From Coffea arabica (taxonomy: Eukaryota > Streptophyta > Magnoliopsida > Gentianales > Rubiaceae), in NCBI RefSeq assembly GCF_036785885.1, contig NC_092312.1, positions 10,558,001 to 10,622,000 on the forward strand: 64,000 nucleotides of DNA. Direction: 5' to 3'. The notes below the pieces were generated by a model. The model saw only the letters and a program-made list of their open reading frames with translations, had not been told where the DNA came from and did not search any database. This document shows, piece by piece, positions 1 to 64,000 of this stretch (position 1 is the stretch's first letter; every line of letters begins with the position of its first letter). The position numbers were made by a program, and so were the translations under genes.

Positions 1-532
1 AGAGAAACGAATTTTGAAACTTTAATTTTGTCATTTGATTAGTTCTCTATTGATGGTTTTATTTCACTACTTGAGGATAATTTCCAAGATTTTTATCTTG
101 CAAGATTCCCAGGCCTCTTTGCCTCATTGGCCGTGGCGTCTGGCTTTATTATTGCATGAGTGATACAGAATAGTAGATGAAAGAAGACCATAAAATACAA
201 AGAGACCCCAACACAGCTGCCACTTGCCCCCCCTCTCTCACTCTCTTTTTCTTTTTTTTTTTATCCTCTTTGTTTCAGCCGGAAAACCAGGAACAAGAAA
301 TATAAACATAAAAAATTAATAAAAGAGCAGCCACCCCACCTGAAAGCATAATATCTATCAGACCCCTTTTGGTGGCACATAAAGATTTGATCATAGGGCG
401 AGACTTCTTGAGAGAACTCACAAAGGTGAAAGACAAACACCCCCCGACACACACAGACACACACCAAACCCCCTCAACCCCCCCCCCCCCCCCCCCCCCC
501 CAAAAGAAGGAAAAAGAGAAAAAGAAAACAAT
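1..532 (+). promoter_or_regulatory. 5' flank and leader of the BBX gene
   Basis: No coding potential is visible. The last 300 bases before the B-box start codon become rich in C, CT and CA runs and end in a run of about 24 C residues and an A/G-rich stretch just before the ATG, as is common in plant 5' leaders. No clear TATA box could be assigned. Confidence 0.35.
478..501. repeat. poly-C homopolymer
   Basis: An uninterrupted run of about 24 C lies some 30 bases upstream of the B-box start codon. The length of such a run is unreliable in sequencing data. Confidence 0.9.
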
Positions 533-1440
533 ATGAAGAAATGTGAACTCTGCAATTCTACAGCAAAAATGTACTGTGATTCAGATCAAGCAAGCCTTTG
601 TTGGGATTGTGATGCCAGAGTTCATACTGCCAACTTCCTTGTTGCTAAGCACTTGAGGACTCTTCTCTGCCATGCCTGCCAATCTCCAACACCTTGGACT
701 GCCTCTGGTCCCAAACTTGGACCTACAGTTTCAGTTTGCCAGGCCTGTGCCAATAGAACTTCAAGTAGTATTGACGGTGATCATGATCCTGAAAATAATA
801 GAGACGACAGCGACGAGGACGATGATGCTGATAGTGAAGATGAAGATGATCAAGATGACAATGATGATGGTGATAGCAGCGATGACAGTGGCGATGAAGA
901 TGATGGAGATAATCAAGTTGTGCCTTTGTCTCCCACGCCTTTACCTCCACCTCTGATCTCGAGCTCTTCTAGTAGCGAAGATTCATCGAGAAGATCTTCT
1001 CATAGAAGAGATGGAGGCGTCTCAAGTTCAAGAATTGGGTATTTTTCCAATCATTCAAATGAAAATGGCAGATTCTCCTGTGATGTATGTGCTTTCTTCC
1101 TCAAATCTTTCTCTCTCTTACATGTGCATTAGCAGCTACCCCTTTAATCCTCTGTTTCCTCTGTTTTCTCTGCACAACCAGTCTCAAAAATGTGAATTTA
1201 CCTTAGCTTCGCACAGCATTTTTCTGTTGTTTACTCAGAGACAATTTCAAAGTTCGCAAATGAATTTAATAGAGCTCCTTGCTCTTCAGTTAATCACAGT
1301 GCTGTTCGGCACCTTTTTCTCATAGCAAAATTTTGTCCTTCAGAGCATTGAAAGATCAAGGCAAAAGGGCAATTACAGGATCAGTTCTCCAACCTCCTGG
1401 GTTTGAAGATGAAGAGATTAGAGATCAAAAGGGCTACTAG
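533..1440 (+). CDS. BBX28: B-box zinc finger protein, BBX28/29-like
   Basis: A predicted nuclear transcription regulator of about 213 residues with one N-terminal B-box. Members of this clade work in light signalling by binding other B-box or bZIP factors rather than DNA. The start MKKCELC and the C/D/H zinc-ligand spacing over residues 4-45, followed by a second partial cysteine cluster (LLCHACQ, VCQACAN), fit the BBX28-31 group. Residues about 80-122 are an unusually long Asp/Glu run, followed by a Ser-rich stretch. The best exon model is 533-1079 and 1346-1440 (phase 1), ending SLKDQGKR...DQKGY. An alternative donor at 1085 (gtatgt, better consensus) with an acceptor at 1343 gives another, shorter C-terminus. 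The family call is strong; the last exon is less sure. Confidence 0.85.
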
Positions 1441-2035
1441 ATAGAGATCATATATTGACATTCGAGGAAGATTGTTCAATATGACCTTACAATTTTACTA
1501 CTTTTGATGTAAAGTGAAGAGAGCATGAAGACGGTTGTGTAAATGGCATTCCAGGTAGAGTGCTAGTCTTCCGGAATAATGTGATTTATTTTGACAAATT
1601 TGTGGAGTCCTCGAAGAATCTATTCGATAATCTAACATCTGCTGTTACAATTTCTGTGTTCATATTTGCCATCTTTTCTGAATTTTAGGCCATCAACAGT
1701 GGTAGGCTAGCTTTAAAATTTGTTAGATGCTTATGATTTGGAAAAATTTTAAAAAACAAAAAATCAATTTTTCATGCATGTTAAATACTGGAGGAGAATG
1801 TTTGAAGAAAAAAATTTGTACTTGGTGGGAGAAGTCGACAAGGACAGGATAACTTCCAGCTGGAGACGGTGTTTGACAAGTCATATTATTACTCATTGGC
1901 AATGAAGAATGCTTTTCATTTGAGAAATAAGGTAATCATCAATGCATGATGTGTTGTTCGTTTCTGAAACAAGATAAGATGAGAATTGACCATCTTTTGC
2001 ACGTTATATTGGCAGCAGCACCTTAATCTATATGG

Positions 2036-2071
<36 letters not shown>

Positions 2072-5000
2072 CCATTTTTCTTATTTTCGTTCTACTCTTT
2101 CTCAATGGGATATTGAGTAAACCATATGGAATCAAGATTTAATTTTTTTTCAAAAAAAACTTCTGATATGGGCTTTATCCCTTCAGCATGTTGAGGTGTT
2201 GATTTTCCAATTTACTGTAACAAATTGAAGGGAAATAAAATTAATCACCTAAACTGTAAATTACTCGTGGTCTTACTACATTAGCCCCAACCGTCTATCT
2301 TAATGTCTCCGTTGTAGGGATGGTAGCAGAGATAGGGTAAAACTCGATAGCTGCAGTAACTCGCTCCGATGGTTAATCCAATTAAACGATCAATTGATAA
2401 TCCGATTAGATAATAGATTGATAATCTTAGGGTTTGGCATTGATTAGGGATTACCAATGGGTAATCGAATAAAATTTTGTAAGAGAATCCTAAAAGATCG
2501 ATACTTGACACACACACACGCGCGGACTCAATTTTATAGTTTAATAAAATATAATTTAAACCTAGCTCTTTACATAACCCTTCATAAAAATGTTGAATTC
2601 CTCTCATGCAAATTTTATGACTTTATCGAAGTTTAAAATTTAAGGTAGTGTGTTAATTTAACACGGTATATGTATTAATTTTAATTTGATGACAATTAAT
2701 TCTCTTTTTTTTTTTTTTGAATTATTCAGATTAGGTGATAGAGGGTATGCGATGAATAATCGAACTCAAGAGAGGGTTTCGTAGAGGGAGTTAAAATTTG
2801 CAGGATTACCAAATAAGTTAAGGATTTGGCTTTAGACAAGATTTAGATACACGGTTAAGGATTTTGTAAAAGGAATCTTTGAGAGTATCCAACCCGCTCC
2901 ATTCCTACTCCACTCCTTCCAATGCCATAAAAAAGAAAAAACCCAAAAGTTAGGACTTAGGACAAGCAAGCACGCGGCATAGCAAACCGAATAGATATAA
3001 TCCTTCTTTACCGTATGGTTTTGTTCTATAGCAAGTGGATGGAAAGAACTCCTGCTTCCGGTCCTTTGGTTGAAGTCATTAAATTATCAAACCAACCCCA
3101 CCCAACTCGTGTTGACTCCATAGATAATTGCCGGCGCTCATTCCACTGCAGATTAGTGTAAAAATTGGTCGCAGTTGAACTTTGAGAGTTCGAGCAAGTG
3201 GGACCTTTGACTACGGGGGAAAAAAGAAATTTGTGGACAGCAATGGTTTTGGCCTCCTAATGAAAGCAAAATTCTTTCTTTTACTCAAAAACTTGCGTGG
3301 TCATTAATTAATTGACTCCCCTTGTCTCTATCTCCCTGCGTACCATATTCCAAGTATGCAATGAACCTGAGGCTGTTGATTGAAGATTCAATCTCAATGG
3401 ACAATAATGTCAGTCACTACTCAAAATTGGTCATTGGATTTGGTGGCAGTAGCATTCTATTCTACGTTTGGCTGCGCCACAAGTTTTCCGGACCCCGCTT
3501 TTGTTATATGCTTGAGCCTGCACCATGCACCCCCCGGCTGGTAGTAGTATTGTGTTTGCCATTACATAAGCCAACCTAATACTCTACTCGTGACGCTTCT
3601 TTCTTTGCGTTCATCAAGGTTCTGGTTATGGTAATAGAAAAGAAAATTTTGGGAAGAGAAGCTCTTGGAGTTAATTTAAAACGAAGTGAATGGTTATTTT
3701 GTTGGGTTTATGGTTTTATACTTGGATTCGATCATGAACAAGTCTAAAAACCACTTCAACCTGTCCGAGTAAACGCCAATGAACTACTACTAGCCCAAAA
3801 AAAAACAAAAAAAAAGAGTTGTGATTGGCCAAAAGTATTTTTGCTGCTTTTCTCTTTTCAAATGATTCTTGCTCTCTCAAAATCTACTCCAACAAATATA
3901 TAGAAAATTGGAAATTCTCAAAAGAGCGCAAGTCAGAGTTCTTAGACGACGAGGAAGAAGGTTGGATTAAATAGTAATTAAGATGGGAGGGATAATAAGA
4001 AGATAGATAGTGCTGAACTATTCAAAAGCTTCCACTTAAGGGAGGGAAAAAAAAAGAAAGAAAGAAAGAAAGAAGTCGTGCTTAGATAACGTCAGAAGCA
4101 AGAGATGATGTCAAAGTGAATCGGCTAGGGTTTAAGATCCCAGAATGGTTTGCCAGTGGACTATTTATATTTTGTTTTGCACGAGTTTAGCAGCAACACG
4201 AGCCAATAGTTGCAAGACGGTGGTAGTACCTGACAGGGCTCAACTTGGGGAGGATTATTAAGCAAGCAGGTTAGGTAACAATGAAGGAAAAAATCTTCCA
4301 AACTGACCACTCAATTAATTAAACCTAGGAATAGAATAGTGTATAAAGTTGATATGGGATCCTAAGATGTGAAAAGGTATGATTCACCGACACCTCCACG
4401 TGCCTAACATAACCACATATTGATATTCTAATCGTAGCTTTGATGATGGAACTGCTTGTTAATTAATTGTTTCCTGCTAAGATAATCAAGAGAGAGAATC
4501 CAGGAAAGAGGAGTTTGAGGTGGGGGGAGGCCTCAAACTGTTACGTGGCGGAGGCGCCTTATGCGATGAGGAAATACGACTTTAATTTGTGTGGCTCTGT
4601 GTGTGTGTTTTTTTTGTGTGGAAAATGTCTCTCCACCATGAAGGACGAGAAGTGATTAATCTTTTATTTCTTGAGTAGAGTAGGTTCGCGCATTCATCCC
4701 TGGATTCTGACTCAACTTTATGAACTTCGCTGAAATAGAAAGCACTTGTTCTTGGTAATTGCCTTTTCCGATCATGGCCGCACGTACTTTGAAACTCTTC
4801 TTCTTCTTTTTTAGAATAAGCGGAAGACTTACAATTTCTCCCGTCTTACTGTCCAATCTAAACGTCTCGGATTATTCTTAGTAATAGCTTTTGCTATTTT
4901 TTTATCATGGCCGTGCATTTTTTAAGTTTTGAAACTCTTTTTTTTATTTTTTTGCCTTGTTTGGTTGATACATGCATGAGAGGACTTGAATCGAAAGCTT

Positions 5001-6133
5001 CTAGCTTACAATTCTTTCCATTCCTCCTCCCTTTGAAACTCTTTCTTTCTTGAATAATCTTTCTTCGACAAACAAACGATAATAATATCTTTTTTCCAAT
5101 AGGTTTTGGAGGGGAACAGGGCATGAGATTTCAAACCCTCGATCCTCAATATTACTCCTTCATCTTGAATCAAAATTCGTGAAATTTTCTTTTGTACCGG
5201 ACCCATGCATTCCGGATGCATCTCATGCACGAACAAACTTGGAGCCATAAGACAACAATTGCATTTGAACTTCAAAGTGTAAGAAGCCCTTGACAACTTC
5301 TCAAACTCTTTTTCTTGGATGTTGTAGGAGTAGCTATCCCAAGTGCCTGAGCTAGTTCTTGGTTTCTCTATAATTGCTCGTGACTCCAATCTCTATAACA
5401 CGTTTTTATGCTCTTAAAGAAGCTTTTTGTTTCTCAAAATCTTTTCAAGTGACGTATTGTGAGAATTAGGAGATTGGAATCCTCTGTTTAATTGGAGAAA
5501 AGAAAGCTTAAATTTATGTTCATTTTTCTCCTTCTGTCTATATATAAAGGGGAAAAAAAAAATAATCTCGTGCATTTATTAGTTCCCCATTAACATGGCT
5601 CATTTGCAACTGTGCCACCATTTAAAGTCCATGCCGGGCTGCAAAGAAGGACTGGAAGAAACATAAAGAATCACTCCATCCATTGAACTTCGTCCGAAAA
5701 CATGCATCTCATCTCACCTGTCTCGTGCAGTAACAAAACTCTCTAAACATGCATCCATTAAACTTTGTTTATTTCGGGAAGTGAGGCCCATCCACCATGG
5801 TAGTACGAAGATGGTAGGATGCTTACAAAGAAAACTCACTCTATTTTGAAAAATTTGTTCACAAGATTTTGAAAATAATTTTCTTGTCAATTCATCGTAA
5901 GGTTTCCAAGATATTAGAGGAGTGCTTATTGCTCTGCCAAAAACCCTTAGCATAATAAATGACCAGAAAAACCTCGACAGAGAATAATAAGGCAATATAA
6001 TATGTTTTGTCTTTCTCAATTAAAATGAAATGAATACTATATTGGATTAACGTAATTCATGCTGCGTGAATTCTTTTTTATTTTTTCTCATTCCATCTAC
6101 CATTTTGATCTATTCATATGGGCTCGAAATGTT
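1441..6133. other. Intergenic, no supported gene
   Basis: About 4.7 kb of AT-rich DNA with the BBX 3' flank at its start. It holds a (TA)n microsatellite near 2.05 kb and several A/T homopolymers. Short open frames here (for example near 3.3, 4.5 and 5.0-5.4 kb on either strand) have no recognisable domain, no splice-supported extension and low-complexity composition. Confidence 0.6.
2039..2068. repeat. (TA)n microsatellite
   Basis: About 15 perfect TA units. Confidence 0.95.
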
Positions 6134-6199
6134 CACTTGGGATCCTCGATGACATGTTTTCTATGCCAATCCAATGCCATCAATAGTGTTGCGCCAAGT
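6134..6199 (+). mobile_element. Single-arm remnant of a MULE-type fold-back MITE
   Basis: These 66 bases match, with a few differences, the left arm of the complete fold-back element at 54568-54778, beginning CACTTGGGATCC and ending GCGCCAAGT. The opposite arm is absent here, so this is a truncated copy or a capture of one arm. Confidence 0.75.
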
Positions 6200-6864
6200 T
6201 TCTAGCGGCTTATTCGTTTCCTTTGACAGCAGCGGCTAGATTACTTGCATCCGACCAAGAGAAAGCGCCGAAAGCAGGGAGGAAGGAGCCCTTGACCCGC
6301 AACAGACAGAGGAGGATTTATTCGATCAATTACATAGTTTGAAGAAAAATATAGCACATTGTTTCATTCTATGGCAACTGACCAAGTTTTGAAGTATTAA
6401 ACTGCAGCCGCATCTGGGAAAAACGTGCTCTAGGAATTGTTTAGCTTAGTTGAGAAATCTCCTCCCTTTTCTGCAAACAATTTGAGAGGTTTAAAATTCC
6501 ATTTTTGGGAGATCTCCTTTCACCGAAAAAAGGGGAGAGGCACCAAAATTGGGGCATGTTCTTTCACAAAAAAAGAAAAAGAAAATCACTGCTATTAATT
6601 CGCCTGTCAATTCTGCTTTTTCAGATAAGAATCCCATCGGCGCCACCATTACTGTCAAGTGTTGATAGGAGAATATAAGGCCGGCTATGTCTATCTGTCA
6701 TTCGCTCCATGGCTTCTTGGTTAGACAACTTGCTTGGTAAAAGTAGAACACACCATCAATCATTAATTTTGGTTTTTGGAATATAATCGAGTTTATTAGT
6801 GTTCTTACATATTTGGAGAGAGAGATTAACTGTTAAAAATTCACCATTATAGTGGTGATTAGTA
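6200..6864. other. Intergenic, nothing recognised
   Basis: AT-rich DNA between two small transposons; no gene, RNA or regulatory site could be supported. Confidence 0.5.
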
Positions 6865-7182
6865 CTCCCTCCGTCCCACTTTTATAATCTTGTTTTCCTT
6901 TTTCGTCCGTCCCAAATTGTAGTCCACTTCCCCATTAAGGAATGTAGTAATCTTTCAAATTGTCTAAAATACCCTTATTAAATATCTTGTTATTAATACA
7001 TTGTTATTAAATACTAACTCACTACATTGAATACATTGAGCTTTTCCAATGCACTCTTCGTGATTAGCATAAGGGTATTTTAGGAAATTATTAATCTAAA
7101 TTTATGTTTCCAACCAAATTAATTACACTTTCTTAATCTGTGTGAAAAAAAAACCAAGACTAATAAAACGGGACGGAGGAAG
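6865..7182. mobile_element. Stowaway-type Tc1/mariner MITE
   Basis: The ends are CTCCCTCCGTCCC on the left and its near-complement GGGACGGAGGAAG on the right, flanked on each side by TA, the mariner target duplication. The length of 318 bp and lack of coding fit a non-autonomous Stowaway element. It would depend on a mariner transposase elsewhere in the genome. Confidence 0.9.
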
Positions 7183-7339
7183 TATGTAAGTATCAGTGCA
7201 TTACACCTACCGAACACGTCATTAATCGTTCAACACGTTAATTAACCGGACATATTTGGAACATCGAACGCTCCAAGGTTGACATCAAGACGGTAGTACT
7301 AATTAAACTACAAGAAGTAAGAGCCCAACCTTCCAGCCT

Positions 7340-7411
7340 CCATCAAAATAAACATTCATCAATCATACCTCATTTCCATCAAAATAAACATTCATCATTC
7401 ATACCTCATTT
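7340..7411. repeat. Two-copy 36-bp tandem duplication
   Basis: Copies at 7340-7375 and 7376-7411 begin CCATCAAAATAAACATTC and differ at one base, so the duplication is recent. Confidence 0.95.
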
Positions 7412-8132
7412 CATGGTGTACTAAGTTCAGAACGCAAAATGGACAACGGATTTTTCGAATTCACATTCACTTTCTTTTATATCATGTTGACATGGAGAAA
7501 CGAAATCAAGAAACAATTGCATCCCCTTTTCCATGGCGATACAATACAATTGTAGTTCGCCTGTCAAGAACCTCCGGGCACCAGGCCAGCCTAGTCAAGC
7601 CAATGCTGTGAGAGGAACTCCAAAAATTTACACAAACCTTAGGCCACACCACACACTCATTCATTTGTTAATTGCCACTCAGGAAACCCCTCAGGCTTAT
7701 CAGGTTTCTCATCTCCTTCCTCATTTCTCACCATGTGTTCAAAACTCCCCTCACCTCCCCTTTTCAGAACATATCAGTACGGAGAAGTGGTAAATTTGCC
7801 CGTTTATTTAAGTCATCATCCTCGAGCCCTTTCATGATTAGTCATTCAACAATCTTACCTACTTTACTACCATATATCACTACTACAACTCATTAAACTA
7901 CACGGATCAATTTGCAAGTCGGTCTGCGTTGAGGTATAAATTAAGGCAAAATAAGAGCATTGAAACCCATTTTGGAAGCTTAGAAGAGAGCAAAGATACT
8001 CATTAACAATCCCATTCAAACTTCATTTGTTCTTGAAAGACAGTTGCCAAGCATAGGCAGAAATAAAGACCTCAAAACAACCACTCCCCAATATTCAACA
8101 GGAAGAAGTCCACACCACTCAGGTTCATTCGG
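7412..8132. other. Intergenic / possible 3' flank of the USP gene
   Basis: No domain was recognised. If the proposed last exon at 8133-8176 is real, the sequence just below 8133 is the 3' untranslated region of the minus-strand universal stress protein gene. Confidence 0.4.
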
Positions 8133-8176
8133 TCACTTCGCTCCGGTTCCATCTTCATAAGAAGCCTTCTCCGAAT
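8133..8176 (-). CDS. Candidate last exon of the universal stress protein gene
   Basis: On the minus strand an acceptor (ATACAG) precedes 44 bases that join in phase to a donor (ACAG|GTAATT) at 13194/13193. The join would replace the last two residues Gly-Asn of the read-through form with an acidic tail DSEKASYEDGTGAK and a stop. The acidic character matches the tail just before it. The implied intron of 5,017 bp is long for this family, and only a transcript could confirm it. The alternative is that the gene stops at 13186. Confidence 0.45.
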
Positions 8177-11100
8177 CTGTATCATATGAAAAGCTTCAAC
8201 ACAAATCAGAGCTTGACCAAGACGAGCATAACAGTTCCAGATATATAATCACCAGAAAACAGAGGCAAGAGGTAAATTACATTAGAAAAAGAGCACAAGT
8301 ATCGCATAATACATGAGTGGCGTGGAGTGCAAGTAGAGTGTAATTGCTCCACTAAAAAAGTTGAGCTAACTGTTGTAATCATGCTTCCTACCACCAGTCA
8401 GAAGTCGTAGTAACAGGGAGGAGGCTTCAAATGTACAACTGTCTACTGAAAGAACCAGTGCATGGTCAGGAAAGTGGGGTAATATAGTGGTGAGGGCCAT
8501 GAATTAAATTAGGCATGCTAAGTTCTTATGCAGTAGTTATAACCCTTATAGGAACTCGCACGACATGCTCCTGAAAATCATGAGGAACAAACAGGGACTA
8601 GTCAATCGCACTAAATGAATTGTTCTACCAAGAAATAAAAACTTGCGTACAATCTCCGGAAATTTTCAAAAAAGAGGAGAAATTCAGCAGATGATGAAAA
8701 TTATGTTCAGGATACAGCAAAAGCATACAATAAGATATGGTTGCCTGCCCAAAGACGAATGGAGAAAAGGATATACTAGACCAGTGGGACTGAAAGGTGC
8801 TTTACAAATGAAGAAATTGGTTTGACTTTTGAGCGCCAAATGAACCAAGCAGCATATCTTTAATTCATGTTCTCGTTCCTGTCAATGTTGAATTTGCTTT
8901 TACATATGCTAGGCTTTAAAAAAAAAATGCCAGGCTCTAAAACATTCAACAGCATCTGATTATCATGTCAGCTGTTTTTTTACTTAAGTTTGAGCTAAAC
9001 CACTTCTTTAGAAGCAAATGATTTTTGTCTACGTACTTTCAGCAAATCTCATATCAATAATACACACACACATATAATGGCATTATTTAGCTTTTTGTAA
9101 GGAGGCAAGGATTGCCACAGTCCAGTTTCCATAAAACCATAAAGTGAATTCAGATCATTACTAAATCTTGCATGCTTGGAGAATACTCAACTACAAGTTT
9201 CCCAATCCTTAGTTCTCTAACAAATTTCTTTTATAAAGAATAATCTCTCCTTAGAATCGTATAAGCATTAGTACACCATAACGACAGGTTTTACCATGAT
9301 CAACTTTAACAAGCCATAAACTCTATAGCTAACAAGGAGGACACACTGCTTGAAGCCTGAGACATGAGCATGCAGTCATGTCAGTGCAGATCTCTATATC
9401 CATCACCATTCTCTATTCATATAAAGTCAGTCAGCAAGATTATTGCTACATGATGGTTCAGACACTAGCAATCTCCAAAAACTCCACAACATGCATTCAC
9501 CATCACCTTGATAATCAATCAATACGTAAATTTCCATCACAAAATCGACACTATCTGGATTGAGTTCAACTATTTATGGGTTGTGTTATGCAGTGTATAG
9601 TTCAACTATTTTTGTGACTCATAGGTCATCTGATACTTTAAACTGATCTCCTATTATTGTTCCCCATATAAAATTTTGCATTCAATTTTTATGTCCACTT
9701 TCCAAGAGCTGAAGATATTGATTATCCATTAAAGTTTTTCCTAAGGACTTTGTATAACAAAAGAAGTGGTGGCCCCTCGTATACTACATCAGCCATTATT
9801 TTGCAATTTATACACATTAACTCCCATATTTTAGCAAACCAACAAATAGATGGAGATTATTCTTGTGGTAGTACTCCTACAACCACATACAATGACACTT
9901 ATGATCCTGAAGATGTTGCTGAGTTAAGAGTCCGTCGACGTGAGCAAAAACTATAGAAACTTGTGAGACTAACCAACCAGAAAGGGGTTTTCGTCAATTA
10001 CAACAAGTTTTGTCAAATTTCTCCTTATTTCACATCATATCGAGGCAACTATTTGAAATTTCAAACAGTCAATGCAACCGTAACAGACACCATATGAATA
10101 TATCAAACAATTCCAACTAACAGAGATGAGAGAAGCATGTACTCTTTTGTTACTTCCTGTCAAGCTACTTTCCGTCTCCCCGTACATTAAATTTTATAGT
10201 CAATTTTTATCAGGTCACCATTGCAATTACCAGAGATACGTGAGATGGAACTTAAGAAGGTGATAATGGTTGATACCATTCCAATTTTATTTTCATATTC
10301 ATTTTGATTGCTGTTCAAGGACAATGAAATGAATAAATCATGAATCCAATAGAAGACAATGTCAATGATATTCAATTAGAAAGGCAATTCAAGTTGAATG
10401 ATTGGAAAATCCCTTGAAGCAAAGAAACATTTATACTCTATTTTCTCAAACATCTGGAAATGTCAGAAGTAACCTTCTTTACGAACATGTACCATTTTCC
10501 CAAGAGAACATAATGCATTGGTCATATTTCAAACACTTCAAAGCTGAAAGAGACATAATAAAAAACCACATTTTACTGCTTGTTATTCTTGCATTGAACT
10601 ATTCTTATATCTACAATGTCCTTCATTGTAGCAGCTAGACCACTACTTTAGTACCATCACCTACCGAGTCCATAGAGCTGCATCCCTATACACCTAATAG
10701 TTAAACCCAAATATTACAGGCCAATACTTTCATCCTTTATACAAGGTCCAAAGGTTCTAAGACTGGAACATCTACAAGTAAGATGTCAGATAAATTAGAA
10801 ACCATTTCAATAACTAGACCAAATGACCAAATGAAAGAACCATCAGGTCATTGTAGGAAATCTGCAAGAATAAATCAAGCAGTGCCTCAACAACCTGAGA
10901 GGCCAGCATTTGTAGCCAAGAGCAAATGAGAAATGAAGTATGCTATCCAAATGAGAACCAGATTGATAATGTGAAAAATCACATCTCCACTCACACAACA
11001 AAAGAAACAACTCAGTCCAGATCAGATGAAGGAAGAGTTGAATTTTGAGGAAATTGAGATAGGAACAACATCTAAATCAGAAAAAAATGTGATATTTTCG

Positions 11101-13193
11101 GAATCATGATTGACATCAATAACACTTGTTTTACAGATGATTTTTGTTCATTAACAATGCAAGGCATCTTGAAATCAGATGAAGGGAGAGAGTGATTTTT
11201 GAGGAAGTTGATATAGGAAAAGGCATCTAAATCAGATGAAATGTGACAGTTTCAGAATAAAAATTGACTCCAATAGCACATATTTTTTGTTTTATAATCT
11301 CCTGGTGCTAAAGCATCCTTAACATGACAGGAGGTGTTCAATATAAGGATCTCAACAATCAGCATTATTGCATCTTTTTGATCTCCTATTCCACTATGGC
11401 CTCATAAAGCTTGCTCCTTCAATGCAGATGTGCTTAGAGGTGAATCAATGAGCGATATAACTTTCTCAAACATCAGGCTATACTTTTGTTATTCTACTCC
11501 ATGGACGCATTGATATGTGGCATTGACACTCAGCAGTCAACTCTATTAACTCAGGCTACATGTTTTATTTCCTTAGATCTTTCCAAACCCCAAAATCAGT
11601 AGCAATATCTGGGAAGAAAAAGCATGGCAAGAGCTGAGGCACAGGATAAACAATTATTCATGAGCTGTTAAAGCTCTTCAACAACACAAACCAACAAATC
11701 CCAATGCCAACGGCGACTGATTTGTTTCCAAATAATCAAAACTCTTAAACGAAGCAGGCCTGCAACTGTTATACCTATGGCCCAAAGCATACTAGAAAGG
11801 AGATACATCACCACAATCATTTAAATTTCATAGGAATCCTGTGAAGTCTACGACCTCCTTCCCCGACATCAACCCTATTCAACATAAACATCAGCTGTTA
11901 CCATCAATCAAGTCGTTTTTAGGGTACATTCACCTTTATTATCTACTATCTACGCCTTTCAGAACCCTAATGTTGTTCTCATGTCTTGAAAAGCCCAAAG
12001 ATTGAGTCACTTCACTTTAGTTTCACCGAAGCTGCATCCCTGAAACTTCAAGCAGTCTCTCTTCAACTATTATTCCAAGTAGGCTTATGCCAGCATTAAA
12101 GATTCAGCAATTTGGACAGATCCCTCAACAAATTAAATTTGCCCATTCACTTCTTGATGTAATTTTGTCCTATGTACGTTGTACATGTCACCTGAAATCT
12201 TCGATCAAATACTAGACCTCAAAGTCATCTCCAGGTCTCACCACTAACACAAATTTAATGCCTTCCTTGTCTCAATATCTTTTTCTCCCTCTCCATGCTT
12301 TTATCAAGCATCTGATGATGAAACTTTTCATTCTCTTTTCTCTTTCTTTTAATTTGACAGAATGATTCTTCTTCTAGATGCATTTGAGACAGAGAAAGAA
12401 ACTCTAAAAAGAAGAAAAGAATTTCAAAGCATCATTTCCCATGAATAAAGCAAATCGCAAACTAAATTTCCAGATGATGGTTTCTAACCTCCTAAAACTC
12501 CACATCACTAAGTCGCCATCATTCTCTTTTAGACACTTCATGATCTACCAAATGCATATCAACCCTAGAGTGTATTGTACTGGTGCACTTTACACAATTC
12601 CCTACCGTTACTATTTCGGCAACAGGAAAACAATTTCTCTATGCTTAGAAACAATGAATGAGAAGATCACTTTATTCTATCAAACATAAACCAGACCACA
12701 GCTTGCAATCAAGAAGGTTTGATAAATAAGACACTTAAAGTTTCTTGGAAATTCAGGTACCAATAGTTAAACATCAAACCAAGACAAGCAGCTAATCATC
12801 CCATTTCAATAGATAAAACTAACAGAGGCAGCTTTTTAGACCATCTGAACCTTGTAAATCAAATGAGGAAAAAAAGGCTCCTCTTTAACTCGAACAATTA
12901 GGAGTAATCCTTATTCATCCAGGAGCTTGTCAAGCACAAGTCTTTTTTATTTTGGTACCGCTGCAGCAAATTAACCAAACCACAATCAATCAAAGGGGGA
13001 GCAAAAAGAATAAGGGTCACGTACAAGAAGAATTCGCAGTAAAAGTTTAGCTAATCAAAACCAGCCTTGATCCATTTTGGCACCATTCCCCTATCGAAAA
13101 CTAAAATTATTTAAGCTGAAATCATTTCTCAGCACTACAAATAAACACCAAATAAATAAAAATACAACTGAACACAATCATTTCATTAATTAC
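8177..13193 (-). other. Putative 5-kb last intron, or intergenic DNA
   Basis: No gene can be supported on either strand: open frames are short and without domains. The only structure seen is a diverged 150-bp tandem duplication near 11.0-11.3 kb. It would be intronic if the last USP exon lies at 8133-8176. Confidence 0.45.
11021..11295. repeat. Diverged two-copy tandem duplication, unit about 150 bp
   Basis: About 11021-11135 and 11174-11295 share an ordered series of blocks (ATCAGATGAAGG, TTTTGAGGAA, GATATAGGAA, GGCATCTAAATCAGA and others), separated by a short spacer. The many differences suggest an old duplication. Confidence 0.75.
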
Positions 13194-13896
13194 CTGTAGC
13201 TTTATCCGAGGAATCATGGTAGATAGGCTCCTCCTCAGGAACAGGGTGAAGCCCTTCAAGATTCTTCAACTCCCCTGATTTTTTCAAACCTTCTCCTACA
13301 TCAGAAGCTCCATCTTTTTCATCAGGGTACCTAACAACAACCACAGGACAAACACAATGATGGACACAATAATCACTAACACTCCCGAGTCTTCCTTTAG
13401 TGCTTCGCCTCGCCGCCCCAAACCCCCGGCTTCCCATGATTACCGCACTCAATCCCAATCTCTCCACTTCCAAACAAAGCCTTTCTTTCATATCATGGTC
13501 TTTAACAATATGGATCTTGAACGGAATATTGGCTTCCACCAGCGGCTGCGCCAAGTCATTAGCTTTAGTTGTGGTGAGATTGTCGAAATCATCTTCCATT
13601 TTTTGCTGGGATTCCTCGTCGGTGACTGATAAGTCGACGGAACCCCAGTCAGCGCCATAGAGAACGGAGGTGGGACGGACGTGGAGGAGGATCACGGCGT
13701 CGCCGGGACGTAGGTAATTCTGAACAGCCCATTTCACCGCGTAGGCGCTCTCGTCACTGAGATCGACCGCGATAGCTATCTTCCGATTGGCCCCGGATGT
13801 TGGTGTCCCAGATGGGAAGCGGGGTGAAGCTGGCTGGTGGAGAATCGCGGCCGGTGGTCGGTCCGACTCCGCCGGCGGCTTTTGCGGTGATGCCAT
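13186..13896 (-). CDS. PHOS34: Universal stress protein, PHOS32/PHOS34-like
   Basis: A predicted cytosolic protein of 236 residues with an ATP-binding USP domain at about residues 38-190; Arabidopsis relatives are phosphorylated after elicitor treatment. The N-terminal 37 residues are Pro/Ser-rich, as in PHOS32/34. Family hallmarks are RKIAIAVDLSDESAYAVKW, GDAVILLHVRPTSVLYGADW, KIHIVKDHDMKERLCLE and the nucleotide-binding GSRGFG...GRLGSVSDY block, then HHCVCPVVVVRYPD. The tail is acidic. The ATG at 13896 gives the expected length. A donor site lies five codons before the stop, so the annotated end may be an exon end (see 8133-8176). The gene is transcribed towards the BBX gene, with about 6.7-11.7 kb between them. 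Confidence 0.93.
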   Translation of the reverse strand: MASPQKPPAESDRPPAAILHQPASPRFPSGTPTSGANRKIAIAVDLSDESAYAVKWAVQNYLRPGDAVILLHVRPTSVLYGADWGSVDLSVTDEESQQKMEDDFDNLTTTKANDLAQPLVEANIPFKIHIVKDHDMKERLCLEVERLGLSAVIMGSRGFGAARRSTKGRLGSVSDYCVHHCVCPVVVVRYPDEKDGASDVGEGLKKSGELKNLEGLHPVPEEEPIYHDSSDKATGN

Positions 13897-15403
13897 GCGG
13901 AAAGGATAAAGACTATAACTTTTTCTTAATTCCTCTTTCCCTAACGGATTTTAGGTGGGCTTTAATGAATAATTTGTGGGTTTCGATTAGTTTCTGTTGT
14001 CTTCTGGGGTTTTGTGGGTATTTGGAGTGTGTGAAGTGTGCGTGTTTTTCTCAAAAGGTTGTACAGGAAGAAGTACAGGGCTGTTGGAGGTGGTGGAATC
14101 TGGTACTACAAATGAACATTCGTGAAGTTGGGGATTTATGTCGAGAAAAAGGTCAACATTTTGACGTCAAACCAATCGTATTCGCCAGCTTTCGGTTTCG
14201 CTTGGTACATATTTCATTTTCGTACATTACTTGACTCTCGTCCCCCATCTCCATCGACTACCTTATCAAAGCAATCTCAGAATTGAGATAGAGTGTATTG
14301 TACTGGTGTTTCCGTTTTGGATTTGTCTATAAGATGCGAGATGAACTCCGATTAAGAAGAGCACTGTGAGTATTAGTAGTTAGTTAGTAGTTTGGAGAAG
14401 GTGGAATTGAAGGTGCTTGAAAGTGACAAGTCCCAATAAATGGGAAATATTTGTATTTTTGTTGATCCCACTCGCCTGTCATTTTAATCATATAATTTTT
14501 ATTTATTAGCTTATATAATAAAATAAATAACGGGAGTGCAAATAATAATTTAAAAAAAAAAGACTGCACGTAATTTTTTTTGTCCAATAAATGTGTATTA
14601 CTCGCCATTAGAGAAATTAATCAAATAAAAATGAAGGTTTTCTTTTGGATTGTTTTTATTTTTTAAGTGTTTGCTATTTTGTTTTCTTTTGACAAAAATT
14701 AAAGGTGAGATTTAAAAAACAGGCAGGTGAAGAAGAATTTAAATCTAAAATCTTTAAATCTTTGAGTTTTAACCTTAATCATTGGACTAAAGTCTCGTTG
14801 ACTTAACAAAATTTTTAATATCTTTGAATTAAAAAAAAAAAAAGAAGGAAATGTAAGTGCATATGATTAAAGGGTAAATTATTTGTTCTTAATTAGTGCC
14901 GGATAGACCGTCAATGGAAAAATATTCATTTTTTTCGTTATTTTTCGTTTTTTCCCCGATCATGCTATAGAATTAAAAATGATTGGACCATGTTGTGACT
15001 TGTGAATTCATTATAGCGGTGACTATCAACACTTAGGGAGTAGGGATAATCATTAATCTCCCCATATTATAATTAGGTAGATAAGATCACCTTTTAATTG
15101 AGCAAATCCAACAATAAAACAAATGTTTGCTTAAAAAAACAAGCTACTCCATGGTAAAAGAAAAAAGAAGAGTAGGACAGCCGCAAAGTTTTTTTAGTGT
15201 TTTTAATTAAAAACATATACGATTGCATAGATTAGAAAGCAGCAGAATATTAGTAGGATTCAAGTACCATCTTTGGATTATTCGTCTCAAGAAAGAATTT
15301 TGTTTTCTTTTTTCAAACTATTATTAAAAAAAAAACTATAGTTATCTAGTTCTCATTTTCACATGACCGTTAAGTTGTGGATGAATGTGATGAGTTGATT
15401 ATA
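13897..15403. other. USP 5' flank and AT-rich intergenic DNA
   Basis: The first few hundred bases are the presumed promoter of the minus-strand USP gene. The rest is AT-rich with many homopolymers. No gene was recognised. Confidence 0.45.
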
Positions 15404-16133
15404 GGGATAATTTCAGAAACCTCCCTTGAGATTTCTTTCTATTTCACTGGCTTTCTTGTAAGTTTTAAAAATTACATTAATTCACTTGAAATTTATTATA
15501 TTGTAACATTTAAATTCAATCAACAATTAAAAAATGATATAGGAGAAAGAAGATAATATGATTTTATCATTTCCCCTCATCTACTAAATATTTTAATTAA
15601 TTTAATACCAAAGAGCGAGCCTTAAAAAAAAAATATATATATATATATATAATTAAAATATTACAAAGAGTGAGCTTTAATACCATAGAAATTTCAGTAA
15701 CTGACTTTAATTTGTTGACAAGAATATTTATGATGTTAAAGTTTGTTCTCTGTAATATTTTGGTTGCAAATTTTTTGACTATTTATTGTTGATCATGTTT
15801 GACAATGGATATGTAACTGAAAAGAGTAATTTGGATTTTGTATTAAGGGAAAAATATAAAATTATATATATATTGATATTATATGTTATTTGATTCCTAA
15901 TAATAAACAATAAATTTTAGTGTTTTTCTTTAATACGTGAGTTGGTATTAAATTAATTAAATAATATAGTAAATGAGGGATAATAATGAAATCATATTAT
16001 GTTATCTCTTCTAATATAACTTTAAATTATTGTTTGGATCTAAACGTTACAAGATAATTAATCTCAGAGGAGGTTAATATAATTTCAAAATCTGGAAAAG
16101 AGGTTAGTAAAATAAGGTTTTTGAAATTATCCC
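15404..16133. mobile_element. Non-autonomous Mutator-like (MULE) element, 730 bp
   Basis: The left end reads GGGATAATTTCAGAAACCTC and the right end is its imperfect inverse, closing in GAAATTATCCC. A perfect 9-bp direct repeat TTGATTATA (15395-15403 and 16134-16142) flanks it, the target duplication size of Mutator. The inside is AT-rich, includes an (AT)n tract near 15.63 kb, and has no coding capacity. Confidence 0.9.
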
Positions 16134-16142
16134 TTGATTATA

Positions 16143-17576
16143 TTGCTACATAGTTGGATCTAATGATTCGCACGCATTCTCATTGGAACTCGGATCCAGC
16201 TAAAAATATTCCCAAAATAATTGCTGGCAGAATCTCTTGCCAACTTGGGTAACTACAATTGGCATTTGATGATGAATGTGGAATTTGATAAAGCATATTC
16301 TCTACTTATTTTCTTCTTTTTTCCCTATAGTCGTATATTTTAGTTTCCATCAAAAAGTTTTTGGAGCCATTCCCCAGTGGAATTCAACTTTTGTTAATGG
16401 GCTTGAGAAAACGACCCATCAATGTGATTGCCAGTTGCCATAACACTCAAACAATAGGAAGCCCATATCTCCTCTCGCAGGCTGAAAACCTGCCGCCGTC
16501 TCCAAATTCTACAAGTTGAGTTGGATGCACAACAGCCCATTAAAGGGTTTGGGTTTGATACAACTCAACGCCTTTCCCCATTCCTGAGACTGCAAAGCAA
16601 AACTCCTTCCAAGGCCAAGGGAACCGCCCTCCTCCACCACCTCCTCTTCTTTTCGCTCTAGAAGTAATACTCGCCGGCTAAAGTCCGTTCTTGTTAACCC
16701 CCTCTTGCTGTCGAAGGCCAACTACCTGTTTAATGCTCAAATAATCAAAGCTTTTACTTTGATAAACAAAAGGTCTTGCTAAAGTTAGTTGGCAATTCCA
16801 GCAAACCCAGATAACAGCTAAGAAACTTGAGACTTTTTTTCGATTCAATTCAAGGTACGACAGCTTCTCACGCTCCATGAGAATTTGGGTATTTTGTATG
16901 TATGCTTTTCATTGAATTTAAGTTGATTTTTGAAGAGAGTGTGTTGTGCAATTTTGTTATTTCATCCCTGAGAAAAATGGAGCCTTTGGAATTACGACTT
17001 CGAATTCTGACGCTGGATTACAGTAGGACAAGGCAGCAGTTAAATGTGGTTGTTGGGATCCCCTTAATTAGTTGTCAGGAATTTCTACTCTTTTTCATTT
17101 TTTTTGGGGGCAGGAATTTCTACTTGTCATTGGCAGTCAATGAGTTTCCTATAATGTGGAGGGAGGATATGTTTGTTAACCTGTTTAGAGTTGTCAAATC
17201 AAATTTATATGAAACGGAAGTATATTGTCGATTATAAAAGTTGACATGAATTAGGAAGTGGCCCGGGAGAGAATTATCATCGGCAATTACGATTAATAAT
17301 AATTCTTCCTTATGCATATGAAGAATTGCTTGAGAAGTTGTAGAATGAGCATGGTGGCACTTTTTTTTTTAAATAGTTGAAGATTGATGTTTTATGTGTG
17401 TGCTTGTTCGTGACTATTGAAGTGGCAGTGTTTAAAAGTAATACCAGTATGAACTGATATAATTCTATGATCTTGGTTTTACGGAAAACAGTAGAGTATT
17501 TCCAGGTTTTACTCGCTCAATGCAGATTGTTGAGGCCTTCATTGTGTAGTAACTGCTTGTACTTTCCTTTTTCCAG
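16143..17576 (+). other. TRM61 upstream region with likely 5' leader exon and intron
   Basis: No coding domain is visible. An acceptor (TTTTTCCAG) ends at 17576, 50 bases before the TRM61 start codon, so at least one non-coding leader exon probably lies in this stretch; its donor could not be fixed. Confidence 0.45.
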
Positions 17577-17626
17577 ATAACTGGCCTTGTTGGCAATATA
17601 GCTGTGGTAAATACAGACTCTTTAGG

Positions 17627-18967
17627 ATGTTGTCGATGGAACTGGAGAACAAAGTATCGTTCAAAAGATGCATTCGTGAAGGAGATTTGGTTATTGTATA
17701 TGAGAGGCATGACAACATGAAGGCTGTGAAAGTTTGTGAAAATGGAGTTCTCCAAAATCGTTTTGGCGTTTTCAAACATTCAGATTGGATAGGGAAACCA
17801 TTTGGGTCTAAAGTGTTCAGTAATAAAGGTGGATTCATTTATTTGTTAGCACCTACTGCAGAGCTGTGGACTTTAGTTCTAAGCCACAGAACTCAGATTC
17901 TTTATGTCGCTGATATTAGCTTTGTTATTATGTATCTGGAGATTATTCCTGGTTGTCTGGTTCTTGAATCCGGTACTGGAAGTGGATCTTTAACTACCTC
18001 ACTTGCAAGAGCTGTAGCACCCACTGGGCATGTCTACACATTTGATTTTCATGACCAAAGGGCTTCCTCAGCCAGGTTGGCAGTGAAACAGATTACCTGA
18101 GGCTATTTAATAATGTAGTTGCAGTTTATATTGCTTGAACGAGTAAAGTCACTCCAAGTTGGAGTATTTTTTTTTTTTTTAATATTTGCCAGTGTATCCA
18201 TTCATTCAGAAACTAAATTTATAATTTATATCACGGCAGGTACTTAGGAGTGCATGACATTGTTTTGTCTAGGCATGACTAGAATCCTAGTGGTTTGATT
18301 TTCTTTTCGGCTATTATGTAAAATGCTTAATCTGATTCATAATCTCTGCCGTAGGGAGGATTTTGAAAAAACAGGATTGAGCAGTTTAGTAACAGTGGGA
18401 GTCAGAGATATTCAGGGTGAAGGATTTCCCGATGAATTTATTGGGCAGGCAGATTCAGTTTTTCTTGACCTACCTCAGCCATGGCTTGCCATTCCTTCTG
18501 CTGGGAAGATGTTGAAAGAAGATGGGGTCTTGTGTTCCTTCTCACCATGCATTGAACAAGTACAACGATCATGTGAAACACTAAAATCATGTTTTACTGG
18601 TAAAGTCCATTTGTCATTGTCTTATAAAGTTGCATTGTTTTCTACGGCTAAATGGTGTTTATTGAGCAGTTTGCTGCGACTTCAGTTAAAGAATGCATTA
18701 AGGGTGAACTTTATGTTAAATGCTTCTGTAGATATAAGAACTTTCGAGATACTTCTCCGGTCTTATGAAGTTCGAGGAGAAAGGTTAGAAAGCTGGGAGA
18801 ATCATGCAGGTGGTTCTCTTGGGTCTCGTAAAAGGAGGCAGCGTTCCACTGATGGAAGCAATGGAGTTGAAGCTTCTGTTTCTGCCACGATCGTGGCCAG
18901 GCCTTCCAGTGAAGGGAGAGGGCACACTGGCTATTTGACGTTCGCTAGACTCCGGTGTGTCATCTAA
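17627..18967 (+). CDS. TRM61: tRNA (adenine58-N1)-methyltransferase catalytic subunit TRM61
   Basis: The catalytic subunit of the nuclear TRM6/TRM61 complex, which makes m1A58 in the T-loop of tRNAs using S-adenosylmethionine. Three exons, 17627-18075, 18355-18599 and 18732-18967, join in phase to 309 residues. Hallmarks are GDLVIVYERHDNMKAVKV near the N-terminus, the family block NRFGVFKHSDWIGKPFGSKV, the SAM-binding LESGTGSGSL, and the catalytic-core segment ADSVFLDLPQPWLAIPSA. The C-terminus ends GHTGYLTFARLRC, as in plant orthologues. The first ATG is used because the second, three codons on, would trim the usual N-terminus. The second intron (132 bp) is a multiple of three with no stop. 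Confidence 0.95.
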
Positions 18968-20857
18968 ACTGCCCTTTTGTCCTGAAAGAAATTTTGCCAT
19001 CTTGGTCAAGTTCGTTCGGTCCATTCTTATTTCTTGGATGTTAGTCTGGTTGATGGTAACATCTGAATCAGCAGCAGCTTTTAGACTGTAGGTTTTCCAT
19101 TCTGTAGCAAGCAAGGATTTTAGCTAGCTACTTCTTGTCAGCACTAAACAAAGATTTCATGAAATTTTGTTCGGAAAGTGCAGTAGGTTGCCCCAGAGTA
19201 ATCTGTGACCAAAAATATGTTTGTTACCTAGATTGTTTGAAATTTTGTTGCGTTTAGTATAATAGGAGCTTCTATGAGAAGAAATTACAAGTTTCAAACT
19301 CGGAGACATAAATGAAGTTGTGTAATTACGTGGTAACGTATAATTTTCATAATGAGGTCTTATTAGATGATTCCCATACTGCATTTAGAGTTGGAGCCTT
19401 CCAGTCCCAAGTTGACTGGCGGAAACTGGGGATGACTAGTACATAAAGGGTGAGAGAAACATTTTGTATTGACTACCCCCCCGTCAACCATGTATATCAC
19501 CTGTTTCTTGAATTTGTATGTGTATTTAATTGTAATAGGCATTTACCTGCCATGTTTATGTCAAATTCTGTCAAAATAGAAAGGGAATCTGCAATGCAGC
19601 AGTTGTTTCTACTAATTCTCTGTTTGCTTATCATGCATTGGCATCCTCTGGCAGTAAGAAGCTGCATATCTCCATAGATATCCTAAGTTGGTCCCGTGGA
19701 TGTATGATTCTAGTCTGGAATTGAATGTGAAAATCCAATTGAGTCCCAGGGGAGTTTCTCTTGCTTGGTAGAAGAAGCGTAGGGGGTTCTGCTCCCTTTC
19801 CTCACTTTGCAGTCTTCCTTTTGCAGTGAAATTCGCACGAGGCTAATAATTAATAGTTAGCGATTCCATATGAAGGGTCCAACCGCAAAGGGTTCATATT
19901 TTGTGTGCTAGGTACAGTAGAGGTCGTATTGGTGAAAATGACGAATAGGAACGCTGCAGCAAATGGCTGTTGTTTCGTCCGCTGTTTTACCGAGCTACTA
20001 GCATTTTGGAAGTAAAGTAGTAATGATAATCTTAATTCTTAAAAATAAGTTATATGAAAAGAAAATCGTAAAAAGTACAAAAGAGTGCCATGTTTGTGTA
20101 ATTAAATTTCAATCTGAATATCTTATTTTGAACGCTCAAAATAGATTGAAAATAGGAAAGTTGTTGCGGTGGATTTATTATTGATTACACTACTACTATT
20201 CCATTAAACCCAATCATTGTGATTTCAAATCATCATTTCAATTTCCAACCCTTTCCACGTCACCCTCCCCATTCCGCTCCAAAAACACAAAAAAAAAAAA
20301 GAAAAAGAAATGAAAAGATAAAATGTGACACTTATAAAAATAAAAAATAAAAATGATTAGTGATAGCATCATAACTAAGACCATACGCAACCCTATTTAA
20401 AAGTAGTATTCTTGATGAGATTATTATTCAATCAAGTGGCCCAACAATTCTTACAAGCCATTAAATTGGTCAATGTCAGTTGCTTAATCAACAACCAATT
20501 TAATGTCCCGTGACACTCCGTTCCTTTACGCTCTCTGCCTCTCTCTTCTTAATTTAATGTCCCATCCAAATTAAGGAATATAAAATTTTGAGGAATTATT
20601 CCCTATAACGCAAAAAGAAAAATGTTATTTCCCTATAACAAATTATATAACCTATAACCTATTCCCCAAAAAGAAAAAAAAAAAAAGCTATTTCAAAAAG
20701 AAAAAAGGGACAAAAAGCAAAAAGAATCCAACTCGAATTGACCAACAAGAAGAACAAATGAGTGATTGAGCACCGGAGTAAATTCAACATTTCTTTTTCT
20801 TTTTCTTTTTTTATTGGCTGTGATGATTACATGGAAGGATAACTTTAGACTTAAGCA
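18968..20857. other. TRM61 3' flank and intergenic DNA
   Basis: Probable TRM61 3' untranslated sequence, then AT-rich DNA with A-rich runs. No further gene was recognised. Confidence 0.5.
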
Positions 20858-21115
20858 ATGTTTGATAACTCAATTCAGCACTTAAATTTAATAAAATCAA
20901 ATCTTAATATATTCAGACCGTTTGATAATTACAAATTAAACATGTAAATTAATCAAATAATGTTAAATTTTCAGGACAAAGCTTGCTGTTAAAATTAAGT
21001 GAAAAGTGAATTCACTTATCACTTAATGTGACATGCACTCAAATGCATTAAATTTAATACCTAATAAATTAATAATTTAATTGATTCAAATTTTAGTTTT
21101 ATCAAACCTACCCTA
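20858..21115. mobile_element. Possible MITE with TTTGATAA-type ends
   Basis: The segment begins near AATGTTTGATAAC and ends near GTTTTATCAAACCTACC, a short imperfect inverted repeat around an AT-rich core. No matching target duplication was found, so the family (hAT-like is a guess) and the exact limits are uncertain. Confidence 0.35.
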
Positions 21116-22023
21116 GTTCGGACTTCAAAGTAAGAACTGTCAACATACTTGACTTTTTTCTTTATAGATTAGATGGGATACTCTGCTTTGATTTTTCTTC
21201 TTTTGAATTTCGCAACTCATAATTTTTCGTTTAGCCATTGAAATCGCTCGGACAATGCCTCGTCTTCTTATAAATCATAAATTATTATAATATTTCAAAT
21301 ATATTTTGATGATTAGTGAATTATAGATCTATTTGTTAAACTATCTAAATAATCAGAATATTTCAAAATTTTCATCAAATTTTGCGATCCTAAAATGAAT
21401 TTTTTTAAAAAATAAAAATAAAAACCAGCAACGTGACCAGCCAAAAAAAAAAAAGAAAGAAAAAGAAAAGGTTTTTTTTTTTGAAGCAAGAAAAAGAAAA
21501 GATTTGGACGTTGCAATTTGCATGCCTTGTTGTTAGTTGTTGCGTACATGAAATGAGAATTTGACCATCCAAAGCGTATGATAGCTTTTGGACAGGGTTA
21601 GGTCAGAATTAGAGTCAAAGATACTTTTGACCCCGTGGAGTTTATCCTGTTATCCCACTTTCAGTGGCGGCGAGCAAAATGCTCTTAAAATGCCGCTTTG
21701 CACACGTGGCACGAGCTGAGTGGCAGTTGTCCCATGGGGCCCACATCCCATTCACGTTCCCCTGTCATCTCTTAATTGCTCGCGCCAACCAGAATCCACC
21801 TCCCCAACGCACATTCGGCAGCCAACCCAGCCTGAAGGGCCATTTTCGTTCCCCAGCCAGAAGATCGAAGGAAAATAAAAAAAAATTCCATTTTCGGACG
21901 GACAAATACTGCTGCTATAAATATATCTTGGGAATTGGGAAGATTGTAATTTATCCGAAGAGAGCTAGTTACTTGCATTTTATCACGAAATAGCCTGAAG
22001 GACCAAAAGGGTCTGCAGGATTG
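21116..22023 (+). other. PLAC8 gene upstream region
   Basis: AT-rich up to about 21.6 kb, then of higher GC in the 400 bases before the PLAC8 start codon, which is the presumed promoter and leader. An open frame on the opposite strand over 21772-22407 is taken to be a shadow of the first PLAC8 exon and its leader. Confidence 0.45.
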
Positions 22024-25000
22024 ATGGCAGAGATGGAGAAGAAAGTGGTGGTGGTGGCTGATCAGAGGAGGGAGGAGGAAGAGGAGGAAAAGGAGAGTTT
22101 GATGGAAAAGGTGGCAGTTTTGGATTTTGATATGCTGTGTGCGACGGTGGCTATGCAGAGCCACAAGGGGAAGTGGGATACATTGAATGCGGGTGAGAAT
22201 GGTGATGAAGAAGAAGATATAGTGGTTTATGGTAATGGAGGAGGAGTTTTGAGGATGTGGGAAGGTGAGCTCCTTTACGATTGCTTTGATGACCGCCGCA
22301 TCGCCCTTCAATCTGCCTGGTGAACGTTTTCTTCCTCTGTTTTTTTCTTTTTCTTTTGTTGCGAGTGTTGTCTTATTGCTTCGAACTTTCTCATCTGGCA
22401 TGTGCAAATTTCAGTTATTGTATTTTGGAAAAGATTTGCTTGTTTGTTTATAGGGATGGAAACTTCTTCATCTTGCTTGAATCTTGTACAGCTTCTTTAA
22501 GGTTGCCCATTTTCCCACCTTTTAGGAAAAATGCGGACAAAAAAAAAAAATTTGGTTTTTTTTTAATCTAATTTTATGCCTAATTTCTTTTTTCTGTTGC
22601 CAATAAGGGATTTCTGAAAGGTTTACGTTGTTAACAGCTGTTGAAGCTGTTTTTCTTATTTCTTTATTCTGCCTCATGTTTTCAGAAACTTAGTTTGACC
22701 GTCTTTGCTCTATAGCGGAATTCTGAAGTAATTCTGAAGAGAGGGAGGGGAAGGGGGGAGGTATGCTGGGAAGGTTTTGTATCTATAAATGTTTCATACC
22801 CAAGGCATATAATCATGAGCATATGGATTTAAAATATTCCAGTTTCTAGTAGAGATTCACAATTTGTAAGGATTAAAATTAATGAGCTTAGTTATATTAT
22901 ATGTAACGTGAATTCTTTGGTTTTGCAGTTGTCCATGCTATAGATTTGGGAAGAACATGAGACGAGCTGGTTTTGGTTCTTGTTTTCTTCAGGTAATTGG
23001 CTTTTGTTTTTTTTTTTTTTGGAATAAACTCTTGAATTGATTCACACCCCATAGGCCAAAACAAAAAAGAAGAAAGAAGAAGAAGAATCCTGTGGATATA
23101 TGATACAATTGTTTGACCTTAATTTCCAATCTATTCACTATAAGTCTATAACCAATATAAGTCCAGTAGAACTTGGGTGTCATTGACATGGTATTTATTG
23201 TCTTATCTTCTGTCTTGGTCAAATATGGTCCATTTTAATTGCCAAACTGATGCTGACTGGTCAATTACTGATGAAATATGAGTTGCAGAAATAGGTAAAC
23301 TTATCTATAATCTCCTTAGAAAATTTGTAGTCACGACTGAGTTTGGAATTAAACTCGTGTATGTCTCTTGTATGGTGATGCCAAAAGGCATGAGATGATA
23401 CAAGCTTGTATATATCCCATGTTTGTTGCTTTAGGTGTACTTACCAACAGTTTATTGCTTATGAGTTTGTAATTATTTTGTTTTTTAACTTTACTTTCTG
23501 TTTTTGTGCGCTTAAGGTTAAAATAAACTTTTGAGATTTACCGATAATCTGTAGATTCTTACAGTATGTTTCACCGGTGAAAGTACTTGGGGAGATTTCA
23601 AGTTAGGATAAAGAAAGTAATCTTAAGAGTAGGTGCCAAACCATGCAAGAAAATTTGAAAGAGTTGAATGTGTCAAACTATCTAAATGGCAATATATTAT
23701 TTGTATTTCATAAAAGAATTTTTGATAACAACTTGTGTTCTTTTTCTGCAGGGATCTGTTTATATGATTCTTGTTCTGCTTGCACTTCTCAGTATGCTCA
23801 CATTTCTGGGTACAAAGAGACGCTGCTTTCTTTATTTGGCTGCTGCTTTTTCTATTTCAGTGGGAATATATTTGGGAATTTACCGTACTCAGATTAGGAA
23901 AAAATTCAATATTAGGGTAAGTTTCTTGTTCTATATTGTTGATTCAAAAGGTTTGATTATTATTACCATTTCTCTGGACTTACAAGTGACATGACCACAT
24001 TAGTCAATCTTATCCTTGTGCCTAACGTTCATGTGGGCAACAGTGAGTCATGGTTGACTTAAAGCAAATTATTTTAGTTGTTTAAAATCATTGGGGCTGT
24101 CAATTTGTAGCCAAATTTTTTCAAGGCAGGGTGAGAGAAAGTAATCTTAAGAGTAGCTGCCAAACCAAAAATTTATGTGTAAAACGACATAGACAAGAGT
24201 TGCATGAGGCAAAGTTTCTCTTTTCACATGTTCAAAAGATTGTAAGAACCCAAGTGCAGTTTTAAAAGGATTTTATCTTCTTGTATTTGAGGATGAGGGG
24301 AGGTACGACTGGATAGTTTCTGCTTAGAAGTAGATAGAACTTTATCAGTTTGGGAAAGTTGGCCATTAGAGAGGAACTTATCCAGGACAATTCTGGGGGA
24401 ATTTAGTGAATGGCACGAAGGGAGGTAAATGATGTATATTTGATTTTGCCACATTTGTATGGAGGGTTCAAAACTGCACTACTTGTTAAAGACTTACTGA
24501 GAAGTTATGCTATTATTTCCATAAGGTGTTGTTTCTTACTATTGTGCTTAATCTTTTCACTCCTTTATTTTCTGTGAAAACTTGGAAGCTGACCGGTATT
24601 TAATATTAACTTTCTGAATCACAAAGTCTATTGTCTCAAACAAATATGTGATGTTTCCCCAAAGATCATTCAAGACTATGAAATTGAAAAAGAGCCAGCT
24701 TTCAGGGTAATCCCAGTGTTGCCCTAGCTGAAGCTGCTTCTGATGCACGAATTCTGTCATGTTAGTGTGGTGGAATCCCAGAAATCGTGGACGACCTTTT
24801 TACTTTACAGAGAAGTTGTTTGCTAGTGTTAGCCAGGGTCTACTATAATGTAATGCACATCCTGCCATTCAAATGTTGTTTTCTAGGTACATTTTTTTAC
24901 CGGTATTCTCTAGTGTGGTGATCTTTGTTGAACCCTCTAGGTTCATGCTATCAACCAAATATTCCTCTGGAGAGCTTGAAATCCTGCAAGTAGAATGCGA

Positions 25001-25981
25001 CTGGTGGAGTTGGATTAAACATGAATAGACCACCTAATTCAAGACCTGTATTAATGTCTAGTAGGCATTTTTTTCACCTCTATTCGTGTTTGTCCTTGTT
25101 TGTGAAAACATTGACAAACTATTGTCACGTCTTGTCTCTAAACTTTAATTGCCTCAAGTTTCTCTATTAGTATTTCTGGCATACTTTATCAAATTGGTTT
25201 GCTAAAAATTTGAGTGACAAGTTAAAAGAAACACGATGTTCGGGACTAGAATAGGATGAGTAATGTGATGGATCTTACGAACAGGACTAGAAGATCAAGT
25301 AACATGAAATAATTAGCGATAAAGGAACTAAGGGAGTCTCCCTAGCTCTGCTCTTCCGGGGAGGGGGCAAAAAAAGGAATTGATGTTGTTTATTATATAT
25401 GGCCTTAAGTAGAGCTACTATGGGTGAACTTTAGGCTGTCTTTGTCCTTCTACTTGATAAATGATATATGTTTCCAGTAAAAAAGGCATCTCAGTGAATG
25501 TTCTGCTAACCTTGGCCATGTATGTGTTTTCTTCAGGATAGCGAGAGTTCTTTCGATGATTGTGTATACCATCTCATTTGCCCATGTTGCTCCTTGTGCC
25601 AGGTGTGTGCATATATATATATATACACACACTTTCATGAATAATAGATGTGCTAGTTGGCTCAAATTGGCTGTGTATCAATTCAAATTATGTCTTTGGG
25701 TATTATTTTGAAGTTTACTGTAATGTACACTTTGCTATGACTTGGAGCAGGAATCGCGAACACTAGAGATGAATAATGTTCAAGATGGCATCTGGCATGG
25801 TAGAGGTGATACAATATGCATAGGAAGCTACTCCGAAGGTGGTGGTAAGGCACTTTTTGAGCGAAATCCACCTCCTGTTATGTCAAGACAGTCTCCAGAG
25901 CCCCAATGTATTTCAAAAGCTACAGATGAGAGCAGTCATGTATGGGCTGCTGAAGTTGGTCAAACTTCTCCCCTGGTTTGA
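22024..25981 (+). CDS. PLAC8 family membrane protein
   Basis: A predicted membrane protein of 273 residues; the PLAC8/cell-number-regulator superfamily includes proteins affecting organ size and metal transport, but the role of this subgroup is unknown. Five exons, 22024-22319, 22929-22992, 23752-23916, 25537-25602 and 25751-25981, all use GT-AG sites and keep phase. Exon 1 has an acidic Glu-rich stretch. The first cysteine motif ACCPCYRFGKNMRRAG crosses the exon 1/2 junction. Exon 3 encodes two hydrophobic segments (SVYMILVLLALLSMLTFLG and FLYLAAAFSISVGIYLGIY). A second cysteine motif, LICPCCSLCQ, leads into ESRTLEMNNVQDGIWHGRGD, the most conserved block of the subgroup. The C-terminus is Pro/Ser-rich. 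Relatives I recall are At4g23470 and At5g41390. Confidence 0.93.
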
Positions 25982-26840
25982 CCAGCTCCTGAACAATTGT
26001 AACACTCAGAATTAGCTAGCTAGCTCAGACAGAAAGTCGAAGCTTCAGATTAATGTCGCACAAAAGCGAGGTGGAAGCATGAGATTCATTGCGCCGGTTG
26101 GTCTCGAGCGCAGCCTTCTTGTGGAAGAGTGGTGAAATATTTTCAGGTAGGTAGATAAAGATTACATCCGGACTTTCTGAGAGTGGGGGAATTCTTCAAG
26201 AAAAAGACCCTCATCTCATGTGTATATATGGTTTCCACGAAAATGTTGTAAAAAGAAAAAAATGTATCTTTAATTCATTATTGAATATCATTAGATTTCC
26301 GGTCGTTGGTCTCGAAATTGATCAGCTAAATGAAGGGTTCTTTGAATCTATCCTATGCAACTCTGTAACCCGTGTGCTGAAGACCAGCATCGTGTAAATA
26401 CTTCTGGCTTTGTCGTTTTGTTATGATCTTGGTTTGCTTTGGACTAGTTTTTTTTTTTGGTTTTTTCGGTTGGGGTAGGACTCAATTGCTTATTATTTAT
26501 AGTTGGAAAAAAAAAATACAAATTTCAGTACCCACCCTCATTTAGTAGATGATATATAGAGAAGTGCCACCCAATTCGATCTTTAGTTCTTCAATTTTTA
26601 ATGATCAACAAAAGAATCCTCTTTTTTGTTGGTTTTTTCCGGTTGAAAGGCAAAAAAAAATAAAAAAAAGGGTGAACTTTATCTTTCAGTTGACAAATTT
26701 TGGGTTCAGAGCACTGGGGGTCCTGGTCTTCACAGTACTGTATATGTTTCATTGACGGACGAGGGAATCCCCAGGAATTCACTGAACATTTATGTAGTAA
26801 CTTCTGCCACTGTTATATAATGTTTTTATGAAGGTCTACC

Positions 26841-26862
26841 TTCTCTCTCTCTCTCTCTCTCT
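26841..26862. repeat. (CT)n microsatellite followed by poly-T
   Basis: About 11 CT units followed by a T run. Confidence 0.9.
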
Positions 26863-27512
26863 TTTTTTTTTTTCAAAAGAAAAGTCTATAGGGTTTCCGA
26901 GAACATCTCCTGAAAAAACAAAAAAGTGTACAAAAAGGTTTTGCAGCTGGAAAATTTTCGGAAGCATCAAAGCAAATGGGATGATGGTTCGTGACAATTT
27001 ACGTACTGCCTCAACGTTACACGAAAATGCTCAAGTCTGAGACAACCCGTATAGTAGTTAAGAACGTTCTTTGCCCACTGACCAATTGATGCATGAATTT
27101 CCAGGAGACTATGAAGTCTAGTACACATAAAAGGAGTCTTGTGAATTTCTTGTCCTTATTTTCTTTTTTTCTTCCACTCTCTTTTATTTTTCTTTCAATT
27201 TTTGGGGCCAAGATACCAGAAATCTGAGACTACATCGCCTTCAAACTTGGCGGCTATTGACTGAATGTTGGAATTATTTTCTAATTTGGGCTTCTACGGA
27301 TTAATTAATTTTGTTTTCTCAAAAATTAGTTAAATGAAGCTCAGTAAAATCTACAACATTATGATCCATTACACTTGGGGTCTAGAACTATTTCAGTCAG
27401 TGGTGTAGGGTCTATTCAAATTAGAATTATCAATGTAGGACCTATCCAAATTAAGGTTACCTTAATGGGAGGTTTCACTGTGAATATAAAAAGATTAGGT
27501 TTCTCTTACATT

Positions 27513-27718
27513 AATAACGCTAGCATCTTATTACTAAGGTGGCCTGTCTCATTGATGTCATCATACAAAATTCGAACTTGAACTTGAACTTGAATTTGGA
27601 GAGAGAGAGAGAGAGACTGAACTTGGTATCGATAAGTAACACTAGCATCGTATTACTAGATTAGCTTGCCATCAATGGCTTGCCCTATTGATGTCCACTA
27701 TACAGAATTTGGAGAGGG
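27513..27718. repeat. Diverged tandem duplication around a (GA)n tract
   Basis: About 27513-27606 and 27637-27718 share ordered blocks (TAACGCTAGCATC/TAACACTAGCATC, TATTACTA, TTGATGTC, TTGGAGAG). The copies are separated by a (GA)n tract and a short linker. A smaller two-copy repeat of about 30 bp precedes it near 27.40-27.46 kb. Confidence 0.65.
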
Positions 27719-28751
27719 AATCACCTGTATCATGCAGGTGAACTATAACATATCGATCAAAATTTTCAGACATCTCTCACTCTTTCAAGCTTTTCAAACA
27801 TCTTTCAATATCTCGGTCTATCGTCGAGAATCCTAGAAAATCCTACACAGAACACTTACAAAATTTGCCAATAAAATTTTAGTACCTTTATACTTTAATG
27901 ATGATTTACGACAATGCATGTCATATATTAAGGCCAATGTCACCGATTTTTTTTCTACGCCAATAACATGTAGATATATATGGGAGTAACGGGGAGACAG
28001 TATGGTACCATCAAGCCTCCTGACTAAGGAAATGCATTGTGTGCATTTGGTCCTTAGTTCTTCTTTGTAACGAGTTTGGAGTAAATATTGACCCAGGGGA
28101 TCACCACAACCCTTCACGATTTAGTTTATATTTTATTTGGAGATTAGTGGAGAACTAATAATTAGTGAAATAGAGCACATGAAGTTGATAAGAATTAGCT
28201 AATTATAGTTTCAAATTAGTAATGACCGTAACTTTTTTTTTGAGAAAATTTGGTGATCATGATTTTGGGTTTTCCTTTTTTTTTTTTTTAAAGAAAAAGC
28301 TAAGTGGGGCCTATATGTATGTAACTTTATTTGCTTTGATAAAAAAACAAAAAATTAATGAGTCGTCAAGAACATTTTATCTTCTAATTAAGATTAAGAT
28401 CTAAAAAATTCTTCAATCCTTTTTCAGTTTTTTAAATCCCATCCTTTCTCCGTTAGGAGGGAAAAAAATGAATCAATGCCTTCAAAATATATGTATACTA
28501 GTACTAGGGGCACTAGGCAAGTTTCAAGATGAGAATACGTCGAACGGGATTTGGGGTGATGACCGTCCCTGTACGGTTAAGGGTCAAGATTTGCCCTCAA
28601 AATTTTGTGCGGCTGAGATTACACCATGTAACTCGATTTCCGCGCCAAGTGTGGGGCCCATCACTATCTGTTCTGAAAATACATCTTGTGAAAAAAAAGT
28701 TACATCGTGTTTAACCAATGTTACGCACAGTGCAAAATGAGGATAACCGGT

Positions 28752-28779
28752 ACAAACGGTTGCACCTGCAACTGTTTGT
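28752..28779. repeat. Near-perfect 28-bp palindrome
   Basis: Arms ACAAACGGTTGCA and TGCAACTGTTTGT are complementary with one mismatch around a 2-base centre. Confidence 0.8.
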
Positions 28780-29294
28780 GCCCCGTATCCCGTCGAAGGA
28801 CAGTCCCATAAAACAATTTCTAGGAGACTATTTGTAGCACTAGAGGTTTTAACTTGTTCCTCTAAGTAGTCTAGAGAATTAGACTATTTGTCCGACTCGA
28901 CAGGAGAATTAAAAGTTTGAAAAAGCATGCATTGCATTCACAAAGGGATACCATTTTTCTCTGTATACTTTGAACATCAATTCTCTTTCCCATACTCTTT
29001 ACTTTAGCCATCAAGTATCACTCACACGAGCATCTTTCTCTGCAATTTCCAAGTGCGATATTAAGTGATCATTACCCTGAAGTTTCCGTCTTTTTTACCC
29101 GCGATTAGGAATACAACTAGAAAATTTGACTATTACTATGAAATTTCCAGAGCATTAGCCCATATTAGGGGATACAAATGGAAAGCCTAGTAAGTTGTGA
29201 CAATCGTTAGGCGACACGTAAGACCCAAAATTTTTTTTTGTTAATCATATTTTGGTCAGCAAATTAATATAATTTACAGCGTTGGGTCTATGCA

Positions 29295-29302
29295 CATAAA
29301 TA
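29295..29302 (+). promoter_or_regulatory. Possible TATA-like element of the MYB gene
   Basis: CATAAATA lies about 100 bases upstream of the MYB start codon, a usual distance for a plant TATA box with a short leader. No other support. Confidence 0.3.
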
Positions 29303-29397
29303 CCATCAACTTTGGTATCAAGTCCAATAGGCAGTACTCTTTGTTTTGAAGCTAAAGTTGTGCTTGTGCAAGAGAGAGATATTTGGTGCGTACTGGG

Positions 29398-30754
29398 ATG
29401 GTAAGGTCTGGAAAACAAGAGAAGCTAGCAGTTAAGAAGGGTCCCTGGAGTTCTGATGAAGATAGGAAGTTGATAGCTTACATAAAAAAATATGGGATTT
29501 GGAACTGGAATCAGATGCCTGAATTTGCAGGTGATTATTATTATTATTTTTTGATAATTTGGTAAATGCATACTTGTATCGTGTATAGATGATAAACGTC
29601 ACACACATGCAATACTGAACATATATCCTGATCATTGTTGATTCTTGTTTGCTTATTTCTTGCTAGGTCTATCAAGGTCTGGCAAGAGTTGCAGACTTCG
29701 CTGGGTGAACTACTTAAGGCCTGATGTAAAGCTAGGAAACTTCACAGAGGAAGAAGATCAAACCATAATCAACATGCATGCAAATCTAGGTAGCAGGTGA
29801 ACAATCATACTAGACTGAGTTTTGAATTTTCTGTTCTAATATTTGTTCTCTTGCATGCACTGCCATCACAACTACATCCCATGAATAAATTTCCAGGGCA
29901 TATACATGCAGACGAGTTAATGGTATTGGTATTTGTACATTTTACTATGATATGGCATGTACCCTGTACGAGTTGTCCATAGCTTTGATTTAGTAGTGTT
30001 TTAATTTCCTTTTCCCAAGGAAATAAGGCAGGCTAGTCTATACATCATAGATGATCAATCTTTGCCTCAAACAATTATGATTAATCTAAGTTGCAAGGAT
30101 GTCGCAGCATGTCTACATGATCCTTAACTATCATTTGAACGCCTTTCATTATTTTGTTTTCAGATCTCTTTCTTATTTATTTATATTTATATATGTTGTA
30201 GATGGTCCGCAATTGCAAAACAACTTCCTGGAAGAACTGACAATCAAATAAAAAATCACTGGCACACGCGACTGAAGAAACGTCTTCTAGTCAAAACTAG
30301 TGCTGCTAAATCACAAGGCACTGATGATGGAAAATCCATCCAGGAGAATTCTCCTGGAGGAAATGCCAAAGAACCGGCGACAGATACTTCTGAAGTCTCT
30401 GAACTTGAAGGCCTACTCCACGTTGAAAATTCAATAAACATTCCTCCAATTCTGTCTCCCTCTTGTGGCCACTGGGATTTTGGTGGGAGCATGCAAGAAA
30501 ATACTTCCTCCACGGAAATTATTGAAGATTCTGATCAGATATTTTGGACGCAGCCATTCTTGATGGGAAATTTGAGCATGGAGAGCCAGCCATCGGCATA
30601 CATACATTCTCAGTTTGATCCTCTAATATGGGCTCAAGAGCCCCTAAGTCCATCTTCTAGCTTCCTTGATTCTGGCTATTGTGATAGTATTCTGTTTAAT
30701 TATTCAGAAAAAGAAGATGTTTCCTGCTTGGAACGGCCAGAATTTCAATTTTAA
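29398..30754 (+). CDS. R2R3-MYB transcription factor
   Basis: A nuclear DNA-binding activator or repressor of 271 residues. Three exons, 29398-29530, 29667-29796 and 30202-30754, join in phase and have the standard R2R3-MYB intron positions, in R2 and R3. The R2 repeat begins [20 protein letters not shown] and reads on through [13 protein letters not shown] and [18 protein letters not shown]3 contains [34 protein letters not shown] and HWHTRLKKR. The divergent [13 protein letters not shown] in R2 resembles the MYB13/14/15 and OsMYB4-like branch linked to stress, but the C-terminus carries no subgroup motif I could name. The C-terminal half is acidic and Ser-rich, a possible activation region. 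A GTG 15 bases upstream is in frame but is not used here as a start. Confidence 0.93.
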
Positions 30755-33700
30755 TCCGCTTAGAATTACTTCTTTCCATGGCCTGGATGACTGGCTAGGG
30801 CCCTGCTTCTGTTGTATAATGTACTCTTGAGACGCTTCTGAATATCTCTGCATGGTTAATGTAAATAATTGTTCAAAGAATACAAATTGGTTCCAGACCA
30901 ACAACACTCTTAATGCCTCGCTTAAATGTAACCTCGTCCCCACCTGAAAACAACCCCAGTCATACATGTTCTAGCATTAATTTTGGAGAAATACTGACGA
31001 AGAACTTCTTCTCTTTTTTAAAACCAGTAAACTCCTATAATCTATCGGACGAGAAGACAACCTTAAAACTATATGGTATAATCGTTAGACAAATTTCAGC
31101 TATGGAATATATATTTGGCAAATGTGCTATCTAACTGTCAAATTAACATCAATCAATATGATCATTACAACTATTATAAAAGGTCTACATCTTATGTAGG
31201 TAAGTAATCGTTGAAAAAACGTCATTAATTTCTGTTGAGATTTTCAAGGGTCCAATATTTATCCAATTCTTTTGCTAAATAACTTCTGGTCCTTTAACTT
31301 CAATTTGGGACACTACAGTTCGTTTAACTTTTATTACGAGTTAATTTGGTGCCTCTACTTTAAGGAGGAGCAAAGTCGTCATTTACAGCAGACATCTGGG
31401 ACATAGTACATCAGAAGCCAAGGTGCCCTTCGTCTTTTATTCTACAGTATTATTCTTCTCATGTCCCACATCCATCTGCATGAATCAACATGATGGGAGA
31501 ATTTTGCTGTATTTTGCTTTAGTAAAGTAAAGCCAGGGACTTTTTGAATCTCTTAGCTTCAGATTGGAGGAAAGAATGCACGTAACTTCCAGTACTCTAC
31601 ATGGTACAAAGAATGATTTGACTGTTGTAATCGGGAGTGTGATCCCTGTTGGTAATTTTGCAATTAAGCAATTCCTGCCGGCCCTCACATCATAATGGCT
31701 TGTGTTTGAGATTAACTGGAGACAGCTTGCTGCTTTTGCCAGGTTTTCTTTCTCAGTTCTCCCCCTGTTTGTTCTTGCTATTATTTCAGATTATTCATGA
31801 ATTGAAATTTTCTGTTATTAGCATCTTCAGCTATTTCTCTTTCCATTGTTAGTAATATATGCGCGTCTGCAAGTCTCAAGATTCATCTGTAGTAAAATGA
31901 GTGGACTTAATCGAGAATCATTCGTACCTTCTGCACTTGGATGTTAGTGCAATTCTTAGTATCAGTGTCAAAATTAATGATGATATCTGCTGGAAAGAAG
32001 TGCCAATTAAGTTTTTGCTTATGTTCTTTATGCTTTGCTTATGAGGAATCTTGTTGTGAAATAAGTCAAGAAATGATTAATTTTACTCTTGATGTTTACA
32101 AATTTTTGTCAAAGCAAATGATAAAAATCTATCAGTAAGGTATAATGGAGCTTGAAATATTTTTGAAGCTTAATTGTTTCTGATCTACAAATTTGATTTG
32201 ATAATTCTTGTATCATCCTGTATAGGCTCTTTGTGATTACCATCAAAGCCCTAGTGCGTGGAAGCATCTCAACTGATTTATATGCTTGCTTAAGTGATAA
32301 TTGTGTCATTTAAGACTTTGCATTAACTATGAGGGAGAGGCGCTAAATAAAATTATGGGCTTTGCTGGAAATGATGAGGTGGCATGAGTTTGCTAGAGTA
32401 CTAAACCACAGTGTTAAAGGAATAGGTTAAAGTTTGAAATGCTAATCTGATTAGAAAAAGGTTTTTACACCAATGAGGGTAAGCATTATGAATCTTGTGG
32501 GGGGGTGGAAAGCACTGCTTGAAAATCTAATTTTTTTGCTTCTAATTAAGGTGCAAACAATAATTATAACAATGAACGTGTTGCTTAGAATTTTTGCAAT
32601 GAAGTGTGGCCAAGATAATCTTCCGATTAATGTTCACATATATGAGTACTGAGATGTCATCTGCCTAAATTTATCACTCTTTTTTTGTTTTGAACTACCT
32701 GCAAAAGAATCTTGTAGTTTATTATTGAAAATTGGGCTCTTTTCCTTTCTTCCTAAAAAATCATCCTCACATAGGGACTCTAAACTAGAAAAGCTGAGAA
32801 AAATGGCTCATGCATACAACCTTATGAGAAACAAAACTTGCATAGTTCAAGGAAGATAGCTTGTGGGCACTATGATTGGGAAAATTTTCTCAACTGAAGT
32901 CCCAAACTCGTACATCCAAGCCTGATCATCTCATTTCCCCTCTCTACATCAGGGTTGGTGTTGTCAGCAGTTCAGTAAGTAACTTCCATTGATTTGTTGG
33001 CTTGTGCATCTTTCGTAATCCAGATTCATATTTCAGATGCACACTTACTACTTGTCTGTCTAACAGCACTAGGACAGAAAGTATTGCATCCTATATTGTT
33101 ATCTGTCAGCCCCTTCACACATTTTTTACTTGTCATGATATTGGGAAGATATTGCAACATATGTACCATTTTCAGTTTGAAGTAGTATAGACCTGAAATA
33201 TATAGCTTTTAGAACATCTTGTTAAAGTTGAATACTGTTTGTCAGTTGTGTTTAAGGTAAAAGTTTATTACACTTTTTAGATTCTGAAGAGTTCACTTAG
33301 GCATTGAGAGTTTTAGTCATAACTGCTTGACTTAAATACCTCTCTTTACGATCCTGCACTTGATTCAATGGTTTTCAATTTTTATGGCTTCCCATCATTA
33401 ACTTTTACCTGTATTTATACTTTCTGAAGGACTGCGCTAGGAAACTTTTGGATTTAAGCTTCACTAGTTCACGTTTTGCCCTTCTAAGCTCAAACATGTA
33501 CTGCATCATTATGTTTATCCAGATAATTTTCAAAGTTGACATAATCTTATAACAACTTCATAAACTAACATGTATTCCCTCAATGTACATGCTTCTATTG
33601 TATTTGTTTGGGCTGTATTGTAAAGTTTCCTTTAACATATTATAGTCTGGTGTTAAGCCTACTAGGTTAAAATTGTTCTTTAGAATCTTTGTGATGGGGA

Positions 33701-34016
33701 TACCATGGAGTATTTGCACAAACAAAATAGTTGATGGTACCATGATAATATTTTACCTGCACGGAATTGTTGCTTTTCCTTCACCCGCAAATGCAGTAAC
33801 ATTTATGGACTGAAAGACTGTACCAGAGAATAACCATAAGCCAAATTTTTTATGTCTTACTGGCTGAAATCGCTTTTTTTACTACTTGCTGTGACAAGAA
33901 ATGCATGATTTACTTGTACAATACTGCTTTTAGCATGTACCAACCTCTTTTGCTTTATAGACTCTGGAAATTGCTTAGAGTGGAATGACTTTAATGATAT
34001 TTTATCTGATCCATAG
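30755..34016. other. MYB 3' flank and upstream region of the NB-LRR gene
   Basis: No coding domain was seen in about 3.3 kb. Sequence near 31.23-31.40 kb has wording typical of decayed MULE ends (phrases like GGTCCTTTAACTT and TTAATTTGGTGCCTCTAC) but no paired end was found. A splice acceptor (CCATAG) ends at 34016, so a non-coding or short coding leader exon of the next gene probably lies here. Confidence 0.4.
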
Positions 34017-34028
34017 GTGTCATCTGCA

Positions 34029-37000
34029 ATGGCAGCTGGTTCAGGGGAACAACTTGAAACAGTATTTGAATGCATGAAAAATGACCGTCTGAGGACAATT
34101 GTCCTCGTCGGGAAACCAGGCGTTGGAAAAACATGGATGGCAAGGAAATTAAGTGATCGTGCTATTAGGGAGGGACTGTTTGACCTTAATCTATGGCTGC
34201 CCCTTAACAGACATTATGACTCTATAACTCTTTGCAAGAGTATTGCTCATCAGTTATCTCTACTTCCTGTTTCTGACGAGTGGAAATTTGAAGAAAGTAG
34301 CGAGAACTTCAATGAGAATGATATTAACCATGAGCAAAAAAAAGAGTATCTAAGAGCAAAAACATTGGAAGCACTGGAACAGAAGAGGTTCCTTATAATC
34401 TTGGATGCTGAGGGAAGTCAAATGACCAGTCATGACATTTTGCGTGAATTGAAAAATCTGCAGCTCCTAGATGGAAAAGAGTCATATAAGTTCTTAATCA
34501 CTAGCACACAACACAGAGATGATCGTGGTCCTGAGGGGGAAACAAAAACAATAAATGTAGAGTGCTTGTCTGAGAATGAGTCACTAAACTTGTTGCAAAA
34601 GCTTGTTGACACTAAAGTTTATAAGCTTTCCCGCATTAAGGACTTGGCTAAATACTTCCTTGGGAAAAGACAAAGATTTCCATTTGAGGTGACCATCATG
34701 GCAAAAGTCCTAAATCATTTTGGGCAAAACGAGTCAGGAATTTGCCATTTGGAAAGCATTAAGGAGAATAATGTTGAAGGTTGCAATGTACTGCAGTTGC
34801 TGACCTATGGATACGAGTTGTTTCCAAGAAACATATTGATTGATTTCTGTTGGATTGGTAACCACTTCCTCCGTAAACGTGGAAGTTTCTACTTTGGTGA
34901 ATTGATTAGCTATTGGATACTAGAAGCATATCTTGACAACAACTGTTCCATTGAGGATGCTTACAAGAAGGGGCACACTATTTTGATGGAGCTCGTGGAT
35001 TGCGGGCTACTCAAACAGCTAGAGTCTGGTCATGTTGGCATGACCGAGGCAAAATATGATTTGGATGATTTTGATTACTGTAAATTTGTTCAAACAACTC
35101 AACTGGGATTGGCTTCTGTCTTTGATGGTGAACTTGGCAGAGTTGTGCAGGCAAAGGGAATGATAAAAACAAGTGGTGCTGGTGAGATTAGGAAGAAGAT
35201 ATCAACATTATTGCTTGACCTAGATTGTCTCGACAGTGAAGTCCCCAGTGATTTCTTTCATTGTGGAAAGGAACTTGAAGTTCTTGCTATCTTCAATCCT
35301 GGACTTCAACCATTCCCTCTGCCCTTATTTGAGATGGATAAACTCCATTTACTTGTGCTTCGAGGATGCAATTTGTTGGTGAGTATTGAACAATTCCTGA
35401 AATTTGAGAATCCAATTTGTTCTGAAAACTCTGCTCCTCTCTGTGTCTTTCAAAAATTAACTGTTCTTGAAATATCGGGTCCTAGTGCCTTGAAGCATAT
35501 TCCAGATAAACTTTTCAATCATACACCTCATCTTAGAAGCATCAACCTTTCGTTTCTTGAGATCGCCTCATTACCATTGTCTCTTTATGATCTGAAAGGA
35601 CTAGTTTGGCTCATCCTTAGAGGCTGTTCTGATTTGCAAGAAGTACGAAGCTTGAAAATGCTCGACAAACTTGAGGTGCTTGACCTTAGCGGTGCTAGAT
35701 CTCTGAAAACTATCCAAGACAAATGCCTTTACTCAAATCAGGAGCTCAGAATACTGAATCTTTCAGAGTCCCAGATTACTAGTTTACCATTGCTTAGAGA
35801 TCTTAAAAAGCTCACTCATCTCTTGCTGCGTGATTGTACCAATTTGGAAAGACTTCGTAAGATTACTGCACTTTCCAGTCTCCAAATTCTTGATCTTTCA
35901 GGTTCCACAAACTTTAAGGAATTCGTTGATCCATCCTTTGAAAAGCTTGCCAGCCTGAAAGTCCTTGATGTATCACAAACTGCAGTTGATAAATTACCCT
36001 TAGACATTGGCAGCTTGCACCAACTCTGTGTAAGAGATTGCCCTCAGCTAAAAGAACTGCCGCTTACAGAGTCCGTTAAGGGCCTACTAATACTTGATCT
36101 TTCAGGCTCCTGCTATCTGGAAGACATTCCAGAAAGTTTCTTCAGTCACCCAACAAGCATTGGAGTACTCAATCTCTCACAAACAAACATCAAAAGGCTA
36201 CCTGCCCTTTCTGACTTGCGTAACCTGCGTCACCTGTCACTTTCCCAGTGTATTTCTCTGGAGACATTGGGAGAGTTAAAGTCTACAACCAAATTGGAAA
36301 TTTTGGATCTTTCAGGGTGTAAAGCTTTAAAAGAAGTACAGGGTAGATCTCTTGAAAACATGCATCGCCTTCAAAAACTTGACCTGTCTGGAACAAACAT
36401 TACTTGTCTGCCATCTCTTTCATCAAACCTCCATCACCTCATACTGAAAGGTTGTTCCAACTTAAAAGAACTTCCGCCACTGAATCATCTATCAAGACTT
36501 GAAGAATTAAATCTCTCTGGAGTCAGTTCTACAAAAAAAGTCGCACCTGATCTAGAGCATATGGTCAATCTTCAGATCCTTGATCTATCTGACACCCAGT
36601 TGGAGAAGTTGTTCTCCTTGTTAAAGCTCAAAAACCTTAAATACCTTTCCCTCAGAGATTGTCCGTCTCTAAGTGAGGTACCAGGTCTAGAAGCACTTAC
36701 AAAACTTGAAGTTTTGGACCTTTCTGGAACAGGTATCAAGGATTTGCCATCCCTTGAGAATTTTGGCAATCTTCACAGGCTTCTCCTCAAAGGTTGTTTG
36801 AGCTTGGAAAAATTTAAGGATCTGAAGATGCACGAAGTTCTGAAGGCTACTATTGAAGAGCTTCCATATGAGATCTCAAAAGTGACTTGTCTTGAGCAGC
36901 TTGAACTGCCAATTTTCAGAGTTGGAGAGCTTGATTCTGAAAAGGACAAATTGCCATCAGAAGATCAGAGTCAGCTCCCATGGAGCATTTCCAATTGGCC

Positions 37001-38075
37001 GAAGGAACCAGCTTTTGATAATAAACTCATCATAACTGTGAATAGTATTGATTTTCTTCAATTCTTGAAGGATAATCCATCATTTTGGAACGCAAGTTTC
37101 ACTCAGTTCCATTTCTTTGTTCATCCTACTGAGGCATATGGTAGATATGGGGATAAGAATTTCTACAGAAATGAACTGTTACTCAGAGATCTCTACTTCA
37201 ACACAAGGCAACTTTCTGCTCCTATGGGGAGAGAACGGTCCTTGGAAATTCGCGGATTCATTTCTTTCCCCAAGTGTCTTGGCCTTATCCTAGCTCATGC
37301 TGAATGCATTATTTTGGTTGATGATCCATTTCTCACATGCTTATCTGACGTAGGCACTGACAATATTAAGAAGATGAATGCCTGTTGGATAGAGAGATGC
37401 AATGAAATGAAGGATCTTTTTCACACAGAAAAAGTCGAAGATGCAGCCAGATCAGGTGGAAGTACCAATACTGGGTTGCCGGAGCAAGATGTTGGAGATT
37501 TAAGAATCGGGGAGAATTTAGAAGTTCTCTGTGTTACTCATGCTGCTAGTTTGAGGAGCATTTGCAAAGGGGACATGCAAAGCAGTAGCCTAAGAAATCT
37601 GAAGTGTTTGTTGCTAGAACATTGTCCTCAAATTTCAGCTCTTGCTGCTTCACCCGAACAGCTAGGAAACCTTGAAACTCTTCAACTCAGATTCTGTGAC
37701 AAACTGGTGACATTATTTGAACAAGAGCTAGCTGCATTTCCAAAATTGCATACCTTAAAGCTATGGGCCCTCCCAGAATTTAAAAATGTTAGATGCGTCT
37801 TGCCAGCTCTACAAACTTTAGAGATTGGGGAGTGCCCCATGCTTATAAATGTCTTTTCTTCCCCTCACGTATTAGTTAACCTCCGGAACCTCCAAATCAA
37901 ATTTTGTGACGCAATGGAAACTGTCTTTGGATGCGGCAATTTGACACTTCCAAATTTGGAAATGTTGTGTCTGTGGAATTTACCAGAGCTGAGGAGTATT
38001 GGTGCTGACTGGCCATCATCAAGCAAGGAAGTTGTTCGTGAATGCCCAAAACTGTCTCTGCGAAAGAGGAATTAA
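34029..38075 (+). CDS. NB-LRR protein, At4g19050-like, diverged NB-ARC
   Basis: A predicted intracellular immune receptor-like protein of 1,348 residues in one long exon. It starts almost directly at the nucleotide-binding domain, with no TIR or RPW8 and no room for a coiled coil. The P-loop GKPGVGKT is intact (about residue 28). Kinase-2 is FLIILDAEG, with Ala in place of the second Asp (about 121), RNBS-B is KFLITSTQHR, and the GLPL site is replaced by RFPFEV. A winged-helix-like region spans about 257-347. Regular LRRs with LEVLDLSG and LQILDLSG cores run from about 414 to 960, and a second LRR block of the At4g27190 type from about 1157 to the end. Upstream, an acceptor at 34016 leaves open an added N-terminal exon; the ATG at 34029 is the first in frame after it. 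Confidence 0.88.
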   Translation: MAAGSGEQLETVFECMKNDRLRTIVLVGKPGVGKTWMARKLSDRAIREGLFDLNLWLPLNRHYDSITLCKSIAHQLSLLPVSDEWKFEESSENFNENDINHEQKKEYLRAKTLEALEQKRFLIILDAEGSQMTSHDILRELKNLQLLDGKESYKFLITSTQHRDDRGPEGETKTINVECLSENESLNLLQKLVDTKVYKLSRIKDLAKYFLGKRQRFPFEVTIMAKVLNHFGQNESGICHLESIKENNVEGCNVLQLLTYGYELFPRNILIDFCWIGNHFLRKRGSFYFGELISYWILEAYLDNNCSIEDAYKKGHTILMELVDCGLLKQLESGHVGMTEAKYDLDDFDYCKFVQTTQLGLASVFDGELGRVVQAKGMIKTSGAGEIRKKISTLLLDLDCLDSEVPSDFFHCGKELEVLAIFNPGLQPFPLPLFEMDKLHLLVLRGCNLLVSIEQFLKFENPICSENSAPLCVFQKLTVLEISGPSALKHIPDKLFNHTPHLRSINLSFLEIASLPLSLYDLKGLVWLILRGCSDLQEVRSLKMLDKLEVLDLSGARSLKTIQDKCLYSNQELRILNLSESQITSLPLLRDLKKLTHLLLRDCTNLERLRKITALSSLQILDLSGSTNFKEFVDPSFEKLASLKVLDVSQTAVDKLPLDIGSLHQLCVRDCPQLKELPLTESVKGLLILDLSGSCYLEDIPESFFSHPTSIGVLNLSQTNIKRLPALSDLRNLRHLSLSQCISLETLGELKSTTKLEILDLSGCKALKEVQGRSLENMHRLQKLDLSGTNITCLPSLSSNLHHLILKGCSNLKELPPLNHLSRLEELNLSGVSSTKKVAPDLEHMVNLQILDLSDTQLEKLFSLLKLKNLKYLSLRDCPSLSEVPGLEALTKLEVLDLSGTGIKDLPSLENFGNLHRLLLKGCLSLEKFKDLKMHEVLKATIEELPYEISKVTCLEQLELPIFRVGELDSEKDKLPSEDQSQLPWSISNWPKEPAFDNKLIITVNSIDFLQFLKDNPSFWNASFTQFHFFVHPTEAYGRYGDKNFYRNELLLRDLYFNTRQLSAPMGRERSLEIRGFISFPKCLGLILAHAECIILVDDPFLTCLSDVGTDNIKKMNACWIERCNEMKDLFHTEKVEDAARSGGSTNTGLPEQDVGDLRIGENLEVLCVTHAASLRSICKGDMQSSSLRNLKCLLLEHCPQISALAASPEQLGNLETLQLRFCDKLVTLFEQELAAFPKLHTLKLWALPEFKNVRCVLPALQTLEIGECPMLINVFSSPHVLVNLRNLQIKFCDAMETVFGCGNLTLPNLEMLCLWNLPELRSIGADWPSSSKEVVRECPKLSLRKRN

Positions 38076-39666
38076 TTTTCATAGGTCAAGTTCATATTGG
38101 AGTATGACATTGAAAGAAGAATAGTCGGGTGGAGGGAAGAAATATGATTCTTCGCGTGCGGATTGCTGAATAGATACAGCTTCAGGTTTGTCACCATTTG
38201 ATATTGTTTTAGTTTAAGTGCATATTTTCATGTCCACTCCGTAATATATGCACTGATAGAAAAGGGTTTACTGCTTCTTGGTGAAATTCTGCTGTAATTA
38301 TGGCCATTCTCAGGGTTGGCCTAACACCATGAATCAGGTGAATTTTCATGTGGACATTATCTGCCATGTCGTTTCAACATTAGTGTAACTATTTTAAGAT
38401 TGATTGTCTATACACAGGTTCCCAGATGGAGTGGCGCTTCAACAATTAGCCAGAATTGGAGTCATTAAAGAAAGATGGGCAATGGAATTTTGTGTATTTT
38501 TCTTTGACACAGGAAACATCATGCTGCTTTCTTGAATGGACACTCATGTTTATTTTGTTAATGATCTTGACGTTGCAGCTGTTGTACGTACGTGTGCAAT
38601 AAGAGGGAAGTTTCAGTATCTCAGTAATTGGGTTGTTGAAAGCATGAAAATTCGTTTTGGACGAGAGTACGGAGTTTACCATTTTTGCTCATGGTGAACA
38701 TGTACTGCTATTATCATCAATGAACAGTTGTATTTTGACTAGTTTCTAACCCACAAAGCAAGTTAACTACCTACAAAGGCTTTATTATGGTAAAGATACC
38801 AAAAAGAATCTAGAAAAATGTGCAGGGAAATTGCATATTCCAATACTTGGATAATTGTTTTCTCGGCTAGGTCTGGTAACCAATACTTTGCTCCATTGAA
38901 ATATCTAAGATTGAAAGGCACACCTGAAATTTTCATTTTGCTAATTGATGTACTAAAACGAACACAAGTTTCTCTGCTGCTCGCCAAGTTCTCATAGAAG
39001 GCCAGTGTACGTTGGCATAAGTCAGCAGGTTTCAAGATAAGATGCATAGAATTTCATTTTTCTCATACAATACTTTTAAGAGCCAGCTGCCATTAGCTAA
39101 TCTGGATGAACACAACCGATGTCTAGGTTTGAGCTAATTCCTCACAATTATCTGCAATTTTAACAATGAAAGGGATAAGATCATGATGTTGGCTTGGTAA
39201 TATGGATAAATTTATTATTTTGAATAGTAGAATAAAGAAAAAAGAGGAAACTTTTCCAACCAAAAGAATAAAAAGGAACCCAAGAATAATTGAGTAGTAG
39301 AGGTTTACGCAACTCTAAAAATTACACACTTTTTGTCTCGGGTCGCACTCACACCCACTGACCCAAGTCAAGTCTTCTCTTCACCCAGCACCAGCAGCAA
39401 GGTGAAAAAAAGAGCAAAGGAACGGATTATTCTTTGCTTTGGCAGTTGTTATTACGTGGGATCTTTCTTCTTTAACAAACATAATAATAAAATGTTGCAA
39501 TTTCATGCTCCTGTGCTATGATTTTTATTGGGTTCCAGCCTTCTAGGAATTTTTTTTTTTTTTTTTTTTTTTTTTTACATAGAATTGGAATATGTAGTTT
39601 TAACGGGGAATGATAGGATACTGCACCTCCAGTTTCTTCACAAACAAGTGAAACAACCAGCAAATT
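38076..39666. other. 3' flank and intergenic DNA
   Basis: Likely 3' untranslated sequence of the NB-LRR gene, possibly with spliced leader-like sites (acceptor-type CAG near 38.42 kb). It ends with a poly-T run (39549-39576) about 90 bases before the next start codon. No gene was seen. Confidence 0.45.
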
Positions 39667-42351
39667 ATGTCCAGCGCCTCAGAAATTCCACAAGACCAAG
39701 CGGAGGAGGAGAATGTCTCAAAACCTCAGAACCAAGAAACCCTCCCCACCACCACGCCGGATATTACCCAACAAGAAGCCGCCCAGGTGGCCGCGGCCGA
39801 GTCGGCAAATCCTCCCACTCCAGTCAACGACACTGCAAAGGCAGCAAATGCTGGGGACCAGCTAAAGGTGTCCAGCAGCTCAGAAATCGCAGCAGAAGAG
39901 AATGCAACCGACACTGCGCAGGCAGCAACTGCTCAAAGCCAGCAAAAGATGTCCAGCAGCCCAGAAATACCAGAAGAGGAAGCAATAGCCAATTCCCCTA
40001 ATCCGCCCGAGTCCACATCGAGCAACCAGAATCAAGAAAAACCGTCCAATGTCCAAGAAATTTCTCCGGGTGCAGGCGTAGCCGCTTCAACTGGTCATCC
40101 CAAACTCGACTGTTCAGCCCAGCCCACGGAAACCCAGAGTCAAGAAACTGGTTTTTCCAGTGTCCCAGAAAATACACCAGAGGAAGCCGGAGCCAAAAAT
40201 GCCGACGCCACCACTCCTCCTAAACTCGATAATACTCCTGCTCAGTCCACCACCGGTGAAATAACCCGTGATCTAAAGAAAACTGATGAAAATGAAGCTC
40301 CAAAGAAAGATTTAACCACCAAAGGCAACACTAGTCCTCCTGTAACTGAAACCCCAAAACAAGATTCAACCAATGCTTCCCCAAAACCAGATTCCTTTCC
40401 GACAGGCGTCCGTTCGAAAAAAGACTCAATCTGCCTCCCTTTTCTAGGCTTCCACAAATCCAAGGAGAAAAAACCACAATCCAAGAAGAAGCCAGTCCAA
40501 GACAGCACTGCCACTACTTCTTCTGGCAAAGATGAGCTTCGCAAGTTGATTGATGCAGATATTAAGTACATAGAGAAGGAGATAATCAAGCTCGACGAGT
40601 ACAAGGCCCAAGTATTTTCGCAGGTAAATGAGGCAAAGCAGAGGTTTGACAATCTCAGCAGCAATGATCAAGGTACCGAAAGAGAATTTGCCGATCTCAG
40701 GAAGGAAGTGACCAAGTTGAAGCTTCAGATACCATCAAAACACAAAGCTGATGCAGAAGAGAAAGATTCACACAAAAGTCAGCAGGCCGGTAAGTCCTCA
40801 AGAAACATACCCGACGCCGTGAAGGAAAAAATGCCTCAGTTATATAAGAGCAGCTCGATTGAAAATTGTGTTGAGGTGAGAGAATTTAAGGCTCTTTTTA
40901 ACGGGCTTGCTCTGGAAGAGAAGATCTGTTTGCTCTGTTTTGCTGTGTTCCCTGAAAAAGCTATTATCAAGAAGAGGCTGATGGTCCACTGGTGGATAGC
41001 AGAAGGTTTCATGCCACCAAGACAACAAGATGCCAATCGGAAAACTGCTGAGGAGTTTGCTGATGAGTACTTTGAGAAGCTAACAAGATTGGGATTCATT
41101 GAGCCAGTGAATAAAAAGCGTAGCCTCTATGTGGGATGTTACAAAATGCAACCTTTTGTTAGGCTTGCACTGATCACGATGGCTGAAAAAGCTAAGTTCT
41201 TTAAATTTGACAAGGAGGGTAATCCAACTGAGGATTTTTCTGGCACATTGCAGGCGTGCTTGATGGGCAGAGGTCTGTTGGACTATCAAGATTTACAGAA
41301 CGAGCGCGCAAATCCAGATTTGGAGAAACTTCATGCTGTGTTCAATGTCAATGAGGCGATCCTTGACTTTAAGCCCGAATGGTTTTCAATGATGAAGAAT
41401 CTGAATTTTCTTCATCTAGGAAGTTGGAAAGTGTCACCCACTGATCACATTGAGGTTGACGAGTCCCATTTCTTGAATGGATTGAGCAGTATGGAGCATT
41501 TGAAGTTCTTTAGTCTTCAAGGAGTTTCGAGAATAATGGAGCTTCCTGAATCCATTTCAAATTTGTCAAATTTGATAATCCTGGACCTGAGAGCCTGTCA
41601 CAGCCTTGAGTCAATTCATGAAGGTATCCGCTATATGAAGAATTTAACATACCTGGATATCTCCGAGTGCTATTTGCTAGAGCGTATGCCCAAAGGTATT
41701 TCTATGCTCTCAAATCTACGCGTGCTGAAGGGGTTTGTCGTAAAATCAGAGCAGGGCCAGGGCAAGGGCAAGGGCAAAAACACTTGCACTCTTAAAGACC
41801 TGGCACAATTGAAAAAGCTGATCAAATTAAGCATTTATACTGGCCTTGTTGAATTTCCCACTCGTAAGCATCTTGAAGATTTGCAGAAGATAGAAGCTCT
41901 TAAGAAGCTTACCATGGCATGGGGTGGGACTCCACTGCATACTGAAGATACTAGCAAGACTGAAGACTCTATACAACTGACGAACCTGGAAAAACTGGAC
42001 CTTAAGTCTTTCCCCAAGACTGCCACCCCCGGTTGGCTGGAGCCTTCCAGTTTGAAGTCACTAAAGAAACTATACGTTCGAGGTGGGAAGTTCTCTGATT
42101 TGGGGCAATACCAGTATCTTGATCAGAAAGGACCAAATGAACCAGCTAAAAACAAATGGAACGTAGAAATACTGCGACTCAAGTATCTAAGTGAAATAAA
42201 AGTGGATTGGAGAGAGCTGCAAGACTTATTTCCAAATTTGATTTATTTGGAGAAAGTCAACTGCCCCAAGCTTTCTTTCTTCCCATCTGATGGATATGGA
42301 GTTTGGATCAACGAGGAGAAGTTAAAGCAGAAGCAAGTGAGGTCACAATGA
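39667..42351 (+). CDS. LRR half of a split NLR: disordered N-terminus, coiled coil, winged helix, LRR, no NB-ARC
   Basis: A single-exon protein of 894 residues. Residues 1-265 are low-complexity (Ser, Thr, Pro, Glu, Ala, Gln) with an internal repeat (MSSASEIPQ, VSSSSEIAA, MSSSPEIPE). A basic stretch (KSKEKKPQSKKKP) precedes a coiled coil at about 290-355. Residues about 385-520 match the winged-helix part of CNL receptors (ICLLCFAVFPEKAIIKKRLMV, HWWIAEGF, AEEFADEYFEKLTRLGFIEP). LRRs follow from about 565 to 875 (ELPESISNLSNLIILDLRAC and others). No P-loop, kinase-2 or GLPL motif is present. The nearest relatives I recall are Arabidopsis At5g45510/At5g45520 and the LRR part of RPP13-like proteins. 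It faces the CC-NB-ARC gene at 45.1-46.4 kb, which has just the missing part. Confidence 0.9.
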   Translation: MSSASEIPQDQAEEENVSKPQNQETLPTTTPDITQQEAAQVAAAESANPPTPVNDTAKAANAGDQLKVSSSSEIAAEENATDTAQAATAQSQQKMSSSPEIPEEEAIANSPNPPESTSSNQNQEKPSNVQEISPGAGVAASTGHPKLDCSAQPTETQSQETGFSSVPENTPEEAGAKNADATTPPKLDNTPAQSTTGEITRDLKKTDENEAPKKDLTTKGNTSPPVTETPKQDSTNASPKPDSFPTGVRSKKDSICLPFLGFHKSKEKKPQSKKKPVQDSTATTSSGKDELRKLIDADIKYIEKEIIKLDEYKAQVFSQVNEAKQRFDNLSSNDQGTEREFADLRKEVTKLKLQIPSKHKADAEEKDSHKSQQAGKSSRNIPDAVKEKMPQLYKSSSIENCVEVREFKALFNGLALEEKICLLCFAVFPEKAIIKKRLMVHWWIAEGFMPPRQQDANRKTAEEFADEYFEKLTRLGFIEPVNKKRSLYVGCYKMQPFVRLALITMAEKAKFFKFDKEGNPTEDFSGTLQACLMGRGLLDYQDLQNERANPDLEKLHAVFNVNEAILDFKPEWFSMMKNLNFLHLGSWKVSPTDHIEVDESHFLNGLSSMEHLKFFSLQGVSRIMELPESISNLSNLIILDLRACHSLESIHEGIRYMKNLTYLDISECYLLERMPKGISMLSNLRVLKGFVVKSEQGQGKGKGKNTCTLKDLAQLKKLIKLSIYTGLVEFPTRKHLEDLQKIEALKKLTMAWGGTPLHTEDTSKTEDSIQLTNLEKLDLKSFPKTATPGWLEPSSLKSLKKLYVRGGKFSDLGQYQYLDQKGPNEPAKNKWNVEILRLKYLSEIKVDWRELQDLFPNLIYLEKVNCPKLSFFPSDGYGVWINEEKLKQKQVRSQ

Positions 42352-42910
42352 ATTTGTCAAACATTCCTCGAATAATCTTGGAATGCTGGGTGTATGGTGG
42401 TTGCCTCTGATCAAAATTTCACCATGATATTGGGGTTGTCTTTTTTTTGGACTTGCTAGTAAACTTTTTTTCTTGTTTTTTTTAATTGCCTTCTATGTTT
42501 ACCAATGTGTTAATGAATATCTTTTATTGTCTTTTTCTTCTATGTTGAAGTAATTGGTATGGTTGTGTTTTTTGTTGAATGTCTTGTCAAATTTGTTGGA
42601 CACGATGAATTGTAGGTAATCATATCAGAAATATGTATGATTATTGCAGCTAGCCAATTGAGCATTTCTTGAATTTCTTTTATTTATTGTGCATTACATC
42701 CCAGCATTGCAAAGTTTTCTTCTGCATTGTAAATCAAGAATGGACGAACTGTACATAGGTGCAAGGTCAATCTTGACATTCCTCAGATAGTAGTAATTCA
42801 AGGGGCAAGCTATAAAGATGTTGGCACGGCTAAGAATAGTCCGCTGGTTCTTTTTTTTTTTTTTTGCTCTGTCTTTAAGTCTCAATTGAAAAATGCTTAG
42901 TGGTCCAGAA
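42352..42910. other. 3' flank of the LRR-half gene
   Basis: T-rich 3' untranslated-type sequence; no coding signal before the duplicated gene end that follows. Confidence 0.5.
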
Positions 42911-43092
42911 TGAACTGGAGGTGCATTGGAGAGTGCAGGATTTATTCTCCTGTTTGATTTGCTTGGAGAAATTCAATTATTCCAAGCTCGACTTCCTCCC
43001 TTTTCATGGATATGGAGTTAGGATCTACATGGAAATACAACTGCAGAAGAAATGATATCATGATGAATTTGTCAAACATTTCTCAGATAATA
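42911..43092 (+). pseudogene. 3'-end remnant of a second LRR-half gene
   Basis: This stretch aligns along its length with the last coding bases and early 3' untranslated region of the neighbouring LRR-half gene (about 42200-42375). Shared landmarks are GTGCATTGGAGAG/GTGGATTGGAGAG, CTTGGAGAAA, CCAAGCT, TGGATATGGAGTT, CAGAAG and GATGAATTTGTCAAACATT. It has small insertions and deletions, no long open frame and no upstream gene body, so it is the tail of a tandem duplicate whose 5' part is gone. The conserved 3' untranslated part shows it came from genomic duplication, not from a distant paralogue. Confidence 0.8.
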
Positions 43093-45104
43093 TACTTCGA
43101 CCTTGCATGCCAAACCGGGCTGCTGGTGATTAGAATTGAACCTTAGTTGGAAGATCAATATTCTGCAAGTGAGTTAACATTTTGGACTATTTAACAATGT
43201 GAATCTGCACGTTTTTCCGAATGCATTTCTCCTTAGATTTATCAACATGATATGTGGCTTGTTGGATTCTTTTATTCTTTTTATTCGATAACATGAAATA
43301 AGAATGGATGATCTGCAAGCATGTTTGGCCGACTGTGGCTCATCCTTTCATTTCTTCAGTCTCAGATGTCCTTGTTAGCCGTTTATCCAGACTATATGTC
43401 TCATGTGGCCACATGTTTTGATGCCAAATACTTTGCTTGCCAATGGAATTCAATAAGATTAGCTTTTCATACTTCTAATGTAAGTTAAATAGATTCTGCT
43501 GTCATTTCCCCAAGGGCGAGGAGAGCCTCCTTTTTCTTCTTCTTCAGATGGGGCCAAGATCATTCCTGTGGAATTTACCTCGCACAATAGAATACCGTGC
43601 ATGGCCTTTTTATGGCGGCCTTATCTTATGAACCCAGTATTATGATAGAGATCATGTTTTCTTGAGAAGAAGATAAATACCATGAATTTTCAATCCCCTA
43701 ACAAAGAAAGCCTGTAAATGATTTCCAGCATTCTAGTTATTCCACAGAATTTCTCCACCAAATACATCATGATTATTACTTTTCTGTTAATTCCACAAAA
43801 AGAAGCCAGTACGCAAATGCATCTATAAGCTTCAACCTCTTATTTTATTTGTCCCTGTCATTTATGTCCGCCCTGAATCAGTTGAAAGCAGGTCCTGAAC
43901 AGACGTCCAGATAATAGAAGAGCTAAATGCAGGATTGCAGACTAGGTGTGAAAGTGTGGTCTAAGTGTCTTCTATGTAATCGTAATGTGCATTTGAGTCA
44001 GTGAAACTGGTAAAATCCTAGTATCTTACAGCATTGATTTGCCGTTCTCTCTTAAAATCAACTGTATCACTATCAATACACACCCCTAAGAAGTTTGCTA
44101 GAAAAGGCTGAGCAGGAATATGCCGCATTCAAGGATAACTTGCGATTGAGCAGGGATCTTAACTCATGATGCATGTTTTCTTTTCCTTTTCTTTATTCCC
44201 TACACTTTGTTTCACATCTTAATATCCCTTTTTTATTTTCCCATTGGATCAAGATTCAAAACTTGTAATAGCAGGAGAATAAGAAGCAAAAAGTTGTCGT
44301 TTATGCTCTGGCATTCACAAAGCGGTCCTGTGAAAGCACATGACGAGTAAAGAAAGCTCAAATTGAAGTAATGAATCCGAAATATTTCGTTTAGAAAGTT
44401 GCCTACGACTCAAAAGGTAGAAGAGATTGAATGAGTTTGTTCTTATTCAAAGTAAAAAAGATTTTTTGTTTGTCCTGGAATGGATGTTGATTACCAGACC
44501 ATATTTTGGCCCCAGCAGTTATTTCAGATGAAATGCTTTATGTTAACGGGCTGGATAGTGAAGTTATGGTCCCATGATTGAAGTAATTATACATTGCAAT
44601 GGCAGAAAATATCTGTAACATTTTATAAAGATGCTATCCTAGATCATAGATGATAGATCTTGAATTTGATGGTAGATATTCAAGAACGCAACCTTGTCCA
44701 GAATGAGATAGAAATAAACAAAATATCAAGGAACTTTTAGTTGCCCAAAAAATAATAATAATAAAGGCAGTTTGAAGACCGGGTCTACCCAAGTTTTGGC
44801 CTTCCTCATGACTTGTGCTGTTGGTAAGTGGAGCTTTCATCTTTTGCAGCTTTTATTTATTCTCAGGTTCTAAGCTAATTATATCCTTGATTTTTTCCAA
44901 ATTAGAAAATATTCAGTAAAATCCCAGCATGAAACTGCCATAAGTTTAGGTAAAAGTAACAAAAATATGATTTCTAACCCCTTATTTCATGGAGGGCTAT
45001 CATAGAAATAACAAAATCCAATAATTTAAGAGAGCCGGAACCACAAATACCATAAATCACACAAAAGTTATAAGCTTGCTACATAGTTGTTTTTTGTTTT
45101 CTGG
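43093..45104. other. Intergenic between convergent split-NLR genes
   Basis: About 2 kb between the 3' ends of the LRR-half gene (+) and the NB-half gene (-). No additional gene body or domain was seen; the part nearest 45.1 kb is the presumed 3' untranslated region of the NB-half gene. Confidence 0.5.
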
Positions 45105-46376
45105 TTAGACTGTAGACTGTTGTGATTGCTGCTGGTTTTGGCTCTCTGCTGGATTAGTTTGTGTGTTGGGTTGTTTGGGAAGTTGCTGATGCAGAATTTC
45201 GCCCATCATTTTAGCAGCCAGTGGCAGACCAGCACATTTGTCAACAATTGTGTCTTTTAGGGGCATAAGATTTTCTGGGAACTTTTTCCCATCTTTCTCA
45301 ACTGAGTCTTTGAATATTTTCCAGCAGATTTCGTCGTCCTTGAGGATTGGAAGCCGATGCAAGTTCTCTTCACCAACCATCTTCTTGGCAATTTCTTCGG
45401 ACCTGGTTGTGATAATGACTGTCCCACCATGCCTTTTTGGGAGCCCATATGCAAGTTGTCCATAGCATTTATCATCCTCTGTTGACTCAGAAGCCAAGTC
45501 CCCAAAGCACTCGTCCCAGTTCCTAACATCGTCCGGCTTCCTAACATCATCCAGCACAATTAGGTACTTCTTCCCCATCAATTGTAAGCGAAGAGCAAAC
45601 ATCAGTTTCTGAAGACCAAGATTTTGATCTTTACCGGCTTCTTGGATGATCTCACCATCCACTCCCAAGCACATCAGCATCCTCTTAACATTCTCCTTGC
45701 TGTTGTCCTCGTCATCCTCGGGCTGCTTTGACAGACACACCCAAATCCTGGGGAGGAAATGATCCTTCACCTTCTTATTGTTGAAGATTAGCTGACACAG
45801 GGTCGTTTTCCCGACCCCGGTCATTCCAACTATTGCAAATGCCTTGAACCCATTTTTGCTCTCTTTCCTGAGAAGCAGCCTCTCCAAGAATCTCTCTTTG
45901 TCCTCGAATCCATGGACTTTGCTTGGATCCACCGTTCGCGAGCTCCACCGATAAGTATCCAAATTCCCAGTTAAGCTCACGTCTGCAGCATCCTGTGTAG
46001 TAGCAGTAGTAGCAGCAGCAGCAGCAGTACTAGACCCTTCTCCTTTTCCACTGCCTTCCCCACCTTCTAATTTCTTACTAATCTCCTTGAGTCTCTTGTC
46101 AAGTTTATAAGCGAAAGCTAGTGCCTCAGGACTGTATATACTCTGGCCTTTGGAAATCAGCTGCCACTGGGTCAGTAGATTGTTGAGAAGGTAAAGATTT
46201 TCCCTGTATTCTTCAGGTTTGATAGCCGTTGACTTGTCTTTAAGCAAGTTCTTCAATTTTTCGAAGTCTCCATGCAGACCAAACAGGACTGTCGACAGAC
46301 AATGCTCTGTGGACTTTGTTTCTTCGATTGCTAATTCCAGTTTGTTAAACAGGTACTCTTCTATTAGCCCGGCCAT
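45105..46376 (-). CDS. CC-NB-ARC protein without winged helix or LRR, At5g45490-like
   Basis: A single-exon protein of 423 residues. Residues 1-115 form an Rx-N-like coiled-coil region starting MAGLIEEYLFNKLELAIEET. A Gly/Ser/Ala/Thr-rich linker follows (about 103-130, partly from a GCA/GTA repeat). The NB-ARC has a good P-loop (GMTGVGKTT, about 183), RNBS-A-like RIWVCLS, kinase-2 KKYLIVLDDV with both Asp residues (about 272), RNBS-B GGTVIITTRSEEIAKK (about 323) and GLPL as CAGLPLAAKMMGEIL (about 385). About 25 residues later, in a Gln/Asn-rich tail, the protein ends, so winged helix, MHD and LRR are absent. The natural-looking tail and stop argue against simple truncation. Arabidopsis At5g45440, At5g45490 and At4g19060 have this same short build, from memory. 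A nucleotide switch role is inferred. Confidence 0.92.
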   Translation of the reverse strand: MAGLIEEYLFNKLELAIEETKSTEHCLSTVLFGLHGDFEKLKNLLKDKSTAIKPEEYRENLYLLNNLLTQWQLISKGQSIYSPEALAFAYKLDKRLKEISKKLEGGEGSGKGEGSSTAAAAATTATTQDAADVSLTGNLDTYRWSSRTVDPSKVHGFEDKERFLERLLLRKESKNGFKAFAIVGMTGVGKTTLCQLIFNNKKVKDHFLPRIWVCLSKQPEDDEDNSKENVKRMLMCLGVDGEIIQEAGKDQNLGLQKLMFALRLQLMGKKYLIVLDDVRKPDDVRNWDECFGDLASESTEDDKCYGQLAYGLPKRHGGTVIITTRSEEIAKKMVGEENLHRLPILKDDEICWKIFKDSVEKDGKKFPENLMPLKDTIVDKCAGLPLAAKMMGEILHQQLPKQPNTQTNPAESQNQQQSQQSTV

Positions 46377-47852
46377 CTGAACAACCCCAACACGGCCTCT
46401 AGTTTTGCACTCTCCCGGCAGAATGTGAACAACTGGGTGGATCTTTCAGCCTTATAAGAAAATCTGAGGACAAAAACTTTGAGATGCTGAAAACGGGTAG
46501 CTTTTTAAGAATGGGATGATAATATGACCATCCGGAAAAGCATCCAGCTTGATACTTTGAGTAAGTTCGTGGGTGACTCAAGTGTTCATACTTTACCAGG
46601 TGAGCTCATCTTTCAGCAAATAATTGGCAACTTCAGGGTTTTTGATTTTTCAGGCTTTTGCTGACGTCCTGGGCCTCAAGATGCATGACATCACTTAACA
46701 TGCTTTTTAAGTATTAGTAGTTTTTAGAAGGCATCTTGGTTCAACAATTTGAAAAGCGAAATAGTAGTTCAAAATATTTGCCACATGAATTTTCTCCTCA
46801 TCTACTTTTAAAATATTAATTTTATGTCCATTCATAAATTTAAATTAATAAAATTGAATTCCAATCTAATTTTTTTATCACTTTTAACCCGAAATCACCA
46901 CCTGACCTACAAAAATGATTACAAAAATAATCCAACCATGTAGTTATTATTTATGTAAAAAAAAAAAGAGTCAAATCTCACATTTTTAGTGACAAAAATA
47001 AATATGAAGCAAAACTTCCAACTCGAACTCAGATTCTACACCTTTAGGAGCAAAAATGAATATGGTACTTGTCAATTATCAATTATAAAAGGGATTTATC
47101 TTTTTATCTCTAAAAAAAATGATCATATGTGAACTACATGATGGATTTCGGATAAAAAGTTGTCAAAAACCAAGATTGGAACTAAATTTTATTGATTTAA
47201 TTTTGTAAGAAATATAAATTTAATATTTTAAAAATAAATGACAAAAAAGTTAATTTGATAAAATATGAATAACATTTTGAATGATTTTTCCCATTTGAAA
47301 ACCACCAGGGCCTGCGTCAAAATGTCGGCCAAGGTTGAATCCTCTGGGGAAAAAAAAGTAAAAATAATTCGCCACTGCTTTGTGTAGGGCCCATTATCCT
47401 GTTACATAATAATGCAAGAAGCTTTCCATTAATGCATGAATAAATGACCAATATTGACCTATTTTTCAGTTCTTTAGATTTACTTGTAAGTCATAATCGT
47501 CGTGAATGGATGGACGAAGCAGATGAAAGTGAAAAGATGAAGAATTCGCCTGATAAAGATGATTTAAACGACTAGTAGAAGTAAAGAATCCCGTCTCTCT
47601 CTTTTTTTTTTTTTTTTTTTTTTTTTTGTGGTCTTTTTCAGGCTCACTCTTCACTGTCTTTCCCCCCCTTTCTTTGTTTCCTCGCTGTGTTCTTTAAAGA
47701 CAATAATGAATTGATTCAGTCGGACTCACAATTATCTTAACTCCCTTAATATTGCTTTATCTGCTCTCTGGCATGATTCATACGAACTGAAACAGTCCAT
47801 TTCTTCCTGACCAGGGTAAAGAAGAAGAAGAAGAAAGAACGCAAAGTGTACT
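46377..47852. promoter_or_regulatory. Shared upstream region of NB-half and DUF4220 genes
   Basis: The NB-half gene (-) and the membrane protein gene (+) are transcribed away from each other across this 1.48-kb stretch, so both promoters must lie in it. Its middle is occupied by an AT-rich fold-back sequence (about 46768-47290). A poly-T run (47607-47627) and a GAA-rich leader precede the membrane protein start codon. Confidence 0.5.
46768..47290. mobile_element. Probable fold-back MITE
   Basis: The left part (from about 46770: TTCAAAATATT..., TTTTAAAATATTAATTTTAT, AATTAATAAAATTGAATTCC) recurs inverted in the right part, ending near ATTTTGAATGATTTTTCCC. The inverted arms are of the order of 130-150 bases around a non-repeated core. 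Identity is moderate and no target duplication was established, so limits and family are provisional. Confidence 0.6.
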
Positions 47853-50416
47853 ATGGAGCTCCCAAACTTTGATTATTGGAAGCAGCTGTGGGATAAATGG
47901 GAACTTCGGGCATTTATCGTTATAAGCCTCTCCCTTCAGACCTTCTTGATTCTATTTGCCCCTCTGAGGAAGCGGGCATCAACAGGTTTCTTAATAATGG
48001 CAGTATGGTCAGCCTACTTGCTGGCAGATTCTGCAGCTATTTTTGCAGTAGGACTCATCTCCAACAGTCAAGGCAACTCAAGACCTCATAAGGATCGCGA
48101 TGACGATGCAGATCTATTAGCATTTTGGGCTCCCTTTCTTCTCGTGCATCTTGGTGGCCCTGATACCATCACAGCTTTTGCACTGGAGGATAATGAGCTC
48201 TGGCTTAGGCACTTGCTTGGACTCGTATTCCAGTCCGCAGCAGCCTTTTATATCTTCTTCAAGTCACTTGAAAACATGCTATGGATCCCAACCGTCCTCA
48301 TGTTCGTTGCAGGCATCATCAAGTATTCTGAGCGAACGCGTTCGTTGTATCTTGCAAGCTTGGGTAGATTCAAAGACTCCATGCTTACAGAACCTGACCC
48401 GGGTCCTGACTATGCTAAGCTCATGGATGAATACTATTCAAAGAAAGAAGCAAAACTTCCAACTCGAATTCAGATGATTGGGGAATCTGGTAGAGGAAAC
48501 AAAGCTTCAAGAGTGAAGGAAGGACCGTTGACAGACCTGGATGTGGTTCTCTATGCTCATCAATTCTTCCGAACCTTCAGAGGCCTATTTGTGGACCTCA
48601 TATTCAGCTTTCGCGAGCGTAATCAAAGCCGGGATTTCTTCCTCAAGAGAACAGCGGACGATGCTTTCAGAGTATTAGAGGTCGAACTCAATTTCTACTA
48701 TGACGTCTTCTTCACAAAGGTGAGTGTGATGTACACTAACCTGGGATGTATTGGCCGGTTTGTTTCTGTTGTCTGCACTGTTGTTGCTCTTGGTCTGTTC
48801 TACTCAGAAAGAAAGAAGAGAAAATTCAATGGCTTCGACGTTGGAATTACCTACACCTTGCTTTATGGTGCGATTGCCTTGGATGTCATAGCTATCATTA
48901 TGCTCATTTTCTCTGATTCGGCCGTGGTTAAAAAGAATGAATTTCGACGTCGACTAGCATTTAAGAAGCAGAATGGAACTACTCAAGCAGCTTCCCAACA
49001 AAGTGCTGCTGCTGGCGGAGCATCAACACGATCTCCCTTTCGAAATTTTTTTAGGCGGCTTTGGCATGTCTTCAGCAGGAGGTGGTCAGAAACTGTTTCG
49101 ACTTACAACTTAATAAGCTACTGCCTTCATCCTCGCCTAGAAGTGAAGGAAAAGTTCATTGGATATATTGGACTGGCCAACATTTTGAACCAAATGAAAT
49201 ATGTTAAGACGGTGCCCTTTTCCACGGAATTAAGGGATCTCATCTTCAGAGAGCTTAAGAAAAAATCAGATATGGCTGACGATTTAGATACTGCTAAGGA
49301 CATAAGTTCAGCCAGAGGTGACTGGATTCTACGACTAGAAGGTTTTGGTGAGTTGCTGCCTTACATTTCCCAAATGGACTACGATCAAAGCCTTCTCTTG
49401 TGGCATATTGCCACTGAACTCTGTTACAGTGATGAAGCAAAAGGTAAAGTCAGGGATAATCTATACTTACACTATATATGAAAGTGCGATAGATGATTTA
49501 CGAGCAAGTGTTTCTTACTTTTTTTATTTGCCTATTTTACTCATGAGTTTACAACTTAGAAGTTTAAAATGTTGGACAGAGATGTCATGATACTGTCGAG
49601 ATGAACAAATTCTGTTTTGTTTGTTTGACAGCCTCGAGTCCTAACAAGGACCGCGATTTCTCCAAGCTCCTTTCAGATTATATGCTATACCTTCTTGTCA
49701 TGCAGCCTACAATGATGTCTGCAGTTACAGGAATCGGGCAAATAAGATTTCGCGATACATGTGCAGAAGTTAAAAAGTTTCGAGGAAAATTAAAAAAAAA
49801 GAAAGAAGAGCCTAATGTCATTCAAGTCATCTGTTACGTGATTCATAGCCTCTTCAAATACTTTTTCCTCTGTTTATATTGGTTCATCCTGTGTTTAGTC
49901 TTCATTATCACCTCTCCCTTGTTGATTATCCTGGAGATTAGCAAGTCCCTCTTCGGATGGGAAGCGCTAGATGTGATTCTGGGCAATGCCAACAAGTGTC
50001 ATCAATCCATTTTGGCAATCTTTGGCAAAGGGGAATTGGCAAAGACGGAAGACGATCATGCAAAAGTATGTAAAGAAATTCTTGACGTGAAAACTGAAGT
50101 TAAACCAGTTGCTATCAAAGGAGACAGGAGCAAGTCAGTTCTGTTCGATGGTTGCATTTTGGCCAAAAAGCTTAGGGGCTTGAAAACATCAGATGAGGGA
50201 ATAGAAGTAGATAAATGGGAGATAATGAGCAAAGTGTGGGTGGAACTGCTATCCTATGCTGCCATTCATTGCAGAGCAAGCGCTCATGCACAACAACTTA
50301 GCAAAGGGGGAGAGCTCATCACTTTTGTGTGGCTGTTGATGGCTCACTTTGGCTTGGGAGATCAATTTCAGATAAGTGAAGGACATGCCAGGGCTAAACT
50401 GATTGTGGGGAAGTAG
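47853..50416 (+). CDS. DUF4220/DUF594 multi-pass membrane protein
   Basis: A predicted membrane protein of 791 residues, of unknown biochemical function. Exons 47853-49443 and 49632-50416 join in phase 1 ([22 protein letters not shown]). Hydrophobic segments lie at about residues 20-38, 45-68, 118-133, 141-156, 300-318, 335-355 and 604-632. The DUF4220 region carries the family's [33 protein letters not shown] block. The C-terminal DUF594 block is [43 protein letters not shown] (about 727-783). Full length for the family. In Arabidopsis, DUF594 genes (At5g45460-80, At5g45530-40 from memory) sit among NB-only and LRR-only genes, as here. It is head-to-head with the NB-half gene. Confidence 0.93.
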
Positions 50417-51605
50417 CTCAAATGCTCAATATGCACTCTACTCTCCACTCTCTAGTCTGTCCAGTTAATACTACTTTGTTTTGATTTGCACGTTCGTTAT
50501 CTGTTGTACTGCCTTTTTTTTTTTTTTTTTTTTTTGAAGTTGCTGCAATAAGTTTTAAGTTTGCTAAATCTTTCCTCAAAGAAGAAATGCATAAGTTGTT
50601 CTTGAACTTTGCTCTTACAAATTTCGTTTAGCACCTGATCAATGAATAGAAATTCGAGTCTCAAATCCTAAGCTCGACCATGGCAGAAGAACAAAGGGAA
50701 AATTGACAATCTTTTACCTACAAAATCTTGCTGCCATTCATTGCAATCAGATGGTGAATATCTTAACTACAAGCCCGAGGTTTATTATGGAGAACCAAAG
50801 ACTATCCCTGGGCTATGTTCAACCAATCCAGGAGCCCAAAAAATGAGATGGATCCCTCTGTCAATGATAAGGCTTTTCCGTAATATTATTCTATAATATG
50901 GGATGGGCAGCATGCTCAATTATAATGGAAAAAGGCCTTCTCTTTCACACTTGAGCGACTCATTTTTTTAGCGCGTGGATGATTTGCGTTCAGATGTTGG
51001 CCCTTCCGGACCGTCCGGATACAGTTACTTAAATCTTTGTTCGCGGCTGCTATTTTTGGCTTTTTCTTCTTTAACTATATATTTTTGGTGCTTCTCAAAG
51101 TACATTAATAAGTAGTATGTAATGGTGGCCTTTGACTTGCTCTTATGACTGAAAAGGAAAAAAATTCTCACTCAGCAGTGAAAACCAATTTCACGTGCCT
51201 CTTCTTTCATCTTTTCCTACTGTCTTTCTTGCTTCTTCCTTTTATTTTTGAGACGAAATTCTACGTATTGCCTCTATCTTTCTTTTTTTCCGGAGAACAT
51301 TCTCTCTTGCTTCCTTTTCATATTTGTTAGGGATTTTTTTTTTTGGGTAATTGAATATGCATCAATATAAGAGAGAGAGAGAGAGAATGCATCAATCTAA
51401 TAGTTAGGTGTAAGCAAGTCGAACTCAATCAAATAATTCACAAGTTTGTTCAATCAAAATTTGAGCTTGAAATCAAGCACTTCAATTCTAGTATGTAAAA
51501 TTTGAAAGTTGATTGAACTTAATCAAACTCAATCAAGCTTCACATATATATGCCTTTTTTTATTTCTTAGTATAAAAGGTTTATTTTGTTCCTTGTTTAA
51601 CATTA
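50417..51605. other. DUF4220 3' flank and old repeat DNA
   Basis: A T run (about 50513-50536) follows the stop codon. From about 51.41 kb the sequence is full of short CAAGTCGAACTCAATCAA-type phrases, also seen (mostly inverted) beyond the transposon at 55.09-55.26 kb; this may be an older element split by the Pack-MULE insertion. Confidence 0.4.
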
Positions 51606-51614
51606 TATAAAATA
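51606..51614. repeat. Left 9-bp target site duplication of the Pack-MULE
   Basis: TATAAAATA, repeated exactly at 55063-55071. Confidence 0.85.
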
Positions 51615-51806
51615 GAATAAATTGTGCGAAATGCCACTAAACTGTTGCGAGACGCCGGTTTTGATCACAAATTTTTTTATTTATAAAAATGTCATTAAAC
51701 TAGTAAATCTGTATCGTATTAATTATTTTGTATATTTATGCCGTTAGGAGAGACGAAAAATCATTTTTTTGAGAGGCAATTTCGTCTAAACAGCTGTTAA
51801 AAAATT

Positions 51807-51966
51807 TATACCCTCGTTCTTTTTCACCCACAACCACCCATCACCTACATTGCCACCCACCGCCGTCATTTCCACCTCCACCTCCACCTCCACTCTCCTT
51901 CCTCTCCCTTTTTTCTTTCTTCTTCCTCCTCCTCCCTCTTCCTTCCCTCCCCTCCTATCTCTTCCC
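51807..51966. repeat. Left inner inverted repeat of the Pack-MULE
   Basis: Begins TATACCCTCGTTCTTTTTCA and runs on as CCACC/CTTCC-rich sequence; its inverse is at about 54175-54325 (GGGTGAAGAAGAATGAGGGT at that end). It is continuous with the outer repeat on the left, but on the right a 560-bp stretch separates the two, so something was inserted or acquired there. Confidence 0.75.
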
Positions 51967-52042
51967 CTACGCCCTGCCTTCTCGATGACTTCCCGAGAGT
52001 TTAATTTGGTCTAACCGTCGAATCCATCTTTGTTTGGGGCAG

Positions 52043-52286
52043 TTGTACTTGGCAAGTCAAGAGAAATTTCACAAGGAGGTTGATAAGCACTATTGGAAAG
52101 CCATAGGAGAATTGATTCCGCATGAGGTCCCGAATATTGAGAAAAGGAGAGGGAAGAAGGAACAAGAAAAGAAGCCATCAATCACCGTCATCCAAGGACC
52201 CAAACCTGGCAAACCCACCGATCTTTCAAGGATGCGCCAAATATTAGCGAAGCTCAAGCAGAATCCCCCACCTCACATGATGCCGC
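52043..52286 (+). pseudogene. Clathrin light chain fragment, internal part
   Basis: After an acceptor-like TTTGGGGCAG the frame reads [20 protein letters not shown], then [39 protein letters not shown] and [17 protein letters not shown]. That is the conserved C-terminal half of plant clathrin light chains, which bind heavy chain in the vesicle coat. The retained intron end shows that genomic DNA, not mRNA, was captured. No start or upstream exons are present. The reading is cut by the copia-like LTR at 52287. Confidence 0.92.
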
Positions 52287-53889
52287 TGTTGGTTTTAGGG
52301 ACACTACGCAGCGGAAAAATAAAATAAAAAAAAATTTCCCTAAAACCATCCAGGAATCACCCTAGATTTTACGTATGATGTACTAAAAGTAGGGTTTTAG
52401 GATTACCTTAATCCAAGCGGCGTCTCCTTGCAGCGTTGTTTGAGGATGGTCAGCCCTTGAGCAGTCCAATCGTCCTGCCTCTACTGATATCCACGCTAGA
52501 GCAACCCTGGATCGTCTCACGAACTATGTATTGAAGAGAAAAGGTGCTAGCCTTTTTACTCTCTTCGAACGTATAATTTTCTCTCTCTATTGTATGTGAC
52601 GCTCACACACTCTTTCTGTATCTCAGCTAAACCCAAAAAAAAAAAACCATCGGAGAAAGAGAGAGATGTATCTCATATGATAGATTAATTAGTCTTCTTG
52701 TTTGATTCAAAAACAAAAACCTCAGACTTCCCATCACATAAGACTCTATCTATCATTATCTGATAGATAAGAGATAATCATTTACTCTTATCTGCTCAAA
52801 TAGGTCTGGGATTAATTTTCTTTTAAAATTAAACCCCGACATTTTACATAGTTTTAATCCAGGATTCAATCTCTATTGCGTGTGACCCAATAGGTCCCGA
52901 ATGTATTAGTAACAATTATGGTTTAATAATTAGATAAAATAAACAACTTTATTTTATCATAACTTATAATAAATAATTAACCCATAATTATAAATCACGA
53001 GCGGTGTCTAGCAACACATCGCGACTGCCCAATTATTCGGAATTAGTCAAGGGAATTTGACCTAACATTTCCGTGAAAAATTACCGTGTAATTATTATCC
53101 TTTCACCAAAGATATCCAATCAGTCAGGAATAAGGAATAAGTGCCAATTCCTTGATGACTAATTAAATTTTCCAGTTCCCGAAATTTACCCTTAATTAGG
53201 TTAAATTGAAGACATTCTTCAATTTACCTAATAGTCGACTTTAGGGTTAATTTCTCACTAGTGGCCATCCGGATATCAACTCCTTCTATCAGAGTGGTAA
53301 ATCCTATCTTGATCACCCATTTTCTTTACGTGCTTCACACTACATCCAACTTCTACACTTTAAGGTACTCACAAAGAGTAACAAGTAAATAGAGTCAAAA
53401 TGTAGCGATTCACACTCAAGATACTATGGTGATCTCAAGTCGCAGGATCACTTACACAATTTTTCACTAGAGATACACCATTGGCACTAGATAGATATCC
53501 TAACGGGATCTCTAAACGGATCACTCCAATGCATTTGTACTTTTCAAATCATCTACACATTAGCCTAAGTATCTTTATACCATAGTTGATGAGAACAACC
53601 ATTAATTACATTAATTAGAGGCTAACTGTGTACTAGTTTTACCGTACTAAAGATGTCCTATTTCATTAGTACAAAAACTAGGGAATTTTAATAATATTAC
53701 TATAAATGTGATTGATATCTCATAGTCACCAACTCTTGTGACTATCATCACATTAGTAATATTATAAGGACTTTATCGGTTGTATCTAATATTTAACAGA
53801 TAAATAAGAAGTTATTAAAATACAAAACATATAATAAAGAATGTATAAAATAAAAACAAATACATTGTTTTAGGGCATACATTCCAACA
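52287..53889 (-). mobile_element. Copia-like solo LTR
   Basis: A 1,603-bp insertion with TGTTGG...CCAACA ends and a 5-bp target duplication GCCGC (52282-52286 and 53890-53894). There is no internal coding region and no second LTR. On the minus strand it begins TGTTGGAATGTATGCCCTAA, wording I associate with long plant Ty1/copia LTRs, so that orientation is inferred. It is the remnant left after LTR-LTR recombination of a full element and is younger than the Pack-MULE that it entered. Absolute age cannot be judged from a single LTR. Confidence 0.82.
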
Positions 53890-54112
53890 GCCGCCTCCGC
53901 CTGCTCCTTCCAAGGATGATAAAGATGGGAAGGACCCATAGGATGGGAAAAATGCAAAGGCCAACACTGGAAAAGACGCTGAAGCTAGTGCCAAGGGATC
54001 TGCAGTCGGTGAGGCAGCTGCCGCCCCCACTAAAGAACCAATTGCTAATGGCTCTGCTCCCGCATCTGCTGAAGAGACTGAAGCCGTGGCCAGTGAGCAG
54101 CCTGCTAATTAA
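53890..54112 (+). pseudogene. Clathrin light chain fragment, C-terminal tail
   Basis: Reads PPPPAPSKDDKDGKDP, a TAG (53939-53941), then DGKNAKANTGKDAEASAKGS, AVGEAAAAPTKEPIANGS and a stop at 54110-54112, followed by 3' untranslated-type sequence and a run of C. This is the Lys/Asp- then Ala-rich tail of plant clathrin light chains. The internal TAG shows that the copy is not under coding constraint. Confidence 0.88.
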
Positions 54113-54174
54113 ATTTCAATGGTAGTTAGTCTTGATAGCCCCCCCCCCCCCGCGACATCCTTTTTTGTGATGGG

Positions 54175-54325
54175 TGGTTGAGGAAGAGAGAGGAGGGGGG
54201 AAGGAAGAGGGAGGAGGAGGAAGAAGAAAGAAAAAGGGAGAGGAAGGAGAGTGGAGATGGAGGTGATGGCGGTGGGTGGCAATGTAGGTGATGGGTGGTT
54301 GTGGGTGAAGAAGAATGAGGGTATA
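54175..54325. repeat. Right inner inverted repeat of the Pack-MULE
   Basis: Inverse of 51807-51966, GGA/GGTGG-rich, ending GAATGAGGGTATA. Confidence 0.75.
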
Positions 54326-54558
54326 CTAAGAACACTGGTACATGGGAACTGGGATGCATGAACCTCTCACGGCGGCGGTTTGAATGAGGGGGAAGACGAC
54401 TTCAAAAATGTTGAAACCCATTTCTTTTCTGTAGTTAGCATTTAGCAAAGCTGTAGTATTAGTGCTCTTCTTTCTTTCTTGGAGGCTTCTGATTCCTTTG
54501 ACCGGTGAAATGGCAATGGTATTGGTGGGTGCAGCGGCGTCCCGCTGTGGGGTGGGGT
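54326..54558. other. Unidentified segment inside the Pack-MULE right arm
   Basis: With 54788-54881 this makes about 330 bp that have no counterpart in the left arm. Base composition is more gene-like than the flanks (CGGCGGCGG, GACCGGTGAAATGG), so it could be a second captured host fragment. I recognise no protein in either strand. Confidence 0.45.
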
Positions 54559-54567
54559 CTGAATTTC

Positions 54568-54778
54568 CACTTGGGATCCTCGGTGACATATTTTCTATGC
54601 CAACTCAATGCCACCAATAATGTTGCGTCAAGTGTCATGTTATTATTTACACTTTAATTTTTTAATAATTCAACTTGACTTGATTTAACACAAGTGTAAA
54701 TAATAACATGACACTTGGCGCAACACTATTGGTGGCATTGGATTGACATAGAAAACATGTCACCGAGGATCCCAAGTG
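54568..54778. mobile_element. Fold-back MULE-type MITE, 211 bp
   Basis: Almost the whole element is an inverted repeat: the left arm begins CACTTGGGATCCTCGGTGAC and the right arm ends GTCACCGAGGATCCCAAGTG, around an AT-rich centre (TTTAATTTTTTAATAATTC). A perfect 9-bp duplication CTGAATTTC (54559-54567 and 54779-54787) points to a Mutator transposase. A single-arm relative is at 6134-6199. Confidence 0.93.
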
Positions 54779-55062
54779 CTGAATTTCAGGTAAAACCTTG
54801 ACTTTCTCTTTGGCCTTTTGAACTTTCAACTGCTATAATAACATGAGAATCAATTTACATGCTGGAGAGCTCAGGGAAAAGGCTGTACTGACGAAATTGC
54901 CCTTCAAAAAATCAATTTCCGCCTCTGCTAACGGCATTAGTACACGGAGTGATCAAAATGGTACAGATTTATTAGTTCAATGATATTTTTGGCTAATAAA
55001 AAAGTTTAGTGATCAGAACCGACACCTCGCAATAGTTTAGTGACAATTCGCGTAATTTGCTC

Positions 55063-55071
55063 TATAAAATA
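55063..55071. repeat. Right 9-bp target site duplication of the Pack-MULE
   Basis: TATAAAATA, identical to 51606-51614. Confidence 0.85.
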
Positions 55072-55530
55072 TAAATATAAATTTTTTTAACCCCAACGAG
55101 GCTCGATTAAACTCGATCTATATGAGTTTGAGTTCTAGTAAAATAAAATAAAATCGTACTGGAATTCGAGGTCAATGAATTGGAATTCAAGTTTTTTAAC
55201 TCGAGTTGAAGTCAAGCAATGCACTAATTGAACTCAAGTTGACTTGACTCGATTGCGGTCTTGGTCAAGAAGCAAAATAGCAATTTATATAGGAACTACA
55301 TTATCTTTTGTCCATTCTTGTTGACAGAAACAGGTTGTGACAAAAAAACCTTAAAACCGGAAAACACGGAGTACTGGTCGAAACTGAATTAATTGTTGCT
55401 CTTATTTCAACTTCAATGTACTCTATTTCCCACATTGAATGTCTCTTGCCTTCATGCATAAAAAACCAAACATTACTGACTAAAAACCTCATTTGATTGT
55501 GATTACTGATTATGGATCATCCAACCTTAC
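55072..55530. other. CYCD6 3' flank and old repeat DNA
   Basis: To about 55.26 kb it holds AACTCGAGTTGAAGTCAAG-type phrases that mirror the DNA left of the Pack-MULE. The rest is the presumed 3' untranslated region of the minus-strand cyclin. Confidence 0.4.
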
Positions 55531-56541
55531 TTAGCAAGGCTGAAATTGTGAAATCTGGACTGCCTGGTCATCGCAAAAACCATTCAATCTCCGCCGCTTG
55601 ATCTTGTCTTTAGCAGTCGCCTCCTCGGTCTCAGAACTTGTAAATTGGCGAAGGATGCTACCTGGCGTCGAGGTACAAATTGATACCGCACCGGACGCTT
55701 TAAGAGAGTTATCCATTACCATTTCTCGCATTGCGTTCAAGCACTGCAGCAACTTTTCCTATTAAAATAAAATCAACAACGACTTCCGTCAATTCAAATA
55801 ACAATCATCACATTATCCCAAACTTTAATACGAAGAAATATGCATCCCATTTTCTAAAATTCTTTTTCGTTACAAAGAATTAAAAAAAAAATGGAAACAA
55901 ATACGCTGTTATATCACAAAAAGTTATTTTGTATCCAAACACACTGTTAAATTTTCATCCAACGTACTTTGGTTATTCTTACTTTTTCAACGTGTTCACA
56001 GGACAAAATTGCATCCCGCAATGAAGGAAACTCCATTGGAATTAAGTCGAGAGTAGCACAGAGAAGAGCCGAGGCAGAAATTAATGACGGTTTGTACTCC
56101 AAAAGCTTCATTTCTGCAAATGGATGAATTAATCAGTCGACCGTGGTGTTTTTTTTTTTTTTTTTGTCTGATACTAATAATGTATTAATTATTGAGATGG
56201 ATTAATTCTATTAATATTACCGTAATGCGTGTCTAAGATGATATCGAAGGCTCGAAACTTGAGAGGTCGAGTCAATGAAGAATCTTGGATTTTGAAGAGA
56301 GAAATGAAAAAATTGAGAAACGAAAATGGGGTAATGGATCTCATTCGCCAGCCGAGAGTGGTGAGGATAAGCGCTTCCATTCGATGAACCCATCGTGGAT
56401 GAAATGCAAAGCCTTCTTCCCTCTGTTTCATTCAATTTGTGTCAATAATATGTTGGCATTTCAATCATCTGCTCATTCATAAACAAGTCCAGTGACAAAT
56501 TTGAACTGATCAGTTTTATGATTCCTAGTTTTGTATAACAG

Positions 56542-56572
<31 letters not shown>

Positions 56573-57545
56573 GTGTATATAGTAAGTACCTGTACATGTG
56601 TTCTAATCTAATCTAAGTGTGTGAGTGTGTGTGAGTTTCTTCCGTTTCGGAAAAAAAAAAAAAAAAAAAGGTACCTGTACATGGGAGAGCGAAATTGATA
56701 TATCAGTGTTCCTCATCTTTGCCGCAAGTGAAAGGCTACTTATTGCTAAAATTCCAACAATCCACCTCTTTTGTTCCTGCAGTGGCATCTGACATTATGT
56801 TTTACCGTCTTGGTGCTATAATTAATTAAGACACAATTAAACATGCATGTACATGCACTTGATTTTATATTCTAATTTATTAATAAAATAAAATCTTGAA
56901 TTTATTAATAACAGCTTTAATCGATTTTGATTGTTCTTTACAGGGTCACTTCCCATAATCAGGTTTTTGCAAACTGCACAGCAAACAAGGACAGACAACA
57001 CCTACCAATAAATTGCGTAAGAGCCCAGAGGTCCGGACCAGCGATAGATAGCATTCATATTAGTTAATGCCAGGGATAGAGTATGATCCAGTTCCACCTC
57101 CCGCATCCATTACAAAAATGAATTTAAAAAAAGAAAAGGTATAGAAATATTACCCGGATATTCGTTTTGCTGATGAAGCGATCCATGTAATTAACAGCCA
57201 GGTAAGTTGTGAAGGGATTAAGCTCGTAACAATGCTTCGCCTGAAATGTTCATGATTCAAGTTCTTTTTGTTTTTAAAAAAAAAAAATTAATTGTTATAA
57301 AGAAACCGAATGAACCATTTGGGATTGGAGTAATTTTATCCAGACAAATGGAAGTAGTAAGAGTTTACGTGGGAGATGAGAGAGAACGCTTCGCGGCGGA
57401 CGGAGAAGACATGGTGGTCGTCGGAGCTGTTGAAGGGGAGGAAGATGGACTGCGAGGGCATGTGGTCTATTTCTTGGGCGAAGAGAGCTGGAAGGGCTTC
57501 TTCTTCCGATGAAGCCATTAGAGGATATTCCAAATCAAGTTCCAT
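55531..57545 (-). CDS. CYCD6: D-type cyclin, CYCD6;1-like
   Basis: A predicted regulatory subunit of cyclin-dependent kinase of 312 residues. Arabidopsis CYCD6;1 drives formative root divisions under SHR/SCR. Six exons on the minus strand (57545-57369, 57240-57154, 56788-56675, 56422-56221, 56113-55983, 55758-55531) all join in phase. Recognised blocks are DHMPSQ, FSVRREAFSLISH, the cyclin-box YLAVNYMDRFIS, SSLSLAAKMRNTDIS, LGWRMRSITPFSFLNFFISLF and the C-terminal cyclin fold YKPSLISASALLCATLDL. The C-terminus has a basic KIKRRRL, a possible nuclear signal. No LxCxE Rb-binding motif is seen near the N-terminus, as in CYCD6;1 (302 residues). The start MELDLEYPL aligns with MEFHLEHPL; an in-frame ATG at 57593 would add 16 residues. 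Confidence 0.92.
56541..56582. repeat. (TA)n-rich microsatellite in a CYCD6 intron
   Basis: Alternating TA with a few interruptions, in the intron between the third and fourth cyclin exons. A poly-A run at about 56651-56669 follows. Confidence 0.85.
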
Positions 57546-57728
57546 TAATTCTTGTTCACTAGAATAAAGGCAGTTAGAACTTTGCTGTAACAAAGGAGCT
57601 TCAAAGAGATAAAGCGAAAGTGAGAGTCATTCTCAGGTAGCGTAATCTATTGCTTTTGTCTCAGTTTCACTTTCAGACGTGAGCGAGAGAGGTTGCTAGG
57701 TAGCAGTCTCTAGCTTCTTACGATACGA

Positions 57729-57736
57729 TATTTATA
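57729..57736 (-). promoter_or_regulatory. TATA box of the CYCD6 gene
   Basis: On the minus strand TATAAATA lies about 185 bases upstream of the cyclin start codon, which would give a leader of about 150 bases. The sequence is a consensus plant TATA box, and no competing one lies nearer. Confidence 0.55.
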
Positions 57737-60596
57737 CCAGTTAGAAATAAAAAGAACTCGACGACTGCTTTGCTTCTCCTCGCTCGAGGAAAGAAACCTG
57801 TCAGCAGTGAGTCGATGACCAGTGAGAAAAATGTTTCAGCAAATTTAAAAGTGTCCCCTCCTCTCTCTCTTTTTTATCTTTTATCTTTTCCACCATGCAC
57901 AGGATAATCAATACATACTACTGCATTTTTATGGGTGTTTGAACTACAATGCTGCTGCATTCTTACTTACTAATATGTAGTAAGAATTACACCAAATCAA
58001 TATTACTGCAATGCGAGTTTACATCATCACATCAAATGTAGTGATATTATTGAAGATGAGAGCTCTCTAGCTAGTATAGGTTGTGTGATTCACGACGTTA
58101 AACAAATTCCATTCCGCGTCACTTATTCTTCTGCCTAAAATATTAAATTTCCATCTTTGGCGTAGTACACTTTAAACATAAAAAATGATTATGATTATCA
58201 GGCAAGTGTGATCATTTGGTCCTAATAGAGGAGAGGATGGCGAAAATGAGAGTGGATGAGTGAGATTGTCTTAATTATAAGCCAAATGCTTTTTTGATTT
58301 CTAAAAACAGCAATATCCTTGATACTACGACACAGTACTACTGGAACAGGCTCTTATTAGAATCCTCTCTACTGTCAGATTTAAGGTTCGAATTATTGAC
58401 TTAACAGTCATAAATTTTGCTTTGGTTACACGCTAGAAAATTATCTATTTGTGCCAATTTTAGGCACGCGCCAGAAAAACTCAAAATACATTTATCTTAT
58501 CAATAATTTTGAACTACGTGAAAATATATTGTGAGATATCTTTACGAGAAAATAGGGACATGGAACTACAAATAAAGGGTGTGAAACAAAAAAAAAAAAA
58601 AATTAGATAAATACAGAGCGAGACCTACGTCTTATCTATATACGGTGCAATCTCATCTTGGAGCGCTTCCAAGTTCCAACACTGATGAAATGTTCCTATA
58701 TGACCGCAACCCATTCGAAGTGTGCAAGTTAGCTTCATCGCTTGTCCAACTGTAAATTTGCCTTGCTTATATTTTCATTGCAAGTAAATGAATATTACTC
58801 GGAAAGTTAAATTGGTGCATATGAAAATGCCTTTTTTTTTTTTTTCAAAACATAAAATCAATCAACTAACAGAATGGTCCACAATGTCTTTCTCACTTTA
58901 AAACATGGCATTAAATCGGGTCATGACGTTATCGTCTCTGTCATCTGGGAAGAATTACAAAGCAGTTAACCTGGACTTCAGAACCAGAGTTGATCAGAGT
59001 GTAATCTGAAAACTTAGTACAATGCTGAAGCTGGATCACCATTTCCTTATCTTCAGTACATACGCGATCTATGTATCCTGGACTCGAATACTTTAATGCA
59101 ATGCCCTCTCCTCTCTGCCTGGGCCAAGCTTTTAGCTTTCAGCACGGACAATGACTTTGCTGCAAACTCACATGGGATTTTACATTTTCCTGCTCACCTT
59201 CTGTTTCTTCATTCAGTTTCAATTCAAATCTGCCACAGACAGAAGAAGATATTGTTTTGATTTCGTCAAGATTTTTGGTCAGGCCATTTTCCGAGAATTA
59301 GTTCCTAATGCGAATAAAGCATAAGACCTAGAGATACCTTATTATATTGAATTAATGGGCAATGATTAATCAGTCCTTAAACTATTGTTAATAATTCCTG
59401 ATGCGAAAATTTTTAGGCCTTGACATCACACGTGAATAATGCCCAGTAGCAAAACGACCAAAAAGCCAAGTTTTATAGGATTGTGGTATAAAAGCAGGAC
59501 AATTTGGTTTCTTGAATATGCATTGGCAGATTATGAAGTCTACTCATCTATTTAAGAAAGAAAGAAAGTTCGTTCACATGATTCTTGGAGTGGGGTGGTG
59601 GGTCATGATGGATATCAATGTAGACAGTAGTGTGGAGTCCTATGTTCTTGGAGTTTCTCTGCATGAATGCTAAAGGAGTTCCAAGCTACCAAACAAGACT
59701 CGGAGGAGAATACAAGATTGCAGGATGAATAATTCTAGGTGCGACACACGTGAGTACAATCAATGTCAAAATAGTTCACAGCTGTGCTCTCAGTACTTCA
59801 TTATTGATCTTATATCTTTGAAGGCTCAGATTAAGTTATGAAATTAAGAGTAATTCTATTATAAGTACAACTGGGGAGAAAATTATAATCAGAGGAGGAG
59901 AAGGTCAAGTTTACTTCTCTCTTAGGCTAGTAATTATTTAGGGATGGCCTAATATATATAAGCTCATTTATGTGGTGAAATTGCCGTCTCAAGTCTCAAA
60001 GCATTCGATATAGGAAGCGAAGGGCAGGAAGCAGATTTGCTGGTCCGATATCAACCATTCAACTAGGAACCCCACCACCTTTGTCACCTCTATTTTTGGA
60101 AATTTCCCGTGTGTGTTTTTCAAAAGCTTCAGCATTCATGTTGAAAGTAAACCATGCATCTTTAATTCTAAGTGAATCTTCTAATTTCCCAAGTGACTTG
60201 TAATTTGGTTCCCCATTTCACTGAGCATGATAAGGCCATGGAATCTTTGTGATTGACTTGTAATTCTAAGTGATTGTAAATGTTTGCTTTGCTCGAGGGG
60301 AAAAGAGAACCAAAAATATAAATTGAGCTCACATGTTTTGCAAATTAATTGCCTTTAGATGCCAGATGCTTTTGGGTATCTTGAGAGTTCATATTCTATA
60401 TGCGCACACCCTAACTACAAAATTTTGTACGAGTGACAAGCAACAAGGAGAAAATTTGCATGTAGTTAAGCATATTATGAACTTTCACTGTTTTCTTTTT
60501 TAACTTTTTGCCTCCACAGCCACACAGAGAAGAACTTGCACGGAAAAGAATGAGTGAGCCCCATTTTCTCCACTTCGTCTTGTGGATTGGCTGAGA
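57737..60596. other. CYCD6 promoter region and intergenic DNA
   Basis: The first kilobase is the presumed CYCD6 promoter. The rest is AT-rich with A/T homopolymers; no open frame with a domain, RNA gene or paired-end transposon was recognised. Confidence 0.45.
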
Positions 60597-60743
60597 AAAT
60601 TTACTACCTACTGAGCTCTTACTCTGCAGCAGATGTTTTTTGGCACTATAGGAAAAGCCAGGAAAGAATGTCTAGAGTCTGAACTTCATTGGTAACTGCA
60701 AATTTACTACCTACTGAGCTCTTACTCTCCAGGAGATGTTTTT
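60597..60743. repeat. Two-copy direct repeat of about 44 bp
   Basis: About 60597-60640 and 60700-60743 share TTTACTACCTACTGAGCTCT and the following TACTCT...CAG.AGATGTTTTT, with two or three differences, 103 bp apart. Confidence 0.85.
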
Positions 60744-63700
60744 CACTTTCCAACTTCACAAACATTACAAATTTGAATGGTACAGAGGGTACAGCTGGCC
60801 TTTCGTTGTCACGACAGCTCGTGCTTCTGTCCCTTTGCATGCATTTTCCAATTTACACATTCTCCTTTCATATTTGGCTGTCAAGTGGTTATTTTGTAGG
60901 TTAGTAACAGTCTGAGATAGGGACATTTAAATTCACAATCGTCTGTCATTTTATCGATAGGATTTAGTGCATACTAACACTTCTGTTATATGATCTTTCT
61001 TCTTCTATACATGCATGCATGGCCAGTATGATACTGACTTGACCATTAAAAGTTAAGACTAGGAAATTTTGTATGAAAAAAAAAAAAAGAAGAAGCTAAG
61101 ATTAGAAGAATGATCTACCAAAGACAAGAATTCTCAAAATAATTGAGACCACAACAACCCTTTCGTTAATTGAAAAATATATATAAAAGCACATGTTCAC
61201 TAGTTGAGTGTTTTTTTTTTTTTTTGTTCTTGTACAATCGTGTAGCGCGCTGATAAATAAAGTTACAAGCTTTACCTAAAAAAGTTTAAAAAGAAAATAA
61301 ATCTAAAGGCAGAATTAAGCCAATATATTGTTGTATGCGAGAAGGGACACTGATAAAAGCCAAAAAGACTGGCTTATATGCCGTTTTTATTTGGAGCAAT
61401 CTGTAAGACTGAATCCATATCTTTAAAGCATCGTAATTTGCAGTGCCTCCTCTTCTTTTTCTCTTTCACTTTCTCGAAATTATTGCTTCTTGATTATGGC
61501 CTCAGGACTTGATTCCAATAGAGTTTTCTTTAACCAAGCAATTACACCAAGTTCTGTACATTAACAAAATACTTTCTCAGAACCTGGAGATGCTATCGTC
61601 TTCCTCCGACGCTTATTCTTCTTGTAGTTCCGCAATGTGACTAGATGAATAAATCAAAAGTCCACGCCTAAGATCTCTGAAGTCTGAAGTATAATTTCCC
61701 TTGAATAATGCAAGCAGCATGAGGTCGACTTTTCTTCAATAGTACAGACGTACAAGGACGAATGCTGCCTCTAGTGAAGTACTGAATCGTGCGTGGTTTA
61801 CCGCTTTAGTCAACACAATGATTCAGCAAAATACTGAGAACATAATGATGCTGTAAGAGCTTTATATGAGTGCTACTGTGCCTTTTTCCTTTTGGGCGAG
61901 AAGCTGATGGGTTGTGTGCTATAAAGCTTCGTTCGATAAATGGAAAACACCAAATTGACAACAAACTAGGCGGGCCAAATGGTCAGGGTTGACATTGTGG
62001 CTTGTCGCATTCTATACGAGAAGCCGAGAGGGGCAAGAGCAATTGTTAAGATAAATTAATTATTTCCCAACGATGTAATAATAATAAATTATAATTTGTT
62101 ATAATTAATTGCACAATTCCGTAACAACTTAGCTACTGCTCATATGTATCCGTATGCATTAACTACGTCTTTATATAACGAAATTATATCAACAGTTCAT
62201 AATGAATTATAACTCGTTCGAAATATAAGCTCTAGAGAAAGAGCAGAGCTTATATGCGGACGACAAGCCCTCCAGTGTAGCTTTTACATCATCAGCTTTC
62301 TGTTGCTCTCACTTACATTTGCACATTTTTCTTTTCTTTTTTTTTTTTTTGTTTTAAACCAAGAATTCTCTATTTTCTTGTTGCAAGAGAACCCAAGTAG
62401 GAGTATTTAACAACTTGCTTTAAACCAAGTATTTTCCCTTTTTTTTGGTAAAAGAGAAAGCCCTCCATAAACCCTTTTCAACGTCCCCCTATACAATTAT
62501 ACTTGTTGCAAGACCAATTGACTTTTACTTTTGCCCCTTTCCTTTTCCTCTCCACCTTTTGCCTCACAGTTATGCCTCCAACTTGCAACTCATTAGACAG
62601 ACTTTAGCAGGTTTTTAATTCCAACCCCAACGAAGAAATTAAAGAAGCTCAAAAGATTTTTGTCAGGGCCACCGCCTGTCCTGATGTAAATATGGTGGTG
62701 GGATGCCATTGCATTCTGCTCTTTCATCAGAAGAGTATATGATATTATAATATATATATATATATATATGAGGGTTAAGGCGTGGAATTGTGGAGGGTCG
62801 ATTCGGAGAAGAAAAAAAGAAAAGAAACTGCATGTTTCTCACGCCTTCTCCCCATTCACATAGCAGCATCATTGCCTTCTGATCAGTACTATGAGACAAT
62901 CCCGTGGGCCTTCTCCACCAGCAGACACAGGGATAAACTGAGGGACGGAATGATGTTTATTCCTTGTGTATGAAGGATGCTAGTTGGATAGGAAACGCTG
63001 ATCTTAAGTGGCTTTTGGGTGTGGTGTGGCGAGTAAAACAAGAAAATTCAAAGCACCATCGTTACGTACGTTGGAATTTTGAAACTTTACAACATAACCC
63101 AGAAACTTTGAGTGCCAAAACATTTTTCTCTTTTCATTTTTGGCATTAATGTTGAAACCGTGCAAGGTACCTACAATACAAGCTTGGGAACAAAGCGTTC
63201 CAAATATTATTATTTTAGGGGTCAATGTGAGAGTTCAATTTGAAGTTTGCTCACAGTATCAAGACGCAGTTTATAGCCCCCCACGGGAGTTTAAAGCTCC
63301 ACATAGGCACACACACCACAGTAGACTGGCGCCCATTGGTTATGTTAAAATATTCCTATAGCAGGCTGGAGTTGTTACGACTATGGCCATTGGACCGGCC
63401 ACCAAGCCTGTATTGTCTTGCCCACAAGTGTTGGATTCGCTTTTAGTTGCCAGCCAGAACGGTCCCCGGAGTCCAAATGCATTTTGCCTGCAGAAATAAT
63501 GGGCAGTTGAAATTGGGCATCAACGGAAATGGTCAGTCCAGCGAGTGACTTTCCTACTGCGAAAAATGCTTGCAGCTCCAAGTCTCATCATTTTGCATTT
63601 GCATTTTCATCCACTAATTAAAAGCAGGAAAGCCCCAAACTTTCTGATAAAGGAGGGATGTCTCTGGCGGAACTTATTGTGCTGAGTACATACGAGAAGA

Positions 63701-64000
63701 ATGCAAATACAACATATCTTATTTTTTTCCTTGAGAAAGAAAGTCCCAAAAAAAAAAGAGAAGTCGAATAAAGGGATTTGAGTTTTCCAAATCATCCAGC
63801 ACGAAAGACAAGAACATTTTTCTGGGACATCTTCCATCCAAGGTAAAATGGATTTTGCAGGCCAACCAAGGGAAGCTCTACTCAAATGCCCCAAAGCATG
63901 TCAAATAATTCATTATTTTAATCCAATTAGTTACCCGCAAAGCATATAATCCAATTCAGTATTTGCTGCTTGCCTTTGGGTCTTCAATTGGCAGGCAAGC
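60744..64000. other. Intergenic to window end, no supported gene
   Basis: AT-rich, with a (TA)n tract at about 62752-62769 and T runs near 61.21 and 62.34 kb. Open frames near 62.7-63.9 kb on both strands are short, mutually overlapping and without a recognised domain; the window may end in the flank of an outside gene. Confidence 0.45.
62752..62769. repeat. (TA)n microsatellite
   Basis: About nine TA units. Confidence 0.85.

Follow-up and report, generated by a model that had tools for sequence, protein, structure and literature searches.

Gene content of the locus

The window is the whole stretch of Coffea arabica DNA that was analysed, 64,000 nucleotides long. Its segment 34029..50416 holds four neighboring genes with open frames: an NB-LRR gene, an LRR half, an NB half, and a DUF4220/DUF594 membrane-protein gene (Table 1). 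An earlier note had placed four intact genes here, and the open frames and Pfam domain matches bear it out. The NB half and the LRR half are separate genes on opposite strands, 2.75 kb apart, and do not form one chain. A 3' remnant of the LRR half, like that in the window, is also found on C4. The spacer between the NB half and the membrane-protein gene contains an inverted repeat (46798-46896 / 47144-47241). DUF4220 and DUF594 lie within one gene, the arrangement that defines the family, with exons separated by a 188-bp GT-AG intron read from the sequence; the joined product has 791 residues and six hydrophobic segments in a simple hydropathy scan.

Table 1. Features of the cluster, in window positions
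Feature	Position	Strand	Description
NB-ARC + LRR gene (At4g19050-like NLR)	34029..38075	+	single open frame; NB-ARC 1.2e-15 and many LRR models
LRR half	39667..42351	+	894 aa, single open frame; ~400 aa N-terminus, WHD, then LRRs
LRR-half tandem remnant (3' end), decayed	42909..43091	+	tblastn 53% over P0002 842-890; DNA 75% to 42202-42376
NB half	45105..46376	-	423 aa, single open frame; NB-ARC Pfam 1.5e-33
Spacer between NB half and DUF4220 gene, divergent (head-to-head)	46377..47852	.	1,476 bp
Membrane-protein gene exon 1, DUF4220	47853..49443	+	PF13968 2.6e-108
Membrane-protein gene exon 2, DUF594 at C-terminus	49632..50416	+	PF04578 1.3e-25

Anatomy of the two halves

The NB half of the window runs from a CC-like N-terminus through the P-loop, Walker B, and GLPL motifs and ends 37 residues later, with neither a winged-helix domain (WHD) nor LRRs. 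All eight intact NB halves in the genome stop 21-86 residues past GLPL and lack a WHD; the P-loop and Walker B are present in every one, and GLPL in six, with GLPF and GHPL in the other two. The CC-like N-terminus is visible by shuffle tests only, and searches of Pfam and the PDB returned no CC match for it. Against nine CC domains, the window NB half scored z values of 0.5-5.8, led by coffee ZAR1 (5.8), a CNL on C1 (5.1), and Arabidopsis ZAR1 (4.7); the comparisons with the NRC3 and NRC4 CC domains were not significant. The corresponding ranges are -0.7 to 2.6 for a C5 copy and -0.7 to 4.2 for a C2 copy.

The LRR half opens with about 400 low-complexity or helical residues, which precede a WHD recognized by Pfam as WH_DRP (residues 427-495, 3.4e-11). 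The WHD belongs to the NB-ARC module. The label 'LRR half without NB-ARC' is thus right for the P-loop and NB-ARC1, missing from all five intact copies in the genome, and wrong for the WHD. At the MHD site, Asp is replaced by Pro in all ten copies read (five intact, five broken or partial), giving MQP in the window and C4 copies and VHP in the eight copies read from C2, C5, and C6; in the coffee ZAR1-like gene on C13, which is unsplit, this site reads IHD. A test for a CC origin of the LRR-half N-termini gave z values of -1.5 to 2.7, which do not establish one, and the N-terminal stretch of the window copy has no likeness to that of the C6 copy (z 0.28). Between homoeologs, dN/dS of the LRR half is 0.33 for residues 401-894 (WHD-LRR) and 1.18 for residues 1-400.

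Complementarity and kinship with ZAR1

The best PDB match for both halves is ZAR1 (6j5t), over abutting stretches. Residues 140-395 of the NB half match ZAR1 146-369 (2.8e-25; runner-up NRC1, 3.1e-12), and residues 409-878 of the LRR half match ZAR1 406-838 (5.5e-33; runner-up MLA13, 3.1e-14). The same split point is found in every intact copy in the genome, eight NB halves and five LRR halves. Taken jointly, the two genes carry the NB-ARC motifs and the winged-helix domain of a CNL. Like ZAR1 (At3g50950) and the C13 ZAR1-like gene, they together comprise NB, ARC1, WHD, and LRR, with a putative CC domain in front; ZAR1 differs in being one gene, whereas the coffee halves are two, with the MHD Asp replaced by Pro. 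By these sequence matches, the two window genes encode complementary halves of one ZAR1-like receptor, CC-like/NB/ARC1 in one protein and WHD/LRR in the other.

In unrooted trees built one per family, the NB halves and the LRR halves each form a single clade (support 96/93 and 100/99, respectively), separate from the ZAR1 clade and other CNLs. Excluded from the NB tree were the stop-bearing C4 NB half and two short frames, C5:41591 (278 aa) and C5:41929 (191 aa); the LRR tree left out broken copies. The branch of the window NB half is long, and its placement apart from the remaining NB halves is not rejected by AU tests (p 0.060, 0.077). Both coffee halves lie outside the clade of ZAR1 and its C9/C10 relatives. 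Orthology to ZAR1 was rejected: grouping with ZAR1 alone or with C9/C10 alone gave AU p values of 0.0023 and 0.0018 for the LRR halves and 0.012 and 0.014 for the NB halves. An origin from the C9/C10 ZAR1-like genes is likewise disfavored (AU p 0.0018 for LRR halves, 0.0136 for NB halves). Scored against the NB half within its own genome, the C13 ZAR1-like gene (96.8 bits) does no better than C9:3712 (96.3) or C1:2021 (94.9). The case for a ZAR1 origin of the NB half is therefore built on its PDB ranking, on the parallel that the LRR half offers, and on a RWSS..V.G stretch ahead of the NB domain that the window NB half and ZAR1 have in common.

Recurrent linkage in the genome

Ten NB-half loci were chosen by score (above 110 bits), and every one has a DUF4220/DUF594 locus less than 20 kb away; among the remaining NB-ARC hits from the same search this holds for 1 of 83, five mobile-element rows being excluded. 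Assigning the short row C5:41929 (93.8 bits) to the halves by hand makes the count 11/11; moving it among the other hits gives 10/10 versus 2/84. An NB half lies no farther than about 10 kb from each of the nine loci with an unbroken DUF4220 match, and the ten DUF4220/DUF594 loci that have none are all broken or partial, several probably being copies of one another. LRR halves are found in NB-half regions only, 5-167 kb from an NB half (16-167 kb on C5, C6, and C2). The trio of NB half, LRR half, and DUF4220/DUF594 gene occurs on C3/C4, C5/C6, and C2, so that its linkage is recurrent in the genome; the intact copies, eight NB halves and five LRR halves, are unequal in number and spacing.

The NB-LRR gene is a neighbour of this module and falls outside its recurrence in the genome. 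Its homoeolog on C4 set aside, the strong relatives of this gene map to C15, C16, C20, and C9, at a distance from NB halves and DUF4220 loci, and its membership in the trio is unsupported in this genome. The ancient linked module of four genes proposed by the earlier note is accordingly reduced to three. A conserved shared promoter was also rejected: the head-to-head order is restricted to the window and C4, and the seven other pairs in which the NB half is intact and the DUF4220 match unbroken (one on C2, three each on C5 and C6) are convergent in six cases and tandem in one, judged by match strands.

Duplication history and decay

C5/C6 and C3/C4 resemble homoeologous pairs, and the C2 copy arose later (dS about 0.45), which leaves few independent linkage events. 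The dS between C2 and C5/C6 is similar in all three families: 0.446-0.509 for NB halves (six comparisons), 0.432-0.464 for LRR halves (three), and 0.434-0.449 for DUF4220 (four), with C6:45539 at 0.350. Between the window and C5/C6, silent sites are saturated (NB dS 2.3; LRR and DUF values not computable). At fine scale, the dS of individual NB pairs disagrees with that of the adjoining DUF pairs, as for NB halves C5:41769/C6:45713 (0.128) versus their DUF neighbours (0.017); hence either the NB/DUF pairs did not arise by simple block copying or conversion has altered them. The C4 homoeolog has stops or frame breaks in its NB half, NB-LRR, and DUF594 exon, and its LRR half is intact; several LRR-half copies on C5, C6, and C2 are broken. 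Paralogues of the MYB and USP genes that flank the cluster in the window also lie together at C9:45.76-45.97 and C10:41.06-41.26 Mb.

Comparison with Arabidopsis, Brassica and known NLR pairs

According to the earlier note, Arabidopsis has NB-only genes (At5g45440, At5g45490) and LRR genes (At5g45510, At5g45520) interspersed with DUF594 genes at one locus, and an NB-LRR beside an NB-only gene at At4g19050/At4g19060. Published passages back part of this. At5g45490 is assigned to the CN class and At5g45510 called a "divergent NL"; the two belong to a set of 15 genes with significant SA induction at 4 h (PMC2175511), and their B. oleracea homologues carry near gene numbers (PMC7795555). In B. rapa, At4g19050/At4g19060 are retained with consecutive gene numbers (PMC4008172). 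At4g19060 is called "NB only" in the literature, and NLRtracker missed both it and At5g45440 (PMC11752215). Three Group C CC fragments that gave a response are named in a passage of PMC6312357, and At4g19060, At5g45440, and At5g45490 are not among them, which counts against the split-receptor explanation below. For the rest, the Arabidopsis loci hold the same kinds of genes as the coffee trio by description rather than by sequence. Nowhere in the excerpts of the literature searched are the Arabidopsis NB-only and LRR genes described as complementary halves of one CNL. Relatives of P0003 were found in neither viral_contigs nor genome_contigs, and none of P0004 in viral_contigs; the comparison with other plants drew on papers about Arabidopsis and Brassica.

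Engineered halves of the CNL Rx, likewise expressed separately, reportedly work in trans; that is a laboratory construct, and Rx is said to be cut elsewhere, whereas the coffee split is lasting and genomic. RPS4/RRS1 are paired NLRs. TN10 is reported as a truncated NLR that pairs with a full NLR (PMC8069298). These pairs resemble the coffee genes as linked NLR genes of which one is truncated, and differ in having at least one full NLR per pair, while neither coffee half is complete.

A putative split receptor and its alternatives

Read from its sequences, the trio appears to be a deep, linked split-CNL module, and the recurrence of the halves near a membrane-protein gene suggests, short of proof, a receptor assembled from separate proteins. 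That there was one fission event, that the halves dock in trans with control of the nucleotide state, that the membrane protein has a role, and that the output is immunity are inferences. An old gene fission at the ARC1/WHD hinge of a ZAR1-related CC-NB-ARC-LRR receptor would have produced two lasting families, CC-NB-ARC1 (the nucleotide switch and possible executor) and WHD-LRR (the lid and sensor, with an altered MHD). The two families remain linked, and the NB half is tied more tightly still to the gene of the multi-pass DUF4220/DUF594 protein. The WHD-LRR protein would dock in trans on the CC-NB-ARC1 protein and set its nucleotide state, a control that the WHD and LRR of ZAR1 exert in cis. 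The DUF4220 protein may be the membrane partner or guarded target of both halves, and recognition would then release or assemble the CC-NB part. Taken whole, this explanation is tentative, and we put it a little short of an even chance. The MHD motif closes the switch in cis, and its alteration to MQP or VHP counts against this explanation, as does the fact that descent alone can preserve linkage in the absence of joint function. Also against it are the NB half's lack of preference for the C13 ZAR1-like gene, the 16-167 kb that separate LRR halves from NB halves on C5, C6, and C2, the discordant NB and DUF dS, the lesions on C4, and the uncertain placement of the window NB half. A bolder form is a natural two-gene resistosome, in which a ZAR1-related CNL became divided ahead of the divergence of its two main lineages and must be assembled in trans, with CC-NB-ARC1 held at the membrane by DUF4220/DUF594 and released or capped by WHD-LRR, the MHD Asp-to-Pro change marking a switch safe only when divided between two chains; we regard it as quite doubtful.

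The halves might instead represent two distinct families of truncated NLRs that do not work together, each serving full-length NLRs as adaptor or opposing them as decoy or dampener; the adjacent NB-LRR could then partner the NB half. Such pairing has a precedent in TN10 (PMC8069298), the consecutive At4g19050/At4g19060 homologues in B. rapa (PMC4008172) fit it, and so does the unequal number and spacing of intact halves. It is nonetheless unlikely, given that both families are split at one hinge with ZAR1 as best PDB match, and that both occur in the same regions only while the NB-LRR relatives lie elsewhere.

Descent alone could also account for the linkage, if an ancestral neighbourhood of functionally unrelated genes was copied with chromosome and segmental duplication and kept for lack of rearrangement. 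The few independent events and the joint MYB/USP paralogues on C9 and C10 favor this. Yet no NB-half locus found has its DUF4220 more than 20 kb away, despite saturated silent sites between the window and C5/C6; their orientation and spacing changed while proximity stayed, and those ten DUF4220/DUF594 loci that lack an NB half are all broken or partial (several probably mutual copies). We consider this reading improbable. Very improbable is the notion of decaying NLR fragments without function, to which the lesions that three of the four genes carry on C4 and the broken LRR halves on C5, C6, and C2 would belong: Arabidopsis relatives are SA-induced (PMC2175511), and eight NB halves and five LRR halves remain intact with conserved motifs and one split point. 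Homoeolog dN/dS, 0.46 for the NB domain and 0.33 for WHD-LRR, also argues against decay.

Implications

Plant NLRs are usually viewed as single chains. If the split-receptor explanation is true, a lasting, duplicated split at one hinge would mean that the nucleotide switch is divisible between proteins. Split genes suggest why NLR finders can overlook them, as with NLRtracker (PMC11752215). The coffee trio would offer a natural system for studying assembly in trans, and DUF4220/DUF594 membrane proteins would gain a testable partner.

Gene anatomy of the cluster

The earlier note had described a cluster of four genes, and all four are present inside 16.4 kb of the window: an At4g19050-like NB-LRR gene, an LRR half (P0002), an NB half (P0003) and a membrane-protein gene. 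The DUF4220 and DUF594 parts are two exons of this last gene (donor 49444, acceptor end 49631); they join in frame to give a product of 791 aa with six hydrophobic segments. The LRR half had been described as lacking NB-ARC; it keeps the winged-helix domain, the last subdomain of that module, because the split point falls between ARC1 and the winged-helix domain. Within the N-terminal region of the LRR half (39667-40866), residues 1-260 have a high content of A, S, T, P and E, and Cys 256 precedes a lysine-rich stretch (264-275), a possible membrane contact; the N-terminus of the C5/C6 copies is shorter and different. The left flank carries unrelated genes (a B-box protein, a universal stress protein or USP, a GCD14-type tRNA methyltransferase and a MYB), and the right flank has eight short frames with no Pfam match.

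Features of the cluster and of nearby or related repeats (window positions unless a chromosome is named)
Feature	Position	Strand	Remarks
NB-LRR	34029-38075	+	NB-ARC 1.2e-15, plus many LRR models (Pfam)
LRR half	39667-42351	+	WH_DRP winged-helix domain, residues 427-495, 3.4e-11; LRRs
NB half	45105-46376	-	NB-ARC, residues 163-398, 1.5e-33
NB-half segment in ~1.3-kb element	45583-46150		~555-570 bp, 88-93% DNA identity
Spacer inverted repeat	46798-47241		between NB half and DUF4220
29-bp near copy	47006-47034		of DUF4220 coding 48447-48475
Right-hand repeats	51603-51965; 54182-55074		inverted pairs, 77-89%
Right-hand inverted repeat	54559-54789		85%; partial copies at 6119-6202
~1.3-kb element, L011	C16:40257449
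~1.3-kb element, L012	C7:46728139
~1.3-kb element, L013	C3:12505671
~1.3-kb element, L014	C21:44133442

The ~1.3-kb element, found in at least four places, has inverted ends (GGGTCCGTTTGG..), and three of its copies are bordered by TTA; its features are PIF/Harbinger-like. It has taken up part of the NB-half gene and is a possible source of small RNAs against it. The spacer inverted repeat encloses the 29-bp near copy, and the repeats to the right of the cluster (51603-51965, 54182-55074) are probably small transposons.

Linkage within the genome

The window corresponds to C3:10558001-10622000 in an assembly of 131 contigs and 1.198 Gb, in which C3/C4, C5/C6 and C9/C10 appear to be pairs of homoeologs. 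All search counts are lower bounds: at least 28 matches for DUF4220, 22 for DUF594, 53 for P0002 and 80 for its C6 paralogue. The best 99 of 1212 candidates for P0003 comprise 11 NB-half loci, 5 mobile-element rows and 83 other NB-ARC matches. Among these, every NB-half locus has a DUF4220/DUF594 locus no more than 20 kb away (no more than 10 kb for 8 of them), compared with 1/83 of the other matches; C5:41929 (93.8 bits) was placed with the NB halves by hand, and counting it as other gives 10/10 versus 2/84. All nine loci with unbroken DUF4220 matches have an NB half at most 10.02 kb away (the DUF594 exon on C4 is broken), and two damaged loci have one within 20 kb. The remaining 10 DUF4220/DUF594 loci, all broken or partial, lie 355 kb or more from the nearest NB half or on a contig that has none; they represent few independent events, because six are probably copies of one another. 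These six broken DUF4220 copies (C5:40.27-40.88 Mb and C4:31.496 Mb), far from NB halves, share one stop tally (2 TGA and 1 TAA in the first part), and a seventh at C5:39.97 Mb is also far from any NB half. LRR halves occur, among the matches listed, only on C3/C4 and at C5:41.26-41.90, C6:45.57-45.88 and C2:5.963-5.965 Mb; the 13 loci entered in the count have an NB half 5.4-167 kb away. Since tandem and homoeologous copying multiplied the loci, linkage is independently supported essentially by the deep window/C5-C6 pair plus the later C2 copy.

The gene anatomy and the recurrent linkage of NB half, LRR half and DUF4220 are matters of direct observation, and this part of the module proposed earlier is supported as a linked set; the NB-LRR, which had been included, is a different case. 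Among the best 34 of 1688 candidates, its strong relatives (32-47% identical) besides the C4 copy are on C15, C16, C20 and C9, and C5/C6 have only weak matches (E ~1e-7), which fall outside the clusters (39.15 and 44.09 Mb). On these matches, the NB-LRR is a neighbour in this genome, not a recurrent member. At4g19050 and At4g19060 bear consecutive numbers in B. rapa (Bra013372/Bra013373; PMC4008172), which suggests that a link between NB-LRR and NB half may be old.

Relation of the two halves to ZAR1

The CNL receptor ZAR1 is the top PDB match (phmmer) of both halves: NB-half residues 140-395 match ZAR1 146-369 (2.8e-25), and LRR-half residues 409-878 match ZAR1 406-838 (5.5e-33). Among the own-genome matches listed, the LRR half favours the ZAR1-like genes on C10 (146.8) and C13 (135.7), with other CNLs at 65 or less, and the NB half scores 96.8 bits with the C13 ZAR1-like gene, 96.3 with C9:3712 and 94.9 with C1:2021. 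By score, the preference is clear for the LRR half and barely present for the NB half. Global alignments with shuffles gave the window NB-half N-terminus a weak likeness to CC domains (z 0.5-5.8 against nine of them), highest for coffee ZAR1-like (5.8), a CNL on C1 (5.1) and Arabidopsis ZAR1 (4.7), each with 0/1000 shuffles; NRC3 and NRC4 did not match it, profile searches found no CC match there, and the C5 NB half showed no likeness to the same nine domains (z -0.7 to 2.6).

The split is conserved. In all eight intact NB halves the frame stops 21-86 residues past GLPL (GLPF in one, GHPL in one), with P-loop and Walker B retained, and the five intact LRR halves are all without a P-loop. The MHD Asp is Pro in 10/10 LRR-half copies read, and the C13 ZAR1-like gene has IHD; Asp to Val gives autoactive cell death in some ZAR1 orthologues (PMC10533319). 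Trees of the two regions are concordant, with each half forming a clade of its own (NB 96/93, LRR 100/99) apart from ZAR1 with C9/C10 and from seven other CNLs; because the trees are unrooted, a sister relation to ZAR1 hinges on the other CNLs as outgroup. AU tests rejected a grouping with just ZAR1 or just C9/C10 (p 0.002-0.014) and the splitting up of LRR halves (p 0.005); placing the long-branched P0003 apart from other NB halves was not quite rejected (p 0.060, 0.077). These complementary, congruent families are most simply explained by fission of one ZAR1-related CNL, which we consider quite probable.

Age, duplication and decay

Between the window and C5/C6 copies, silent sites are saturated (NB dS 2.3; LRR and DUF not computable). 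For C2 versus C5/C6, dS is 0.446-0.509 for NB, 0.432-0.464 for LRR (C2 copy broken) and 0.434-0.449 for four DUF4220 copies (C6:45539, 0.350), similar dates, consistent with joint copying of the trio. Inside C5/C6, the NB distance of a given pair does not correspond to its DUF distance, suggesting gene conversion or reshuffling. The top further paralogues of the window MYB, among the matches listed, are at C9:45.81-45.97 and C10:41.11-41.26 Mb, adjoined by the second-best USP paralogues (71%; C9:45.756, C10:41.056; C9:52.1/C10:47.2 carry a closer one, 74%); unsplit ZAR1-like genes (C9:45.54, C10:40.86) lie ~0.2 Mb away. These regions (C9:45.54-45.97/C10:40.86-41.26 Mb) may be an old duplicate of the window region, which the arrangement does not prove.

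The LRR half is intact on the homoeolog C4, where codon 71 of the NB half is a stop. The NB-LRR there is interrupted by a stop at 160 and by a broken frame around 1142-1157 (numbered from 34017); in the DUF594 exon, a frame break and a stop fall around residues 56-64 of its product P0005. These lesions may reflect joint decay of a module or mere redundancy. Homoeolog dN/dS, from few changes, is 0.33 for the WHD-LRR part of the LRR half and 1.18 for its fast-evolving N-terminus (residues 1-400), 0.50 for the NB half (NB domain 0.46), 0.46 for the DUF4220 exon and 0.52 for the NB-LRR.

Related genes and possible function

Salicylic acid (SA) significantly induced 15 genes at 4 h, including At5g45490 (CN) and At5g45510 (divergent NL) (PMC2175511); both would fall among 15 of 162 with a chance of ~0.008 if independent, which neighbours are not. 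At4g19060, At5g45440 and At5g45490 move between Groups C and A (PMC6312357), and chimeric read-through pairs include AT5G45472-AT5G45490 and AT4G19070-AT4G19060 (PMC8116057). A duplicated DUF594 gene at the rice Pi54 locus (PMC6281543) and a place for DUF594 in the top 20 of Pfam domains in one table for rice chromosomes 11 and 12 (PMC1261165) are leads only. PMC7264425, PMC8196641, PMC5664099, PMC6039772, PMC12573847 and PMC9657016 contributed nothing decisive, and among the titles, abstract openings and passages searched, mostly outside subscription papers, none presents the two Arabidopsis families as complementary parts of a single receptor. That the halves act in trans is a plausible, if tentative, reading, and a membrane step is a more tentative one.
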